A stretch of DNA of 64,000 nt from Odiellus spinosus (taxonomy: Eukaryota; Arthropoda; Arachnida; Opiliones; Phalangiidae): contig CAWUCO010000169.1 of assembly GCA_963920705.1 (NCBI GenBank), forward strand, positions 312,501 through 376,500. The letters run 5' to 3'. Below, piece by piece: positions 1 through 64,000 of this stretch. Each line of letters begins with the position of its first letter. Position 1 is the first letter of the stretch. The position numbers and the translations under genes were made by a program. The notes under the pieces were generated by a model. It made no database searches, was not told where the DNA came from, and worked only from the letters and a program-made list of their open reading frames with translations.

Positions 1-725
1 GACTTCTGCTCGGCCCCATATACACCTGTTTAGTTTTTAGCGAGCACTTTTTTGGAATTTTATGCCCCAGTTTTACCGATTTTCTTTCAGAGAATGACGT
101 GCCAAGGGTCAAGCCGTCCATCTTTGGGGGAGAAAAGGCAACTCCGGGTGGATCTAGGCGCCAGCTGTAGCTAAACTTAAGCGTTTATGGAAACACCAGT
201 TGCCTGTTGACATTTCTATTCTTACTCATCGACGAAGGGCGTGCCACGTATATTAGCGCACTTGGAGTGCCCTTATGAAAATATGGACTACGTGACTATG
301 GAGTTAACATTTGGTGGTTTAAGGCTTTATAATTGAATCCCCTCTCTGATATATACACCCTAAAGTGTCCGCATTAATCTTTCTGGAATTGTAAGAATTT
401 CAAGGAATTGGGATTCAACTATACTCTATTTAGCATTTAAATATTGGGAAATTATTTTAAGATTCTCTCCTAAGACTATTACAATTATTAAGATCAGCGC
501 GCTAATCGATAAAAATTGAGAATCCAGAACTTTAACTTTTAAATGTAACAATAGTCGCGTTCACTCTAGAGACTTTAAAAGCGTTTTTAACCGTTTTGGA
601 AAGGTCAATTCATAAAAATTTTGGGATCACCCGTGTAAGTCAACGATGAAGATGCAAAATTAATATCTTGTAAAGTATATTTCAAGGGATTCCAAGCGGT
701 TTTAAAACGGTTCGAAAGGGTCAAG
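1..725. other. No gene seen; AT-rich DNA
   Basis: No convincing coding region on either strand. Two diverged direct copies of a ~35-bp segment with TTTTAACCG/AAAACGG cores lie at about 571-606 and 688-722. Confidence 0.5.
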
Positions 726-731
726 TGTGAA

Positions 732-2121
732 CTAGACTCCGACGCTGCCGGTTACACGCAGGCGCGCCGTTTAACTTTGCAATATTTTTGACGCCGCCGC
801 CGATATCTAGTATTTTCGGCGCGCCGCCGCCGTCGTTTAATTCTTGGCGCGCCATGATCCGTAAGACTCTCAAGAGTCGAGTGTGACTCTGCCAACAGGG
901 GTCAGCAGCTGTCGAATGGCCACTGCCACGCAGTGCAGGCACGGTGAGAGCCCGTGGTCCGTGGGAAACCACGAAAGTAAAAGTAAAATTTCTGCCCAGG
1001 CAAGGTTAGTAAAGAGACAGGTTAGGCAGATTCTGACGTCAGCCGGAAGTTACCTAGCGCGCAGCCATCTTCCAAATTCCTCTGACAATTGCTAGATGGC
1101 GGTTTATATTGTAATTACGGCAGGAATTTCAAACTAATATCCAATATGTTGTTTCCAATGAACGTTGCCAGGTGGCATTAAGGTCAAGCCGACTCAAGCG
1201 ACTGAGTGGAATACGAACTGAACTGAACGACCGGCGTCTGCTTTAAAATTATAATATAGTGAAATTTATGCTTGATTATAGTGAAACGTATGTTAAAGCG
1301 TTACCTACGCTCTATGACAATCGACTTACTAAGTGCCACCTGGACCTGGCAACGTTCATTGGAAACAACATATTGGATATTAGCAGAGGTATATAATTAC
1401 CCCCTTCGGGGGGGAAGTATGAAAGCCCCTATACTACCAATGCTAAAAATCACGAACAACAAGAGCCCGCTGCTGACTATCTAGGCCACTAGCTCGCGCT
1501 GGACTTCTCAATGTCGGTACTCTAGTAAATGGTCTTTGTATAAACAAGACGGTTCGATTTGTGTTTAGAATTTCCAGTCTCAGGAGTCAGGCTGTCTGTT
1601 AAAATGGAGTCGAAGGTTGACTTCAGCTCGCAAGTTCCGGAAGTGTGCGTAGGGAAAATTAAGTGAGGTTCAAAATGGTGTAACTATTTTTTGGGAGTTA
1701 AGCGGTGTGTCGATCCGCCGCGATTTACGCCGGGCACTTGTTGTTCGTCGATTTTGCCTACCTTTCATATTATTATATACCTCTGATATTAGTTTGAAAT
1801 TCCCGCCGTAATTACAATATAAACCGCCATCTAGCAATTGTCAAAGGAATTTGGAAGATGGCTGCACGCTAGGTAACTTCCGGCTGACGTCAGAATCTGC
1901 CTAACCTGTCTCTTTACTAACCTTGGTTCACGGGAGAGCTGAAAGACGCGACATGGCAGTCGGGAGCTGACCACGTGACGTCATATGCCGATAAACGCCG
2001 CCGCCGCCGATACGCTCATGGTTTACGCTGCCCAAAGGGAAAAAACTCGGCCGCCGAAACTAAAAAAAAAAAAACACCGTCACGCCGCCGCCGGTTTTTT
2101 TTCCGCGGCGTCGGAGTCTAG
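732..2121. mobile_element. Non-autonomous DNA transposon with CTAGACTCCGACGC termini
   Basis: The ends are inverted copies of CTAGACTCCGACGC (732-745 and 2108-2121), flanked on both sides by the direct repeat TGTGAA (726-731 and 2122-2127), as expected of a target-site duplication. Both subterminal zones are unusually rich in GCCGCC/CGCGCC. No transposase is seen inside. A second inverted repeat (1001-1925) is nested within. Superfamily not assigned. Confidence 0.6.
1001..1925. mobile_element. Nested inverted-repeat element, CAAGGTTAGTAAAGAGACAG termini
   Basis: The left arm (1001-1145) and right arm (about 1785-1925) are near-perfect reverse complements over ~140 bp, starting CAAGGTTAGTAAAGAG. 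A second inverted pair lies inside (about 1133-1185 against 1337-1385), so at least two insertions seem to be nested. The termini resemble those of the small MITE at 14089-14365, suggesting one family. No clear target duplication was found around this copy. Confidence 0.6.
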
Positions 2122-2127
2122 TGTGAA

Positions 2128-4933
2128 CGTAGCGTTTGATATTTAGTGAAGAGCTCTTACTTGTAAAACGGTGGAATTTCTAGATAAAAGGTCTCGCTCC
2201 ACTCTAGGGCATTCCCTACCGGGTCTTAGCCCAACCCAATCTTCTTTGAACTCGGCGCTCTGTAACGCCGTAAAAATTTCTATTGTAAATTCCTCGTTAA
2301 CAAACTTGGAAAACCGAAATGTTAAAGATCGTTTATCTTTCCCAATATTTCGCCAAAATGAGAAAAATTCATTTCCAATGTCCATGAAAAGTAAATTTTT
2401 CGTCGTAACTATGGGAATTCACCTTAATCATGACTAAAACGTTACTATTAGGTCAAAAATCTTGATTGTAAACGGGCACTTAAATGAATTTAAACCTTTT
2501 TTTTTTTTTTTTTTTTAATATATTTTTTCTTAATTATATTTTTCAGTTGTATTGTAAAACGCCAAATTATTATTATTATTAATAATAATAATATTTATAA
2601 CTTAAACTAATACAACGTTGTATTTCACCAAATGAGCTGATTCAGTAAGGTCAACTTGCCATACGTGTTTTAGGTCTATATGTATTGCAAGTTGCAATAC
2701 ATATAGACAACCCGGCCATTTTATACCAAGACGGCGGGCAGTACGAAGCATTGTATTAGTAGTATCGGTGGAGGCAAACATAATCATGGATTATTCAATT
2801 CCGAAATATTACACTTGATCGTTTATTATGTCTTCTGTTGTAGGCCCAGTGTGATCGGCATTACGATCTTCCAGGTTGACAAAGGATAAATACCGGAAAA
2901 AGAGGTTCCAGTTCGTCTCACTCTCATAGTGAATGGTCCAAGCCTAGATATTACTTCCGTTATCACCTTCCCGGTAATCGAAAGTGACTGATATTCGAAA
3001 TGTATGAATATCTTACTGTTAAGAGTTGTCGGAATGTATCTTCAAGGTGAAACTTCGTATCATCGGGTGCGGAGGACGACAGTAGCGTGAATTCCAAACA
3101 CAAGTGTTTAAAACCTGCTCCTGCCACCGTTTCTAATGGTCTAGCATCAGCCACAACCTAATATAATACCACTTTGTCATATCTTTCCTCGGTTACATCA
3201 CTTACTGATTTGGACTCGCGTCTTGGTTTCTTGCTATTAGATGGTTCTGATCCAGCAGCGTATCACGCGTATGAAATCGTAGATAGCTTGCCAGGTTTGC
3301 TGTTGTTTTTAGGAATCAATTTCTTTTACTTGATCATATTGGGCTGAGTATTTTCGGAGATTTTCTCTGCGGGGGTGCCAATTTACAATAAGGTTTCGAT
3401 TCTAGGTAGCCAGCAGTCTTTCCAGCACAGTTTTCAGCGCGTACAAAACTTATCCTTACCGTTATCCTAACGAATTTTTTATTTATAGGGATATTGAGGG
3501 CCTCGCTTTACGCGCGCTGATCATCACGTTTGGTGACCATTAGCCTGCAGCTGGTTCACTCTCTGTAGTTCAACTTAATTTGATAGCGTGTACAAACCTC
3601 TTTCCTTGATCTCCAAGAATTGTTTACTTAGAAATGTAGTTAGCGTTACTGAAATAGGGTCCCCAACCTCCGTTGTTACTAAAAAAAAAAAAAAAAAATA
3701 CACCGACCACTCGGGCCGTTTTAAAATATGTCCAGCCTGATTTATTTAAGTTCTCTGGCAGTTCTGAAAATACAAACACGTAACTTCTATATATTTTACA
3801 ATCCCTTATTGTACGTCACGGAAAATTGGATGCCCTTTGTGAAAGGTTTGGCTGAATTGTGCTACTTCCAAATTTTATATCTGTCCATTATGAGTGGTAA
3901 AAAAACTTGTATCTGAGTGACTATGCCAAGATGTAATTTAATATCTGCTCATTCGGAGTACATAAATATATATAAGCCAAGGCTATTTTGAAACGTGATA
4001 AACAAATGAAGTAAGGAAAGGAATTTTACGGTCTTTAGTTTTTTTCCGCAAAATCAAATAATCTTGTAAAAATAATTTTTATGCCATTGAAAAAACCTTT
4101 TCATCGAATATACAAGGTTAGTAGGTCTAAAAAATGGCTTCTTAAAGAGGTAAGCTTCTACTCATTACGTCGTTGCTTAGCTTACAACGCCAAGCGTTTA
4201 ATTATTTTTAACTATAAGAGTACGTGATTAAATGTCGATCAATGACGTCATTGCTCTACAGCCAAAGAGTGTTTTAAGAAGATATTGGAAGGGTTAGACC
4301 ACCGTAAAATATTCTCTACGTGATTCAGGTTTGATAGCTCCATACACTCTAAAAGAAAGGGCAATGCAAATGGTTTTATATCGCTATTAAATTTAATTAA
4401 AAAGCTTCAGAAGTTCACGCCGAGAATATGTAGATTATAGGGAAGGTGAAAAAGAAGCGCATTTTATCGATCTTTGGGAAACTAAAATCTACCGGCCAAT
4501 ATCGCGAAGGTTGATTTTCAGCCTATAATGGAGCGGATGATTAAATAACAATTGTACAAAAAGAGGTTGTTGCTAACCCTTATAAATACTTGTCTACCAT
4601 TCGAACGAATCCCAATCGACCGAAACGATATTATCTTTTCCCATTCGACCGAAAAACTCAATGGGCCGAATGGATATTATCTTTTCCCATTCAACCGAAA
4701 TTCACATTTTAAATCATTAAAGTGTATATGTCGGTTCAATGGGAATATTTTAAAACCGCTTCAAAAGAACCATACAAGCTTTTTAACACACCTTTTATTT
4801 AACGAGTAAGAAAACCAATTCATATGTATTTAAAAATAGTTTTTTATTTAATGGTTTTAAAGTTATTATTATATATTTTTTTTAATTTTTTTAAGTTTTT
4901 TAATTGCACGGGGGCCGCGACTGGGTGTCAGAT
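2128..4933. other. No gene seen; AT-rich, with small repeats
   Basis: Short open frames here have no recognisable product. The stretch holds a TTA/TAA microsatellite palindrome (about 2565-2595), a perfect 35-nt palindrome (2674-2708), A/T homopolymers (about 2497-2517 and 3680-3700) and a ~35-bp direct duplication built on GATATTATCTTTTCCCATTC (about 4619-4653 and 4667-4700). Confidence 0.5.
2674..2708. repeat. Perfect 35-nt palindrome
   Basis: Two 17-nt arms (GTCTATATGTATTGCAA and its exact reverse complement) surround a single central base. It is not followed by a T-run and is not in a recognised gene. Confidence 0.9.
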
Positions 4934-5430
4934 TTAAAAAAGTTGATAATTTTCTAACACCCAGTCGTCATACAGCTGAACACTTTCCCGCGCGCACTTC
5001 TTATTCGACCCGTTGCGCATGCTGCATTGTTTAGAGGCCCATGGGACGGTGGGGCATCCGCATTTGTCGAGGTCTTCGACCCGCGCTCCGATCAGCTCGG
5101 CCGCTAATAGTGTTTTCTCGTGCGCCTTGCGTAGAATTGTTTGAAACCTTTCAAGGCTTCGCAATGGGGCGCGAGACGTTCGTAAGGTAATAAACCCGCA
5201 TTCCAATCGAGACCGATGAGGTTAGCTATCGCGAAAGAGTTTGATTTACGAACCGGTGCGGATACTTCACCCAAGGCGTAAGGTGGCTGGTATGTCGAAT
5301 GATCAACCACCTTAGTGAGGTATCCATCCCCACACCCGCAATTCATAAAACTAGCAGCTGCCATCTCCTTAACACCAAAGTCTAATTGTAGCTTCCCCAG
5401 GCGGGGGTTGAATACGGGGCGACCCCGCAA
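4934..5430 (-). other. Unrecognised coding-like patch, two overlapping open frames
   Basis: Two minus-strand frames are open over this GC-richer island in AT-rich surroundings: 5104-5430 (about 108 codons, with a Cys-Gly-Cys-Gly cluster) and 4934-5206 (about 90 codons, ending in an Asp/Trp/Tyr-rich tail). They overlap by ~100 bp. One reading is a single gene with a frameshift or short intron in the overlap, with the upstream frame continuing into the downstream one. No family was recognised, so no function is proposed. It may be the remnant of a mobile-element gene. Confidence 0.3.
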
Positions 5431-5776
5431 GTAGATTAATTCTACTACCAGAATTTCATCCAGTTGATCTATAATAATATAAACTTATTTTTAGACTAGA
5501 CGAAGAAAATTATATCAGCTGTTAAGGCGCATTCGCAAAGGAGCGGAAAGCTGATACTGAAACTAAAAGCGGGCTTCTAAAACCAGTTTTAGCTTACCAT
5601 TTCGCATATAGGCTAAATCTGGTTTCTTCAAGCTGATTCTGAAAGCGGATCCTGAAAGCAGAAAAATTTTTGGTTTCAGCCAAGATCAACTGAAGTTGAT
5701 CTTTCAGTTTCAGCTTCGTACCACGTGAATGAAAGATCCAATTAAAAAAAGCGATAAGGGGGTGGGACGAAGAGAA
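5431..5776. other. No gene seen; short inverted repeats
   Basis: Contains repeated CTGAAA/TTTCAG motifs and a short palindrome AGATCAACTGAAGTTGATCT near 5683-5702. No coding signal. Confidence 0.45.
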
Positions 5777-8700
5777 ACAAGTTGGGAAACCAAAATATAA
5801 CCTCCCCGACCCCGACGTTAAGGTAACATAACCTAACCTAACCTTACCTAAAATAAAAGATTAAAAGAAATGTAGAATAGTGGAAGAGTACAAGAAACAG
5901 CGTGCATTTCAATCACACTTCTCTATTTCCCATCTAGGTTACGGAGTATAAGTATTCTCCCTTAACCTCAAGGATCCAGAGAATGCAAAAGAGTGTCCTG
6001 CGTTATCCATAATTATACGCGGCAGGTGGTAGACCAAATGAAATGTCCTGCGTTACCCATAATTATATGCGGCAGGGCATAGATTTCTTAATAGACACAC
6101 CAATTGAAATGTTTATTTTATAGGTAAAAATGTAAAATACAAGTTCTTGTAATATAAATTAACACTTGAGTATATCTTTGATAATCCACTGATTTGATAA
6201 AGATGAAGAATTTAGTCTGGGATGGTAAGGAAGACAAGGAATGAAAACGACGAAGATATGGTAGCAAGTTCCTGTTGGACAAACCAAGGAATATTGTAGA
6301 CTGAATGTTCCATTTACAACCCATTGTCGGTAGATGATTGGTAATTACTTCCGGTACAATTTTCGTCTGAAATTCTTGATTTGACGTGCTAATAGAGGAC
6401 CATTACTGATATTCTCATCATACAAGTGATCCAAATCAATGGAAGAATCCAAGGATTGAGCTGGTTGAGAGGTTATTTTCCAAACCGGTTACAAGACGTT
6501 AGCTTCCACTCCTATGATAAAAAATATCTTAAAAGACTGAAAGTAGACTAATTTCCATACCGTTAGAATAGCTCCTTTTATGTTTACAATTACGAGGCCG
6601 TATGAAGAACTGCCGAGCTTTTACTGACTGTAGGTTTCTCATATGTCGAGTCCGAAAACACTAACTGCTTGCACGTTTCAATTCTTCGTAGCCGGGCCGT
6701 CTCTTTCTTGTGATAAATGAAAGCCGTGTCGCTGCTCTGTTGACTTCAAATGGTGATAACATTCTATGCTGGTTGATTATCTCCCTTAAGTCATTATAGC
6801 TCTCTTTCGTCTGGTCTGGCCTCGTCTCCTCTCGTCTCGAAGATCACTGTACACGGCTTATTTCGATTATGAAAAAAATCGGAAATGTTTCTTGGTTTTA
6901 TAGTGGAGAAAATCAGAATTAAGACAACTGAAATTAGCAATCTTTGGTAATATGTAAAATAGCCCTTACACGAACAATTTAAGTAAAGCAAATTATCAAA
7001 TAAACGCCAAATAAGTCAATTAATTAAAATTAAAAATATTAATCTTACCACTACCAAATAGCGGGCAGAAAAGGCAGACATCAAGATAACATTAGCAAAA
7101 TAAATTTTCAACACCGGTAATCCTGAGAACTAGATTCTACAAAATCTTCCTGAATAATAAATTTATTTTAATCTAAAAAATATAAAATCTTAAAAAAAAA
7201 TATCTATACAAATAACATATTGATAAACCAATTAAAATTAGATGCGAAAAACATTTAATCTCGATATGAGATTAAATACACAAGGTCAAGGTTCTTCTTT
7301 TAAAACCATATCAGAATTTTGACGGTTGTAGAGTATTTGTAGACCAAGTAACGTGAAAAGGCAAAATGTTATATCAAAATGAACCTATACATGGCTTCAG
7401 TATACAACACAAGTTGTGAAACAAACGTTATTTTACGTGACTACACACTAGCTAGAACGTCACCGAAAATAAACGACAGTAGGCATTAAAAAGCATAGTT
7501 CTACTATACTTAATTGGGATAAACATTAATTTCATGTGGGGAAAAGTGTGAAACTAAAACTAGCAGTCATTAAGAGATCCAATCACGTGATTCTTTTCCC
7601 CACTCGGTCTACATTTCACTATAGGGTGAACCATATCATATATACCAATTAAAACACAAGAAAATTCAATGTCAATCCGGTTTAAGAATGTTAGTCAACT
7701 GTAAATTGTGGTATAAATAACCTGGTTCGATCTGCGCATGCGTACACGCAACAATTTCGCGTGAAATACAATTGGAAACGTGCGAGGCTTATAAAATATT
7801 AATTTGAAAACCCGTGCTAGTTATTAAAACCAATTCTTACGCCACTGTTCGAAAATTTGCCAGAAAATTACAGTATTTCCCCATACATTAAACTGATTTT
7901 CCCAAGAATATCAGAATCGCTTTGATATTTTGCACGCGTAAAGTGGTTTCGGACTTGAAATTTAGTGGGCTACACATACTCGCGTGCTGATGAACTCGAT
8001 TTTACGCAAGTCACAAATACACATATGTTCCTTTGCTTAAATGACGTTATTATGCTTTAAAGGTGTGCAAAATTGAAGCTTAGCTTGTTTACACGCACTT
8101 ATTTACTTTAGACATTCGGAGAAATTGAAAAAAAAAAATTAGAACTCTAACGTTTTGGCCATTTAGATCTACCAAACATACCAGCACGCGTTCTTCGTAA
8201 ATCTATTTATATCTTTACGCTGATGACGTGAATGCACCAATTAATATCCTTAAGAGAGCGCATTAGACGCGATAGATGCAAGGAAGTCGCCTAGACATTA
8301 ATGGCGTTTTGCGCGAGAAATTGCAAATATTAATGAAGAATTTACTTCAAATCCAGCGTTTCTTGTGAATTATACCCTTGCGTATACGCGGCATTTTCGT
8401 GCGAAACAAATTCGCAAATATAGCAAACACGCGAGCAATTGAAAAAATGAAATTGAAAGCGCGTGCTAGAAACTTGTTCTTATAACAAAGTCCCAATACA
8501 TTGTTTCCAGCTTCGCTAGGAAGTAAGTTTATCCCGGTACATAAAGCTAATTCTCTCAATATTCAGCCGAAAAGAAAAAAATAATACTAGAAGTCTGTTG
8601 CAGACTTCCAGTCCCTGTACTCGGCCGGTTATTCTATTAAATACAAGTTTGTGGCAGGTTATTCAACATGTAGACCTCAATTATCATGTCTCCTATCCTA

Positions 8701-10209
8701 CGTGGTAATAGTTGGTTTGTTATTCAATGGCGAATTATTAAAGATTGGGTTTAAAGCACATTTCAGTCACGGAACTCAAGTACATGAAAATCAAAGTAGG
8801 TAATGGAGAAGTTTAAGTTAGATATACGGGTACATTCGCTCCAAAAGTCAAGTGCAAATCACCCATAAGACCTTACATTATATGAGGCTTTTACGCAGGC
8901 CTTAATGTTATGTACAAGTACGAAGCCCAAACACACGTGTATTAGCTCTCCTCGACACCGAGGTAAAGGAGGTATCACTCCACGGAGAGAAACGCCAGTC
9001 GAAGCAGCTAAGAGCCGCTGTCGAATTACCATCACACTAGTGAATTGGTACGGCGAGCGAAAAGGTAACCAGCTCTTCGATCCCAGCTTTTTCTCTGACG
9101 GCCGAAATAGTATGTCACGCTTTTATATATGCGATAAACAAAATAAAAAAAAACACCTACACATTTTAATAACTGAGGCTAAGCTAAAAAATTAAATCAA
9201 TCAATTAAAATAGATAAAAAACAAGACTACTTCCATATGCGTAGAAGTTGAACTGTATTAGTTTTCCAATCCATCCTGAGTTTGCAGCAAGCCTAAGCCT
9301 ACAATACCTTTATACCTATGTTTTTGGACTAAATGGTACATGGAAAATAGCTTAACGCGTGCTGCCAACTCGAGCTGGTATTGAACACACAAATTTCACA
9401 AAATTCTTAGACAATTTCTTAAATATCTTCTAAAATAACATTTAATTTTAATTTAATTTTCAGCGAAATTATTAATTAGACTAAGTTAAGTAATTTAAGA
9501 AATTTTAATTATAGTTTAAATGAACATTTCGTTTCAATTCACTGAAAGATACCACGCCATAAGCTAAATAAGGCTACAACGCGTTAGTGTAAAAAAAGTG
9601 GTATATAAGGCGATCGAAAAACATTATTAGGTATCTGTAACTTAAAGCTGTGAAGAAAGGGGAACCCACCCCCTGTTCAATGTCTGGAGGTAGTTATTAC
9701 ACCAGGCGCTCAGTGTAGCTACGAACGAAAATCTGACCCGTAGAGGGGGCGAGTTGATGATTGATGTGGACCATATTAGTGAGGGACGCCTCGCTAATAT
9801 GGCCCGCTGAGATCGGAAACTGGAGGTTGAACCTTGGTGCGTTAGGATGGTCGGAGGTGATTATAACAGTGGGAGACGTCCCATTGTGTATAATCGCCTT
9901 CAACTGCCCAGCATCGAGGTTTGATGTGGATGGTGGAAGGCGATAATATGCAATGGGAGACGTCCACGGTTGCATAAAATCGCACGACACCTGAAGCTTA
10001 TCCATGTGGCAGCCTGATTATAGGAATTCCCGTTGAACGGAATTGAACGATAAGATGGCATGTTTACGTCTTGAGTCCCAAGATTTTTGCTCTACGTGCT
10101 AGGTCACGTGATATCCGGTTACACAGGATATCCGCTTACACCGGAAGTGACAGACACACAGACACACAGACACGACGAACGTAAAACCTCCCCGTGAACA
10201 AGGTAAAAA
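5777..10209. repeat. 4.4-kb interspersed repeat, copy 1
   Basis: The segment from AACAAGTTGGGAAACC to GGTAAAAA is nearly identical to 21774-26138. Differences are mostly single bases and small indels. Copy 1 has extra bases near 8707-8735 and 9730-9810 and lacks part of the terminal hairpin near 10202. Small open frames shared by both copies (minus 6794-6991 and 8347-8559) match no family I recognise. A short CCTAA run sits at 5828-5850. The right end carries a GACACACAGACAC tract followed by a CCTCCCC hairpin arm. Probably a non-autonomous mobile element; no long terminal inverted repeat and no recognised transposase or RT. Confidence 0.75.
9769..9984. repeat. Three successive hairpins inside the 4.4-kb repeat
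   Basis: Hairpin 1 (about 9769-9803) has a 13-bp stem, CCATATTAGTGAG against CTCGCTAATATGG, with a GGACGC loop. Hairpin 2 (about 9855-9898) pairs GGTGATTATAACA with TGTGTATAATCGCC around GGGAGACGTCCC. Hairpin 3 (about 9940-9984) pairs GCGATAATATGCAA with TTGCATAAAATCGC around GGGAGACGTCC. A minus-strand open frame (9697-10005, ~102 codons) covers all three. In copy 2 the frame is shifted because the second arm of hairpin 1 is missing, so structure rather than coding may be the conserved feature. Confidence 0.6.
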
Positions 10210-10864
10210 CTCTTAAGAGTAATAATTCCAACTAGGCCATCGCATAATCCATAAAAAGCAGCCGACCAACAAACCAAAAAGACACTAGCTTATTCCCAGG
10301 CACAACATTATTGACATATACTCAACTTATTAATTTCAAATTTCACGCTTTTAGTTCCGAGACTTTCAATATTCATTCGGTTATTAAAGCTAAGCATAAA
10401 ACCAGGTCGCCCGTAAGAAACTACGAAGAAATAATTGTTCATATTAATGCGTTTTGTTAAAAAATAAAATTTGATTTTATTTGCGGTTGCAAACATTCAA
10501 TAGCACCGAGGGAGTACCAACCCGATTATTAGTATTTAAAGGTACTGTATATTTCTACCCTACTTTAAATAAAATCATATATCATTATCATTAACGTCAC
10601 ATAACGGGGGTTAAGCGCAACAGATATTTTCACGACGTTCAAAATCAAAACAACTCCATAGAATTGAACTTTATTATAATTGCTGACATTGCGACGGGTT
10701 ATCTTGGTAATTTCTCATTTATTAACGCCATAATACATCTCAGTTTTATTTCCGCCCGTTTAAAAACCGCTGTTGTCGGCAAAACAGCTAGCGGTTGACA
10801 TTTTAGGAAACCGCAGCTACGCGGTACACCCGTAGTTTTAGCCAATCATCAACAACATCTCAAT
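10210..10864. other. No gene seen; downstream flank of the IR gene
   Basis: AT-rich, with no coding family recognised. It follows the stop codon of the leftward IR gene, so part is presumably its 3' UTR. Confidence 0.4.
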
Positions 10865-13800
10865 TCAAGATAGAGCAATTTGGGACCAGAAAAAAGTGCC
10901 AATAATGCAAAATATTACCAACATCGAAATGATTCTAAGCATTCCTTTGAAATAAAATACTATCAACTCAATGACGAATGTCAAAATGGAGATCCAAGTG
11001 AAGCTGCTCCACAGATACAATAGGAAATTAACGTTCTTATTTTGCTCAAACGTGTTAGGTTCCGATGGTTTCCATAAACAAAAAGAATATTCGGAAAACC
11101 CCCTTCCCGTGACGTGTTCAATGTGAGAAAACTCCACATAACGCCGAATTCTGGCCAAAAAAATCCTTAAATTTAACGTCTTTAAACGAAAACTATAATT
11201 ACCGATTGTGACTACGTTCAGTAACACTAAACGGACTCAGCGCTGAGCTCATCGGAGAGCGATTTTTCATTGAACGGTATTTTTGAATTTCCAGTTTCAA
11301 CGTCACGATGTTCATCAGGCAGTCAAGGAAATCATCCGCTGGACGTAGGAATGAAGTTCTGATATATTGATCTCAAAATTCATTAACTATATTTAAGTGG
11401 GAAATATTATAACTGAAATTTTAACATATTTTGACGAATGCTATCTAGTTATTTTAAATTTGTTACGTAGCAAGCTTCATTTATATTTTTTGGTTAGATT
11501 CGATCGCTATTAGCAATTATTCTTTAAGCTTTTGCCACGAGGTAGAAACCGCCTTTTTACATCGTATCAATATATTCGTTCAACAACTTCTGACGTAGCG
11601 TTGCCCAAAATACTCAACGGAAACTTATTTTCTAAAAACGTGTTCTTCCCGTTGAGAGTTACTGAAAGTAGCCGTTATGTTACTTACGAAATATTCAATT
11701 CATGAAGGAGTTTCTTGGGAAACGAACGGGAAACTAGAAAAGCGTTGGAGAACCAAGTACTTGGTCGGCGACTAATATGAAGACGAGGTTTAGGTTCCGC
11801 ATCGCGACACAGCTCCGGTAACGCATCTCCGAAGCTAACGGGATCCGCGACCAATACGCTTTTACCACTAGAAATGTCGTGGCGAAAATCTTTCAACTTG
11901 TCCGTTTCGAATAGACCTTTAGTTCGTTCTACTTGTCGCCACAGTGCTTTTTCTTCGACGTTTTCCACTTTCTTTAATAAAAAATCTAAGCTTGTACCGT
12001 TTGTTGTCGGAATTATATAACATAAAATACATTATAATTAGTCTAGCCCAATAATATTTTCCCATTATGCCTAATATAATTATTTTGTAATGTTTATCTC
12101 CCCGATAAGATTGACCCATTGTTCAGTGAACCTAGATTGAAAACGCGACTTGAAAGGGAAACTTGGAGTTAAAACTGGAACAGCTTTTGAATTTCTTTCC
12201 GCAGATTTGCCCATACCAAAAAACGTACTATAGAATTTTCAAACAATTACTATGAAGGTTTTTGGTGTTACATTAATTTATAAAGTTTGGTTAAGTTTGA
12301 ATATAAGTGAAGTAAAGAATCAAACCAATCATAAGAATCCAACAGCATCCAACTTCAACGTACGGTACAGATATCACATTTTTTTCCGACATCTGGATAG
12401 CCAGGTTTCTATCAAACACTATCGTGATAGAGCTGTTGGCGACTGAATTAATATGATTGACCAGAATTAATACTTTCATGCAAACTTAATAAAACTTTAG
12501 AAATTAATTTAAACATCAAAAACGTGTCTAATAATTGTCTGAAAATTCTAGAATACGTACTTGGCCCTGGGCAGGCACCGAAGAACGTTTTTGCGTAGTA
12601 TTCCGTCTTCCCCCAGCCCCCCTTTAATTTAGCCACACTTACGCTGAAATAAGCGTGGTATAGCGAGTTTTTAAAAATCAATGGCTGCAAATTAGGCCGA
12701 TCTAGCAGGTCGCGATAATCATCAATCAAAAACGTTTTAGAAATGGCTAGTTCGGCGTTGACATTCGCTCCTAAATGAATTTTCATGATCAGAAACGAAA
12801 ATCTCCACAAAACGAGAAGTAATTTTGATCGACATGATTTGAATAAACGAAGGATGTCATTCGGATCTGATAAGATTTTTAAAAATAATTAAATATTAAA
12901 AACGTTATTAAATCCATGATTTAAAGAGAGCCTAAGAGGAAAATCGAATGCACAATTTTGTTGATAAAACAGTAAGACAGTATAATAAAAAGTCCCTTAC
13001 TCTAATTAAATGATTATTACAAAATCAGGATTTTTACCCATCTAGCATAGTTAAATCTTGTTCCACCAGCTAATCATAATATTGCTTTGGGAAAATCTTA
13101 TTACGTGATTTGTTAGATGGCGCCACTGTCTTCAACTGTGCTTCGAGAAAAACACTTTAAATTAAAATTGAATTTTTTTTTGGAAAATGTGTTGCAACCT
13201 TTCGGGGTTTGCAGCTTATATACATAATATTCTAATAAAAAGACGAGATTTAATAATTTTAATTGGCTCGTGTTCCCCTTGTTTTCAAGCAGGGTTTAAA
13301 TGGTGGTCGACAATTATATTCGAAATTTTAAAATACCTTTTTTTCGCAATTTATCTATTTTGGAAACTTTTTTGTACTAAATAACATATTATAAGGTCTA
13401 AGAAAACTAAAAAATAAGTTAAGGCGAATTACACACGATTTCCTTCAGTCTCATTTTGACGAAGAAACCTCTTACTCTTGAAGAATTCCAGTATATCAGT
13501 TACCATTCCATACAGATAATCTCCGAAAGAAAATGCAGATGTTGGACTCGAAATATTTTCAATAATTCCGATATTGACGGATAGAATAAATATTCCGAAT
13601 AGAATCGCGACAAAAACCTAACAAAATATACGTATATCTTTAACAAGTAGCGAAACTACAAATAGAAGAAGACGTATACCATGGGATTAGTTCTGAAGAA
13701 TTGCTCGGCGGCGCTTCAAACAGTCGAAATGGGTTCACCGGAGAGCATGGCGATCGGAGCGGTAAATATCTCCGCCGAAAACGTGAAGTACTTAATTCGT

Positions 13801-13929
13801 TCGTACAAGACACCAGCGGGATAAAGAATCGTATGACATTCGTCGTTATAAATTTTACCGAGGAGACCGGTCCAAGAACCATTCTGTAAACGTTGGCTTC
13901 CAGTCAGGTCGACGCATCGAAATTCGTAG
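10865..13929 (-). pseudogene. Ionotropic receptor (IR) gene, C-terminal exons with one in-frame TGA
   Basis: IRs are protostome chemosensory cation channels related to ionotropic glutamate receptors. Five minus-strand exons have compatible phases: 13929-13680, 13617-13437, 12866-12643, 11971-11688 and 11165-10865 (stop). Introns are 62, 570, 671 and 522 nt, all GT-AG; two donors are GTAAGT, while the exon-2 donor (GTGTGT) is weak. Exon 1 carries an S1 ligand-binding segment (NGSWTGLLGKIYNDE, then YERIKYFTF). Exon 2 carries M1 and the pore approach (FSFGDYLYGMVTDILEFF). Exon 3 has a hydrophobic SFLIMK segment and RDLLDRPN. Exon 4 has S2 (PRLHISRRPSTWFSNAFLVS). Exon 5 has the last membrane helix. 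Codon 71 of exon 1 (13718-13716) is TGA; otherwise about 412 codons are open. N-terminal exons were not found. It may be a pseudogene, a readthrough gene or a sequence error. Confidence 0.72.
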
Positions 13930-15690
13930 CTAAAATTAGTTCTCAATTCTTAGCGAAGGAACTGAGCGCAATTGCGTAATTCCAGCGTTTAATCTTAATG
14001 AATGCCTAACTGAAGAGATAAAGATTAATTACAAAATCTAGACAAGTTCATAAGCGTCCTCTAACGTTCCAAAAAGTGAGAGCAAAAGCAAGGCTAGTAA
14101 AGAGACATGTTAAGCATACTCTGCCTAGCCACGTGACTGTTTGGAGTTCAGGCTTGATTTACAGAGCACCACTATTTTTTAAGTTCTATTGACACCTGCG
14201 CATAGATGGCAGAGATATCACATTCTATACCGTACATAATACTTCTCCTGGCGTCATCAATTGAATTGTCAGAAAAAATTTGAATGACCGCGCTTGGTAA
14301 ATCAAGCCCTAATTCGAAACAGTCACGTGGCTTGGCAGAGTTTGCTTAACATTTACTAGCGCAAGGCAAAAGTAGGAAATAACAAAGTCACGCGCGCCTC
14401 CGTCTTCTTTATTCGTAGCAACCAAGCTCAAGGTATTGTTAGTTTGCCCGCACTGTTTGGCCGTTAGAGGACGTTTATAAGAGCCAGGTTTTCTTATTCA
14501 TCTTTATCAATTGCCATACGGTGTTACATTGTTAATATACCTAGCGCTCGGAATTCGAGTAACTTTTGTTAATTGAATTTGAATAAGAGCATCGTGAATT
14601 TCAATCCGTTCGCGAAAGAAATATCCATTTCTTATTTGAGTTAACGTATATCCGAACTCGTACTTATTGTTAGAGGAAATTGATACGTTATACGAGTTAT
14701 TCGCCGATCAGAACAATTTGAAACTCGAGTTTCTTCGCTGATTTTAACCCAAATTGAGATCTCGAAATTAGAATGTAGCAAATAAGTCGCTGTTCCTTTC
14801 AATTTAGATTAAAATATTTCCTTCTACACGAATTTTGAGAAACGTCATAATTCTATCTTCGCATTATCCGTTCGAATAAACGCGTAATTTGTTTATTAAA
14901 CAAGCTTCAAAATTTTATCTCGGAATAATTCGTATCCATTTGATACTCGTCTGTTTATATAATTTGTGGTTTGATATTAACGAACAATTTATAGGAGATT
15001 AAAATATCCGAATCCGAGCTCTAAATATCCCTATGTTTAATTTAAATATAAATAAACCTATAATTGTTGGAAGAAGTGAAATAAGAGAAGAAATCAAATA
15101 GCGTTCCAGTTCTGTCAAACGGTTGGCCAGTCATTGAGCAATTGATCGATGACCATGGCGGAGACTAACAAGGAGATAAGAAGAATTATGTAGTCGTCGC
15201 GATCGAGATTTGAGCCACCACGATCTTTGAATCTTTTAACCTTCGTGCAACTTATAAAATTACAATTGCTGGATGACCATAAATAAAAACCCCCAAAACA
15301 TTAGCGAAAAAAATGGGAAATTTTTCCTCGATTTATATATGAATGTTTTTAGAAATATAGAATAATATGAGACAATTATTATTGAAATTCTAGAAAATAA
15401 AGCTTTCAAATATGAAGTTATAATAACATACGCTCTTCCAAAGGAATTTTGGTTCAATAATTTCAGGGTGAAAACTGCCTTATTTCTTATTTTAAAACCA
15501 AACAAAGTGAGCGGAAGGAAACTTGACTCAATTTCCTGAAACATTTTCACTGAATTATTGTTTTTGGACGGCATTTCAATTAAAAAAAAATTAAATTTAA
15601 ATTATGTAGTATTTTAGTGCTATATTCAAAACATGAGTGGAAATGCTCAAATATGGAAGAAATCTTAAAAAATGGAAGTTATAGGAACTT
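13930..15690. other. No assignable exon; upstream side of the IR gene
   Basis: The N-terminal IR exons should lie upstream on the minus strand, but none is convincing. Two minus-strand open stretches (about 14530-14700, and 15118-15270 with a hydrophobic ILLISLLVSAMVI core) could be exons but match nothing I recognise. A small MITE occupies 14089-14365. Confidence 0.35.
14089..14365. mobile_element. 277-bp MITE with GCAAAAG target duplication
   Basis: The ~75-bp terminal inverted repeats (CAAGGCTAGTAAAGAGACAT on the left; the right end reads in to CTAGCGCAAG) are flanked by the 7-bp direct repeat GCAAAAG at 14082-14088 and 14366-14372. Termini resemble the larger inverted repeat at 1001-1925. 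A 7-8-bp duplication fits hAT- or P-like elements, but the superfamily is not settled. Confidence 0.7.
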
Positions 15691-15951
15691 TAAAAGTTAA
15701 AAATAGGTTTAAATGTACGGTTAAGACAAGAGATTAAGATTAAAATATAAATAAAACTGATATTTATTTACATAATACAAATTGAGGAGACAGTTTCAAC
15801 CGTGCTTATTCGTGCTTCGTTGATTGAATAACGAACCACGGCTCGAAACTGTCTCCTCAATTTGTATTATGTAAACATATATCAGTTATATTTTTATTTT
15901 AATCTTAATCTCGTGTCTTCTTCGTACATTTAAACCTATTTTTAACTTTTT
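15691..15951. repeat. Foldback element, ~115-bp arms
   Basis: Near-perfect inverted repeat: the arm starting TAAAAGTTAAAAATAGGTTT pairs with the one ending AAACCTATTTTTAACTTTTTA. The loop (about 15805-15835) holds a smaller GTTATTC/GAATAAC pair. No coding content. Confidence 0.8.
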
Positions 15952-17044
15952 AATAATTTCTAGATAATAAAAGTAATATAGTATTTATAGAAACCTATAG
16001 GAACACATTGAAAATATAGAAAAAACTGATAAAGTTATGCGGTCACCCTGCAATTGATTAGCAATGTAGGACTTACGTGTATTACGCAAATAACTAAGCG
16101 TTGAAAAGCCGAGACGTTCATCTTGTAATCTTCCTTAAACGCGTAATTTTCGTAAATAATCAGTAAAGATAACTAGAAGTACGCTACGTTCAATAAAGAG
16201 TCCTCATTTGATTCATTTTTTTTTCGTATGGTTGAGTCACTTCTGAGAAAAGTAACGGCAAATTAGAAAGATTAAGGCCCTTCCTTCAATTTTTCCTGTT
16301 TTATTCAGTGTTTTGGGGTTGGAATATGTCATATTTTAAATAGTTTTATGGTAAATTGGTTTTTGTTAATTTTAAGATTTAACAAACAGAATATGGCCCT
16401 TATACTAAAACGTAACAGAATTGGTTTATGTTAATTAATTTGGAATATAATTAATTTTAAAAACGTCGATTTTTAGGTTTCCAAGTTCTTCGTTTCGTCG
16501 CCAAATCTATCGAAATAATGTGTCAAATTATAAAATTATGGTTGAGAATTGTAGAGGAATAGTCTAATAAGAACATGTAATGATTTAAGATTTCTATATT
16601 AATTAGTCACGAATTAAATTAATGTTAAAATCTGATGAGTTATATTTCCAGTTTTTAATTTTCATTTTTCTCGGCGAATTATAAGCCAGGGACTCTGTAA
16701 CTATAATATGTTTCGTGTATGGAGGTTATTCCACAATTAAGATGCTATTTGAATTTTTCAATTCATTTTAATTAGAGATTTGGCGACGAAACAATTGTCT
16801 ATAGATTGTGTACCCTTTGTACAGCGCTGACAAGTCATACTAGGTTCGAATATGGTATAGAATGTTTGTTTGGCCATTTCTTAATAGGTGGCTCTGGTAA
16901 ATGAACGATGGGTTGCACTTGCTATTCCCAATTTTTATCCCGCTTCCGCAATAACCCATTATCAAAATTAAAAAATAAAGTCACTCTCCCCCTTTCGGAG
17001 GTAACAGTCAGTCCCCTTCCCTAAAAAAAGAAGAGAATAGAGCA

Positions 17045-17195
17045 CTTCGCGGGTAGAAAAGGGGGTAGGCATCCTTCAGTATCAGGCATACAAAAGGGTA
17101 TTAACCCCGTGCTCTCATGCAGTGAGAGCACGGGGCTCATCCCCCTTTATATGTATGATACCGAAGGATGCCTACCCCCCTTTCTACTTCGTCCC
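17045..17195. repeat. Long hairpin with perfect CCCCGTGCTCTCA core
   Basis: The outer arms AGAAAAGGGGGTAGGCATCC and GGATGCCTACCCCCCTTTCT pair. The centre is a perfect stem, CCCCGTGCTCTCA against TGAGAGCACGGGG with a TGCAG loop. Total foldback ~140 nt. It could be a MITE or a small-RNA precursor; the sequence alone does not decide. Confidence 0.75.
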
Positions 17196-17208
17196 AACCT
17201 TGAAAAAA

Positions 17209-17245
17209 GCCAACATCTTAATGGTTCCCATGGAAGATGTTGGCT
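17209..17245. repeat. Hairpin with 12-bp perfect stem
   Basis: AGCCAACATCTT pairs with AAGATGTTGGCT around a loop containing GGTTCCCATGG. It follows CCCAACCTTGAAAAAA, a motif found again near 17713, suggesting a duplicated unit around the next foldback. Confidence 0.75.
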
Positions 17246-17278
17246 AGTTATTTAGCGGCTCTTAAAGGGAGAATGCAA

Positions 17279-17664
17279 CCTAATTAGTGATTTTTAATCG
17301 ATTCCTTATCGTTTAAATAGGCCTAGTCCACCAGTAAAAAGTTTACAAAACAAATATTATACTAGAAATAAATTTAAAAATTATTCCGAAAATATGCTTA
17401 GCGGGATTCATGGAGATCCTGATTTCCTCACGTGTAAGGTCTAGCGAACAATCGAACGCGTGGAGATCTCGCGTGAACGACCGGTCTTCGCTCATTTGGT
17501 CGCTAGACCTTGCACCGAGGAAATTCAGGATCTCCATGAATCCCGCTAAGCCTATTTTCGGGGCAAGTTTTAAATTTATTTTTAGTTTAATATTTGTTTG
17601 TTAATTTGTTTAATGATGGATTAGGCCTAATTAAACGATAAGGAATCGATAAAAAAATCACTTG
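17279..17664. repeat. ~385-bp foldback element
   Basis: Arms of about 190 bp invert around a centre near 17470. The outer blocks contain ATCGATTCCTTATCGTTTAA and its complement; inner blocks contain CATGGAGATCCTGA and TCAGGATCTCCATG. The look-alike open frames on both strands come from the palindrome. Confidence 0.8.
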
Positions 17665-18332
17665 TTTAAGGTTGGTTTCAAGGCTGGCAAATTTATAGAT
17701 AGATAATCTTCGACCCAACCTTGAAAAAAAGACATCTTCAATAGAAACAGGTGTCTCTTTTATTGCTGGATCCATGATTATTCTATAATACCAACTATTG
17801 TACGATTTCAATTTTCTTTGTACCAACTGTGTCACAGAGAAACTTCTATAGTGCCACAGCATAGTAGCTATAAGTATTCTATACTAAATGTTTGAAAGAT
17901 GCGTCTAAACAATCTAAATTGATTAGATATAGCTAATACGTTATAAATCGTAACTCCCTTGGCAAAAAAGGGAGGAAATAGACTTTAGAATAGGTCAAAT
18001 CTAGTTTTGAAAAGAAAAGGTTTTTTAAACAAACACCTGTGAGTCAGAGAGAGGCCGGCGGGACTTGATAAAATTAAAAAGACCGCCCACCGGGTCCATC
18101 CTCTCGCAATTTTTTCACTTCACTTCGCAGGCAGTTAGCAAACTATCAAAACCTTTGGGGGATTATTACACATAGTCAACCCTCATAGAGACTAAAATAA
18201 CATATGCAAACTGTTCTTGAACCCGAGTACTGTGTCGAAAAATAAGCGAAATTTTATCCTTATTTTAACTATTTCTTTTTTCCGCCACCAAACGAAAAAA
18301 TTCGTAACTTTTCAACTAAGGAAGGGCCTTAA

Positions 18333-19168
18333 GAAGCAACCACCACCATAAGACTGTAAATTAACTTTTCATACGTTAGTGACATCTATACTACCGCATT
18401 ATCTGATACGTATTAAAATTACTTTTAATTATCACGTTGATTACTCGGAGATCCCTAACGATTTTAATAAAAAACAATTAATCATACTTTTGTAAAATAA
18501 GTAATGATTTGGTTTATAGCGATAATTTACGCGATAAACGGCAGCATATACAAATGAGTCTAACTTATGGTAATTATTTTTCTTAAGGTTTTGTTTCATT
18601 TTGCTCCCACTGTATTAAATATATATTTAAGCATATAATAATATAAACAAAACCACAAAGTAAATAGAAACTAACACGCATAGGCAATATATATTATAAA
18701 TTCAAATAGGTACGTCTTTAAGAATGTACAGTGTTATTACAATGAAACGTTTTGTCTTCTCGGAAATTGTTTCCATTAACGTGTATTTATTGTTTTTTAG
18801 AAATTAATTTATCTAAAAAGAAAAAGATGAACCAGTCAGCTATAAATGTAAATTACTTTACTTTGCCTTCGGTACCCTCGATTTACACGCGCACGCAATC
18901 CACCTATCAGCGAACACAATTAACAATTCAAATATGATGGCACTGAAAAGCGTTTAAATATTGTATTGAAAACATTTGTAAATATTTCTATGAAATAAGA
19001 ACTGAAAAGAGTGAGGTGATGGCAAGTACTAAAGGCACATTCGACGCGCGACTTTGTGAAGTTCTCCAACTAACAGTCAGAACATTAAATGTTTTTGGAA
19101 TCTCTACATGAAAACCGTGTAAAACACACTCGCTTATTCGGGTTTATCATACAGTAGCTTTTATTCTT
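18333..19168. other. No gene seen
   Basis: AT-rich; no repeat structure or coding family noticed. Confidence 0.4.
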
Positions 19169-19458
19169 ATGCTGGTACATTTCTTAAGACTAGCAGCTAG
19201 TGCTCCTGCGGACCGAGAAACAGGAATTGAGAAATTCGGCAATCTATATTTTATAATCGGTGGTGAAAGCGTTTTCAATCAAATTTCGTCAGTCGGATTT
19301 AGTTTAATATGCTTTTGCAACATTTGCTTGTTTTACCGGTTCAGCCTGAGAGAAAATGGATTTTACGCCAATGCAGAATATGCTTTTGGACAATTGATGA
19401 ACTCTTTAGGCCCGATACAGAGAAAGCAATTGATGGAAAGAGTACGTCAATTCCAGGT
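19169..19458 (+). other. Possible host-gene exon, unassigned
   Basis: A plus-strand frame of ~96 codons has a hydrophobic, Cys/Phe-rich segment near its middle (GFSLICFCNICLFY) followed by a charged amphipathic stretch. It ends at a possible donor (GTACGA near 19456). The mixture would suit a membrane-protein exon such as a chemoreceptor, but no family was recognised and the acceptor side was not identified. Confidence 0.22.
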
Positions 19459-19689
19459 ACGAATTATTACTTTTAGGATGAAACACTAAAAATCCAAAAA
19501 ACAGCTTTCATTTAAAAACTGATTCTGACAACAATATGGAAAATTGAATTTTGTCGCACCTCCTCGTTGTATTACCGGTTTGTCACTCGCTTTTCTAAAT
19601 AGTAATTTAATCAAGATTGGCGCGCACTGAAAATTAAGCGCTTAAATGCTCGTTAGATAACCACAATTCTGGCAGGCTGAAAAAACTAC

Positions 19690-20285
19690 ACACTAAAGTA
19701 GCCGCACCCTTTTCTCTCACCCCTCCTCCCCACCTGTGGTGTGCGCAGGGTAAGGGTAGTGTTACTCACCTTGTCGTGGTAAGGGGCCCGAGTTCATAGT
19801 CTCGCACTGTGTTCCGCGAGTGGGTAACACGGCCGTCTCACCCCAACCCTTCCGACTCACGGAGGTCCTAGGCGTGTACTTCGTTCCCTGTGGGTCATCC
19901 TCCCCAACGGACTGCGCCCTAGCCGGGCTGGGGCTGACGAACCCGGTTACCGGTTTCCAATTTGGGGCTAAGCCAGGGCTGAACCAGCACGTAATAGGGG
20001 GGTATTCCCGTTTCGGCGGGGTACCAGCCTCGGCGTCCTCCTACACCTTAGAGTCGGTCCTTGTGGGTCACGGTTATATAATGGGGACCGTAGGGCACTG
20101 CTGTGTGCGTTTTGGTCGCTAAGCCAGCTCTTCCAACTTCAGCTACCTTAGTATCTCTGCACGTGTGTGTGGATGCACTTGCTCTACATAGCCTTGCTAC
20201 CCGTTCCAGGCGTGGTTTCGCGCGTGGCACTTAGCGGACGGATAATGTAGCCACACGTATTGGCGGGGGTGTTGTCGGCCCCCTT
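19690..20285. other. GC- and CpG-rich block in AT-rich DNA
   Basis: About 600 bp are sharply more GC- and CpG-rich than both flanks. A 100-codon plus-strand frame (19820-20122) shows no domain. The abrupt composition change and lack of a gene suggest an inserted element, for example a non-LTR untranslated region. This is inference only. Confidence 0.35.
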
Positions 20286-20504
20286 ACAAAACATTTCTTA
20301 AGAATTCTTCAAAAACAAATTGAGGTAATGTCTCAAGAAATTCTCAAGAAAATTCCTATAGAGTCCTTTGGATATTTGGCACCTTTTTCCTTAGAAACAT
20401 TCCTAAAAGTTCTTTAGAAAATACTCCATTAGTTTTTCTAAAGATATTATTATATGTAGTTCTTAAGATTTTTCTTTGTAGTGATTAAAATCCTTTTTCT
20501 TTGA

Positions 20505-20672
20505 CTCCCTCGGATTATCCCTTCGACTACCTCGGATTGCCCCTTCGACTCCCTCGGATTGCCCCTTCGACTCCCTCGGATTGCCCCTTCGACTCCCTCG
20601 GATTGCCCCTTCGACTCCCTCGGATTATCCCTTCGACTCACTCGGATTATCCCTTCGACTCCCTCGGATTAT
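20505..20672. repeat. 22-bp minisatellite
   Basis: About seven to eight tandem copies of a 22-bp unit beginning CTCGGATTGCCCCTTCGACT, with CTCGGATTATCCCTT variants at both edges. The unit is not a multiple of three, so the repetitive frames through it are artefacts. Confidence 0.9.
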
Positions 20673-20684
20673 CGGCCTTTTTGT

Positions 20685-20993
20685 TCAAATTTCATTAGTA
20701 ATTTTATTTTTATTGCTGGCCTCTTTGAAGATTTTACTTAGCTCATTCTGACCTTTTGAGTTAATTTCTTTAACAACATCTTGCATATTTTTATGCTGAG
20801 ATTCATTTAGAGTTAGGCTAGCTTGTTCTATTTTCTTTTCCAGTTCCTTGATTTTTCGGTTTAAACTGCCTCGATTTTGTTTGTTTTCTTGGAATCTTTT
20901 GGTTCTTGATTTGGGTGTTAAGACGCTTATTCTGCAATGAGATGTAACAGATACTCTTCTACGTTTTGTCCTTGGTGTCATACTTTCTTTCAC
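20685..20993 (-). other. Coiled-coil open frame, unassigned
   Basis: About 102 codons: a basic N-terminus (TPRTKRRR), then a Lys/Glu-rich heptad region (LNRKIKELEKKIEQ). Such basic-plus-coiled-coil segments occur between the DNA-binding and catalytic parts of some eukaryotic transposases, but nothing here proves that. It may belong with the exon-like frame at 21489-21773 on the same strand. Confidence 0.3.
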
Positions 20994-21488
20994 TTTCTTC
21001 TGTTTTAAAATGTATCTTGAACATAAGAAATATACATAATTAACTTCATATCTATAGTGGTAGCCCTGTATACAGGTTAGGGGTGGGCGAGTACTCGGCT
21101 CGAGACTCGATAAGAAAATTTTCAGATTCTCGACTAACTTCGTCCTTAAAATCAGGTTTTTAAGACTCGATAAGGACTCAAACCATAGTCTAGCTTATCG
21201 AGTCTTTCTGGCATTTTGATTTAAACCCTTTAGTAAATTAATTACCGCTTGAGATAGCGACATTTTCCACATTGATAAATTCCATCATTATAGTTGTCTT
21301 TATTCACGTTACTTGGAGGCACATACCAAACCAGGCATTCTTTAGACTGAAGTCTTTTGAAAGGATATTTAATAGTCTCCAGTTTTTTGGTATTAAAATA
21401 TTTTTGCTGACTCTCATTCTAAAAATATCGAAGTTAATTTATTTCCCCTACTCTAAACCTAGGAGTTCTACATTTTAAATTATAATTT
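20994..21488. other. No gene seen
   Basis: Contains repeated GACTCGATAAG motifs and an inverse CTTATCGAGTC copy (about 21105-21205), possibly a small MITE. Confidence 0.35.
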
Positions 21489-21773
21489 TTATTTACCAGG
21501 GTAAAACACCCAAGAATCTCCTAATTCTGAAACTGCTTCATAAACAATTTGCAAATTGACATCTACATTTTCTGAATCTGGATCAAACACTTTTGAGGCT
21601 GGAGTTTTAAATAGGATGCGTGTTGTAACTGCCCCGGTGATTGAAAATATAAGCCTTACAGGTGAAGCAAAGTAATTGGAGCTCAATCCAAGAATTTCAT
21701 CTCGTGTAACTTCTATTTGAAAAAGGCTTTTGCAACGGTTTCTCAATTGAGTAATAATTATACCATCTATTAA
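21489..21773 (-). other. Exon-like open frame, unassigned
   Basis: About 95 codons. Near its 3' end the reading runs into CCTG|GTAAAT, a plausible splice donor near 21500, giving an exon rather than a full gene. Its 5' side is cut by the left edge of the 4.4-kb repeat at 21774, so the repeat may have inserted beside or within this gene. Product unknown. Confidence 0.3.
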
Positions 21774-24700
21774 CAAGTTGGGAAACCAAAATATAACCTC
21801 CCCGAGCCCGACGTTAAAGTAATCTAACCTAACCCTACCTAAAATAAAAGATGAAAAGAAATGTAGAGTATTGGATGAATAGAGGAACCAGCGTGCATTC
21901 CAATTATTATTCTCTATTTTACGGAATATAAGTATTTTCCCTTAACCTCAAGGATACAGAGAATGCAAAAGTGTGTCATGCGTTACCCGTAATTACATGC
22001 GACAGGTCGTAGACTCTTTAATATACACACCAATTGAAATGTCCTGCGTTACGCATAATTATATGCGGCATGGCGTAGATTACTTAATAGACACACCAAA
22101 TGAAATTTATTTTCTAAATAAATATGTAAAATACATTTTCTTATAATATAAATTATCATTAGAGCATAGGCGGTACTGTGTGATTATCTTTGAGATAATC
22201 CACTGATTTGATAAAGACGAAGGATTTAGTCTGGGATGGCAATGAAGACAAGGAATTAAAACGACGAAGATTTTGTAGCAAGTTCCTCTTAGACAAACCA
22301 AGAAATATTGTAGACTGAATGTTCCATTTACAACCCATTTTCGGTAGATGATCGACAATTACTTCCGGTACAGTTTTCGTCTAAAATTCTTATTTTGACG
22401 TGCTAATAGAGGACCATTACTGATATTTTCATCATGCAAGTGATCCCAGTCATTGGAAGAATCCAAGGATTGAGCTGGTTGAGAGGTTATTTTCCAAACC
22501 GGTTACAAGACGTTAGCTTCCACTCCTATGATAAAAAAATATCTTAAAAGACTGAAAGTAGACTAATTTCCATACCGTTAGAATAGCTCCTTTTATGTTT
22601 ACAATTACGAGGCCGTATGAAGAACTGCCGAGCTTTTACTGACTGTAGATTTCTCATATGTCGAGTCCGAAAACACTAACTGCTTGCACGTTTCAATTCT
22701 TCGTAGCCGGGCCGTCTCTTTCTTGTGATAAATGAAAGCCGTGTCGCTGCTCTGTTGATTTCAAATGGTGATAACATTCTATGCTGGTTGATTATCTCCC
22801 TTAAGTCATTATAGCTCTCTTTCGTCTGGTCTGGCCTCGTCTCCTCTCGTCTCGAAGATCACTGTACACGGCTTATTTCGATTATGAAAAAAATCGGAAA
22901 TGTTTCTTGGTTTTATAGTGGAGAAAATCAGAATTAAGACAACTGAAATTAGCAATCTTTGGCAATATGTAAAATAGCCCTTACACGAACAATTTAAGTA
23001 AAGCAAATTATCAAATAAACGCCAAATAAGTCAATTAATTAAAATTAAAAATATTAATCTTACCACTACCAAATAGCGGGCAGAAAACACAGACATCAAG
23101 ATAACATTAGCAAAATAAATTTTCAACACCGGTAATCCTGAGAACTAGATTCTACAAAATCTTCCTGAATAATAAATTTATTTTAATCTAAAAAATATAA
23201 AATCTTAAAAAAAATATCTATTCAAATAACATATTGATAAACCAATTAAAATTAGATGCGAAAAACATTTAATCTCGATATGAGATTAAATACACAAGGT
23301 CAAGGTTCTTCTTTTAAAACCATATCAGAATTTTGACGGTTGTAGAGTATTTGTAGACCAAGTAACGTGAAAAGGCAAAATGTTATATCAAAATGAACCT
23401 ATACATGGCTTCAGTATACAACACAAGTTGTGAAACAAACGTTATTTTACGTGACTACACACTAGCTAAAACGTCACCGAAAATAAACGACAGTAGGCAT
23501 TAAAAAGCATAGTTCTACTATACTTAATTGGGATAAACATTAATTTCATGTGGGGAAAAGTGTGAAACTAAAACTAGCAGTCATTAAGAGATCCAATCAC
23601 GTGATTCTTTTCCCCACTCGGTCTACATTTCACTATAGGGTGAACCATATCATATATACCAATTAAAACACAAGAAAATTCAATGTCAATCCGGTTTAAG
23701 AATGTTAGTCAACTGTAAAATGTGGTATAAATAACCTGGTTCGATCTGCGCATGCGTACACGCAACAATTTCGCGTGAAATACATTTGGAAACGTGCGAG
23801 GCTTATAAAATATTAATTTGAAAACCCGTGCTAGTTATTAAAACCAATTCTTACGCCACTGTTCGAAAATTTGCCAGAAAATTACAGTATTTCCTCATAC
23901 ATTAAACTGATTTTCCCAAGAATATCAGAATCGCTTTGATATTTTGCACGCGTAAAGTGGTTTCGGACTTGAAATTTAGTGGGCTACACATACTCGCGTG
24001 CTGATGAACTTGATTTTACGCAAGTCACAAATACACATATGTTCCTTTGCTTAAATGACGTTATTATGCTTTAAAGGTGTGCAAAATTGAAGCTTAGCTT
24101 GTTTACACGCACTTATTTACTTTAGACATTCGGAGAAATTGAAAAAAAAAAATTAGAACTCTAACGTTTTGGCCAAACATACCAAACATACCAGCACGCG
24201 TTCTTCGTAAATCTATTTATATCTTTACGCTGATGACGTGAATGCACCAATTAATATCCTTAAGAGAGCGCATTAGACGCGATAGATGCAAGGAAGTCGC
24301 CTAGACATTAATGGCGTTTTGCGCGAGAAATTGCAAATATTAATGAAGAATTTACTTCAAATCCAGCGTTTCTTGTGAATTATACCCTTGCGTATACGCG
24401 ACATTTTCGTGCGAAACAAATTCGCAAATATAGCAAACACGCGAGCAATTGAAAAAATGAAATTGTAAGCGCGTGCTAGAAACTTGTTCTTATAACAAAG
24501 TCCCAATACATTGTTTCCAGCTTTGCTAGGAAGTAAGTTTATCCCGGTACATAAAGCTAATTCTCTCAATATTCAGCCGAAAAGAAAAAATAATACTAGA
24601 AGTCTGTTGCAGACTTCCAGTCCCTGTACTCGGCCGGTTATTCTATTAAATACAAGTTTGTGGCAGGTTATTCAACATGTAGACCTCAATTATCATGTCT

Positions 24701-26138
24701 CCTATCCTACGTGGTTAGGCGAATTATTAAAGATTGGGTTTAAAGCACATTCCAGTCACGGAACTCAAGTACATGAAAATCAAAGTAGGTAATGGAGAAG
24801 TTTAAGTTAGATATACGGGTACATTCGCTCCAAAAGTCAAGTGCAAATCACCCATAAGACCTTACATTATATGAGGCTTTTACGCAGGCCTTAAGGTTAT
24901 GTACAAGTACGAAGCCCAAACACACGTGTATTAGCTCTCCTCGACACCGAGGTAAAGGAGGTATCACTCCACGGAGAGAAACGCCAGTCGAATTACCATC
25001 ACACTAGTGAATTGGTACGGTGAGCGAAAAGGTAACCAGCTCTTCGATCCCAGCTTTTTCTCTGACGGCCGAAATAGTATTTCACGCTTTTATATATGCG
25101 ATAAACAAAATAAAAAAAAACACCTACACATTTTAATAACTGAGGCTAAGCTAAAAAATTAAATCAATCAATTAAAATAAATAAAAAACAAGACTACTTC
25201 CATATGCGTAGAAGTTGAACTGTATTAGTTTTCCAATCCACCCTGAGTTTGCAGCAAGCCTAAGCCTACAATACCTTTATACCTATGTTTTTGGACTAAA
25301 TGGTACATGGAAAATAGCTTAACGCGTGCTGCCAACTCGAGCTGGTATTGAACACACAAATTTCACAAAATTCTTAGACAATTTCTTAAATATCTTCTAA
25401 AATAACATTTAAATTTAATTTAATTTTCAGCGAAATTATTAATTAGACTAAGTTAAGTAATTTAAGAAATTTTAATTATAGTTTAAATGAACATTTCGTT
25501 TCAATTCACTGAAAGATACCACGCCATAAGGCTACAACGCGTTAGTGTAAAAAAAGTGGTATATAAGGCGATCGAAAAACATTATTAGGTATCTGTAACT
25601 TAAAGCTATGAAGAAAGGGGAACCCACCCCCTGTTCAATGTCTGGAGGTAGTTATTACACCAGGCGCTCAGTGTAGCTACGAACGCGAGTTGATGGTTGA
25701 TGTGGACCATATTAGTGAGATCGGAAACTGGAGGTTGGACCTTGGTGCGTTAGGATGGTCGGAGGTGATTATAACAGTGGGAGACGTCCCATTGTGTATA
25801 ATCGCCTTCAACTGCCCAGCATCGAGGTTTGATGTGGATGGTGGAAGGCGATAATATGCAATGGGAGACGTCCACGGTTGCATAAAATCGCACGACACCT
25901 GAAGCTTATCCATGTGGCAGCCTGATTATAGGAATTCCCGTTGAACGGAATTGAACGATAAAATGGCATGTTTACGTCTTGAGTCCCAAGATTTTTGCTC
26001 TACGTGCTAGGTCACGTGATATCCGGTTACACAGGATATCCGCTTACACCGGAAGTGACAGACACACAGATACACAGATACACAGACACGGCGAACGTAA
26101 AACCTCCCCGTGAACAAGTTCACTCGGGGAGGTAAAAA
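21774..26138. repeat. 4.4-kb interspersed repeat, copy 2
   Basis: Collinear with 5777-10209. It keeps the complete terminal hairpin (26106-26135) but has lost most of internal hairpin 1 and about 20 bp near 24717, relative to copy 1. The same small frames recur (minus 22809-23006 and 24357-24569), one with amino-acid changes only. No enzyme gene is recognised. Confidence 0.75.
26106..26135. repeat. Terminal hairpin of the 4.4-kb repeat
   Basis: CCTCCCCGTGAAC pairs with GTTCACTCGGGGAGG around AA, followed by TAAAAA. Copy 1 has only the first arm (to 10202), as if 13 bases had been lost by slippage at an AG. Confidence 0.8.
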
Positions 26139-26263
26139 TCCATAACCGCTTTTCTATGCAGTGCGAAAGCAATCTTCGCTAAGTTCATCCCCCCTCCATT
26201 TTGTCCCCCTTCTTCCAACAGTGCCCTTACGAAAACGCACAATACTAGGTAAAAGAGGAATTA

Positions 26264-26545
26264 TTAGAAACAACTTGAATTTTTAGGAAGAACTTGAATT
26301 ATTAGAAGCAAACTTGAATTATTAGGAAGAACTTGAATTATTAGGAGCAAACTTGAATTATTAGGAAGAACTTGAATTATTAGAAGCAAACTTGAATTAT
26401 TAGGAAGAACTTGAATTATTAGACGCAAATTTGAATTATTATAGTGCACGTTACCTTATATTAATTACAGTCGCCTTATATTAATTACAGTCGCCTTATA
26501 TTAATTACAGTCACCTTATATTAATTACAGTCGCCTTATATTAAA
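26264..26545. repeat. Two adjoining minisatellites (19/20-bp and 20-bp units)
   Basis: The first array alternates a 19-bp GAACTTGAATTATTAGGAA unit and a 20-bp CAAACTTGAATTATTAGAAG unit, giving a 39-bp dimer. The second (about 26450-26545) repeats CGCCTTATATTAATTACAGT. Both families reappear at 30622-31340. Confidence 0.9.
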
Positions 26546-29500
26546 ACCTGGCCGTTGCCGGTCAGGTTTATTTATAGGTGAGACACAATTTCATCAGAAA
26601 CGTCTATGGAGATTACCCTTATGAGCTGGTAAACTTTTTCGACTTGATAACTGGAATCTTCGTCTCCCGACCGCGAGCCGTTTCATTGAGAGTTTGCATT
26701 CGAGAGAGATCAATATGTTAGGTTCATTGGGGTACTCTTTATTTTTCTATACGTTTCGGATGAATACTGAGACTGAGCTAACAAAAGCTTTAGATAAGGT
26801 TGAAACACCGTGAAAGGCGGCGTTTCATTGGGAGTTTGCATTAGAAAGAGAGAAATGTGTTAGATTTACAAGGGTGTTCTATTATACTTTATTATACTTT
26901 TATTATATTGAATACTAAGACTGAATAACAGTAGCTTTGATAACATTGGAAAGAAAAACGTTGATGTATGAAGTTGAATAAAAAACTTGTGTCTAATTAA
27001 ATATAAATAATAAAGCAAAACGCGAGAGATACAAACGATATATATTTTGGTTTAAAAGATGTAGGACGATGCCTAGAATTCTACGTATTGAGTCTAATGG
27101 AAAACAATGTTTTTAACGTTTATAGTGCGTACTGGATTTTTTTTATCAATGATTATAAGCCGCAGGGTAAATAAACTTGGGTATTATACATTAGCCCAAA
27201 TGGTATATAACGGTAAGATTTTGAAATGTCTTAGAAAATGGACTCTGAGACAGACGTACAATAAATTGATTTAGTTATAAAAGTTGGCGGGAAATTTAAA
27301 TTATGCTGCAGAATTAAAAGGAGTCTAGAAAGGATACGGATATAAGAACAAAATTGGACACGCGCGATAGAACACAATAACGATGGGGTATAATCTCGAT
27401 GGGACGCAATCTCGACAGAACATATTGTCGATGCGACACAATCTTGATAGACTATAATCTTCATGTACATAATCTCAAGTGGAATCTTTATCGATAGTTC
27501 ACAACCTCGAATGGACATTTTGTTTCCTTGGCCTTCTTGTAATATTTTAGGTAAGGTTACGTTAGTTAATCACTCGAACTACGTCATCCCTCCAACTAGT
27601 TAAACACTCGCTCTACCCCATCCCTCTTATAATATTATAGGTAAGGTTACGTTAGTAGAGTGCAACAGTATCAGTCTGATTTAGTTGCAGTCGACGCGAA
27701 GTCAGCCCTTAAGAGTATTCGAACTTTCGGTACTATCACGTGTTCGACATAACGAACTTTCGGACTCGTCGTCCAATTCTTACAATGTGATGTAAATACG
27801 TTTTTCAGTTGGCCTATCGCCAGTAGGCCAAATCCGTTTTTTAAGGGACGTCGACGTAGTTTTTCGAGAGATAAAAGTCATTTGCGCCTATGGATAGAAC
27901 ACATTCTCTCTCTGTCATTCATGCGTTCAACATCGTGTAAAAAAAAGTCAACGTCTCTAGCCTGCTGCAGAGGTGGAAGTTCCGTGGTGACGCCTAGAAT
28001 GTCCTAGCCTTCAAGGATTAGGATAGGCCAAGTAGAGGACAAGTAGAGGATAGATGCCTGGGGCCATCATCTAGTACATCTCTTGGACAGCAGAGTAAAG
28101 GAAGACTTACGTTTCTTTAGGAACAGTGCGGAGGACTTGGCATAGTTTTTTGCAAATATGTTCTTTAACCCGATGTTGTTTTTACGACTTCGTTTTCTTT
28201 TTTTTGCAGGGCTCTCTGAATTTATGAGAATTATACTTGTAATAATAAAGTTTAATGTTTATTCTGGTCTCGATCGTCTCGTTAATTCTCGAGTAGATAT
28301 TTTAGTATCTTAGTGGATGTTCGTGGTAATCACTTTTAGTTATCTTTAAGTTAGAGATTAAAGCAACGCTAGTAAGGTCACGTCAGGCTAGTATATTTTA
28401 TCACTCGAATTAGCCAATATCCCATTAGCTAGTAATCCCTTGGTATCACCCTTCTCTCTTGTAATTGACGAGTTCGGAATTGAAGCGAATCTTCCAGAGC
28501 CATGGCGCAATTGAGATATAACTTCGTTATGCGCGGATTTGTTACGAGGTGCCGCTTTCGTCGTTCTTATTCTAAACTAAGCGTAGTGGATGAATAAATG
28601 GATGGAAACAAAGAAATAGTCATCATATTATATGTAGTTACGGCAAATTCGGACTTTATTTATATTTTCCTATATAACCTTTTAAAATCTTGGACTCCTA
28701 CCCTTTAATTCGTAAATACTTTTATTTGTAAACGGCAAAGTCTCCCCCGAGGACTATTACAATCGTAGGGTGTTTTTCTTTTAGGTCTTCTGATACGCGT
28801 ATCTAGCTAGCGCGAGGTCGGAGGTTAGAGTTGTAATGGTTTTTCTTGCTTCCTTTTTTTATGAATCGGTCCCATGTGTACTCAATTTTAAGAAAACTTT
28901 AAATTCCTTTTAGTTGCCATGCCCGCGTATGCCGCGGCATGGTACCAATTATATATTTTTCTACTTACTGGTATCCTGAGGTTGGACTGGAGACTTAAAA
29001 GCGCGAGGTCATAATTTTTAAATTGAGTTTAAATCTACGGAGTAAGAAAAGGCTCGATCGCCATGTGCAAAATAAAATCTAACCGGGCAATCGGATGATT
29101 CGAAATCACGCGATGACGGGACGTCAGCGACCAGTATTCTGAATTCATTTCAATCTTTAATTGTGCGCGTCAGTCCACCATTATTTGTGCGCGTCGTGTA
29201 ACGCGCCCTCACAGGAAAACGAGTGAGTTCAAAGCTATTAATCTAATAACCCATGAGGTGCACCATGGCAGATCAGTATTTATTATAGGTGTTGTTAATA
29301 ATTTTCATTAACCGGCAAATAAACTGAATGGTTTCATTATAAATCTAAGTGAAAAATGAAAATTAAACGGTATAAACCATCAAAATGAAAACAACGGCTT
29401 AAGCGATGTTAATATTCAACATAATCGAAAGAACTTCTGAATTAAACTGTGTGAAATGAAATTTAAGAACTATAGTTTTATGCTGAGAGTATTGATGTCT

Positions 29501-29835
29501 TCGTTCTGCGGGAGCTCGAGGGAATATTTTTGAATATGGCAAAAACAAGAACTTAATCAATTTACTTATAAAAGATCGAATAACGTGCTGCGATCGAGAT
29601 TAAAAAAGATGTCGCGTGCACCATAGGATATTTAATCTTAAACCACAGTTATAGGGCCCCATAATTTAGAACAACAATAACCGATTATAAAGTTTGTACA
29701 ATATAAAATAATCATATATAAAATATCATTTCAATTTAAACTTGTAAATTTGCAATTTTAATTACCTACCACTAAATAAAAAAATGGATTAATTGATTTA
29801 CTAGTGTTTAATTTTCCAAAAGCAAACACTAATTA
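26546..29835. other. No gene seen; possible solo LTR
   Basis: No coding family recognised in 3.3 kb. A short hairpin (AACCTGGCCG/CGGTCAGGTT) is at about 26550-26575. Two copies of TAGGTAAGGTTACGTTAGT lie at 27549-27567 and 27638-27656. The block from about 27662 (TGCAACAGTATCAGTC) to an AATAAAG near 28240 has the look of an LTR promoter/polyadenylation region, but no second LTR or target duplication was confirmed. Confidence 0.3.
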
Positions 29836-30615
29836 TACAAAAACGTTGTTTTGCTTCGCACTTCAAAAAAGTGCATTTATAGGTAAGAATATCAAACCCG
29901 TGAAGGGACAGAAATTATAAATTATCGTTAAAAGAAATATCAATGTCACAGTCTAAGAATTCAGAAAGCTATAATGAAATAATTAATATGAATAAAAAAA
30001 TTACATATAAATTCGGCCTATCGAAACTTTAAACATGTAGAAGTCATTAGTAGAAATGACTCTTGGAAAGGGTAACTTAAAGCCTACTATGCGTTTAATG
30101 GTAGAATTGCGTAATACCAATTAGTTTAAGCTGGCGCTTTTGAAATGTTTAGTTCTTAGGGTGAAGAATTATAGTACCTTAAGAGGGGTTGCCGTTTGGA
30201 TGCCCCTCGAGATTTTGAGCATGTTTCACCACGAGGTATACACTAACAAACCTTTACTTGTGCCTTACTTGTGACACCTCTGCCAAAGTTTAGTTGACCC
30301 TTACTTTTTCCCTTCTCCCAGACTTTGGTGATATCTTATGGTGATGGTTGCAGTTTCCAGCATGTAAAAGCAAACACTCGACTTTTTATAACCTTTACAT
30401 TCTTTAACTCTACATAATTTAAAGTTTCGATAGGCCGAATTTATATGTAATTTTTTTATTCATATTAATTATTTCATTATAGCTTTCTGAATTCTTAGAC
30501 TGTGACATTGATATTTCTTTCAACGATAATTTATAATTTCTGTCCCTTCACGGGTTTGATATTCTTACCTATAAATGCACTTTTTTGAAGTGCGAAGCAA
30601 AACAACGTTTTTGTA
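29836..30615. mobile_element. 780-bp mariner-like MITE
   Basis: Inverted repeats of about 198 bp (29836-30033 and 30418-30615) begin TACAAAAACGTTGTTTTGC and are bordered by TA on each side, consistent with Tc1/mariner-type insertion. The 380-bp interior has no transposase. Confidence 0.7.
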
Positions 30616-30621
30616 TAATTA

Positions 30622-31340
30622 ATTATAGTCGCCTTATATTATTTACAGTAGCCTTATATTAATTACAGTCGCCTTATATTAATTACAGTCGCCTTATATT
30701 AATTACAGTCGCCTTATATTAATTATACTCGCCTTATATTTAATAAAAGTGACATTATATTTAATAAAATTGTCTTATATTTAAAACAAATCCTAACCTT
30801 GAATTATTATAAACAACTTGAATTATTACAAACTTGAATTTTTAGGTAAAACTTGAATTATTAGGAAGAACTTGAATTATTAGGAAGAACTTGAATTATT
30901 AGGAAGAACTTGAATTATTAGGAAGAACTTGAATTATTAGGAAGAACTTGAATTATTAGAAACAAACTTGAATTATTAGGAAGAACTTGAATTATTAGAA
31001 ACAAACTTGAATTATTAGAAACAAACTTGAATTATTAGAAACAAACTTGAATTATTAGAAACAAACTTGAATTATTAGAAACAAACTTGAATTATTAGAA
31101 CTACAGTCGCGTTACATTAATTACACTCGGCTTATATTAATTACAGTCGCCTTATATTTAAAATAAGTGGCATTATATTAATTATTAAGTTGTCTCATAT
31201 TAATTAAAGTTTTCTTATATTTAATATAAGTGGCCTTATATTTAATATAACTGGCCTTATTTTTTTAACAGTCGTCTTATATTTAGTAAAGTTGTCTTAT
31301 ATTTATTAAAGTTGTCTTATATTTAAAACCAATGTTGAAT
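30622..31340. repeat. Interleaved 19/20-bp minisatellites
   Basis: The CGCCTTATATTAATTACAGT family (about 30630-30740 and again 31105-31340, degenerating) flanks an array of GAACTTGAATTATTAGGAA and ACAAACTTGAATTATTAGAA units (about 30795-31100). The same pair of families is at 26264-26545. Confidence 0.9.
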
Positions 31341-31454
31341 TAAGTCCTGAACGGCGCCCCATAATAGATGGAACAATTATGAAAATTTGATGATTAGTGC
31401 ATTTTTAAAATTTGAATATCATTAGCTAATAAGTAAAATATAGAAAACACTTAC

Positions 31455-31728
31455 CGCCAGCTGCAGAAAGTGTAGACGATACAATTTAAAACGGTTAAGA
31501 AATATGTTGTTAAATAACAAGATAACGTTAATATCCGAGGTAAATTATTCTTACCATCTGCGGAGTTAATTGATAGTAAAGTCAGAAAAATTCAGAATTG
31601 AATTATACTCGTAATTAGAATGCAACAAATTGTTTTAAAGGAAGTATCAAGATGCGGAATACTTTGATCAAAAAAAAATCATCCTAGATACTGCCTCTCA
31701 TTATAGTGTTAATTTCACTTACGTAGGG
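31455..31728 (-). other. Three outlying microexon-like cassettes
   Basis: On the minus strand three sites show CAG, then 3 or 6 nt, then a donor: 31455-31460 (CTGGCG, GTAAGT), 31555-31557 (ATG, GTAAGA) and 31723-31728 (CCCTAC, GTAAGT). They share flanking similarity with the ~98-bp array at 34990-37165, for example the GATACAATTTAAAACGGTTA side. Confidence 0.45.
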
Positions 31729-31927
31729 CTGCGTGTTAAGGCGATGCGTTTACAATATGGCAAAAGGATTAAAGAAAATGAAATGCATTTATGCTCTAAA
31801 ATATCTCATCGTACATTTTTAGCTAGTCCCAACCCTAGTGGGGTCTAGCTAATATATTCACTGCGGCGTTGGCGTCGGCGTCTTGCAAGAAGACGAAATA
31901 CGTCATCGAATAACTTTCGTCTCCTTA

Positions 31928-32039
31928 CCTCTCCGAGTGAACTTTTAGTTCACGGAGAGGTTCTGTCTGTTACGTCATCGAATCGTTAAAACTTTCGTCT
32001 TCTTACCTCTCCGAGTGAACTTTTAGTTCGCGGAGAGGA
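31928..32039. repeat. Tandem pair of CCTCTCCGAGTGAAC hairpins
   Basis: Two 34-nt hairpins (31928-31961 and 32006-32039), 78 bp apart, pair CCTCTCCGAGTGAAC with GTTCACGGAGAGG (or GTTCGCGGAGAGG) around TTTTA. Each is followed by CTGTCTGT. They are the reverse-orientation relatives of the terminal hairpin at 26106-26135. Confidence 0.8.
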
Positions 32040-32465
32040 TCTGTCTGTACGTGACGTCAGAAGAAGACGTCATCACCCACGGCGCTTGACCCTCCAATAG
32101 AATTCGCATATACAGTTATTAACTTCTACCATACTGTAAACGTACATCCACCAGAATTCATTGAAGAGCAGCAACCGTTACTCGCTTGTTAGTTTATAAT
32201 GATAAACGAACGCCTTATATAGTATCTTTTGGATTCGCGTCTATTTTAGCCTTCTGAGGTTATAGCTTTTACTGAATTGAAACGTAATATTCATTTAAAT
32301 TAAAATTAAAACAGATTAAATGATTTAACTTAATCTAAAAACCAATCTTGCTGAAACTTAAATTTAATATAAAAGATATTTTCGAAGATATTCAATATTT
32401 TCTTATAGGTTGATTAGATAAAGGCGTGTTTTCACGGGTGTTCAAGATAAAATGAATTAATAATT

Positions 32466-32790
32466 TTGGTCTACCCCCATTTCGCCCAATTTATTTTCGC
32501 CCAATTTCATTTCGCCCAATTCCCATTTCGCCCAGTTTCTTTTCGCACAATTTCATTTCGCCCAATTCCCATTTCGCAAAATTTCTTTTCGCCCAAATCC
32601 CATTTCGCCCAACCCCATTTGGCCCAATTTCTTTTCGCCCAATTTCTTTTCGCCCAATTCCCGTTGGCCCAATTCCCATTTGGCCCAATTCCCATTTGGC
32701 CTAATGTCTTCTCGCCCAATCTCGTTTCGCCCAATTTTGATTTGGACCAATCTCATTTTGCCCAAGTCACATTTTTCCACTTTTTTCCCC
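32466..32790. repeat. 16-bp TTTCGCCCAATTCCCA minisatellite
   Basis: About twenty degenerate 15-16-bp units. The Phe-Ala-Gln-Phe repeat frame on the plus strand and the Trp-Ala-Lys frames on the minus strand are by-products of the repeat. Confidence 0.9.
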
Positions 32791-32794
32791 CCAA

Positions 32795-32823
32795 CCTAAC
32801 CAAACCTAACCTAACCTAACCTA
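32795..32823. repeat. Interstitial telomere-type (AACCT)n
   Basis: Five or so AACCT units, one with a substitution, form the complement of the arthropod telomere motif TTAGG. Too short to be a telomere; consistent with an interstitial copy. Confidence 0.7.
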
Positions 32824-32879
32824 AATTAAATAAAAGTCACTTTTTTGGCCTACTAAGACTTTAAATTTTAAAAGGTTTA

Positions 32880-33175
32880 AGCTTTAATCGTTTTAGGCGA
32901 AAAGGGAAGAGAAATTTTTGGGTTGGGCGAAATGGGAATAGATAATTCTAGGCTAACTGATAAAACGATTGGGCAAATTGGGATTGGGCGAATTGAGAAA
33001 AGGAATCTTTAGTTTGGGCAAAATGGGAAGAGATAATTTAGGGCCAAATGATAAAGCGATTGGGCAAAGTAGGATTGGGCGAAATGGGAATAGATAATTT
33101 TGGGCAAAAAATGCCTTGGGCGAAATGGGAATAGATCATTTTGGGCGAAATATTTTGGGCGAAATGGGTACATAC
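32880..33175. repeat. Inverted, looser copy of the 16-bp minisatellite
   Basis: GGGCGAAATGGGAA, TTGGGCAAA and related units run in the opposite orientation to 32466-32790, so the two blocks form a large imperfect inverted repeat around the AACCT run. Confidence 0.75.
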
Positions 33176-33189
33176 CATAATGGTCAGAT

Positions 33190-33712
33190 ATTATGGTGCG
33201 TTTTCACGGGTATCCAAGATAAGACGATAAAGATTAGATGTAGAGGTGCCGTCACAAGGGTATTCAAGGTAAAAATTAATAAAGATTAGATATAAAGGCG
33301 TGTTCGCAGGGTATCCAAGATAAAATGACTTAATAAAGAATAGATATAAAGACGCGTTTCCAAGATAAAAATGATTTAATAAAGAATATATATTAAGTCC
33401 CGTTCGCACGAGTACCCAAGATAAAATGACAAAGATAATATATAAATGCCTGTTCGCACGGGTATCTAAGTTAAAAATTAATAAATATTCGATATGAAGC
33501 CACGTTCACACGTGTATCCAAGATAAATTAATAAAGATTAGATATAAATCCGCGTTCAGACTGGTATCAAAGAAAAATTAGGATTAGATATAAAGCCGCG
33601 TACACATGGGTATCCAAGATAAATACATAACGATTAGATATGAAGCCGCTTTCACACGGGTATCCAAGATAAATTAATAAAGATTAGATATAAAGACGCG
33701 TTCACAGGTAGC
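33190..33712. repeat. ~55-65-bp degenerate tandem repeat
   Basis: About nine copies of a unit containing GGGTATCCAAGATAAA and AAGATTAGATATAAAG. A further unit precedes the neighbouring minisatellite near 32405-32455, so that minisatellite has grown inside or beside this array. Confidence 0.8.
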
Positions 33713-33719
33713 CAAGTTG

Positions 33720-34113
33720 AAAAACATGATCTGAAAAACATGATTTGCAAAACATGATTTGCAAAACATGATTTGCAAAACATGATTTGCAAAACATGAT
33801 TTGCAAAACATGATTTGCAAAACATGATTTGCAAAACATGATTTGCAAAACATGATTTGCAAAACATGATTTGCAAAACATGATTTGCAAAACATGATTT
33901 GCAAAACATGATTTGCAAAACATGATTTGCAAAACATGATTTGCAAAACATGATTTGCAAAACATGATTTGCAAAACATGATTTGCAAAACATGATTTGA
34001 AAAACATGATTTGAAAAACATGATTTGAAAAACATGATTTGAAAAACATGATTTGAAAAACATGATTTGAAAAACATGATTTGAAAAACATGATTTGAAA
34101 AACATGATTTGAA
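33720..34113. repeat. 14-bp minisatellite, about 28 copies in two variant blocks
   Basis: Tandem AACATGATTTGCAA (about 19 units) switches at about 33998 to AACATGATTTGAAA (about 8-9 units). A 14-bp period leaves all three minus-strand frames open for 129-158 codons; these are artefacts. Confidence 0.95.
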
Positions 34114-34989
34114 AAACTTTACGCAACTTCGTGTTTAAAGGAAACGCCATTCAAATTGTTCAAAGAGCGTTTATGCATGCATAACAAGCCCCTGCTATAG
34201 TATAATTTTTTTCAGCCTCTTTTACAATGTCATGGGTCTAGCTATAACTATGGGCTTGACCATCTTGTTTCCCTCGCTTTATAATAATTAATAATGATAC
34301 AATAGAAGTTTTTCTTATTTCTGATTTAATATTATAATAAAATTTATGGTATTATAATACAATATTAGCTTTCTCTTTATATGGTCAAGAAGGATCAGAC
34401 AAGGAGAGGAAAAGTGGGGCTGCGATGGGATGTGGCTATAGGTATCCGACAGCGTCTACATTAATAATTTGCCTTAGAGTGTTAGTCGAAAGGAGAAACT
34501 AGGAGAAAAACTCAGCTTTAACAAAATATTATATTAAATTTCATAAAAGGTGCGAAATTAAGATGTGGAATCATCGTGAAGTCTGCAGTAAACATATCTT
34601 GTCCCAATGTGCAAGGTTGATGATTCCACGCGGCTGAAGCCCGTTTACTTTTTTCCTGCAAAATTACAGATTTTTTAGTCGTAACTCCACTTTAAGGTTT
34701 TCAGTTTTCTCATAATACAAAGATCATTCAAAATTGAATCATTTCTCTAATAAAAGCAATCATTAATATCAAGAGTATATGAAGAGTGATTCGCCATAAA
34801 CTGGTTAACGACGAGGTTTCAAACTCACTGTAGATTCCAGCCTACTTTCCAAGCTAGAATAGTTTTGTATACTATAGGCCTATTTAATCGATTAGAAATT
34901 GATAGGAAAACTTGCATTTTCCATTTAATTAGTAGAGAATGAGTTTCTAGTATTAACCAAAAAAAAAAAAAATTTACTTAATCCATTAA
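34114..34989. other. No gene seen
   Basis: AT-rich. A separated inverted pair GTGGAATCATCG/GATGATTCCAC lies at about 34565-34630. No coding family. Confidence 0.4.
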
Positions 34990-37165
34990 TAAATTATACT
35001 TACCACCTGCAGATTCCATTGGTTATATACAACTATGAAACGGTGTTCGTTAGTTCACGTTTAATATTATATTATTATTAATCCATAAATAAAATATACT
35101 TACGAGCTGTAGAATTCATTGGTTATATAATTTTAAAATGTATTCATTAGTTCACGTTTTAAATTATATTTTTATAAATCCATAAATAAATTATACTTAC
35201 CAGCTGTAGAATTCATTGGTTACATAATTATGAAAAGGTGTTCATTAGTTCACGTTTAAAAAAATATTATTAATAATCAATAAATAAATTATACTTACGA
35301 CCTGCAGAATCCATGTGTTTACAATTTTTAAAATTTTAATATTATTAGCAAAAAAATTAGCTATACCAAACCACTGCAGAAACTAGTGCTCGGAATCGAA
35401 TAAAAATGATCTTACGTTACTCCTATTTTTATCTAGACCCCCACTCCCGTAGTCGTCGGCGTCGAAAAACGTCATAGTCTCTTATCCACCAGACGTCCGA
35501 GCCAAGTTTGAAATATAAACTCGAATTTATAACATCTGCCTCCAAGCCACTGACCGCGCCCGATGCTGCTAAGGAATCTATTAGTGACACGTCGTTTCAC
35601 GATTCGTCGAGGCGCGAAAGTGGTTCCTTTAGAAAATTTTGGGATTTTTCCATATATTTTGGCGCGCCGTTCAGCGAAGAGATTTGTGGCCAAATTCTGG
35701 GTTTGAGAAGTTTATTTTGTAAGCCCGCTCGTAAAACCTTATTTCCCGTAAAGGGAAACATTCCCTTAAAACGGTCTTATTAATTAGGCTAATTATCGCG
35801 GTTGGTTAATTAGGATCATATCTTCTCCAGGTATTGTCCTAGAGCGTTGAAGTCGCGTTCCGCAAATGGGGCTTAGCCCCATTCTTAATCTACAAAATGA
35901 GCCCTTCCACCTTTAAATAGACCCAACCAAAGTTAAGTTATACATTTTTAAATGAAAGTGTTCAGAATTAAAAGCGTTCAGATTTAAGGACTGTAAATCT
36001 ATCCAATTAATAAACGTTATACAAATTCCGAGCACTAGCGGAAACCGTAATCCACAAAATGTACTTACTCTGAGCTGATGAAAAGTAGGTGATACAATTA
36101 AGAAACGGTTTAGAACTTGTTTGTTCACTTTTGAAATTAGATTATTATTATCCAATAAATAATTTAAACTTACCATCTGTAGAATTCATTTGTTACGCAA
36201 TTATGAAAAGGAATTCGTTAGTTTTAAATTGGGTTATTATATATTAATTATAATATATTAAATAAATTATACTAGCTGCAGAATGCATTGGTTACACATT
36301 TATTATAAATTTATTTATTTCTTAACTTTTATAGTTCTGTTTTTTAACCAAGAAATAAATTATACTTACCCACTGCAGAATCCATTGGTTACACAATTAT
36401 GAAAATATATATATTAGTTCAACTATAATATTAGATAATTATTAACCAATAAATAGATTATACACACAAGCTGCAGAATCCATTGGTTACACAATTATAA
36501 AAAGATATTCATTAGTGCTTTTTTAAATTTGATTAATTTTAGCTTATTAATAAATTATACGCACGTCTGTTATTATCTTTTGGTTACACAATTACAAGAA
36601 AGGTATTCATTAGTTCACTCTGGATTATTTTTATTTTGTTAATAAAATATGCTACCCACCAGCTGCAGAATCCATTGGTTACACAATTATGAGAAAGGTC
36701 TTCATTGGTTTACTTTTAAAACTAGATTATTATTATCCAATAAATGAATTAAACTTACAGCCTGCAGATTCCATTTTCATACAATATTAAAAAGGTATTG
36801 ATTAGTGCGTATTTAACATGTCAAAATTATTAATTAGTAAATAATTACGCTCACCATCTGTAGAATTCATTGGTTACGCAATTATGAAAAAGTCATTCAT
36901 TGGTTTACTTTTCAAAACTAGATTATTATTACCCAATAAATGAATTAAACTTACATTCTGCAGAATCCATTTTCATACAATATTTTAAAGGTATTGATTA
37001 GTGCGTATTTAACATGTCAATTTTATTAATAATGATACTCACGATCAACTGCGAAGAATCGATTGGTTACACAATTATGAAAAGGTAATCTATAGTTATT
37101 TGATTATTATTATCCTGTAAATGAATTATACTTACAGCCTGCAGAATTCATTTTTTACGCAGTTT
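34990..37165 (-). repeat. ~98-bp tandem cassettes with microexon-like core
   Basis: About fifteen recognisable units at ~97-100-bp spacing. Thirteen share an exact minus-strand layout: ATG, RATTCT, RCAG, three variable bases, then a donor (mostly GTAAGT), always 16 nt from ATG to donor. ATG-to-donor blocks are at 35004-35019, 35104-35119, 35201-35216, 35299-35314, 36174-36189, 36273-36288, 36370-36385, 36468-36483, 36660-36675, 36759-36774, 36855-36870, 36955-36970 and 37136-37151. Two others (36069-36074 and 37043-37048) have six bases between CAG and donor. ACTAATGAA, a branch-point-like motif, precedes CAG by ~45 nt in many units. They could be 3- or 6-nt microexons, alternative first exons starting at ATG, or a satellite. 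Right edge cut by the transposon at 37191. Confidence 0.6.
35400..36055. other. Break in the cassette array; GC-richer insert, no gene recognised
   Basis: Open frames exist on both strands (plus 35508-35783, minus 35472-35693) over a GC-richer patch with AAGGTTTTACGAGCGGG-like sequence, but neither matches a family I know. Probably an insertion in the cassette array. Confidence 0.3.
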
Positions 37166-37190
37166 TAATAATTATTTATTAGTGCATTTG

Positions 37191-38252
37191 GAAAGAACAA
37201 CAGCAACTCCCCATAAGAGTCTGGGTCCACGTAATGTTAAAAATTTTCGTCTCTTTTATGATAAATTCGTATTATATTATTAAAATAGGGTAGTTGGGGG
37301 ATAATTTAAAGCTAAAATTCGAGCTCACAACTGTAAATTTTGGGAATTACAACGAATGGAAGGTTTCTTCCATAATGTAAAGAATAGGAAGAATCTATGA
37401 CTTCCGTGCCGGATATGAAAGCCTTCCCCCACACGAAAATCTTGAACGGTTATAATTTTAGATTCATAATTATGTTAGGAAAATATTAGGAAAGAATTAT
37501 TTTGTAACTGCCACGGGTATAGTGCTGGCGGCAAAATGAAATTCGTATATTTTTGGTCTACTATGCCTCGAAATCCTCGAAAACGCCTGTAGAAGTGTTC
37601 CACTTGTCAAGCATTCATGCAGTAGGCTTTTGCTAGCTTTACAGGGGCCGTGCAAAGACTATATAGCTTACTTGAATAGTCTTTGGTGTATAAGAAACTC
37701 GAAAAATAAATAGAGAAATCATACCAATTAGAAGATACTGGAGTAGTATCTTTAATTTTTATTTCATATTAAACAAAACACACTTGTATAAAACGGACAA
37801 ATTATTCATTTAACGCTAAGGTTTTCTACGTTTAACGTATGTCTGGTAGTTCAAGCTCAGTGGCATCTTCACACACTACACGCAATTTTGACTGGTACCA
37901 ACTGCCTCGATCTTCATGGCGACGATAACCAAGATACCAGATTACGCTGCTAACGTGAACACAAGTACCTTTCGTCAAACTACCACCTTTGCAATTGCAA
38001 TACCAGCCTTTAATGGCATTTGCACCTGTCCCGTTCGGTACATAACGAATTAGAGCTTGGTGAACAGATGAGGTGGAAAATTGACCAGGCACGCGTATAC
38101 GAATTAAGTCATGTTCAACTTTGGACACTTCGACGCTGAAAGAGCCGGATTTCTCTATAGTCAACGCCACATAAGATTCAGCGCGTTTCGTTTTAAAGTC
38201 GCTCATTACCACCTCACGTACATCACTTTCACGAAGTACAGGGAAGTCTTCA
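37191..38252 (-). repeat. Left inverted arm carrying transposase C-terminal copy
   Basis: The minus-strand frame 38245-37832 repeats the SWIM-like C-terminal region of the main transposase with a few amino-acid changes. Homology to 40604-41665 stops near 38252, where unrelated sequence begins. Confidence 0.85.
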
Positions 38253-38415
38253 CTAATTAAAGACGTCTTTAATATTTTTTGCCAGCCAGGTTGGCGAAAA
38301 ATAATTAAACCTGTTTTTATAAACATTAAAAAAATTGTAATATCTGGTTTGAACCATGATCTTAAGAACTTTCCTTATCAATAACATCAATGTGAGAGTC
38401 ACTTGGAATTTGGAG

Positions 38416-38784
38416 ATGGCTCCAAATACATGTTACGCGTGCAATCGGAAAGTTACCAATAGTACAAGTAGAGGTATAGGCACTCACGTAAAGGCTGGCT
38501 TTGCTCGTTTTCTTCGTTTTAGTAAAGGGTTATTACCACTTGTAATTAATAGCAAAACAACGAAGATTTGTTTAAAGTGCTCGGGTCTGTCACGAAAGTT
38601 TCAAACGTTCTTAAATGCTAGCAAATCGTCCTTCAGTAGTGATCATGGCTCTTCAACGTCATCGTCTTCACCACAAAAACGAAGACAAATGACGCAAGTA
38701 TCTAATCCATCAACGTCAACAGTACCTGAGCCATCAACGTCCACAGTACCTGAACCAACAAAGTCCACAGTATCTAATCCATAA
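38416..38784 (+). pseudogene. Duplicated N-terminal zinc-finger block of the transposase
   Basis: About 122 codons identical to the start of the main transposase (38832-39200), displaced by 416 bp in direct tandem. It begins MAPNTCYACNRKV, continues with a second CxxC pair (ICLKCSG), and ends after Ser/Thr/Pro repeats at TAA. The duplication unit spans roughly 38367-38782. Confidence 0.75.
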
Positions 38785-38831
38785 CTTTCCTTATCAATAA
38801 CATCAATGTGAGAGTCACTTGGAATTTGGAG

Positions 38832-41024
38832 ATGGCTCCAAATACATGTTACGCGTGCAATCGGAAAGTTACCAATAGTACAAGTAGAGGTATAGGCACT
38901 CACGTAAAGGCTGGCTTTGCTCGTTTTCTTCGTTTTAGTAAAGGGTTATTACCACTTGTAATTAATAGCAAAACAACGAAGATTTGTTTAAAGTGCTCGG
39001 GTCTGTCACGAAAGTTTCAAACGTTCTTAAATGCTAGCAAATCGTCCTTCAGTAGTGATCATGGCTCTTCAACGTCATCGTCTTCACCACAAAAACGAAG
39101 ACAAATGACGCAAGTATCTAATCCATCAACGTCAACAGTACCTGAGCCATCAACGTCCACAGTACCTGAACCAACAAAGTCCACAGTATCTAATCCATAA
39201 CCGTCACCAATACCTCAGCCATCAACGTCGCAATTACCACGAAAGCGTACGTCATCAAACACTATTGCCATAAAGCACAGTTGTGTTCGGCCCCTGCCAA
39301 AGACTTGCTTCATTTGCGATGTTAGTACACGAACCAGGGTAAAAGCCGAAGTGAGAACAAGTATATTTGTGGAAAGAGCCATATTTATTCATCTGGACAA
39401 CCGAATGTGCTCCACGCATCTCGTTAACGGAGAGCTTCCCACCGAAATAATTGCTGGAATTCAGGTTTCCGCTAGATCAACCATTATGACTGCCACGGAC
39501 ATTGAGCAACTATTACAGGACCTCAGGAAATGTGTTAACGACCTACGGACGCCGAGCTTTGACAACTTCATACAAAGTGATGAAGACTGTAAAGTATTAA
39601 CTTCATTGTCCCTGCACGAGTTCCTAGAGTTGCATTCGACTATTGAGGACATTATTCGTACCATCAGATGCTGTTCGTCGAAGACAGCTCTAGCAGTATT
39701 ATTGGTGAAATTACGATTGGGTATCTCCAATAAGGTGTTATCAACTTTATTTCATTTAACTGAAAGATCGGTATCAAACACGGTAAAAGCGGTTATTATG
39801 GCTTTATCGGAGCATTTCGTGCCACATCATTTTGGCCTGCAACACTTATCACGTGACAATCTGATAACAAACCATCAATCTGGAGCAGCAGTAAAACTCT
39901 TTGCTAACAACAAGCCTAATTGTCTTATTACCATTGTAGATGGCACCTATATCAAGGTTAGAAGATCCAAGGACTATACCGTTCTTCACAAATCCTTCTG
40001 TGTGCACAAAGGCCAGCATATCCTCAAGCCAATGTTAATGGTAACAACTACGGGTTACATAATAGATATAATCGGACCCTACTTTGCTAATGGCCGCAAT
40101 AACGACGCGCGCATTTTAAACCATTCTATCAAAAAGAGAGAAGAACTCCAGTCTTTCTTTCAAGTTGGTGACGTTGTACTGGCAGACCGCGGTTTTCGAG
40201 ACTCCAACAGCGTACTGACTGAACTGGGTGTGGATTTACAAATGCCTTCGTTCTTGTCTAAAGGCGAGAAGCAAGTAAACACGCAAGAAGTTAATCGTTC
40301 CCGACAAGTAACGTACCTCAGGTGGCCGGTTGAAGTTAGGAATGGGCATTTGCAGACGGTGTATCGTTTTTTTCAAAACCGTATACCTGTGCATATGTTA
40401 CCATTAGTTCCGGAACTTCTTCAAATTGCTGCTGCGCTGTTGAACGCCTACCACCCGGAGTTACATCTTAAAGGTTCCTGGGAAGACTCCGTCGAAAAAA
40501 TGCTGGCAGTCTCTACGAAAGAAAATCCTCTTAAGGAAGTAGTTGAGCGCGATAATCTGCTTCGCAAACCGTCTAAATGGCAACGAATTGAGGATAGTGA
40601 ATTTCAAGACTCCCCTGTACTTCGTGAAAGTGATGTACGTGAGGTGGTAATGAGCGACTTTAAAACGGAACGCGCTGAATCTTATGTGGCGTTGACTTTA
40701 GAGAAATCCGGGTCTTTCAACGTCGAAGTGTCCAAAGTTGAACATGACTTAATTCGTATACGCGTGCCTGGTCAATTTTCCACCTCAGCTGTTCACCAAG
40801 CTCTAATTCGTTATGTACCGAACGGGACAGGTGCAAATGCCATTAAAGGCTGGTATTGCAATTGCAAAGGTGGTAGTTTGACGATAGGTACTTGTGTTCA
40901 CGTTAGCAGCGTAATCTGGTATCTTGGTTATCGTCGCCATGAAGATCGAGGCAGTTGGTACCAGTCAAAATTGCGTGTAGTGTGTGAAGATGCCACTGAG
41001 CTTGAACTAACAGACATACGTTAA
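38832..41024 (+). pseudogene. DDE_Tnp_4-type (Harbinger/IS4EU-ISL2EU-like) transposase with one in-frame stop
   Basis: A cut-and-paste transposase acting in the nucleus. It has an N-terminal CxxC...CxxC zinc finger, a Ser/Thr/Pro repeat linker, then a second Cys/His cluster (CFICDV...CSTHL). Next come a helix-turn-helix (GISNKVLSTLFHLTERSVS) and the catalytic core with Asp in VDGTYIKV, Asp in VLADRGFRD and Glu in WPVEVRNGH. Last is a SWIM-like CxC...CxH motif (WYCNCKGG...TCVHVSS). The frame is open for 731 codons except TAA at 39198-39200. The neighbouring linker repeats have TCA at the equivalent place, so a Ser-to-stop change is likely. AATAAA follows near 41093. Unless read through, the stop separates the N-terminal finger from the catalytic part; ATG-initiated translation of the downstream part remains possible. 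Confidence 0.8.
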
Positions 41025-41665
41025 ACGTAGAAAACCTTAGCGTTAAATGAATAATTTGTCCGTTTTATACAAGTGTGTTTTGTTTAATATGAAATAAAAA
41101 TTAAAGATACTACTCCAGTATCTTCTAATTGGTATGATTTCTCTATTTATTTTTCGAGTTTCTTATACACCAAAGACTATTCAAGTAAGCTATATAGTCT
41201 TTGCACGGCCCCTGTAAAGCTAGCAAAAGCCTACTGCATGAATGCTTGACAAGTGGAACACTTCTACAGGCGTTTTCGAGGATTTCGAGGCATAGTAGAC
41301 CAAAAATATACGAATTTCATTTTGCCGCCAGCACTATACCCGTGGCAGTTACAAAATAATTCTTTCCTAATATTTTCCTAACATAATTATGAATCTAAAA
41401 TAATAACCGTTCAAGATTTTCGTGTGGGGGAAGGCTTTCATATCCGGCACGGAAGTCATAGATTCTTCCTATTCTTTACATTATGGAAGAAACCTTCCAT
41501 TCGTTGTAATTCCCAAAATTTACAGTTGTGAGCTCGAATTTTAGCTTTAAATTATCCCCCAACTACCCTATTTTAATAATATAATACGAATTTATCATAA
41601 AAGAGACGAAAATTTTTAACATTACGTGGACCCAGACTCTTATGGGGAGTTGCTGTTGTTCTTTC

Positions 41666-41869
41666 AAAGGTGAAAAATTGTAGAAGGTTCAGTATTAAGC
41701 TAGAATTCAATAATTCACTTGCAAAGTAGTTCTATAAATAATCCATGGAGTTTGATAACTGGTTACTAAGGTACCTTGGATAAAGAGAGAAATTGGCCGG
41801 AAACTCGTTAACAACGAGATATCCAACTCCTCGATGCTTGTTAAACGTAGTCTACTCTGCAAGAAAAAA
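41666..41869. other. Spacer, no feature
   Basis: Right flank of the transposon before the composite repeat; nothing recognised. Confidence 0.4.
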
Positions 41870-43702
41870 TTATATCAAAAATGTCTTTGCGAACAAAGAC
41901 CCAGAAGGACATGTTATGGCCTTGAATGTCTGAAGTGACAGATATTTAATTTTCTTTTAAAACATTAAATTTAAATACAATTAAATTTTCTTTTAAAACA
42001 TTAAATTTAAATACAATTAAATTTTCTTTTAAAACATGAAATTTAAATATAATTAGATTTTCTTTTAAAACGAAATTTAAATATAATCACAATCTGGCAC
42101 GATTTAGAGTTTCAAATTTCAAAACAACTGATTTTATTCACTCGGAAATATTTAAGAAAAAACATAACAGACGATTTTCTCCCATTGACGCTTAACATTA
42201 AATTTCGCTTAATTATTTTTCAGGGAAAACGTGTATTGAACTGTTATTTTTCAGTATAACGCGAGTCCACTTTTTGTTTTCTTAATTTAACCCGAATTTC
42301 CACGACTCGCAATTGAACGGATCGTTAAAAATACTCGCCGGTTTATTGGAATGGGTATATGATAAAGGGAAATGTGATTTTTAAAGCCCGTTTAAAGTCA
42401 CCTTCTTTTCTAACTTAGCAGACGACGCAAACCATAACAATTTGTACTTTCAAAGCTATATTGCGCGCGCGAGGGAAGAGAACTTCAAAGCGACGAATTT
42501 TAGAGCGGATAAGGTTTTTAAATAAATTGTAATACTTTCATTTTTCTTTTCATTAAAACCGTACAATTTAAATGATGATTTCCATAAGGGACCACTAATT
42601 AGTTATTAGGAGTTATAATAAAACATTATCCAAGGATTAGGTTTGTTCGTTCGCAACCTAAATTAAAATATGGGGAATTTTTATTCCCTTTAAATTCCTT
42701 GTATAAGCATTCATAAGCTAACATGAACGAATTGCCTCGACTAAAGTCGAGGAGTTGTAATAAAACATTATCCATGGATTAGGTATGTTCGTTTGCAACC
42801 AAGATTAAAAATTAAAATATGGGGAATTTTTTTCCCTTTAAATTCCTTGTATAAGCATTCATAAGCTAACATGAACGAATTGGCTCGACTAAAGTCGAGG
42901 AGTTGTAATAAAACATTATCCATGGATTAGGTTTGTTCGTTTGCAACCTAGATTAAAAATTAAAATATGGGGAATTTTTTTCCCTTTAAATTCCTTGTAT
43001 AAGCATTCATAAGCTAACATGAACGAATTGGCTCGACTAAAGTCGAGGAGTTGTAATAAAACATTATCCATGGATTAGGTTTGTTCGTTTGCAACCTAGA
43101 TTAAAAATTAAAATATGGGGAATTTTTTTACCTTTAAATTCCTTGTATAAGCATTCATAAGCTAACATGAACGAATTGCCTCGACTAAAGTCGAGGAGTT
43201 ATAATAAAACATTATCCATAGAAAACATTATCCAATTAAGGTATGAGATCAGATCGTAGAACTTTGATTCTACGCCTAAAGCCAAAGCTAAATAAAGTAA
43301 ATTTTTCTATCGAACGAAAAGTTTCGTTTTGTTTGACACGTAATCCCTGAAAAATAATTAAGCGAAATTTAATGTTAAGCGTCAATGGGAGAAAATCGTC
43401 TGTTATGTTTTTTCTTAAATATTTCCGAGTGAATAAAATCAGTTGTTTTGAAATTTGAAACTCTAAATCGTGCCAGATTGTGATTATATTTAAATTTCGT
43501 TTTAAAAGAAAATCTAATTATATTTAAATTTCATGTTTTAAAAGAAAATTTAATTGTATTTAAATTTAATGTTTTAAAAGAAAATTTAATTGTATTTAAA
43601 TTTAATGTTTTAAAAGAAAATTAAATATCTGTCACTTCAGACATTCAAGGCCATAACATGTCCTTCTGGGTCTTTGTTCGCAAAGACATTTTTGATATAA
43701 TA
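41870..43702. mobile_element. Inverted-repeat element, copy A, with internal 148-bp tandem repeats
   Basis: Arms of about 360 bp (41870-42235 and 43343-43702) start TTATATCAAAAATGTCTTTG. Within each arm AAATTTTCTTTTAAAACATT is tandemly repeated. The centre holds about four ~148-bp direct repeats (42606-43205), each ending CTCGACTAAAGTCGAG, a 16-nt palindrome. No coding region. Confidence 0.75.
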
Positions 43703-43759
43703 TCTGTCACTTCAGTCTAGCACGAAAGTGTTAACTTCTATATTAAAAGACTAGCCCTT

Positions 43760-44870
43760 TAAAAAGTGATTCAGTCAAATCTCTACATTTTTACTATTGC
43801 CCTTTAAACCCAATTAAAATAAAAATTTTGCTTATTTTTGATGTTAATAGCTGGGGCAGCCGCACTTGATTCAGTTGGATCTCTACATTTTTACCATTGC
43901 CCTTTAAACCCAATTAAAATAAAATTTTTCATAATTTTTGATGTTAATAGCTGCGACAGCCGCACTTGATTCAGTCAGATCTCTACATTTTTACCATTGT
44001 CCTTTAAACCCAATTAAAATTAATTTTTTCATAATTTTTGATGTTAATAGCTGCGGCAGCCTCACTTGATTCAGTCAGATCTCTACATTTTTATCATTGC
44101 CCTTTAAACCAAATTAAAATAAATTTTTTCACAATTTTTGATTTTAATACCTCCGACAGCCGCACTTGATTCCAGTCAAATCTCTAAATTTTTAGCAGTG
44201 CCCTTTAATCCCAATTAAAATTAATTTTTTCATAATTTTATATGTTAATACCTCCGACAGCCGCACATGATTCCAGTCAAATCTCTACATTTTTACCAGT
44301 GCCCTTTAATCCCAATTAAAATTAATTTTTTTCATAATTTTTGATGTTAAAAGCTGGGGCAGCCGCACTTGATTCCAGTCAAATTTCTACATTTTTACCA
44401 GTGCCTTTAATCCCAATTAAAATAAATTTTTTCATAATTTTTGATGTTAATACCTCCGGCAGCCGCACTTGATTCCAGTCAAATCTCTACATTTTTACCA
44501 GTGCCCTTTAATCCCAATTAAAATTAATTTTTTCATAATTTTTGATGTTAATACCTCCGGCAGCCGCACTTGATTCCAGTCAAATCTCTACATTTTTACC
44601 AGTGCCCTTTAATCCCAATTAAAATTTATTTTTTCATAATTTTTGATGTTAATAGCTGCGGTAGCTGCACTTGATTCAGTCAAATCTCTACATTTTTACC
44701 AGTGCCCTTTAATCCCAATTAAAATTTATTTTTTCATCATTTTTGATGTTAATACCTCCGTCAACCGCAGCGAAATCTTCATATTTTTCCCATTACCCTT
44801 TAAACTAAATTAAAATTATTTTTTTCATTATTTTGGATGTTAATACCTTCCTTATTGCCGTTCGAAATGC
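43760..44870. repeat. ~100-bp satellite, array A (about 11 units)
   Basis: Units carry GATTCAGTCAAATCTCTAC, TGCCCTTTAAACCCAATTAA and TTTTTGATGTTAATAGCTG. They are more diverged than array B. A CCTCCGACAGCCGCA variant marks the later units. Confidence 0.9.
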
Positions 44871-44929
44871 CAAGTCGTTCGGACTTTCACATTTTCAAAA
44901 AGGAGAGTACTTTTAAGTTTTAAGGCGGA

Positions 44930-45955
44930 GAAATTGAAACTTAATGTTATTCTATGGGATTTAGATTTTTTGTACGAGACTTACCTTTCAGATTTATTTT
45001 CTAATGATTCCAGATATTTTTCGGACTTTATTTTAAGACTAATTTCATAATTTTACACCGATTAGTTTGGCCACAGTCTATTTATAAAAACGGCAAAAAA
45101 AAAAAAAAAAAAAAAACAGGCGGAGAAATTGAAAATTAATGTAATTCTATGGGATTAAGATTTTTTGTAAGAGACTTACCTTTCAGATTTATTTTCTAAT
45201 GATTCCAGATATTTTACGGGCTTTAGTTTTAGACTAATTTCATAAACGGCAAAAATATGAAGAAGGAGAAATTAGGTCAGAGTTCAATACCCATAGCCTC
45301 CAAATCAAGCGCGCTCCTCCACGAGTCCTCCTGCACGTGATTTTAAAAAGCCATATAAAACCTAAGCCTAATTTGTCAAATTAGGCTTAGGTTTTTGGCG
45401 AATCTATTTCTCCGCCTTACTTTTTCGTCCGTTTTCATAAATAGATTGTGGGCCAACTAATCGGTGTAAAATTATGAAATTAGTCTTAAAATAAAGCTCG
45501 AATCTTAATTCATACCACACGGAAAATCCAAGTCTGAAAAATATCCGGAATTATTAGAAAATAAATCTGAAAGGTAAGCCACTTTCAAAAAACCAAATCC
45601 CATAGAATAACATTACGAATTTGGCCATGCGCGAAACCAGCTAAGTACCAAAAATGGGTCAACTTCAGAATTAATTTTAAAATACTTAGAATTAATATTT
45701 TTAAATGAAACTAGGAAAAGGCACACATTCGAACCTTGCTCTACCACTTAAAATTGATTTTAACCGTAACAAATAATTCCTCTTTTAGTTCTGCGATGCA
45801 AGGGACATGTCCTCGAAAGAGTCGATTTTAATGTTATTTCAATGGGGAAATGGAGCGTTCTGATTGGCTAAAGGTCCATTTTTTTAAGGAAATCGAAATA
45901 GCATTACAGATGATGATGGGCCCATAACATAGAACCCTACCGGGTTCTAAGAATA
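44930..45955. repeat. Foldback block, copy A
   Basis: AATTAATGTTATTCTATGGG and ACTAATTTCATAATTTTACA on the left reappear inverted on the right around a perfect hairpin at 45359-45394 (AAACCTAAGCCTAATTTG / AAATTAGGCTTAGGTTT). The block ends at AGAACCCTACCGGGTTCT. An A-run (about 45095-45117) interrupts the left arm. Confidence 0.8.
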
Positions 45956-47388
45956 TTATATCAAAAATGTCTTTGCGAACAAAGACCCAGAAGGACATGT
46001 TATGGCCTTGAATGTCTGAAGTGACAGATATTTAATTTTCTTTTAAAACATTAAATTTAAATACAATTAAATTTTCTTTTAAAACATGAAATTTAAATAC
46101 AATTAGATTTTCTTTTAAAACGAAATTTAAATATAATCACAATCTGGCACGATTTAGAGTTTCAAATTTCAATACAACTGATTTTATTCACTCGGAAATA
46201 TTTAAGAAAAACATAACAGACGATTTTCTCCCATTGACGCTTAACATTAAATTTCGCTTAATTATTTTTCAGGGAAAACGTGTATTGAACTGTTATTTTT
46301 CAGTATAACGCGAGTCCACTTTATGTTTTCTTAGTTTAACCCGAATTTCCACGACTCGCAATTGAACGGATCGTTAAAAATACTCGCCGGTTTATTGGAA
46401 TGGGTATATGATAAAGGGAAATGTGTTTTTTAAAGCCCGTTTAAAGTCACCTTCTTTTCTAGCTTAGCAGACGACGCAAACCATAACAATTTGTACTTTC
46501 AAAGCTATATTGCGCGCGCAAGCGGAGAGAATTTCAAAGCGACGAATTTTAGAGCGGATAAGCTTTTTAAATAAATTGTAATACTTTCATTTTTCTTTTC
46601 ATTAAAACCGTACAATTAAAATGATGATTTCCATAAGGGACTACTAATTAGTTATTAGGAGTTATAAAAAAACATCCATGAATTAGGTTTGTTCGTTTGC
46701 AACCCAAGTTAAAAATTAAAATATGGTGAATTTTTATTCCCTTTAAATTCCTTGTATAAGCATCCGTAAGCTAAGATGAACGAATTGCCTCGACTAAAGT
46801 CGAGGAGTTGTAATAAAACATTATCCATGGATTAGGTTTGTTCGTTTGCAACCTAGATTAAAAATTAAAATATGGGGAATTTTTTTCCCTTTAAATTCCT
46901 TGATAAGCATTCATAAGCTAACATGAACGAGAACGAATTGCCTCGACTAAAGTCGAAGAGTTATAATAAAGCATTATCCATAGAAAACATTATCCATAGA
47001 AAACATTATCCAATTAAGGTATGAGATCAGATCATAGAACTTTGAGTCTATGCCTAAAGCCAAAGCTAAATTAAGTAAATTTTTCTATCGAAATTTAATG
47101 TTAAGCGTCAATGGGAGAAAATCGTCTGTTATGTTTTTCTTAAATATTTCCGAGTGAATAAAATCAGTTGTATTGAAATTTGAAACTCTAAATCGTGCCA
47201 GATTGTGATTATATTTAAATTTCGTTTTAAAAGAAAATCTAATTGTATTTAAATTTCATGTTTTAAAAGAAAATTTAATTGTATTTAAATTTAATGTTTT
47301 AAAAGAAAATTAAATATCTGTCACTTCAGACATTCAAGGCCATAACATGTCCTTCTGGGTCTTTGTTCGCAAAGACATTTTTGATATA
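45956..47388. mobile_element. Inverted-repeat element, copy B
   Basis: Same as 41870-43702 but with only about two internal 148-bp units and a shortened inner part of the right arm (deletion near 47085). It directly abuts the end of block A, so the units are head-to-tail. Confidence 0.75.
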
Positions 47389-47460
47389 ATATCTGTCACT
47401 TCAGTCTAACACGAAAGTGTTAACTTCTATATTAAAAGACTAGCCCTTTAAAAAGTGATT

Positions 47461-49880
47461 CAGTCAAATCTCTACATTTTTACCATTGCCCTTTAAACCC
47501 AATTAAAATTAATTTTTTCATAATTTTTGATGTTAATAGCTGCGGCAGCCGCACTTGATTCAGTCAAATCTCTACATTTTTACCATTGCCCTTTAATCCC
47601 AATTAAAAAAAATTTTTACATTATTTTTGATGTTAATAGCTGGGGCAGCCTCACTTGATTCAGTCAGATCTCTACATTTTTACCATTGCCCTTTAATCCC
47701 AATTAAAATTAATTTTTACATTATTTTTGATGTTAATAGCTGGGGGAGCCGCACTTGATTCAGTCAAATCTCTACATTTTTACCATTGCCCTTTAATTCC
47801 AATTAAAAAAAATTTTTACATTATTTTTGATGTTAATAGCTGGGGGAGCCGCACTTGATTCAGTCAAATCTCTACATTTTTACCATTGCCCTTTAATCCC
47901 AATTAAAATTAATTTTTACATTATTTTTGATGTTAATAGCTGGGGCAGACGCACTTGATTCAGTCAAATCTCTACATTTTTACCAGTGCCTCTTAATCCC
48001 AATTAAAATTAATTTTTTCATTATTTTTGATGTTAACAGCTGGGGCAGCCGCACTTGATTCAGTCAGATCTCTACATTTTTACCATTGCCCTTTAAACCC
48101 AATTAAAATTAATTATTTCACAATTTTTGATGTTAATAGCTGGGGCAGCCTCACTTGATTCAGTCAAATTTCTACATTTTTACCAGTGCCCTTTAATCCC
48201 AATTAAAATTTATTTTTTCATTATTTTTGATGTTAATAGCTGGGGCAGCCGCACTTGATTCAGTCAGATCTCTACATTTTTACCATTGCCCTTTAAACCC
48301 AATTAAAATTAATTATTTCACAATTTTTGATGTTAATAGCTGGGGCAGCCTCACTTGATTCAGTCAAATTTCTACATTTTTACCAGTGCCCTTTAATCCC
48401 AATTAAAATTTATTTTTTCATTATTTTTGATGTTAATAGCTGGGGCAGCCGCACTTGATTCAGTCAGATCTCTACATTTTTACCATTGCCCTTTAAACCC
48501 AATTAAAATTAATTATTTCACAATTTTTGATGTTAATAGCTGGGGCAGCCTCACTTGATTCAGTCAAATTTCTACATTTTTACCAGTGCCCTTTAATCCC
48601 AATTAAAATTTATTTTTTCATTATTTTTGATGTTAATAGCTGGGGCAGCCGCACTTGATTCAGTCAGATCTCTACATTTTTACCATTGCCCTTTAAACCC
48701 AATTAAAATTAATTATTTCACAATTTTTGATGTTAATAGCTGGGGCAGCCTCACTTGATTCAGTCAAATTTCTACATTTTTACCAGTGCCCTTTAATCCC
48801 AATTAAAATTTATTTTTTCATTATTTTTGATGTTAATAGCTGGGGCAGCCGCACTTGATTCAGTCAGATCTCTACATTTGTACCATTGCCCTTTAAACCC
48901 AATTAAAATTAATTTTTTCATAATTTTTGATGTTAATAGCTGGGGCAGCCGCACTTGATTCAGTCAAATCTCTACATTTTTACCATTGCCCTTTAATCCC
49001 AATTAAAATTAATTTTTTCCTTATTTTTGATGTTAATAGCTGGGGCAGCCGCACTTGATTCAGTCAAATCTCTACATTTTTACCATTGCCCTTTAATCCC
49101 AATTAAAATTAATTTTTACATTTTTTTGATGTTAATAGCTGGGGCAGCCGCACTTGATTTAGTCAAATTTCTACATTTTTACCATTGCCCTTTAAACCTA
49201 ATTAAACTAAATTTTTTCATAATTTTTGATGTTAATAGCTGCGGCAGCCGCACTTGATTTAGTCAAATTTCTACATTTTTACCATTGCCCTTTAAACCCA
49301 ATTAAAAAATTTTTTTCATAATTTTTGATGTTAATGGCTGGGGCAGCCGCACTTGATTTAGTCAAATTTCTACATTTTTACCATTGCCCTTTAAACCCAA
49401 TTAAAATTAATTTTTTCATAATTTTTTATGTTAATAGCTGGGGCAGCCTCACTTGATTCAGTCAGATCTCTACATTTTCCCCATTGCCCTTTAAACCCAA
49501 TTAAAATTAATTTTTTCATCAATTTTGATGTTAATACCTCCGACAGCCGCAGCGAAATCATTATATTTTCCCCATTGCCCTTTAAACCAAATTTAAATTA
49601 AATTTTTCATCAATTTTGATGTTAATACCTCCGACAGCCGCAGTGAAATCTTTATATTTTCCCCATTGCCCTTTAAACCAAATTTAAATTAATTATTTCA
49701 GCAATTTTGATGTTAATACCTCCGACAGCCGCAATGAAATCTTTATATTTTCCCCATTGCCCTTTAAACCAAATTTAAATTAATTATTTCAGCAATTTTG
49801 ATGTTAATACCTCCGACAGCCGCAGCGAAATCTTTATATTTTCCCCATTGCCCTTTAAACCAAATTCCAATTAATTTTTT
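47461..49880. repeat. 100-bp satellite, array B, with a 200-bp higher-order repeat
   Basis: From 47461 to about 49060 the period is exactly 100 bp (CAGTCAAATC or CAGTCAGATC recurs every 100 positions). Between 48061 and 48860 two unit types alternate as a 200-bp dimer in four essentially identical copies. The last five or so units are shorter and carry CCTCCGACAGCCGCAGCGAA. Confidence 0.95.
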
Positions 49881-49969
49881 CATTATTTTTGATGTTAATA
49901 CCTTCCTTATTGCCGTTCGGAATGGCAAGTCGTTCGGAATTTCACTCATTTTTAAAAAGGAGAGTACTT

Positions 49970-50825
49970 TTAAGGCGGAGAAATTGAAAATTAATGTTAT
50001 TCTATGGGATTTAGATTTTTTGCAAGAGACTTACCTTTCAGATTTATTTTCTAATGCTTCCAAATATTTTACAGGCTTTATTTTAAGACTAATTTCATAA
50101 TTTTATACCGATTAGTTTGGTCACAGTCTATAAACGGCAAAAATATGAAGAAGGAGAAATTAAGTCATTAGAGTTCAATACCCATAGCCTCCAAATCAAG
50201 CGCTCGTGCTCGTGATTTTAAAAAGCCATATAAAACCTAAGCCTAATTTGTCAAATTAGGCTTAGGTTTTTGGCGAATCTATTTCTCCGCCTTGTTGTTC
50301 CCACCGTTTTCATAAATAGATTGTGGGCCATCTAATTGGTGTAAAATTATGAAATTAGTCTTAAAATAAAGCTCGAATCTTAATTCATACCACACGGAAA
50401 ATCCAAGTCTGAAAAATATCCGGAAGTATTAGAAAATAAATCTGAAAGGTAAGCCACTTTCAAAAAACCAAATCCCATAGAATAACATTACGATTTGGCC
50501 ATGCGCGAAACCAGCTAAGTACCAAAAAAAGGGTCAACTTTAGAATTAATTTTAAAATACTTAGACTTAATATTTTTAAATGAAACTTGAAAAGTTCAAC
50601 ATTCGAACCTTGCTCTACCATTTAAAAGTGATTATATCTGTAACAAATAATTCCTCTTTTAGTTCTGTCAATCACTGGACTTGTCCTCGAAAGAGTCGAT
50701 TTTAATGTTATTCTATGGGAGAATGGAGCGTTTTGATTGGCTAGAGACTGAATTTTTTAGGAAATCAAAATAGCATTACAGATGATGATGGGCCCAATAC
50801 ATAGAACCCTACCGGGTTCTAAGAA
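49970..50825. repeat. Foldback block, copy B
   Basis: Parallel to 44930-45955, with the same central hairpin (50233-50268) and the same AGAACCCTACCGGGTTCT end (about 50802-50820). It lacks the duplicated left arm and A-run of copy A. Confidence 0.8.
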
Positions 50826-51480
50826 TAGATTTGTAGCCTAATCAAGAACAAAAGGTTTTGGATTTAATTAATTTAGTGGAGCTTGGTAAATAAAAATAAC
50901 TTGATAAGATATTTCTGGTTATAGCGATAGTTCTACACTCTATCCTTAGGGTTAAATAAATAAGGATCTAAATCATTGATAACTTTAATTTTTTTGCTAT
51001 AACGTTTTTCGGGACCTTTGTTCGACTTAGACGACTCTCTGAAAATATGTTAGCTACCTAAATAATTAATTTATACAAATTAATGTGAGTATAAGGAAAA
51101 CCACTAACCTATTAAAATGCTATTTTCTCGTCTGCTAAAAATCTGTTGGTCCTCCACCTTTTCAAACCGAGAGAAAGCGTCTCTGTTACTATGGCGACGG
51201 GGACGGGGTTTAGGGGTATTGTCAATGAAGGCCTGGCTTTGGCAAGGCAATTTTAGAATTCTCCCTTTTTTGTGTTATTCATTTTAAAAATTTGTCCCTT
51301 TACATCCGGTTCATCATTAATGGTTTTCAACCAATCAGAGCCTCTATGATGTCATAGAAAACGTCGCGCGCATACCGGAAGTTGAGATGTAAATTTTCAA
51401 GCGAGAAACCTCCAAGCCAAGCCTTTTACTCCTTCTAATCTCTATGATAATATATCAGCGTATGATTTCATTTTAAATTT
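50826..51480. other. No gene seen
   Basis: AT-rich spacer before the gypsy fragment; nothing recognised. Confidence 0.4.
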
Positions 51481-51487
51481 CCCTTCC

Positions 51488-52570
51488 TCATCCTGATGTC
51501 GTACATTTTGCATCTAGATGCGATGGGAATATAAGAGTAGGTAATTTAGTTTTAATGACGTCTCTATTTAGGAATAGCATTACTGGTGATTTTCCGGTTG
51601 TGTGTGTGGCTGATCGGTAATTCATCAAATGAGTGAGTAGTTGTGTTTTCCATTGTAGTCTATCAATTAAGTCGGTACGAATTGTTTTGCAAAAATAAGC
51701 ATCTGTCTTTTGGCCTGAGGCCACCTAGGGGTAGTATTATGGTGACTGAAACCTAGCTGCTTGGAAAAATTCTGAAAGTTTACTCTACTAAAAGGTGGAC
51801 CATTGTCTGATTTTAACTTGGAAGGAATTCCCAACATTGAAAACATGTTCCTTAAGGCTTTAATTGTTGATGAAGTGGTGGTGGAAGAAACAATGGCAAT
51901 TGCAGGATATCGGCTGTATTCGTTTATAACAGCTAAGATGTATTCACCTGTTGGCGTGGGCCCAAAAAAATCTACCGCTATGGAATGCCAAGGGTATTTC
52001 GGTAATATGGTCATTTGTAGTGCTTCACATTGCTTATTAGGTGTTGTGGCCAGGGATGGTATACAATGATCACTTTCTTGATATTTGTAAATCATAATTT
52101 ATCTCGAAATAGTTTTTTGGTTCTCACTACACCAGGATGTCCTTCGAGAGCAACATCGATTGCCGCAGGAATTAGTGATTATGGCAAAAGCTATGTTGGT
52201 GCCGCGCAGAAGCAATCCTTCACTTTCAGTTAGTTGATATTTTATGTTCTTGAAAGCTTCCCACAAGGCTTTATCTTTATCGGGATAAAGAACGACCGAT
52301 TCCCAAAGAGAGACAATCGAATTGCGTTGAATATTGGGGTCAGGGTTTCATCTTTGAGTGTCGCCTGTTTTACATCCGCGATCGTTATGGTGTTACTGTA
52401 GCTATCGGATAGGCGACAATAAGAGTGTGTATCTTGCAAGGATGTCGTGAAATATAATCAACAGGGTTAGTTTTTCCAGGATTATATTGAACATTAAAAA
52501 CGTATTGTTTTAACCGAAGTATCCAACGTTGTATCCTGATTGAGGTCATTGTTCGAGGGTTGTTAAAGAT
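51488..52570 (-). pseudogene. Ty3/gypsy retrotransposon pol fragment (RNase H end to integrase)
   Basis: Read leftward: the C-terminal part of RNase H with the YNPGKTNPVDYISRHP motif (about 52570-52440), a linker, a frameshifted HHCC-type zinc region (EGHPGVVRTKKLF), then the integrase core. The core has the first catalytic Asp (IAVDFFGP) and the second (LKSDNGPPF). The third catalytic segment is lost after TPRWPQA, where a small deletion and frameshift occur and the conserved Glu is absent. The frame then resumes (MNYRSATHTTGKSP). Several stops and shifts; no LTRs or upstream gag/RT in the window. Inactive remnant. Confidence 0.85.
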
Positions 52571-52589
52571 GGGATATGTGCCTATTAGA

Positions 52590-52740
52590 GCAGTTTCCCA
52601 TTAGCGCAATTTCCCGTTAGCGCCGTTTCTCACTAGCGCCGATTCCCATTAGCGCCGATTCCCTTTTGCGCAGTTTCCCTTTAGCGCAATTACCATTGGC
52701 GCAATTCACATAAGCGCCGTTTCCCATATGCGCTATTTCT
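52590..52740. repeat. 16-bp TTAGCGCCGATTCCCA minisatellite
   Basis: About nine degenerate units. The unit aligns with that of 32466-32790 (TTTCGCCCAATTCCCA) at roughly 12 of 16 positions. The array separates the gypsy remnant from a LINE remnant. Confidence 0.85.
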
Positions 52741-52892
52741 AAAAGCTTAGAAAGGTGGCTTAAAATTGGAATTGGTCTATAATTACATAGTTCCAAACGG
52801 TCACCTGATTTATATATAGGCGAGACAATGGCTAATTTTAACGACTCTGGGAATATCCCTGTTGTGAAACTCAGATTGATTATGTTAATGGT
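52735..52892 (-). pseudogene. Non-LTR (LINE) reverse-transcriptase fragment
   Basis: About 51 open codons contain GIFPESLKLAIVSPIYKSGD followed by a CNYRPIPILSHLSKLLE block, the conserved entry to the RT domain of jockey/I/RTE-like LINEs. It is truncated on the upstream side by a stop near 52893 and downstream by the minisatellite. Dead fragment. Confidence 0.75.
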
Positions 52893-53439
52893 GGTTTAAT
52901 ATAATTCCCTTACGAAAATAATTTGCTCTAAAATAGCTCTTTCCTTGCTCTTTTAACTCCTAAACAAGTCTGATATTGCTCTTAGCCGATTGGGAGTTTA
53001 AATTTTCATCCGCAAGACCAAAATCAATCGTTTGACAGACCTCTTTATATGCTTTTATTTTTAGATGATTCTTACTTTCATACCAAATTAAGATTAATGT
53101 TTCATCTAATCAAAGCTTCAATCAAGGACATTTCTAGGTGGTCTGGTTAGAAGACCTCTTTCCCGCTCTTATAACCTCTTAAACTCATCACTCATACTTA
53201 AGGATTTTTGCACAATCTTATATGAAGACCAAAATAGTGTTCTTGAAAACTCAATTTTGATGACCTCTTTCGATAAGACGTGTTAAGACGATCTTTCTAA
53301 CTGTAAGATTCTAGCCTTAAATATTCTCAAAAGATCTAATTTAAAGAACTATTACACAAAGATGTAAAAAGACTATTTACTTATACGATTTCAGACTATA
53401 AAGACCTTAAAAGTCCTGATTTTAGTTTATTTAGCTTTA
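52893..53439. other. No gene seen
   Basis: AT-rich; degenerate AAGACC/TTAAGA motifs suggest old, decayed units of the adjoining satellite. Confidence 0.4.
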
Positions 53440-54425
53440 CATTCTGTAAGGCCTAGTTTTAAGGCATCTTACAAAAAGACCCTTTAAGATGCATTCATTT
53501 TAGAGACTGTAAGGTCTATCTTGAAGACTTCTGACAAAAAGAGCTCTAAATACCTTTTAAGATGCGTTCATGTTAGAGACAAAAAGGTCTGTCTTTAAGA
53601 CCTCTTACAAAAGCCTATTTTAGGACTATTTAAGATGCATTCATTATAGTCACTGAAAGGCCTATTTATAAGACCTCTTACAAAAATACCCTAAATACTT
53701 TTTAAGATGCATTCATTTTAGAGATTGAAACGTCTATCTATAAGACCTCTTACAAAAATACCTTTTAAGATGCATTCATGTTAGAGAAAACAAGGTCTAT
53801 ATTTAAGTCCTCCTGCAAATACACATTTAAAGACCCTTTATGATGCATTCATTTTTGGGACTGAAAGGCCTATTTATAAGACCTCTTGCAAAAAGATCCT
53901 AAAGACATTTTAAGATGCATTCATTTTACAGATTGAAACGTCTATCTATAAGACCTCTTACAAAAAGACCTTTTTTGATGCATTCATGTTAGAGAAAACA
54001 AGGTCTATATTTAAGACCTCTTGCAAAAACACATTTAAAGACCCTTTAAGATGCATTTATTTTAGACTCTGAAAGGCCTATTTATAAGACCTCCTGCAAA
54101 AAGATCCTAAAGACATTTTAAGATGCATTCATTTTACCGATTGAAACGTCTATCTATAAGACCTCTTACAAAAAGACCTTTTAAGATGCGTTCATGTTAG
54201 AGAAAACAATGTCTATATTTAAGACCTCTTGCAAAAACACATTTAAAGACCCTATAAGATGCATTCATTTTAGAGACTGAAAGGCCTTATTTATAAGACA
54301 TCTTGTAAAAATCCCCTAAAGACCTTTTAAGATGAATTCATTTTAGAGATTGAAAGGCCTATCTATAAGATCTCTTATAAAATACCTTTTAAGACCTTTT
54401 AAAATGCATTCATTTTAGATACTGA
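53440..54425. repeat. ~70-bp satellite with 208-bp three-unit higher-order repeat
   Basis: Units contain AAGACCTCTTACAAAAA and TTTAAGATGCATTCATTTTA. Three variants alternate in fixed order: GATTGAAACGTCTATC, GAGAAAACAAGGTCTATA, ACTGAAAGGCCTATTTAT. The first recurs at 53723, 53931, 54139 and 54348, a 208-209-bp period. Confidence 0.9.
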
Positions 54426-54717
54426 ATTATTAATAAAAAAGTTTTGTAAGACTTCATAGATGTATACGCGTTTTCGTGAACAAAGAACTAACGTCAAAAA
54501 AGCTTCGGCGCTCTAAGCATTTAACTTTCTGCTGGTATATCATGTTCTTGGCTGGATGGTGATCGTTTATTTCGATTCATTTTTTATTTTAGCTTATCAT
54601 TCCTACGTACAATAATTGCTAGTACATGTATTTGATTTTATACGTTGAATGTTCTACACGTTATATTGATTAAACTTTTGGGTTTTTTTGTCTATCCAGT
54701 AAATAAAAAATGAGAGT

Positions 54718-55130
54718 TGACTATCACGGGGTGGCAGTTTTGATCATGGGTTCTATGGGGTGGTAATGTTAATTTTCCTTCGACGGACATTTCCCCGGAT
54801 ATTCTCCCGGCAATTGAAAGGCGGTATAGCCGCAGACCTATGCCAGCGACACCCCGCAAAGGGGTGTGATAAGACTCCGCTGTTTCGGAAGCTCACAGCG
54901 GCAGATAAGAAATCGTGAATATCGGGGTGGCAGTTTTGGTCTTGGGTGCTATGGAGTGGCAATGCTAATTTGGCTTCGACGGGTAAGAGCGTCGATTTAA
55001 CGTCGGGTAGAGAAGAACGTTCACCCCGTGGAGAGCTACCCTTGGTTCTACGTATAGAGGGTGTGATAAGACGCCGTAGTTTCGGAAGCTTACAACGGCA
55101 GATAAGAAATCTGGAATATCACTAGTTCCA
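54718..55130. repeat. Two ~205-bp direct repeats at the left side of the Polinton
   Basis: Both units start CGGGGTGGCAGTTTTG and end with TTTCGGAAGCT and GGCAGATAAGAAAT, with different middles. They lie between the satellite and the first Polinton gene and could be subterminal repeats of the element, but the inverted partner would be outside the window. Confidence 0.6.
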
Positions 55131-55445
55131 AATGCTTATCAGCGTTCGAGTTCGGTGTTTATCTTTTGAAATAGAGCTAATAGGGAAAGAAGGCTGCTAT
55201 GATTAAACGAATTATTTATTCTTAAAGTCTTAAAACAGAGGAGAGGGCGAAAGGGTGTCATCCCGCGACGTGTGGGTAATTAACCGCGCGCGTTTTAAAT
55301 TAGAATCGGTAGACTGACGGGAAAACCGAAATATTTCACGTCGGAAATTCTTGTAGGCTTAACCGGTATTATATTTTAGGCTTATATATAAATGAAAAGT
55401 GATTGGTGATAAGTGTTTTCAAGAGGTAATGTAAACAAGCGCTAG

Positions 55446-55453
55446 TATAAAAG
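55446..55453 (+). promoter_or_regulatory. TATA box for the first Polinton gene
   Basis: TATAAAAG lies 101 bp upstream of the ATG at 55547, in GC-richer flanks. A start about 30 bp downstream would give a short 5' UTR containing a small upstream ATG frame (55463). Confidence 0.5.
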
Positions 55454-55546
55454 GTCTCGACGATGAGTCTGGGTGAACATATTCGCTACGTAAGTAACCG
55501 TTTTCACACGGAGAATTAACCGTATTCCGAAAGGCTGTTAATTCTG

Positions 55547-56014
55547 ATGGCGAAGACATGTATTCTCGAAGCTAGCTTCCTGCGGGCTAATGGCGAGTAC
55601 ATAATAAAGGAATTGGCGTACTACATCGTGGAAACGGGAGAGAATGGAGTCTTCTCCTTTAAACCGCCATTTCGGTACAACGAGCTCAGCTACAAAGACA
55701 GGCGTTTGAACGGATGGATTACCCGTAATATAGGAGGGATGTTTTGGTGCGACGGAGAATATAATTACAAGGACTTCGAAGATATTTTAAGGGGTCTTTT
55801 ACAAAAAGCAAACGTGTTTTGGACGAAGGGACTCGATAAGTCAATTTTCCTGTCGAGATATCTCGGTCATGACGTAGGAAATGCTGAGTCACTTGGCTGC
55901 CCTAAATTTACGAGAGAACCGATATTTGATTATTGTAAATACCACAAAAATAACGCCCAGTGTTGCTCTTTTAAAGCTTATAAATTAAATTTGTGGTTTA
56001 AAAAACAAAGTTAA
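55547..56014 (+). CDS. Conserved Polinton-type 155-residue protein
   Basis: A single-exon frame starting at ATG 55547, close behind a TATA box and ending before AATAAA signals at 56028-56037. The sequence opens with ILEASFLRANGEYIIKELAY and later has a KGLDKSIFLSRYLG block, a CPKF motif and a C-terminal Cys-x2-His plus Cys pattern (DYCKYHKNNAQCC). I recognise this general pattern from many proteins of unknown role encoded by invertebrate mobile elements; a DnaQ/RNase H-like fold has crossed my mind but I cannot show it. It is the leftmost gene of the rightward block. No breaks seen. Confidence 0.7.
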   Translation: MAKTCILEASFLRANGEYIIKELAYYIVETGENGVFSFKPPFRYNELSYKDRRLNGWITRNIGGMFWCDGEYNYKDFEDILRGLLQKANVFWTKGLDKSIFLSRYLGHDVGNAESLGCPKFTREPIFDYCKYHKNNAQCCSFKAYKLNLWFKKQS

Positions 56015-56027
56015 GTGTTTGTATATA

Positions 56028-56037
56028 AATAAATAAA
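56028..56037 (+). terminator. Polyadenylation signals
   Basis: Overlapping AATAAA hexamers lie 14-20 nt after the stop of the 155-residue protein gene. Confidence 0.5.
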
Positions 56038-56179
56038 ATTCGATTCGCACTCTTACTGATTTCTCAATTTAGTATAAAATACAAACGAACTTACTTTAAG
56101 TGTTTACCAATGATATACTTAGAAAAACTACCCATATATTAGAGTACTTCAGTTATCGTTCGCGAACGATTTTATTTGG

Positions 56180-56187
56180 TATAAAAA
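56180..56187 (+). promoter_or_regulatory. TATA box for the second Polinton gene
   Basis: TATAAAAA lies 63 bp upstream of the likely ATG at 56243, leaving a ~30-nt 5' UTR. Confidence 0.5.
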
Positions 56188-56242
56188 GGAACGGTATAGA
56201 TTGGAAATATTATTCTCTCGTTGGTCCCTTCTCATAGTAACT

Positions 56243-57000
56243 ATGGATGCTAAGAACCCCCTCCCAACCATCTGCAGTTTGTTGTATACCGCCACCCTAG
56301 GATTAATATCACAGAACCTTGAATTAACATTCAAGGTTTTTATGATAATAATCCAAAAATATCATAAGCGCTGGCATAACGGGATCTACCCCAACGAAGC
56401 TACAGGACAAATCAGGGTGGATCTCCCATATAACGCGAATCTGGAGAACGTGCGGACTAACGGCCTAAAAGGAAGTCAAAAATTTATATCCGTAAGATTA
56501 TTTTTTAAAAATTACTATGCTAGTTGGGTACTTTAAATTATTATTAAGTTTATTCATTAATATGTCTTTATCAGGTAAAAAAAATCGATATCCCGGTCGA
56601 AGGTGAAGCAGAGGTGGCTGACATCCTGAGTTCTCTAGGGATCGAGGTTAATATCTCCAAGCAGGGTGTTCCGATTCCCGCCTCCACCCAGTTGGCAATC
56701 CCTGCGGCGATACCCATCCCACAACAAGAACCCATTCCGACAACGTCACAGGCTCTGGACCTCGTACAACTGTTGAAAGACAACAACGGTGTTCAAACGT
56801 CTTCCACGATCACCCCGCAGGTGATATCTCAAATCAGGGAACCAGATGTCCCCAGTCTCGAGAATTTGATCGTTCCAGACTCTGCTCAGCCTCGCACTGG
56901 GGTTTTAGCGTCATCGGGGACCTCAAAAATCCTCGAATCTAATCCTCGGAAAAGATCTAAATCCGCGGATAAGGTTTTGATTAAAAAGAGAGCCCGGAAA

Positions 57001-57031
<31 letters not shown>

Positions 57032-57428
57032 CGGCGTGTAACGTAACGTCTTTACGCCCGGACAGCGGTCGCGATTGCGAACCAGGTGTGGCGCCAAGGC
57101 GTAAGGCCTTGAGCAACTCAGTTATGGTAAGTAACTACGCAGGGATTAGGACTGGGAATTGCCCACGCGACGGAAGGAGATGGGAATGGGGAAGAGGAAG
57201 GACCATTCCGTCGCGGACCATTCGCAACACTCCCTATGGGCAAGGGACCTGCGATTCGAGCAGGACAACACCCAGACCTTGCCACTGAGACGCCAGTTTA
57301 CAGGAGTGCGCCACCACTCCCGGCGAGCCCGGAAATCTAAGCCTGTTATCGAGACGGATGATTTACAGCATTTAATCAGCCTGGAACAGATCTGCCAATC
57401 GATCTTGGATGACCCCGAGGGTGATTAA
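56243..57428 (+). pseudogene. Unrecognised Polinton protein gene, one intron, interrupted by a SINE
   Basis: Exon 1 runs 56243-56491. A GTAAGA...TATCAG intron occupies 56492-56574 (83 nt). Exon 2 runs from 56575 to the insertion at 57004 and resumes after 57338, ending at TAA 57428. The middle is Pro/Ser/Thr/Gln-rich (VPIPASTQLAIPAAIPIPQQ) and is followed by a basic cluster (NPRKRSKSADK). The frame before and after the inserted SINE agrees, so the insertion appears to be the only lesion. It adds a poly-T tract coding for Phe and then stops. Function unknown; position between two conserved Polinton genes suggests a structural or DNA-binding accessory role, which is inference. Confidence 0.55.
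57004..57324 (-). mobile_element. SINE insertion with 14-bp target-site duplication
   Basis: The 321-bp insert has a 28-nt poly(T) at its left end, i.e. a poly(A) tail on the minus strand. It is flanked by perfect GAGCCCGGAAATCT copies at 56990-57003 and 57325-57338, the signature of LINE-mediated retroposition. The minus-strand head starts GCCGGGAGTGGTGGCGCACT and includes degenerate pol III A-box (TGGCGCACTCCTG) and B-box-like (GCTCGAATCGC) motifs, so a tRNA-type SINE is likely. Its GC-rich body contrasts with the surroundings. Perfect duplications argue for a recent event. Confidence 0.8.
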
Positions 57429-57429
57429 A

Positions 57430-57505
57430 AAAAAAATAATAATAAAAAAAAAAAAAAAAAAAAAAAAATAAAAAATAAAAAAATAAAAAAAAAAATATAT
57501 ATATA
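57430..57505. repeat. A-rich low-complexity tract
   Basis: Long A runs with interspersed T, then (AT)n, immediately after the stop of the interrupted gene. An AATAAA lies near 57531. Confidence 0.9.
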
Positions 57506-57623
57506 TGTATATTAAAATATTTTCAGTAAAGAATAAACAAAATGAATAAAGTTTTCCTTTAATATCTATCTCTTCTCTCGAGTATATTCGAGAATTTCAA
57601 GTTTACTGATAAACGAGGGCTGA

Positions 57624-57655
57624 TATATAAACCCACCCAGAATTTTTTGTTTCAT
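57624..57655 (+). promoter_or_regulatory. TATA box plus initiator for the polymerase gene
   Basis: TATATAA at 57624-57630 is followed by TCATT (57653-57657), whose A lies 30 nt from the TATA start. This is a standard arthropod TATA-Inr spacing. A 13-codon upstream frame starts at 57657, before the polymerase ATG at 57700. Confidence 0.55.
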
Positions 57656-57699
57656 TATGGACTACAACATCGTAAAACTAGTAAGTACTTTATAAAAAT

Positions 57700-60537
57700 A
57701 TGTTTCCCTGTGGGGTTTGCGGCTGTGAATTTAGGAGAAAAGATGTGTTAACGAGACATGTTCGCGAACAACATGAGGGGGTCAAATACACTTGTGATAC
57801 ATGTGGAAAACTTTTCGCGCGTAAAACACATTTAACGCGACATTCCCGGATACATAGAAATTCTCCTGTTACCCAACCTGTAAACGACGCTTCGTCAACC
57901 GAAAACCTATCTACGTTGCCCGAGAATGGTTCCATGCCGTCCGAGGATGAACCCACACCTCTTGAAAAGGATGCAATTCGCCCTGAGGAGATTCTCGTCC
58001 CTGTCGAGAATGATTTTGCATCCGGTGCGGAGGAAATGTTAGCCTTAGGGGATGCGATTCTAAGTGCTAGATTCACCCCACCTGATTGTCAGACGGACCT
58101 TGAACAATTTATGACCCCGCTCATCCCTAGTTTAATCAGATATTTGGAGCAACAGCTTATTAAAAGAAAGGGAATTAAATGGAATATTATAATAAGAGTC
58201 CGCTATATTAAAGTACTACCCAACGGTGATGAGATGGAGCACATCCCGTACCTACGAAGTAGAACTCAGACTACACTCTTAGCGGATGAACTCGAAAATC
58301 AGATCAACGGGTGCGTTCAAACCATTTCTAATCAGATGCAAGAATTCCAGGAGCTAGGGAGCAATTGGGTGGTAGATAGAATTCTATACCTCCAAGTGGA
58401 TGTTATCAAGTATCTACCCCTTGTCGCAGGCTCCTACATAAACACCCCCGAGGGGGTTATAGAAACAAAAAGCGTTCTCAACATAAAATCGAACGATGGG
58501 ATGTGTTTTAAATGGGCCTGCTTAGCCCATCTTCATCCTGTTGAATTGAACGCCAATCGTGTCTCCGGATATAAACAATATGAGAACGAATTAGACTGTT
58601 CGGAAATAAGCTTCCCCTTTTTACTCCACAATATGAAATTAAAAAAATTTGAAGTTAAAAACAATCTCTCGATTAACGTGTTTGCTTGGGAGGGAGGAGT
58701 CTTCCCCCGCTACGTCAGTGAACAGATAGTAAGCGAGGAAAGGGAGATTGATCTCCTGCTTCTGACTGAAAAAGATAAAAAACATTACTGCCTTATACGA
58801 AGCCTAAGTCGACTTCTGTCGCATTTTACCAACCACAACGGAAAAATATATATATGTAGAAGATGCCTACATAGGTATTCCGGGGCAAACGCCAAAAAAA
58901 ATCACGCCGAACATAAAAAACATTGCTCCATCCACGCACCCCAACGAATTGAGATGCCCCTCAAAAAGCCTGTTCTATATTTTGAAAAATTCGAGTGGAT
59001 GCAGAAGGTAAATTATTTTCTAAATTCTAGTCGGTTTCCCTATCTTACACGCTATTCGTTTAGTGTCCGTTCGTTATTTACGCCGACTTTGAGAGCATTT
59101 TAAACCGTTATCAAACTTGTTCAAATAACTCGACTCTTTCCTCCACCACAAAACTCGCCGAGCATGTCGCCTGTGGGTTCAGCTACGTAGTAATCGGACA
59201 AGATGGTAAGTCTCTGGCTTCTTGACGTCGACCTAGTTTCTAACCAATTTCACCAGGTAAGCCCCGGCTACCTGTCACGTATCGTGGGATAGACGCTGTC
59301 GAGGTGTTTCTTGAGAGTTTACTAATGGAGGAGGAAAATATATTGGAGATTCTACAAAAGAACATTCCAATGGACTTAACCCCGAATGAATTAGAAGCCA
59401 GTAGAAAATCAACACACTGCTATATATGTACTGGAATTTTGACGACAGAGGATTACGGGGTGAACGACCATTGCCATCTAACAGATGAGTTTTAAAATTA
59501 TTTAGCTTATTAGTTCTGTATTTCATTATCCTTCATTTTAAGTAGTTTTCGGGGTCGCGCTCATAACAGCTGTAACCTCAAGATGCGGATGGACAAAAAA
59601 ATACCTGTTGTTCTTCACAATATGTCCAAGTAAATATCTCCAATCCCATTATAAGTACTGATTATTTTTATAATCTTCACCCTCTCTTTAAAGCTACGAT
59701 TCGCATCTGATCCTACAGAAGATGGGTATTTTCAAGGAGCAGAATATAGAGGTCATCCCAAATAACTCCGAACGATATATCTGCATCGGATTTAGCTGTC
59801 TACAATTTATAGATTCAATGAGATTTATGCCAGCCTCGCTCGACACCCTGGTTCAAAATTTGGCTCAGGACGGGATCAACAAATTTAGCATCCTCGCTGC
59901 ATCGTATAACCCTGAGCAAGTATGTTTAGCTCTCAAGAAGCTGTCATACCCCTATGACTATATGGACTCGATGGCACGGTTTGAGGAGACTCAATTACCA
60001 CCTAAAGAAGCTTTTTATAATATTCTAACTGACGAGCATATATCCGATGAAAATTACCAACACACTCGGGATGTTTGGGAGAAATTTGAAATAAAAAATC
60101 TAGGAGATCTTCACGACACATACGTTCAAATTGATACGCTACAGTTGGCGTGTGTTTTCGAGGAATTTAGAACCATGTGTTTGGATTATTATCGCTTAGA
60201 CCCTGCACATTCATACACAGGACCAGGATTAGCCTGGGAAGCCGCCCTCCTGAAGACAGGTGTAAAATTAGATTTGCTGTTGGATCCGGATATACATCTC
60301 TTTATCGGTAGTTTCATTTATATTTATTTTTAATACTTGACATTAATGTTTTCCTGTATTGTAGAACGTGGGATTAGAGGTGGTGTATCTCTGATAAGCA
60401 ATCGATACGCCGAAGCTAATAACAAATATCTCCCCGATCACGACGAATCCAAACCTAGCAACTATATCGTATATTTAGACATAAACAATTTATATGGTAA
60501 ATATAATAATTGGAAATCTTCAATAATTTCATGCTCA

Positions 60538-60570
<33 letters not shown>

Positions 60571-62028
60571 AAGGCAAAGTTATGAAGGACTACCTCCCGA
60601 TGAACAACTTCGGGTGGATCGACCCCGATAGTGATCTTCTGGCCTACACACTGAAGTATATTTTGGATCTGCCAGACGATTCACCATATGGATTCATCCT
60701 AGAGGTTGATTTGGACTACCCGGAGGAGCTACACAACACACATAATTGTTTCCCTCTCGCACCGGAAACGAGGAAAATAACGATCGACATGTTTTCCCCG
60801 ACCTACAAATTGCTAATGACGAAGAACGGCCTTCCCTTAAAAGACACACTACCTAAACTCCTACCGACCTTAAATAACAAGTCGAACTACGTTACACATT
60901 ATAGGAATCTTAAATATTATATCTCTCAGGGTTTGAAATTAAAAAAAGTACATAGAGTACTATCGTTCGGTCAAGGACCTTGGCTTAGTCCATACATTGA
61001 TTTCAACACGGAAAAGAGGAAGATCGCCACTACAGAATTTCAACGGGATTTTTTTAAGCTGATGAACAACAGGTATAAAGCGCACGGAATTAATTCAATT
61101 ATTTTTATTAATCTCTGTAATACATTAGCGTTTTCGGTAAAACGATGGAGAATTTGCGAAATAGAATTGATTTCACCCTCGTGCAGACAGCTGAAAAAGC
61201 AATCAAAAAAGCATCGTCGCCCGCCTTTCAAAAGTTCATTGTGTACCATAATGAATTGGTCGGGATTCAACGAGCTAAATCATTTCTTTATCTAAATAGA
61301 CCCATATTCACGGGCTTCTCGATTTTAGATCTCGCCAAGTTATTTCTGTATAAATTCCACTATGACTTTATCAAGGAGAAATACGGCGGTAACGCGGTAC
61401 TACAGTTTACTGATACGGGTATTAGTTTATCTTTCACACTATTTGCCGCATACTAACTTTTTCATTCATAGATAGCTTAATGTACGATATAAAAACCGAG
61501 GACGTGTACGCCGACTTCAAAAAGCATGGCGATCGGTTTGATTTCTCGGGCTACCCAAAATCGCACAACCTTTTCAGCGACACCAATAAGAAGGTTCTGG
61601 GTAAAATGAAAGACGAGATGAATGGTGGGATTATAAAAGGTGATTTTTGTGGATAAGTTTCTGTATTAAATATGTGCTAATGTATTTTTCTATCTCTATT
61701 AGAATTCGTCGGACTTCGACCGAAACTTTATTCCATTTTATCTGAGGTGGGGGAGAAGAAGACTGCAAAGGGGATCTGTCGCCGTGTTGTGAAACGTTCT
61801 ATCCACCACTCAGATTACCGTGAATGCTTATTCGGTGAGGCTGAGACATCCTGCGTTATGAAAAGGATTGTCAGCGACAAGCACAACCTATACACAGTTA
61901 GCCAAAGAAAGAAGGCGCTATCCGCCTGCGATAACAAGAAATACATTCTTCCTGGGGGGATACGAACCCTATCATACGGTCATCGTTTAATAAAAAAATT
62001 TAACGACCGAGTTAGGGAAATTAAATAA
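57700..62028 (+). CDS. Polinton protein-primed family B DNA polymerase, ten exons
   Basis: Replicates the element's DNA. Exons: 57700-59007, 59064-59205, 59257-59488, 59546-59629, 59694-60307, 60365-60496, 60574-61072, 61129-61418, 61472-61639, 61703-62028. All nine introns (51-77 nt) are GT-AG; the one at 61419-61471 has a TACTAAC branch point. Exons total 3,795 nt (1,264 codons), open throughout. Two C2H2 fingers (CGVCGCEF and CDTCGKLF regions) lead, followed by a Ser/Pro linker. A further Cys/His cluster near 58855 precedes the exonuclease motif with Asp and Glu in the fourth-following residues (YADFES, 59076 on). An endonuclease-VII-like CYIC...DHCH motif spans exon 3. Polymerase motif A (YLDINNLYG) is at about 60470; introns fall inside motif B (61073-61128) and motif C (61419-61471). 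AATAAA overlaps the stop. Confidence 0.85.
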
Positions 62029-62033
62029 ATAAA
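62024..62033 (+). terminator. Polyadenylation signals overlapping the polymerase stop
   Basis: AATAAA at 62024-62029 and 62028-62033. On the opposite strand AATAAA at 62105-62100 serves the convergent protease gene, so the two transcription units end within about 70 bp. Confidence 0.5.
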
Positions 62034-62092
62034 AATAATAAAGTTGGAATAAAAAATAAGTATTGAAGATTGTTGATATGAAATTAAATAAA

Positions 62093-62554
62093 TTATAATT
62101 TTATTGAATATCTTTTGTACATAAATTCTTTTATCATATTGTCGTTAGAAATTGTGTTCTTAGAAAACCTGGATATAATGTTGTACATTTTAACACCGCG
62201 ACATCTATTGAGACTGAAATATATCGAATACCCCCCACAGGTCCAACTCTTATTCCCTTGTAACTGCAAAGAATTATACGAAATCATTCGACTATTTTTC
62301 TCCGCGAATTCATTAAATTTAAACACGTCGGGAGGGTTTCCATAACTTTCAAAAAACTCTAAGTTTTTCGAGCTAGTAAAATACATAAGACACCAATGTT
62401 CTCCGTCCTCGCTAGATGATGCGGTATTTACGATAAAAAGCGATGGGAATGATTGCACGGTTTTTGGTAGAGTATTTGCCGCGAACACACCACGAAAAAT
62501 ATCCCTGGTGTATTTATCGTTCTCCAATATGTTCTTTATTTGCGTAGTGTCCAT
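62093..62554 (-). CDS. Adenain-type cysteine protease (Polinton PRO)
   Basis: A 153-residue protein from ATG 62554, chosen because it starts one base after the upstream stop (TAG at 62558-62556); an in-frame ATG at 62623 would overlap the neighbour. It matches the adenovirus-type maturation protease family (Ulp1/C48 fold): catalytic His53 in GEHWCLMYF, Glu69 in FFESYG, Cys106 in WTCGGYS, and Gln99 seven residues before the Cys for the oxyanion hole. Glu at the second position is the adenain choice rather than the Asp of Ulp1. It should cleave virion proteins during assembly. Compact and without breaks; AATAAA overlaps its 3' end. Confidence 0.85.
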   Translation of the reverse strand: MDTTQIKNILENDKYTRDIFRGVFAANTLPKTVQSFPSLFIVNTASSSEDGEHWCLMYFTSSKNLEFFESYGNPPDVFKFNEFAEKNSRMISYNSLQLQGNKSWTCGGYSIYFSLNRCRGVKMYNIISRFSKNTISNDNMIKEFMYKRYSIKL

Positions 62555-62555
62555 T

Positions 62556-63881
62556 CTAATCAACGACGATAACGGTTCTGTTCTTATCAATTTCAATGAG
62601 CGACTGAAATTCAGCGTAAACAATTACAGCCACAGTCTCCGTAAGAGGGGCGGCGAATTTTAATTCAAGTCTTAAATTCCCGTTTTTAACCAAATGGAAA
62701 TGGGAAGCGTTTGAAGTCAAATCCACTGTGAGATCGAAGCAATAAAGGCAGTTACCGCCGGCAAAATCATCCCGACTTATTTGATTACCCTCGTCAAGTT
62801 GGAACTGCCCGGTCATTAGAGTTAGATTATTATACGCCTGGATAAAACTATTCTGACCGAAATTTGGAGTAAGTGGTTTGTGGGGGACGCTACTCCCGTC
62901 GATAGACAGCCCAATATGATTTAAATTAAAATTTTGAAAGTTAAACGGACATAACTTTAGTTCCCCTAAGTAGGCGCTTTGCGAGACTAGGCCGATAACA
63001 ATTTTCTTGGGGGTTGAGCCTGTGAAAAGGTGATCTTGAACTACGCTCATATTTCCCGTAGGTATAGAGAAAGACGTACACTCTGTTCTATTAATTGGAT
63101 ATTTCGCTCTAGCTACCTGCATCACTTTGGCGTGTGCGAGACCGATTTCGGGGATAAGCTTCATTTTTCTGATATACAGCGCGGCGGACTTAATTTCAAC
63201 GCGACCCGTTACATCACCGTGTAGACAGAAATCGAAGTTCGGCTTCCCGAAAACGAATTTCAAATCTACTAGATTTAGTAGATATCGCGGTTGTTGACAT
63301 AAATCCAGATGCAAACCACCGATCATATCAATTACACCACTCTGGGCAAATTTAGCTCTTTTTTGAAACCCTTCGTTAGCGTTAAAATTATCGAAAAATT
63401 CCGCTGTATCCCGATAATATAGAGAGCTCGTCAGATGGCTATTTTTAGCCGGATCCCCGTATGTTAACAGCGTTTGAATCATACTTTTATATGGATAATT
63501 TTGAGCCGAGGGTGTAACGGACTTCTCGTTTAAATACAGGTGAACCTCGGGGAACATACTATGTAGAAATAAATTGGTTGGAGCCAGATTATCCATCAGG
63601 GTCGCTACAGTACCGTCAGCGGCAAAAACCGTAGCTAGCGGGTGGGAGCCGCTGCTTTTCTTAATTTCCACTTGAACGTGCAGCAGAGTTTTTGATAGAT
63701 CGACGTAAGTCTCGGAGTTCCCGTTGATGTGGAATGTTAAAGATGAATTATTCGAAATACTTGATATTGGATTATGCTCAACCCATTCTCCTGATATGAC
63801 ACTCGTCTGGGTCATAGGTACTTCGAATAGGTTGAGTTCGGAATTTACGCAGCTATTCGAGTGGGGGTGTAGCAAAGCCAT
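62556..63881 (-). CDS. Probable Polinton major capsid protein (double jelly-roll)
   Basis: A 441-residue uninterrupted frame from ATG 63881. The sequence is beta-rich with no signal peptide or membrane helix. It contains ADGTVATLMDNLAPTNLFLH, an LNLVDLKFVFGKPNFDF block and a C-terminal FNLNHIGLSIDG...SFIQAYNNL block, a pattern I associate with the widespread invertebrate hypothetical proteins derived from Polinton capsids. Position just upstream of the protease and downstream of a basic protein on the same strand fits a morphogenesis operon-like block; spacing is 1 nt to the protease ATG. The assignment as major rather than minor capsid rests on memory of the family and size, not on a search. 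Confidence 0.65.
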   Translation of the reverse strand: MALLHPHSNSCVNSELNLFEVPMTQTSVISGEWVEHNPISSISNNSSLTFHINGNSETYVDLSKTLLHVQVEIKKSSGSHPLATVFAADGTVATLMDNLAPTNLFLHSMFPEVHLYLNEKSVTPSAQNYPYKSMIQTLLTYGDPAKNSHLTSSLYYRDTAEFFDNFNANEGFQKRAKFAQSGVIDMIGGLHLDLCQQPRYLLNLVDLKFVFGKPNFDFCLHGDVTGRVEIKSAALYIRKMKLIPEIGLAHAKVMQVARAKYPINRTECTSFSIPTGNMSVVQDHLFTGSTPKKIVIGLVSQSAYLGELKLCPFNFQNFNLNHIGLSIDGSSVPHKPLTPNFGQNSFIQAYNNLTLMTGQFQLDEGNQISRDDFAGGNCLYCFDLTVDLTSNASHFHLVKNGNLRLELKFAAPLTETVAVIVYAEFQSLIEIDKNRTVIVVD

Positions 63882-63883
63882 TT

Positions 63884-64000
63884 CTATCTTGAAAAAATAT
63901 CCGAAGGAGAGGGGAATCGTCGAGGTGCTCTCTTCTTCCTAGCCTTCCTTAATGTGGTCGGGGATTTTTTGGCACGCTTCTTTTTAAGTCCCGAACCTAT
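63884..64000 (-). CDS. C-terminal end of a Lys/Arg-rich protein (partial)
   Basis: Thirty-eight codons and TAG (63886-63884), entering from beyond the right edge and ending two bases before the capsid ATG. The tail is strongly basic (GSGLKKKRAKKS, RKARKKRAPRRF). Virion core or minor capsid proteins with such tails are known in adenovirus- and Polinton-like elements, so a DNA-binding core protein is a reasonable guess. Confidence 0.5.
   Translation of the reverse strand: MGSGLKKKRAKKSPTTLRKARKKRAPRRFPSPSDIFSR

Follow-up and report, generated by a model that had tools for sequence, protein, structure and literature searches.

Tandem arrays of predicted one-codon exons in a harvestman genome, probable parts of genes for small secreted peptides

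Several known systems are relevant to genes with very small exons. The bicycle genes are characterized by a paired cysteine (CYC) motif, or bicycle fold. Schistosome microexon genes have exons of 6–36 nt that are not tandem copies of one unit, and at recursive splice sites (ratchet points) an acceptor and a donor are juxtaposed. Among the antimicrobial peptides of arthropods, acanthoscurrin is glycine-rich. As far as the available parts of the paper go, the bicycle genes of aphids are a fast-evolving family of putative effectors with many unusually small internal exons, nearly all of which begin at codon position 2; a gene has about 17 exons on average, and a “megacycle” gene has more than 100 microexons (PMC9168663). 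The schistosome genes are described, in an excerpt of the source, as encoding secreted gland proteins from many tiny exons (PMC5825161). Excerpts of two further papers describe a microexon of 3 bp in Drosophila homothorax (PMC7392893) and microexons of 1 nt in plant APC11/VPS55 (PMC8831610). In the open-licence PMC literature no paper on microexons in Opiliones was found, and the excerpts of the matches listed contained no description of arrays of 3-nt or single-residue exons. Public RNA-seq data exist for the harvestman Odiellus spinosus (ERR10890709; PMC11503004).

The stretch of O. spinosus DNA analysed here (64,000 nucleotides, the window) contains cassettes on its minus strand in which an acceptor and a donor are separated by a few nucleotides. 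All 18 cassettes of the original prediction, 14 with 3 nt and four with 6 nt, are present; the CTA unit, one of the 14, has the poor donor GTATAA. The claim that only multiples of three occur holds for these 18 cassettes, but not for two degenerate units that had been passed over (36559–36574 and near 35380). Nor do positions 31455–37165 form the single array that had been proposed. Two gene pieces lie here with other sequence between them (34264–31821): one copy of the gene, represented by its 3' part (37194–34265), and a fragment of a second copy (31820–31364). The sequences that flank the intervening stretch are contiguous in loci L025 and L026. The copy at 37194–34265 is probably truncated, because its signal exon is absent; its predicted spliced peptide ends in ...FDQYGSALANAQSPARGKK and a stop. 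In L013 and L020, ATG and then CTGGTG/CTGGCG (compare ATG and CTGGCG in the second-copy fragment) follow a signal-peptide exon. The features, with microexons as predicted, are as follows.

37136..37138, minus strand: microexon GCT, the first exon left in the window copy; in the paralogue L028 no intact unit lies between the signal-peptide exon and the matching GCT
37043..37048, minus strand: microexon TTGATC (6 nt)
36955..36957, minus strand: microexon AAT
36855..36857, minus strand: microexon ATG, donor GTGAGC
36759..36761, minus strand: microexon GCT
36660..36662, minus strand: microexon CTG, donor GTGGGT (weak by matrix)
36559..36574, minus strand: degenerate unit AACAG-AC-GTGCGT, which would break the frame and is probably unused
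36468..36470, minus strand: microexon CTT
36370..36372, minus strand: microexon TGG
36273..36275, minus strand: weak microexon CTA with the poor donor; used or skipped, the frame is kept; the acceptor AG is lost in L028
36174..36176, minus strand: microexon ATG
36069..36074, minus strand: microexon CTCAGA (6 nt), CTGACA in L028
near 35380, minus strand: degenerate unit CTGCAG-TGGTTTG-GTATAG
35299..35301, minus strand: microexon GTC
35201..35203, minus strand: microexon CTG
35104..35106, minus strand: microexon CTC
35004..35006, minus strand: microexon GTG, the last ahead of the terminal exon
34645..34655, minus strand: coding start of the terminal exon, TTTTGCAG / GA AAA AAG TAA, phase 1, with stop
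34565..34629, minus strand: hairpin after the stop with 11-bp arms, GTGGAATCATC and GATGATTCCAC, its sequence conserved among 14 aligned copies
34265..34925, minus strand: 3' module common to family members, comprising the terminal exon and what lies downstream of it; the downstream part has AATAAA-like signals, seen by eye
31821..34264, no strand: other sequence with several minisatellites, between the two gene pieces
31723..31728, minus strand: microexon CCCTAC (6 nt), second-copy fragment
31555..31557, minus strand: microexon ATG, second-copy fragment
31455..31460, minus strand: microexon CTGGCG (6 nt), second-copy fragment

Folding of the hairpin yielded z = -3.1, and 1 of 200 shuffles folds as well. 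An Rfam search of 34000–38000 returned sub-threshold hits only; the one at the hairpin was mir-200 (E 2.1).

The repeat unit is about 97–98 bp long and carries an acceptor, an exon of 3 nt and a donor. In the whole genome, the pattern CTGCAG-N(k)-GTAAGTATAA has 247 exact matches for k = 3, none for k = 0–2 and two for k = 4–20. A looser count, allowing up to two mismatches per side on both strands, gave 414 matches at 3 nt, 13 at 6, 4 at 9, 3 at 12, 3 at 15 and 4 at 18 for the multiples of three, and for other lengths 2 at 2 nt, 1 at 5, 4 at 7, 1 at 8, 1 at 13, 7 at 14, 2 at 16, 1 at 17, 11 at 19 and 2 at 20; these numbers include several rows of 13, 18 and 19 nt with a second CTGCAG ahead of the triplet and several rows of 7 and 14 nt on the opposite strand. 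The pair counts that follow rest on stricter sites. Of 483 strong acceptors in the window and eleven further regions, 416 are paired with a strong donor at most 30 nt away. The enclosed length is 3 nt in 413 of these pairs and 12, 12 and 15 nt in the other three. All 34 pairs of locus L041, which was examined later, enclose 3 nt. That leaves 67 strong acceptors unpaired over this distance; conversely, 48 strong donors lack a strong acceptor. Many units are degenerate and it is therefore uncertain which exons are used; examples are the alternate units with a GTTGTA donor in L009/L010. The unit acceptors have no strong pyrimidine tract, and in one unit common to two aligned copies the exon has a length of 0 nt (CAG/GTGAGT). 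The motif TTCTGCAGNNNGTAAGTATAA, searched with up to three mismatches, matches 11 times in the window versus 0.05 expected from 100 shuffles; with four Ns it has no match in the window (0.08 expected). Many exons of at most 30 nt with AG/GT ends, as required of a microexon gene, are thus found in these arrays.

The triplets had been read as phase-0 codons for mostly hydrophobic residues, and this reading has to be abandoned. The junctions support a location of the predicted introns in phase 1, where a codon consists of the last base of one exon and the first two bases of the next. In this phase no stop occurs at 298 junctions (8.3 expected), at 216 junctions unique per region (6.8 expected, P 0.0004) or at 146 junctions unique overall (4.4 expected, P 0.007). 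Gly, Pro, Thr, His, Leu, Arg, Ala, Tyr and Asp are the residues that occur most often, and T or A predominates at the wobble position (T202 A61 C21 G14). Phase 0 was rejected, since 5 stop triplets among 376 versus 6.5 expected indicate no stop avoidance; enclosed stop codons are absent from the window, as had been stated, but not from the genome. Phase 2 was likewise rejected with 27 stops among 314. This number is also below the order-shuffle null of 47.6 (sd 4.5), which overstates the expected stops somewhat because like triplets cluster; for stop avoidance, the unique-junction tests are safer. Note that L041 is uninformative in this respect, with 0.3 stops expected. One reading frame, the property expected of a microexon gene, is apparent from the absence of junction stops and from flanking exons in matching phase.

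These flanking exons were found at both ends of the arrays. A signal-peptide-like exon, that is, a hydrophobic N-terminal stretch as judged by composition, occurs with a phase-1 donor at 39 of 40 places examined (13/14 first loci, 1/1 for L041, 19/19 further loci and 6/6 diverged loci). In the regions examined, it lies upstream of 14 paralogous arrays, and its pooled pN/pS is 0.57 for the 10 equal-length copies of the 14. The window copy, the first L012 array and the arrays in L022, L024/L025 and L026/L027 gave no signal exon; among 15 stretches searched for one, that at the start of L017 had been wrongly chosen and contained none. L015 and L017 may have an additional, larger exon ahead of their arrays. 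At the other end, the AG of the terminal exon is in place in 16 of the 17 copies found, and all 16 lead to a phase-1 stop after one or two whole sense codons. The other two phases are open for longer (16–60 codons), so that, judged by the terminal exon alone, a C-terminal extension in another phase is possible. Nine of the 14 signal-bearing copies gave a chain from the signal exon to the stop; such chains exclude stops by construction. The spliced models read as small secreted peptides with few or no cysteines, and 7 of 9 have an amidation-like end, Gly-Lys(-X). Some are Gly-rich, others PGPY-, Asp- or Thr-rich; the Thr-rich model belongs to L026, where no signal exon was found. Pfam assigned no family to three spliced models, and a protein search yielded no homologue for one model and only three weak hits, judged to be low-complexity, for another. 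Spacing, absent junction stops and the signal and terminal exons thus argue for the original prediction of an array of one- or two-codon microexons, apart from its specific phase-0 reading.

Variability was determined from 350 unique units. In columns -47 to +60, exon position 1 has the lowest information (0.10 bits), and exon position 3 (0.12 bits) is tied lowest with column +45; exon position 2 has 0.77 bits. The columns A-2, G-1, G+1 and T+2 have 1.94–2.00 bits, but the values of the 18 motif columns are inflated because the units were chosen by that motif. The proposed entropy check thus came out as anticipated at triplet positions 1 and 3, and the even variation over the unit and lack of coding signal typical of an ordinary satellite were not observed. 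Between paralogues, a one-sided test found changes at 0.45% of AG sites and 1.2% of GT sites, versus 6.8% in introns; 4 of 12 regions (from L009/L010, L015/L016, L019/L020 and L022/L023) contributed nothing. It replaced a rate comparison requiring both copies to be annotated, which was circular for AG/GT and had no microexon data for 2 of 10 pairs. Outside AG/GT, splice sites are not slower than introns (7.6% at +3..+6 and 9.2% at -8..-3 versus 6.8%). Triplets differ more between related units than introns do: in a register-free test restricted to those mutual-best pairs that differ at no more than 14 flank positions (96 of 103), each triplet position changed in 8 of 96 cases, compared to 240 of 8832 in introns. 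The wobble position is as variable as the other triplet positions, and hence no dN/dS is claimed for the microexons. Comparisons among paralogues are interdependent, and units in tandem may align out of register.

Anatomy, spacing, phase, frame and conservation are properties of the sequence itself. On this basis, the array is most probably (about 0.88) the 3' part of one of a family of genes for small secreted peptides, in which one-codon exons would encode nearly the whole mature region. The signal-peptide-like stretch would come from exon 1, which would end after the first base of a codon. Up to tens of units of about 97 bp would follow, each with an exon of 3 nt, sometimes 6–15 nt, and separated by introns of about 94 nt, and the terminal exon would close the frame after one or two whole codons. 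As the internal exons are symmetric (1-1), each codon would be split over two exons, and units could be gained, lost or skipped without a frame shift. Splicing would presumably proceed stepwise by intron definition, each unit resembling a recursive splice site except that three bases remain, and the peptide would grow one codon at a time as units are duplicated in tandem. Splicing, secretion and amidation of the product are predicted here.

A variant of this reading, not exclusive of it, is that the exons are real but each transcript takes only some of them by combinatorial or mutually exclusive splicing, which would give many peptides per gene. Any subset of the strong internal exons stays in frame, since these are multiples of three, and site strength varies widely among units. 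However, if the exons are read in order, the higher-order repeats become regular peptides such as PGPY, and this regularity, like the absence of junction stops, is expected if neighbours are usually joined; partial inclusion is possible, but we consider it rather unlikely. Degenerate units, the satellite-like higher-order repeats with runs of CTA in L026, and copies lacking a signal exon, such as the one in the window, could alternatively mark a decaying satellite in a first intron, its units being remnants of once-used exons and the signal exon being spliced to the terminal exon. This is improbable: AG/GT is conserved well above intron level, junction stops are absent, the spacing is exactly 3 genome-wide, and direct joining would presumably leave a peptide of about 34 residues that is nearly all signal. 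It is hardly credible that the tandem units of 97–98 bp, although they occur on several contigs, are simply a non-coding satellite of the usual kind, with CAG-NNN-GTAAGT serving for protein binding or recombination and no constraint on the triplet. This would leave unexplained the phase-1 stop absence, the wobble composition, the in-frame length variants, the phase-matched signal and stop exons and the A/G degeneracy at donor position +3. Dispersed copies behaving like an ordinary satellite had been named as a refutation of the microexon array; copies are indeed dispersed, but with gene-like ends.

If the one-codon-exon reading is true, the family takes the microexon gene to an extreme and shows a route by which satellite-like DNA evolves coding sequence. 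Tentatively, the product could be a defensive (antimicrobial-like) or gland peptide that diversifies fast. More speculatively, the array may be a coding satellite with one codon per unit, in which unequal crossing-over adds, deletes or reshuffles single amino acids; selection would diversify the triplets as homogenisation acts on the intron sequence common to the units, and splicing might, given the 1-1 symmetry of every exon, draw subsets of codons to form an in-frame peptide library. If transcripts confirm them, 3-nt exons following one another by the tens within a gene would put the spliceosome to an extreme test, since such exons are too short for simultaneous occupancy of both sites, and tandem-repeat DNA would be a codon-by-codon source of new peptides. 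Such confirmation would also suggest that standard gene annotation can miss whole families of such genes.

In comparison with the known systems, homothorax and APC11/VPS55 illustrate that splicing of such small exons occurs in animals and plants; in the excerpts at hand, however, they are isolated single exons and not arrays forming most of a coding sequence. The 0-nt unit in two aligned harvestman copies resembles a recursive splice site, whereas the harvestman units leave three bases at almost every step. Glycine-rich antimicrobial peptides are matched by the Gly-rich models and by the amidation-like ends, but similarity to a known member was not found for the models searched, and the composition of the other models is different. 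With the schistosome genes, as excerpted, the harvestman family shares predicted secreted products from many tiny exons; its 3-nt exons in tandem units contrast with the larger exons of those genes, which have no such unit. The bicycle genes belong to a different animal class and homology is not implied. Judged by the parts of that paper at hand, the harvestman arrays resemble them in internal exons that start at codon position 2 (phase-1 introns) and in the large number of very small internal exons, and differ from them in internal exons of nearly always 3 nt, similar tandem units of about 97 bp and a low-complexity peptide. The harvestman arrays thus offer a system for asking whether unrelated microexon arrays (bicycle, schistosome and harvestman) have a common cause in phase-1 symmetry combined with fast-evolving secreted products.

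All 18 cassettes of the original prediction are present on the minus strand at the places it gave, 14 of them enclosing 3 nt and four enclosing 6 nt. The list itself stood with two corrections: the donor of the unit enclosing CTA is weak, and two further degenerate units had been overlooked. In the window, the pattern of the microexon unit gave 11 matches when written with three Ns and searched with at most three mismatches (0.05 expected), and none when written with four Ns (0.08 expected). The genome search covered 443,074,358 bases in 286 contigs, including one of 16,074 bases with COX1; this COX1 shares 98-99% identity with that of phalangioid harvestmen. COX1-like pieces interrupted by stops are found in loci L030-L034 on contig C17 and are apparently nuclear copies of mitochondrial DNA. 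Genome-wide, the exact pattern CTGCAG-N(k)-GTAAGTATAA had 247 matches for k = 3 and none for k = 0-2 (reversed-pattern control: none in either case), and two for k = 4-20, where the control had one.

Acceptors and donors were also scored, regardless of their spacing, by means of weight matrices trained on 3-nt units. Twelve regions were analyzed, namely part of the window and twenty 10-kb stretches merged into eleven. A strong donor was found within 30 nt of a strong acceptor in 416 of 483 cases, and 413 of these pairs were spaced by 3 nt; the remaining three were spaced by 12, 12, and 15 nt. In locus L041, which was fetched later, did not contribute to matrix training, and was picked for its listed k = 3 matches, all 34 pairs (out of 39 acceptors) had a spacing of 3 nt. 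Under looser matching, 6- and 9-nt exons and some non-multiples of three also turned up. A 15-nt exon in one paralogue faces a 3-nt exon in another, a difference of 12 nt, and a 0-nt unit is common to two aligned paralogues.

In the profile of 350 unique units, whose motif columns are inflated because the units had been selected by motif, A-2, G-1, G+1, and T+2 are almost invariant, donor position +3 holds A (0.75) or G (0.23), G predominates at +5 (0.96), and the first and third exon bases are near random. A one-sided comparison of paralogues, comprising 445 non-independent unit comparisons from 40 ordered region pairs, revealed alterations of AG at 4 and of GT at 11 of 890 sites each. The corresponding values are 1938/28632 (6.8%) for the intron, 135/1768 (7.6%) for +3 to +6, and 244/2654 (9.2%) for -8 to -3. 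Changes of AG and GT are thus rarer than those of the intron, whereas changes of the flanking motif are not; therefore, close paralogues hold AG and GT only and not the wider motif. Exon positions 1, 2, and 3 were altered at 176/443, 21/444, and 174/442 sites, an excess to which tandem units aligned out of register can contribute. In a register-free comparison of 96 mutual-best unit pairs, changes amounted to 8/96 at each triplet position versus 240/8832 in the intron, which is about threefold; a slower wobble base was not seen in these pairs.

In phase 1, where a codon consists of the last base of one exon and the first two of the next, no stop occurs at the 298 adjacent-unit junctions (8.3 expected by re-pairing), the 216 junctions unique per region (6.8 expected; P 0.0004), or the 146 unique overall (4.4 expected; P 0.007). 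At the third codon position, T occurs 202, A 61, C 21, and G 14 times. Stops were found in 5 of 376 cases for phase 0 (6.5 expected) and in 27 of 314 for phase 2 (47.6 expected by shuffling). Because phase 2 likewise falls below its expectation, the shuffle null is imperfect. A four-unit higher-order repeat in locus L015 contains TAG triplets in phase 0 and reads LGPY/PGPY in phase 1.

Among the matches listed, many arrays have a 5' and a 3' module in common. In the first loci, tblastn located a signal-peptide-like first exon (signal exon; e.g. MLSNQMIHRFTLRFVVFIAMALLLANAAYSQ) at 14 places, and 13 of these run on into the phase-1 donor GTAATT; the exception, in L016, has lost the phase. Further signal exons have a phase-1 donor in L041 (1/1), in the more diverged L035-L040 (6/6), and in L042-L060 (19/19, with a script that searched specifically for such donors), which gives 39 of 40 in total. 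By eye, the relatives with the same signal exon in L035-L038 (contig C11) have units with CCG, AAA or AAG triplets, and three of these loci have an apparent 21-nt second exon. A genome-wide tblastn search with E values up to 10 listed at least 37 signal exons, one of them with an internal TAG, and missed some of the 14. Upstream of the window copy, the first array of L012, and the arrays in L022, L024/L025, and L026/L027, tblastn found no signal exon.

The 3' module contains a stop-bearing terminal exon, which was identified by motif in 17 copies and is preceded by AG in 16. All 16, of which 14 were aligned, run into a phase-1 stop once one or two whole sense codons have been read. The other two phases are open for 16-60 codons; the short phase-1 end is therefore not forced by composition. 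Taken alone, the terminal exon may also permit a longer end in one of the other phases. The open frame downstream changes phase in 4 of the 14 aligned copies through a 1-nt deletion right after the stop, an argument against the use of that frame. Shortly 3' of the stop codon lies a 65-nt hairpin (34565-34629, minus strand), whose sequence is conserved in the 14 aligned copies; only 1 of 200 shuffles folded equally well, and no Rfam family reached the threshold.

Within the fetched stretches, 9 of the 14 signal-bearing copies possess a full chain from signal exon to phase-1 stop. Four chains leave the stretch, and one (the second gene of the joined stretches L015/L016) has no terminal AG. The chains exclude stops by construction and are thus a model and not a test; that of L009/L010 is particularly reliant on weak sites. 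One predicted peptide is MLPNQMVLRFTLGFIVVILLANAVGTMATKRDSKRDPGPYLGPYPGPYPGPYLGPYLGPYHGHGQHEGHGKL*; another has 71 residues and is Gly-rich. Of the nine predicted peptides, seven have Gly-Lys or Gly-Lys-X at the C-terminus, resembling an amidation signal, and three peptide models had no Pfam match. For L028, which among the complete copies is most closely related to the window copy, the predicted peptide is MLSNQMIHRFTLRFVVFIAMALLLANAAYSQRFDQYGSALDADSPAHSLHCGKK*. This reading was assembled by hand; it takes in the 6-nt exons and leaves out the CTA unit on account of its lost acceptor. The automatic model kept CTA.

The window copy itself retains 15 predicted microexons and the terminal exon and reads FDQYGSALANAQSPARGKK*. 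Its homology to L028 and L011 ends at 37194, and the best tblastn hit for a signal exon in the window (E 0.5) is not convincing; the gene copy has probably been truncated at its 5' end. The elements of the window are:

31455-31728, minus strand: three units, a fragment of another copy split off by minisatellite-bearing sequence
34265-37194, minus strand: window copy
37832-41024, upstream of the window copy: DDE transposase gene and copy of its C-terminal part
37832-38326, strand opposite to the transposase ORF: this C-terminal copy, with a weak SWIM match
38367-39201: perfect 416-bp tandem duplication
39351-41024: DDE_Tnp_4 transposase ORF, presumably Harbinger-type
42608-49903: two adjoining blocks, each with a 148-149-bp and a 100-bp repeat; apparently a duplicated segment
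51667-52095, minus strand: retroelement remnant, an ORF whose product has an integrase core domain (rve, E 1.7e-12)
55547-63881: long ORFs on both strands, one encoding a C2H2 protein and three others tested having no Pfam match; the run resembles a Maverick/Polinton-type element

Since the introns measure about 94 nt (median of 298) and the exons 3 nt, exon definition is unlikely. Splicing would likely proceed stepwise by intron definition, with every unit serving as a recursive site at which three bases stay behind. Judged solely from the signal-like exon, the Gly-Lys ends, the low complexity, and the triplet turnover, the product would be a diversifying secreted peptide; an antimicrobial role is a tentative suggestion.

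Single exons of 1 nt (PMC8831610) and 3 nt (PMC7392893) are already known, as are secreted families with many microexons in aphids (PMC9168663) and schistosomes (PMC5825161). In the open-licence PMC literature, no prior report of one-codon-exon arrays was found. The exon phase of the aphid family is the same as that of the Odiellus spinosus arrays.
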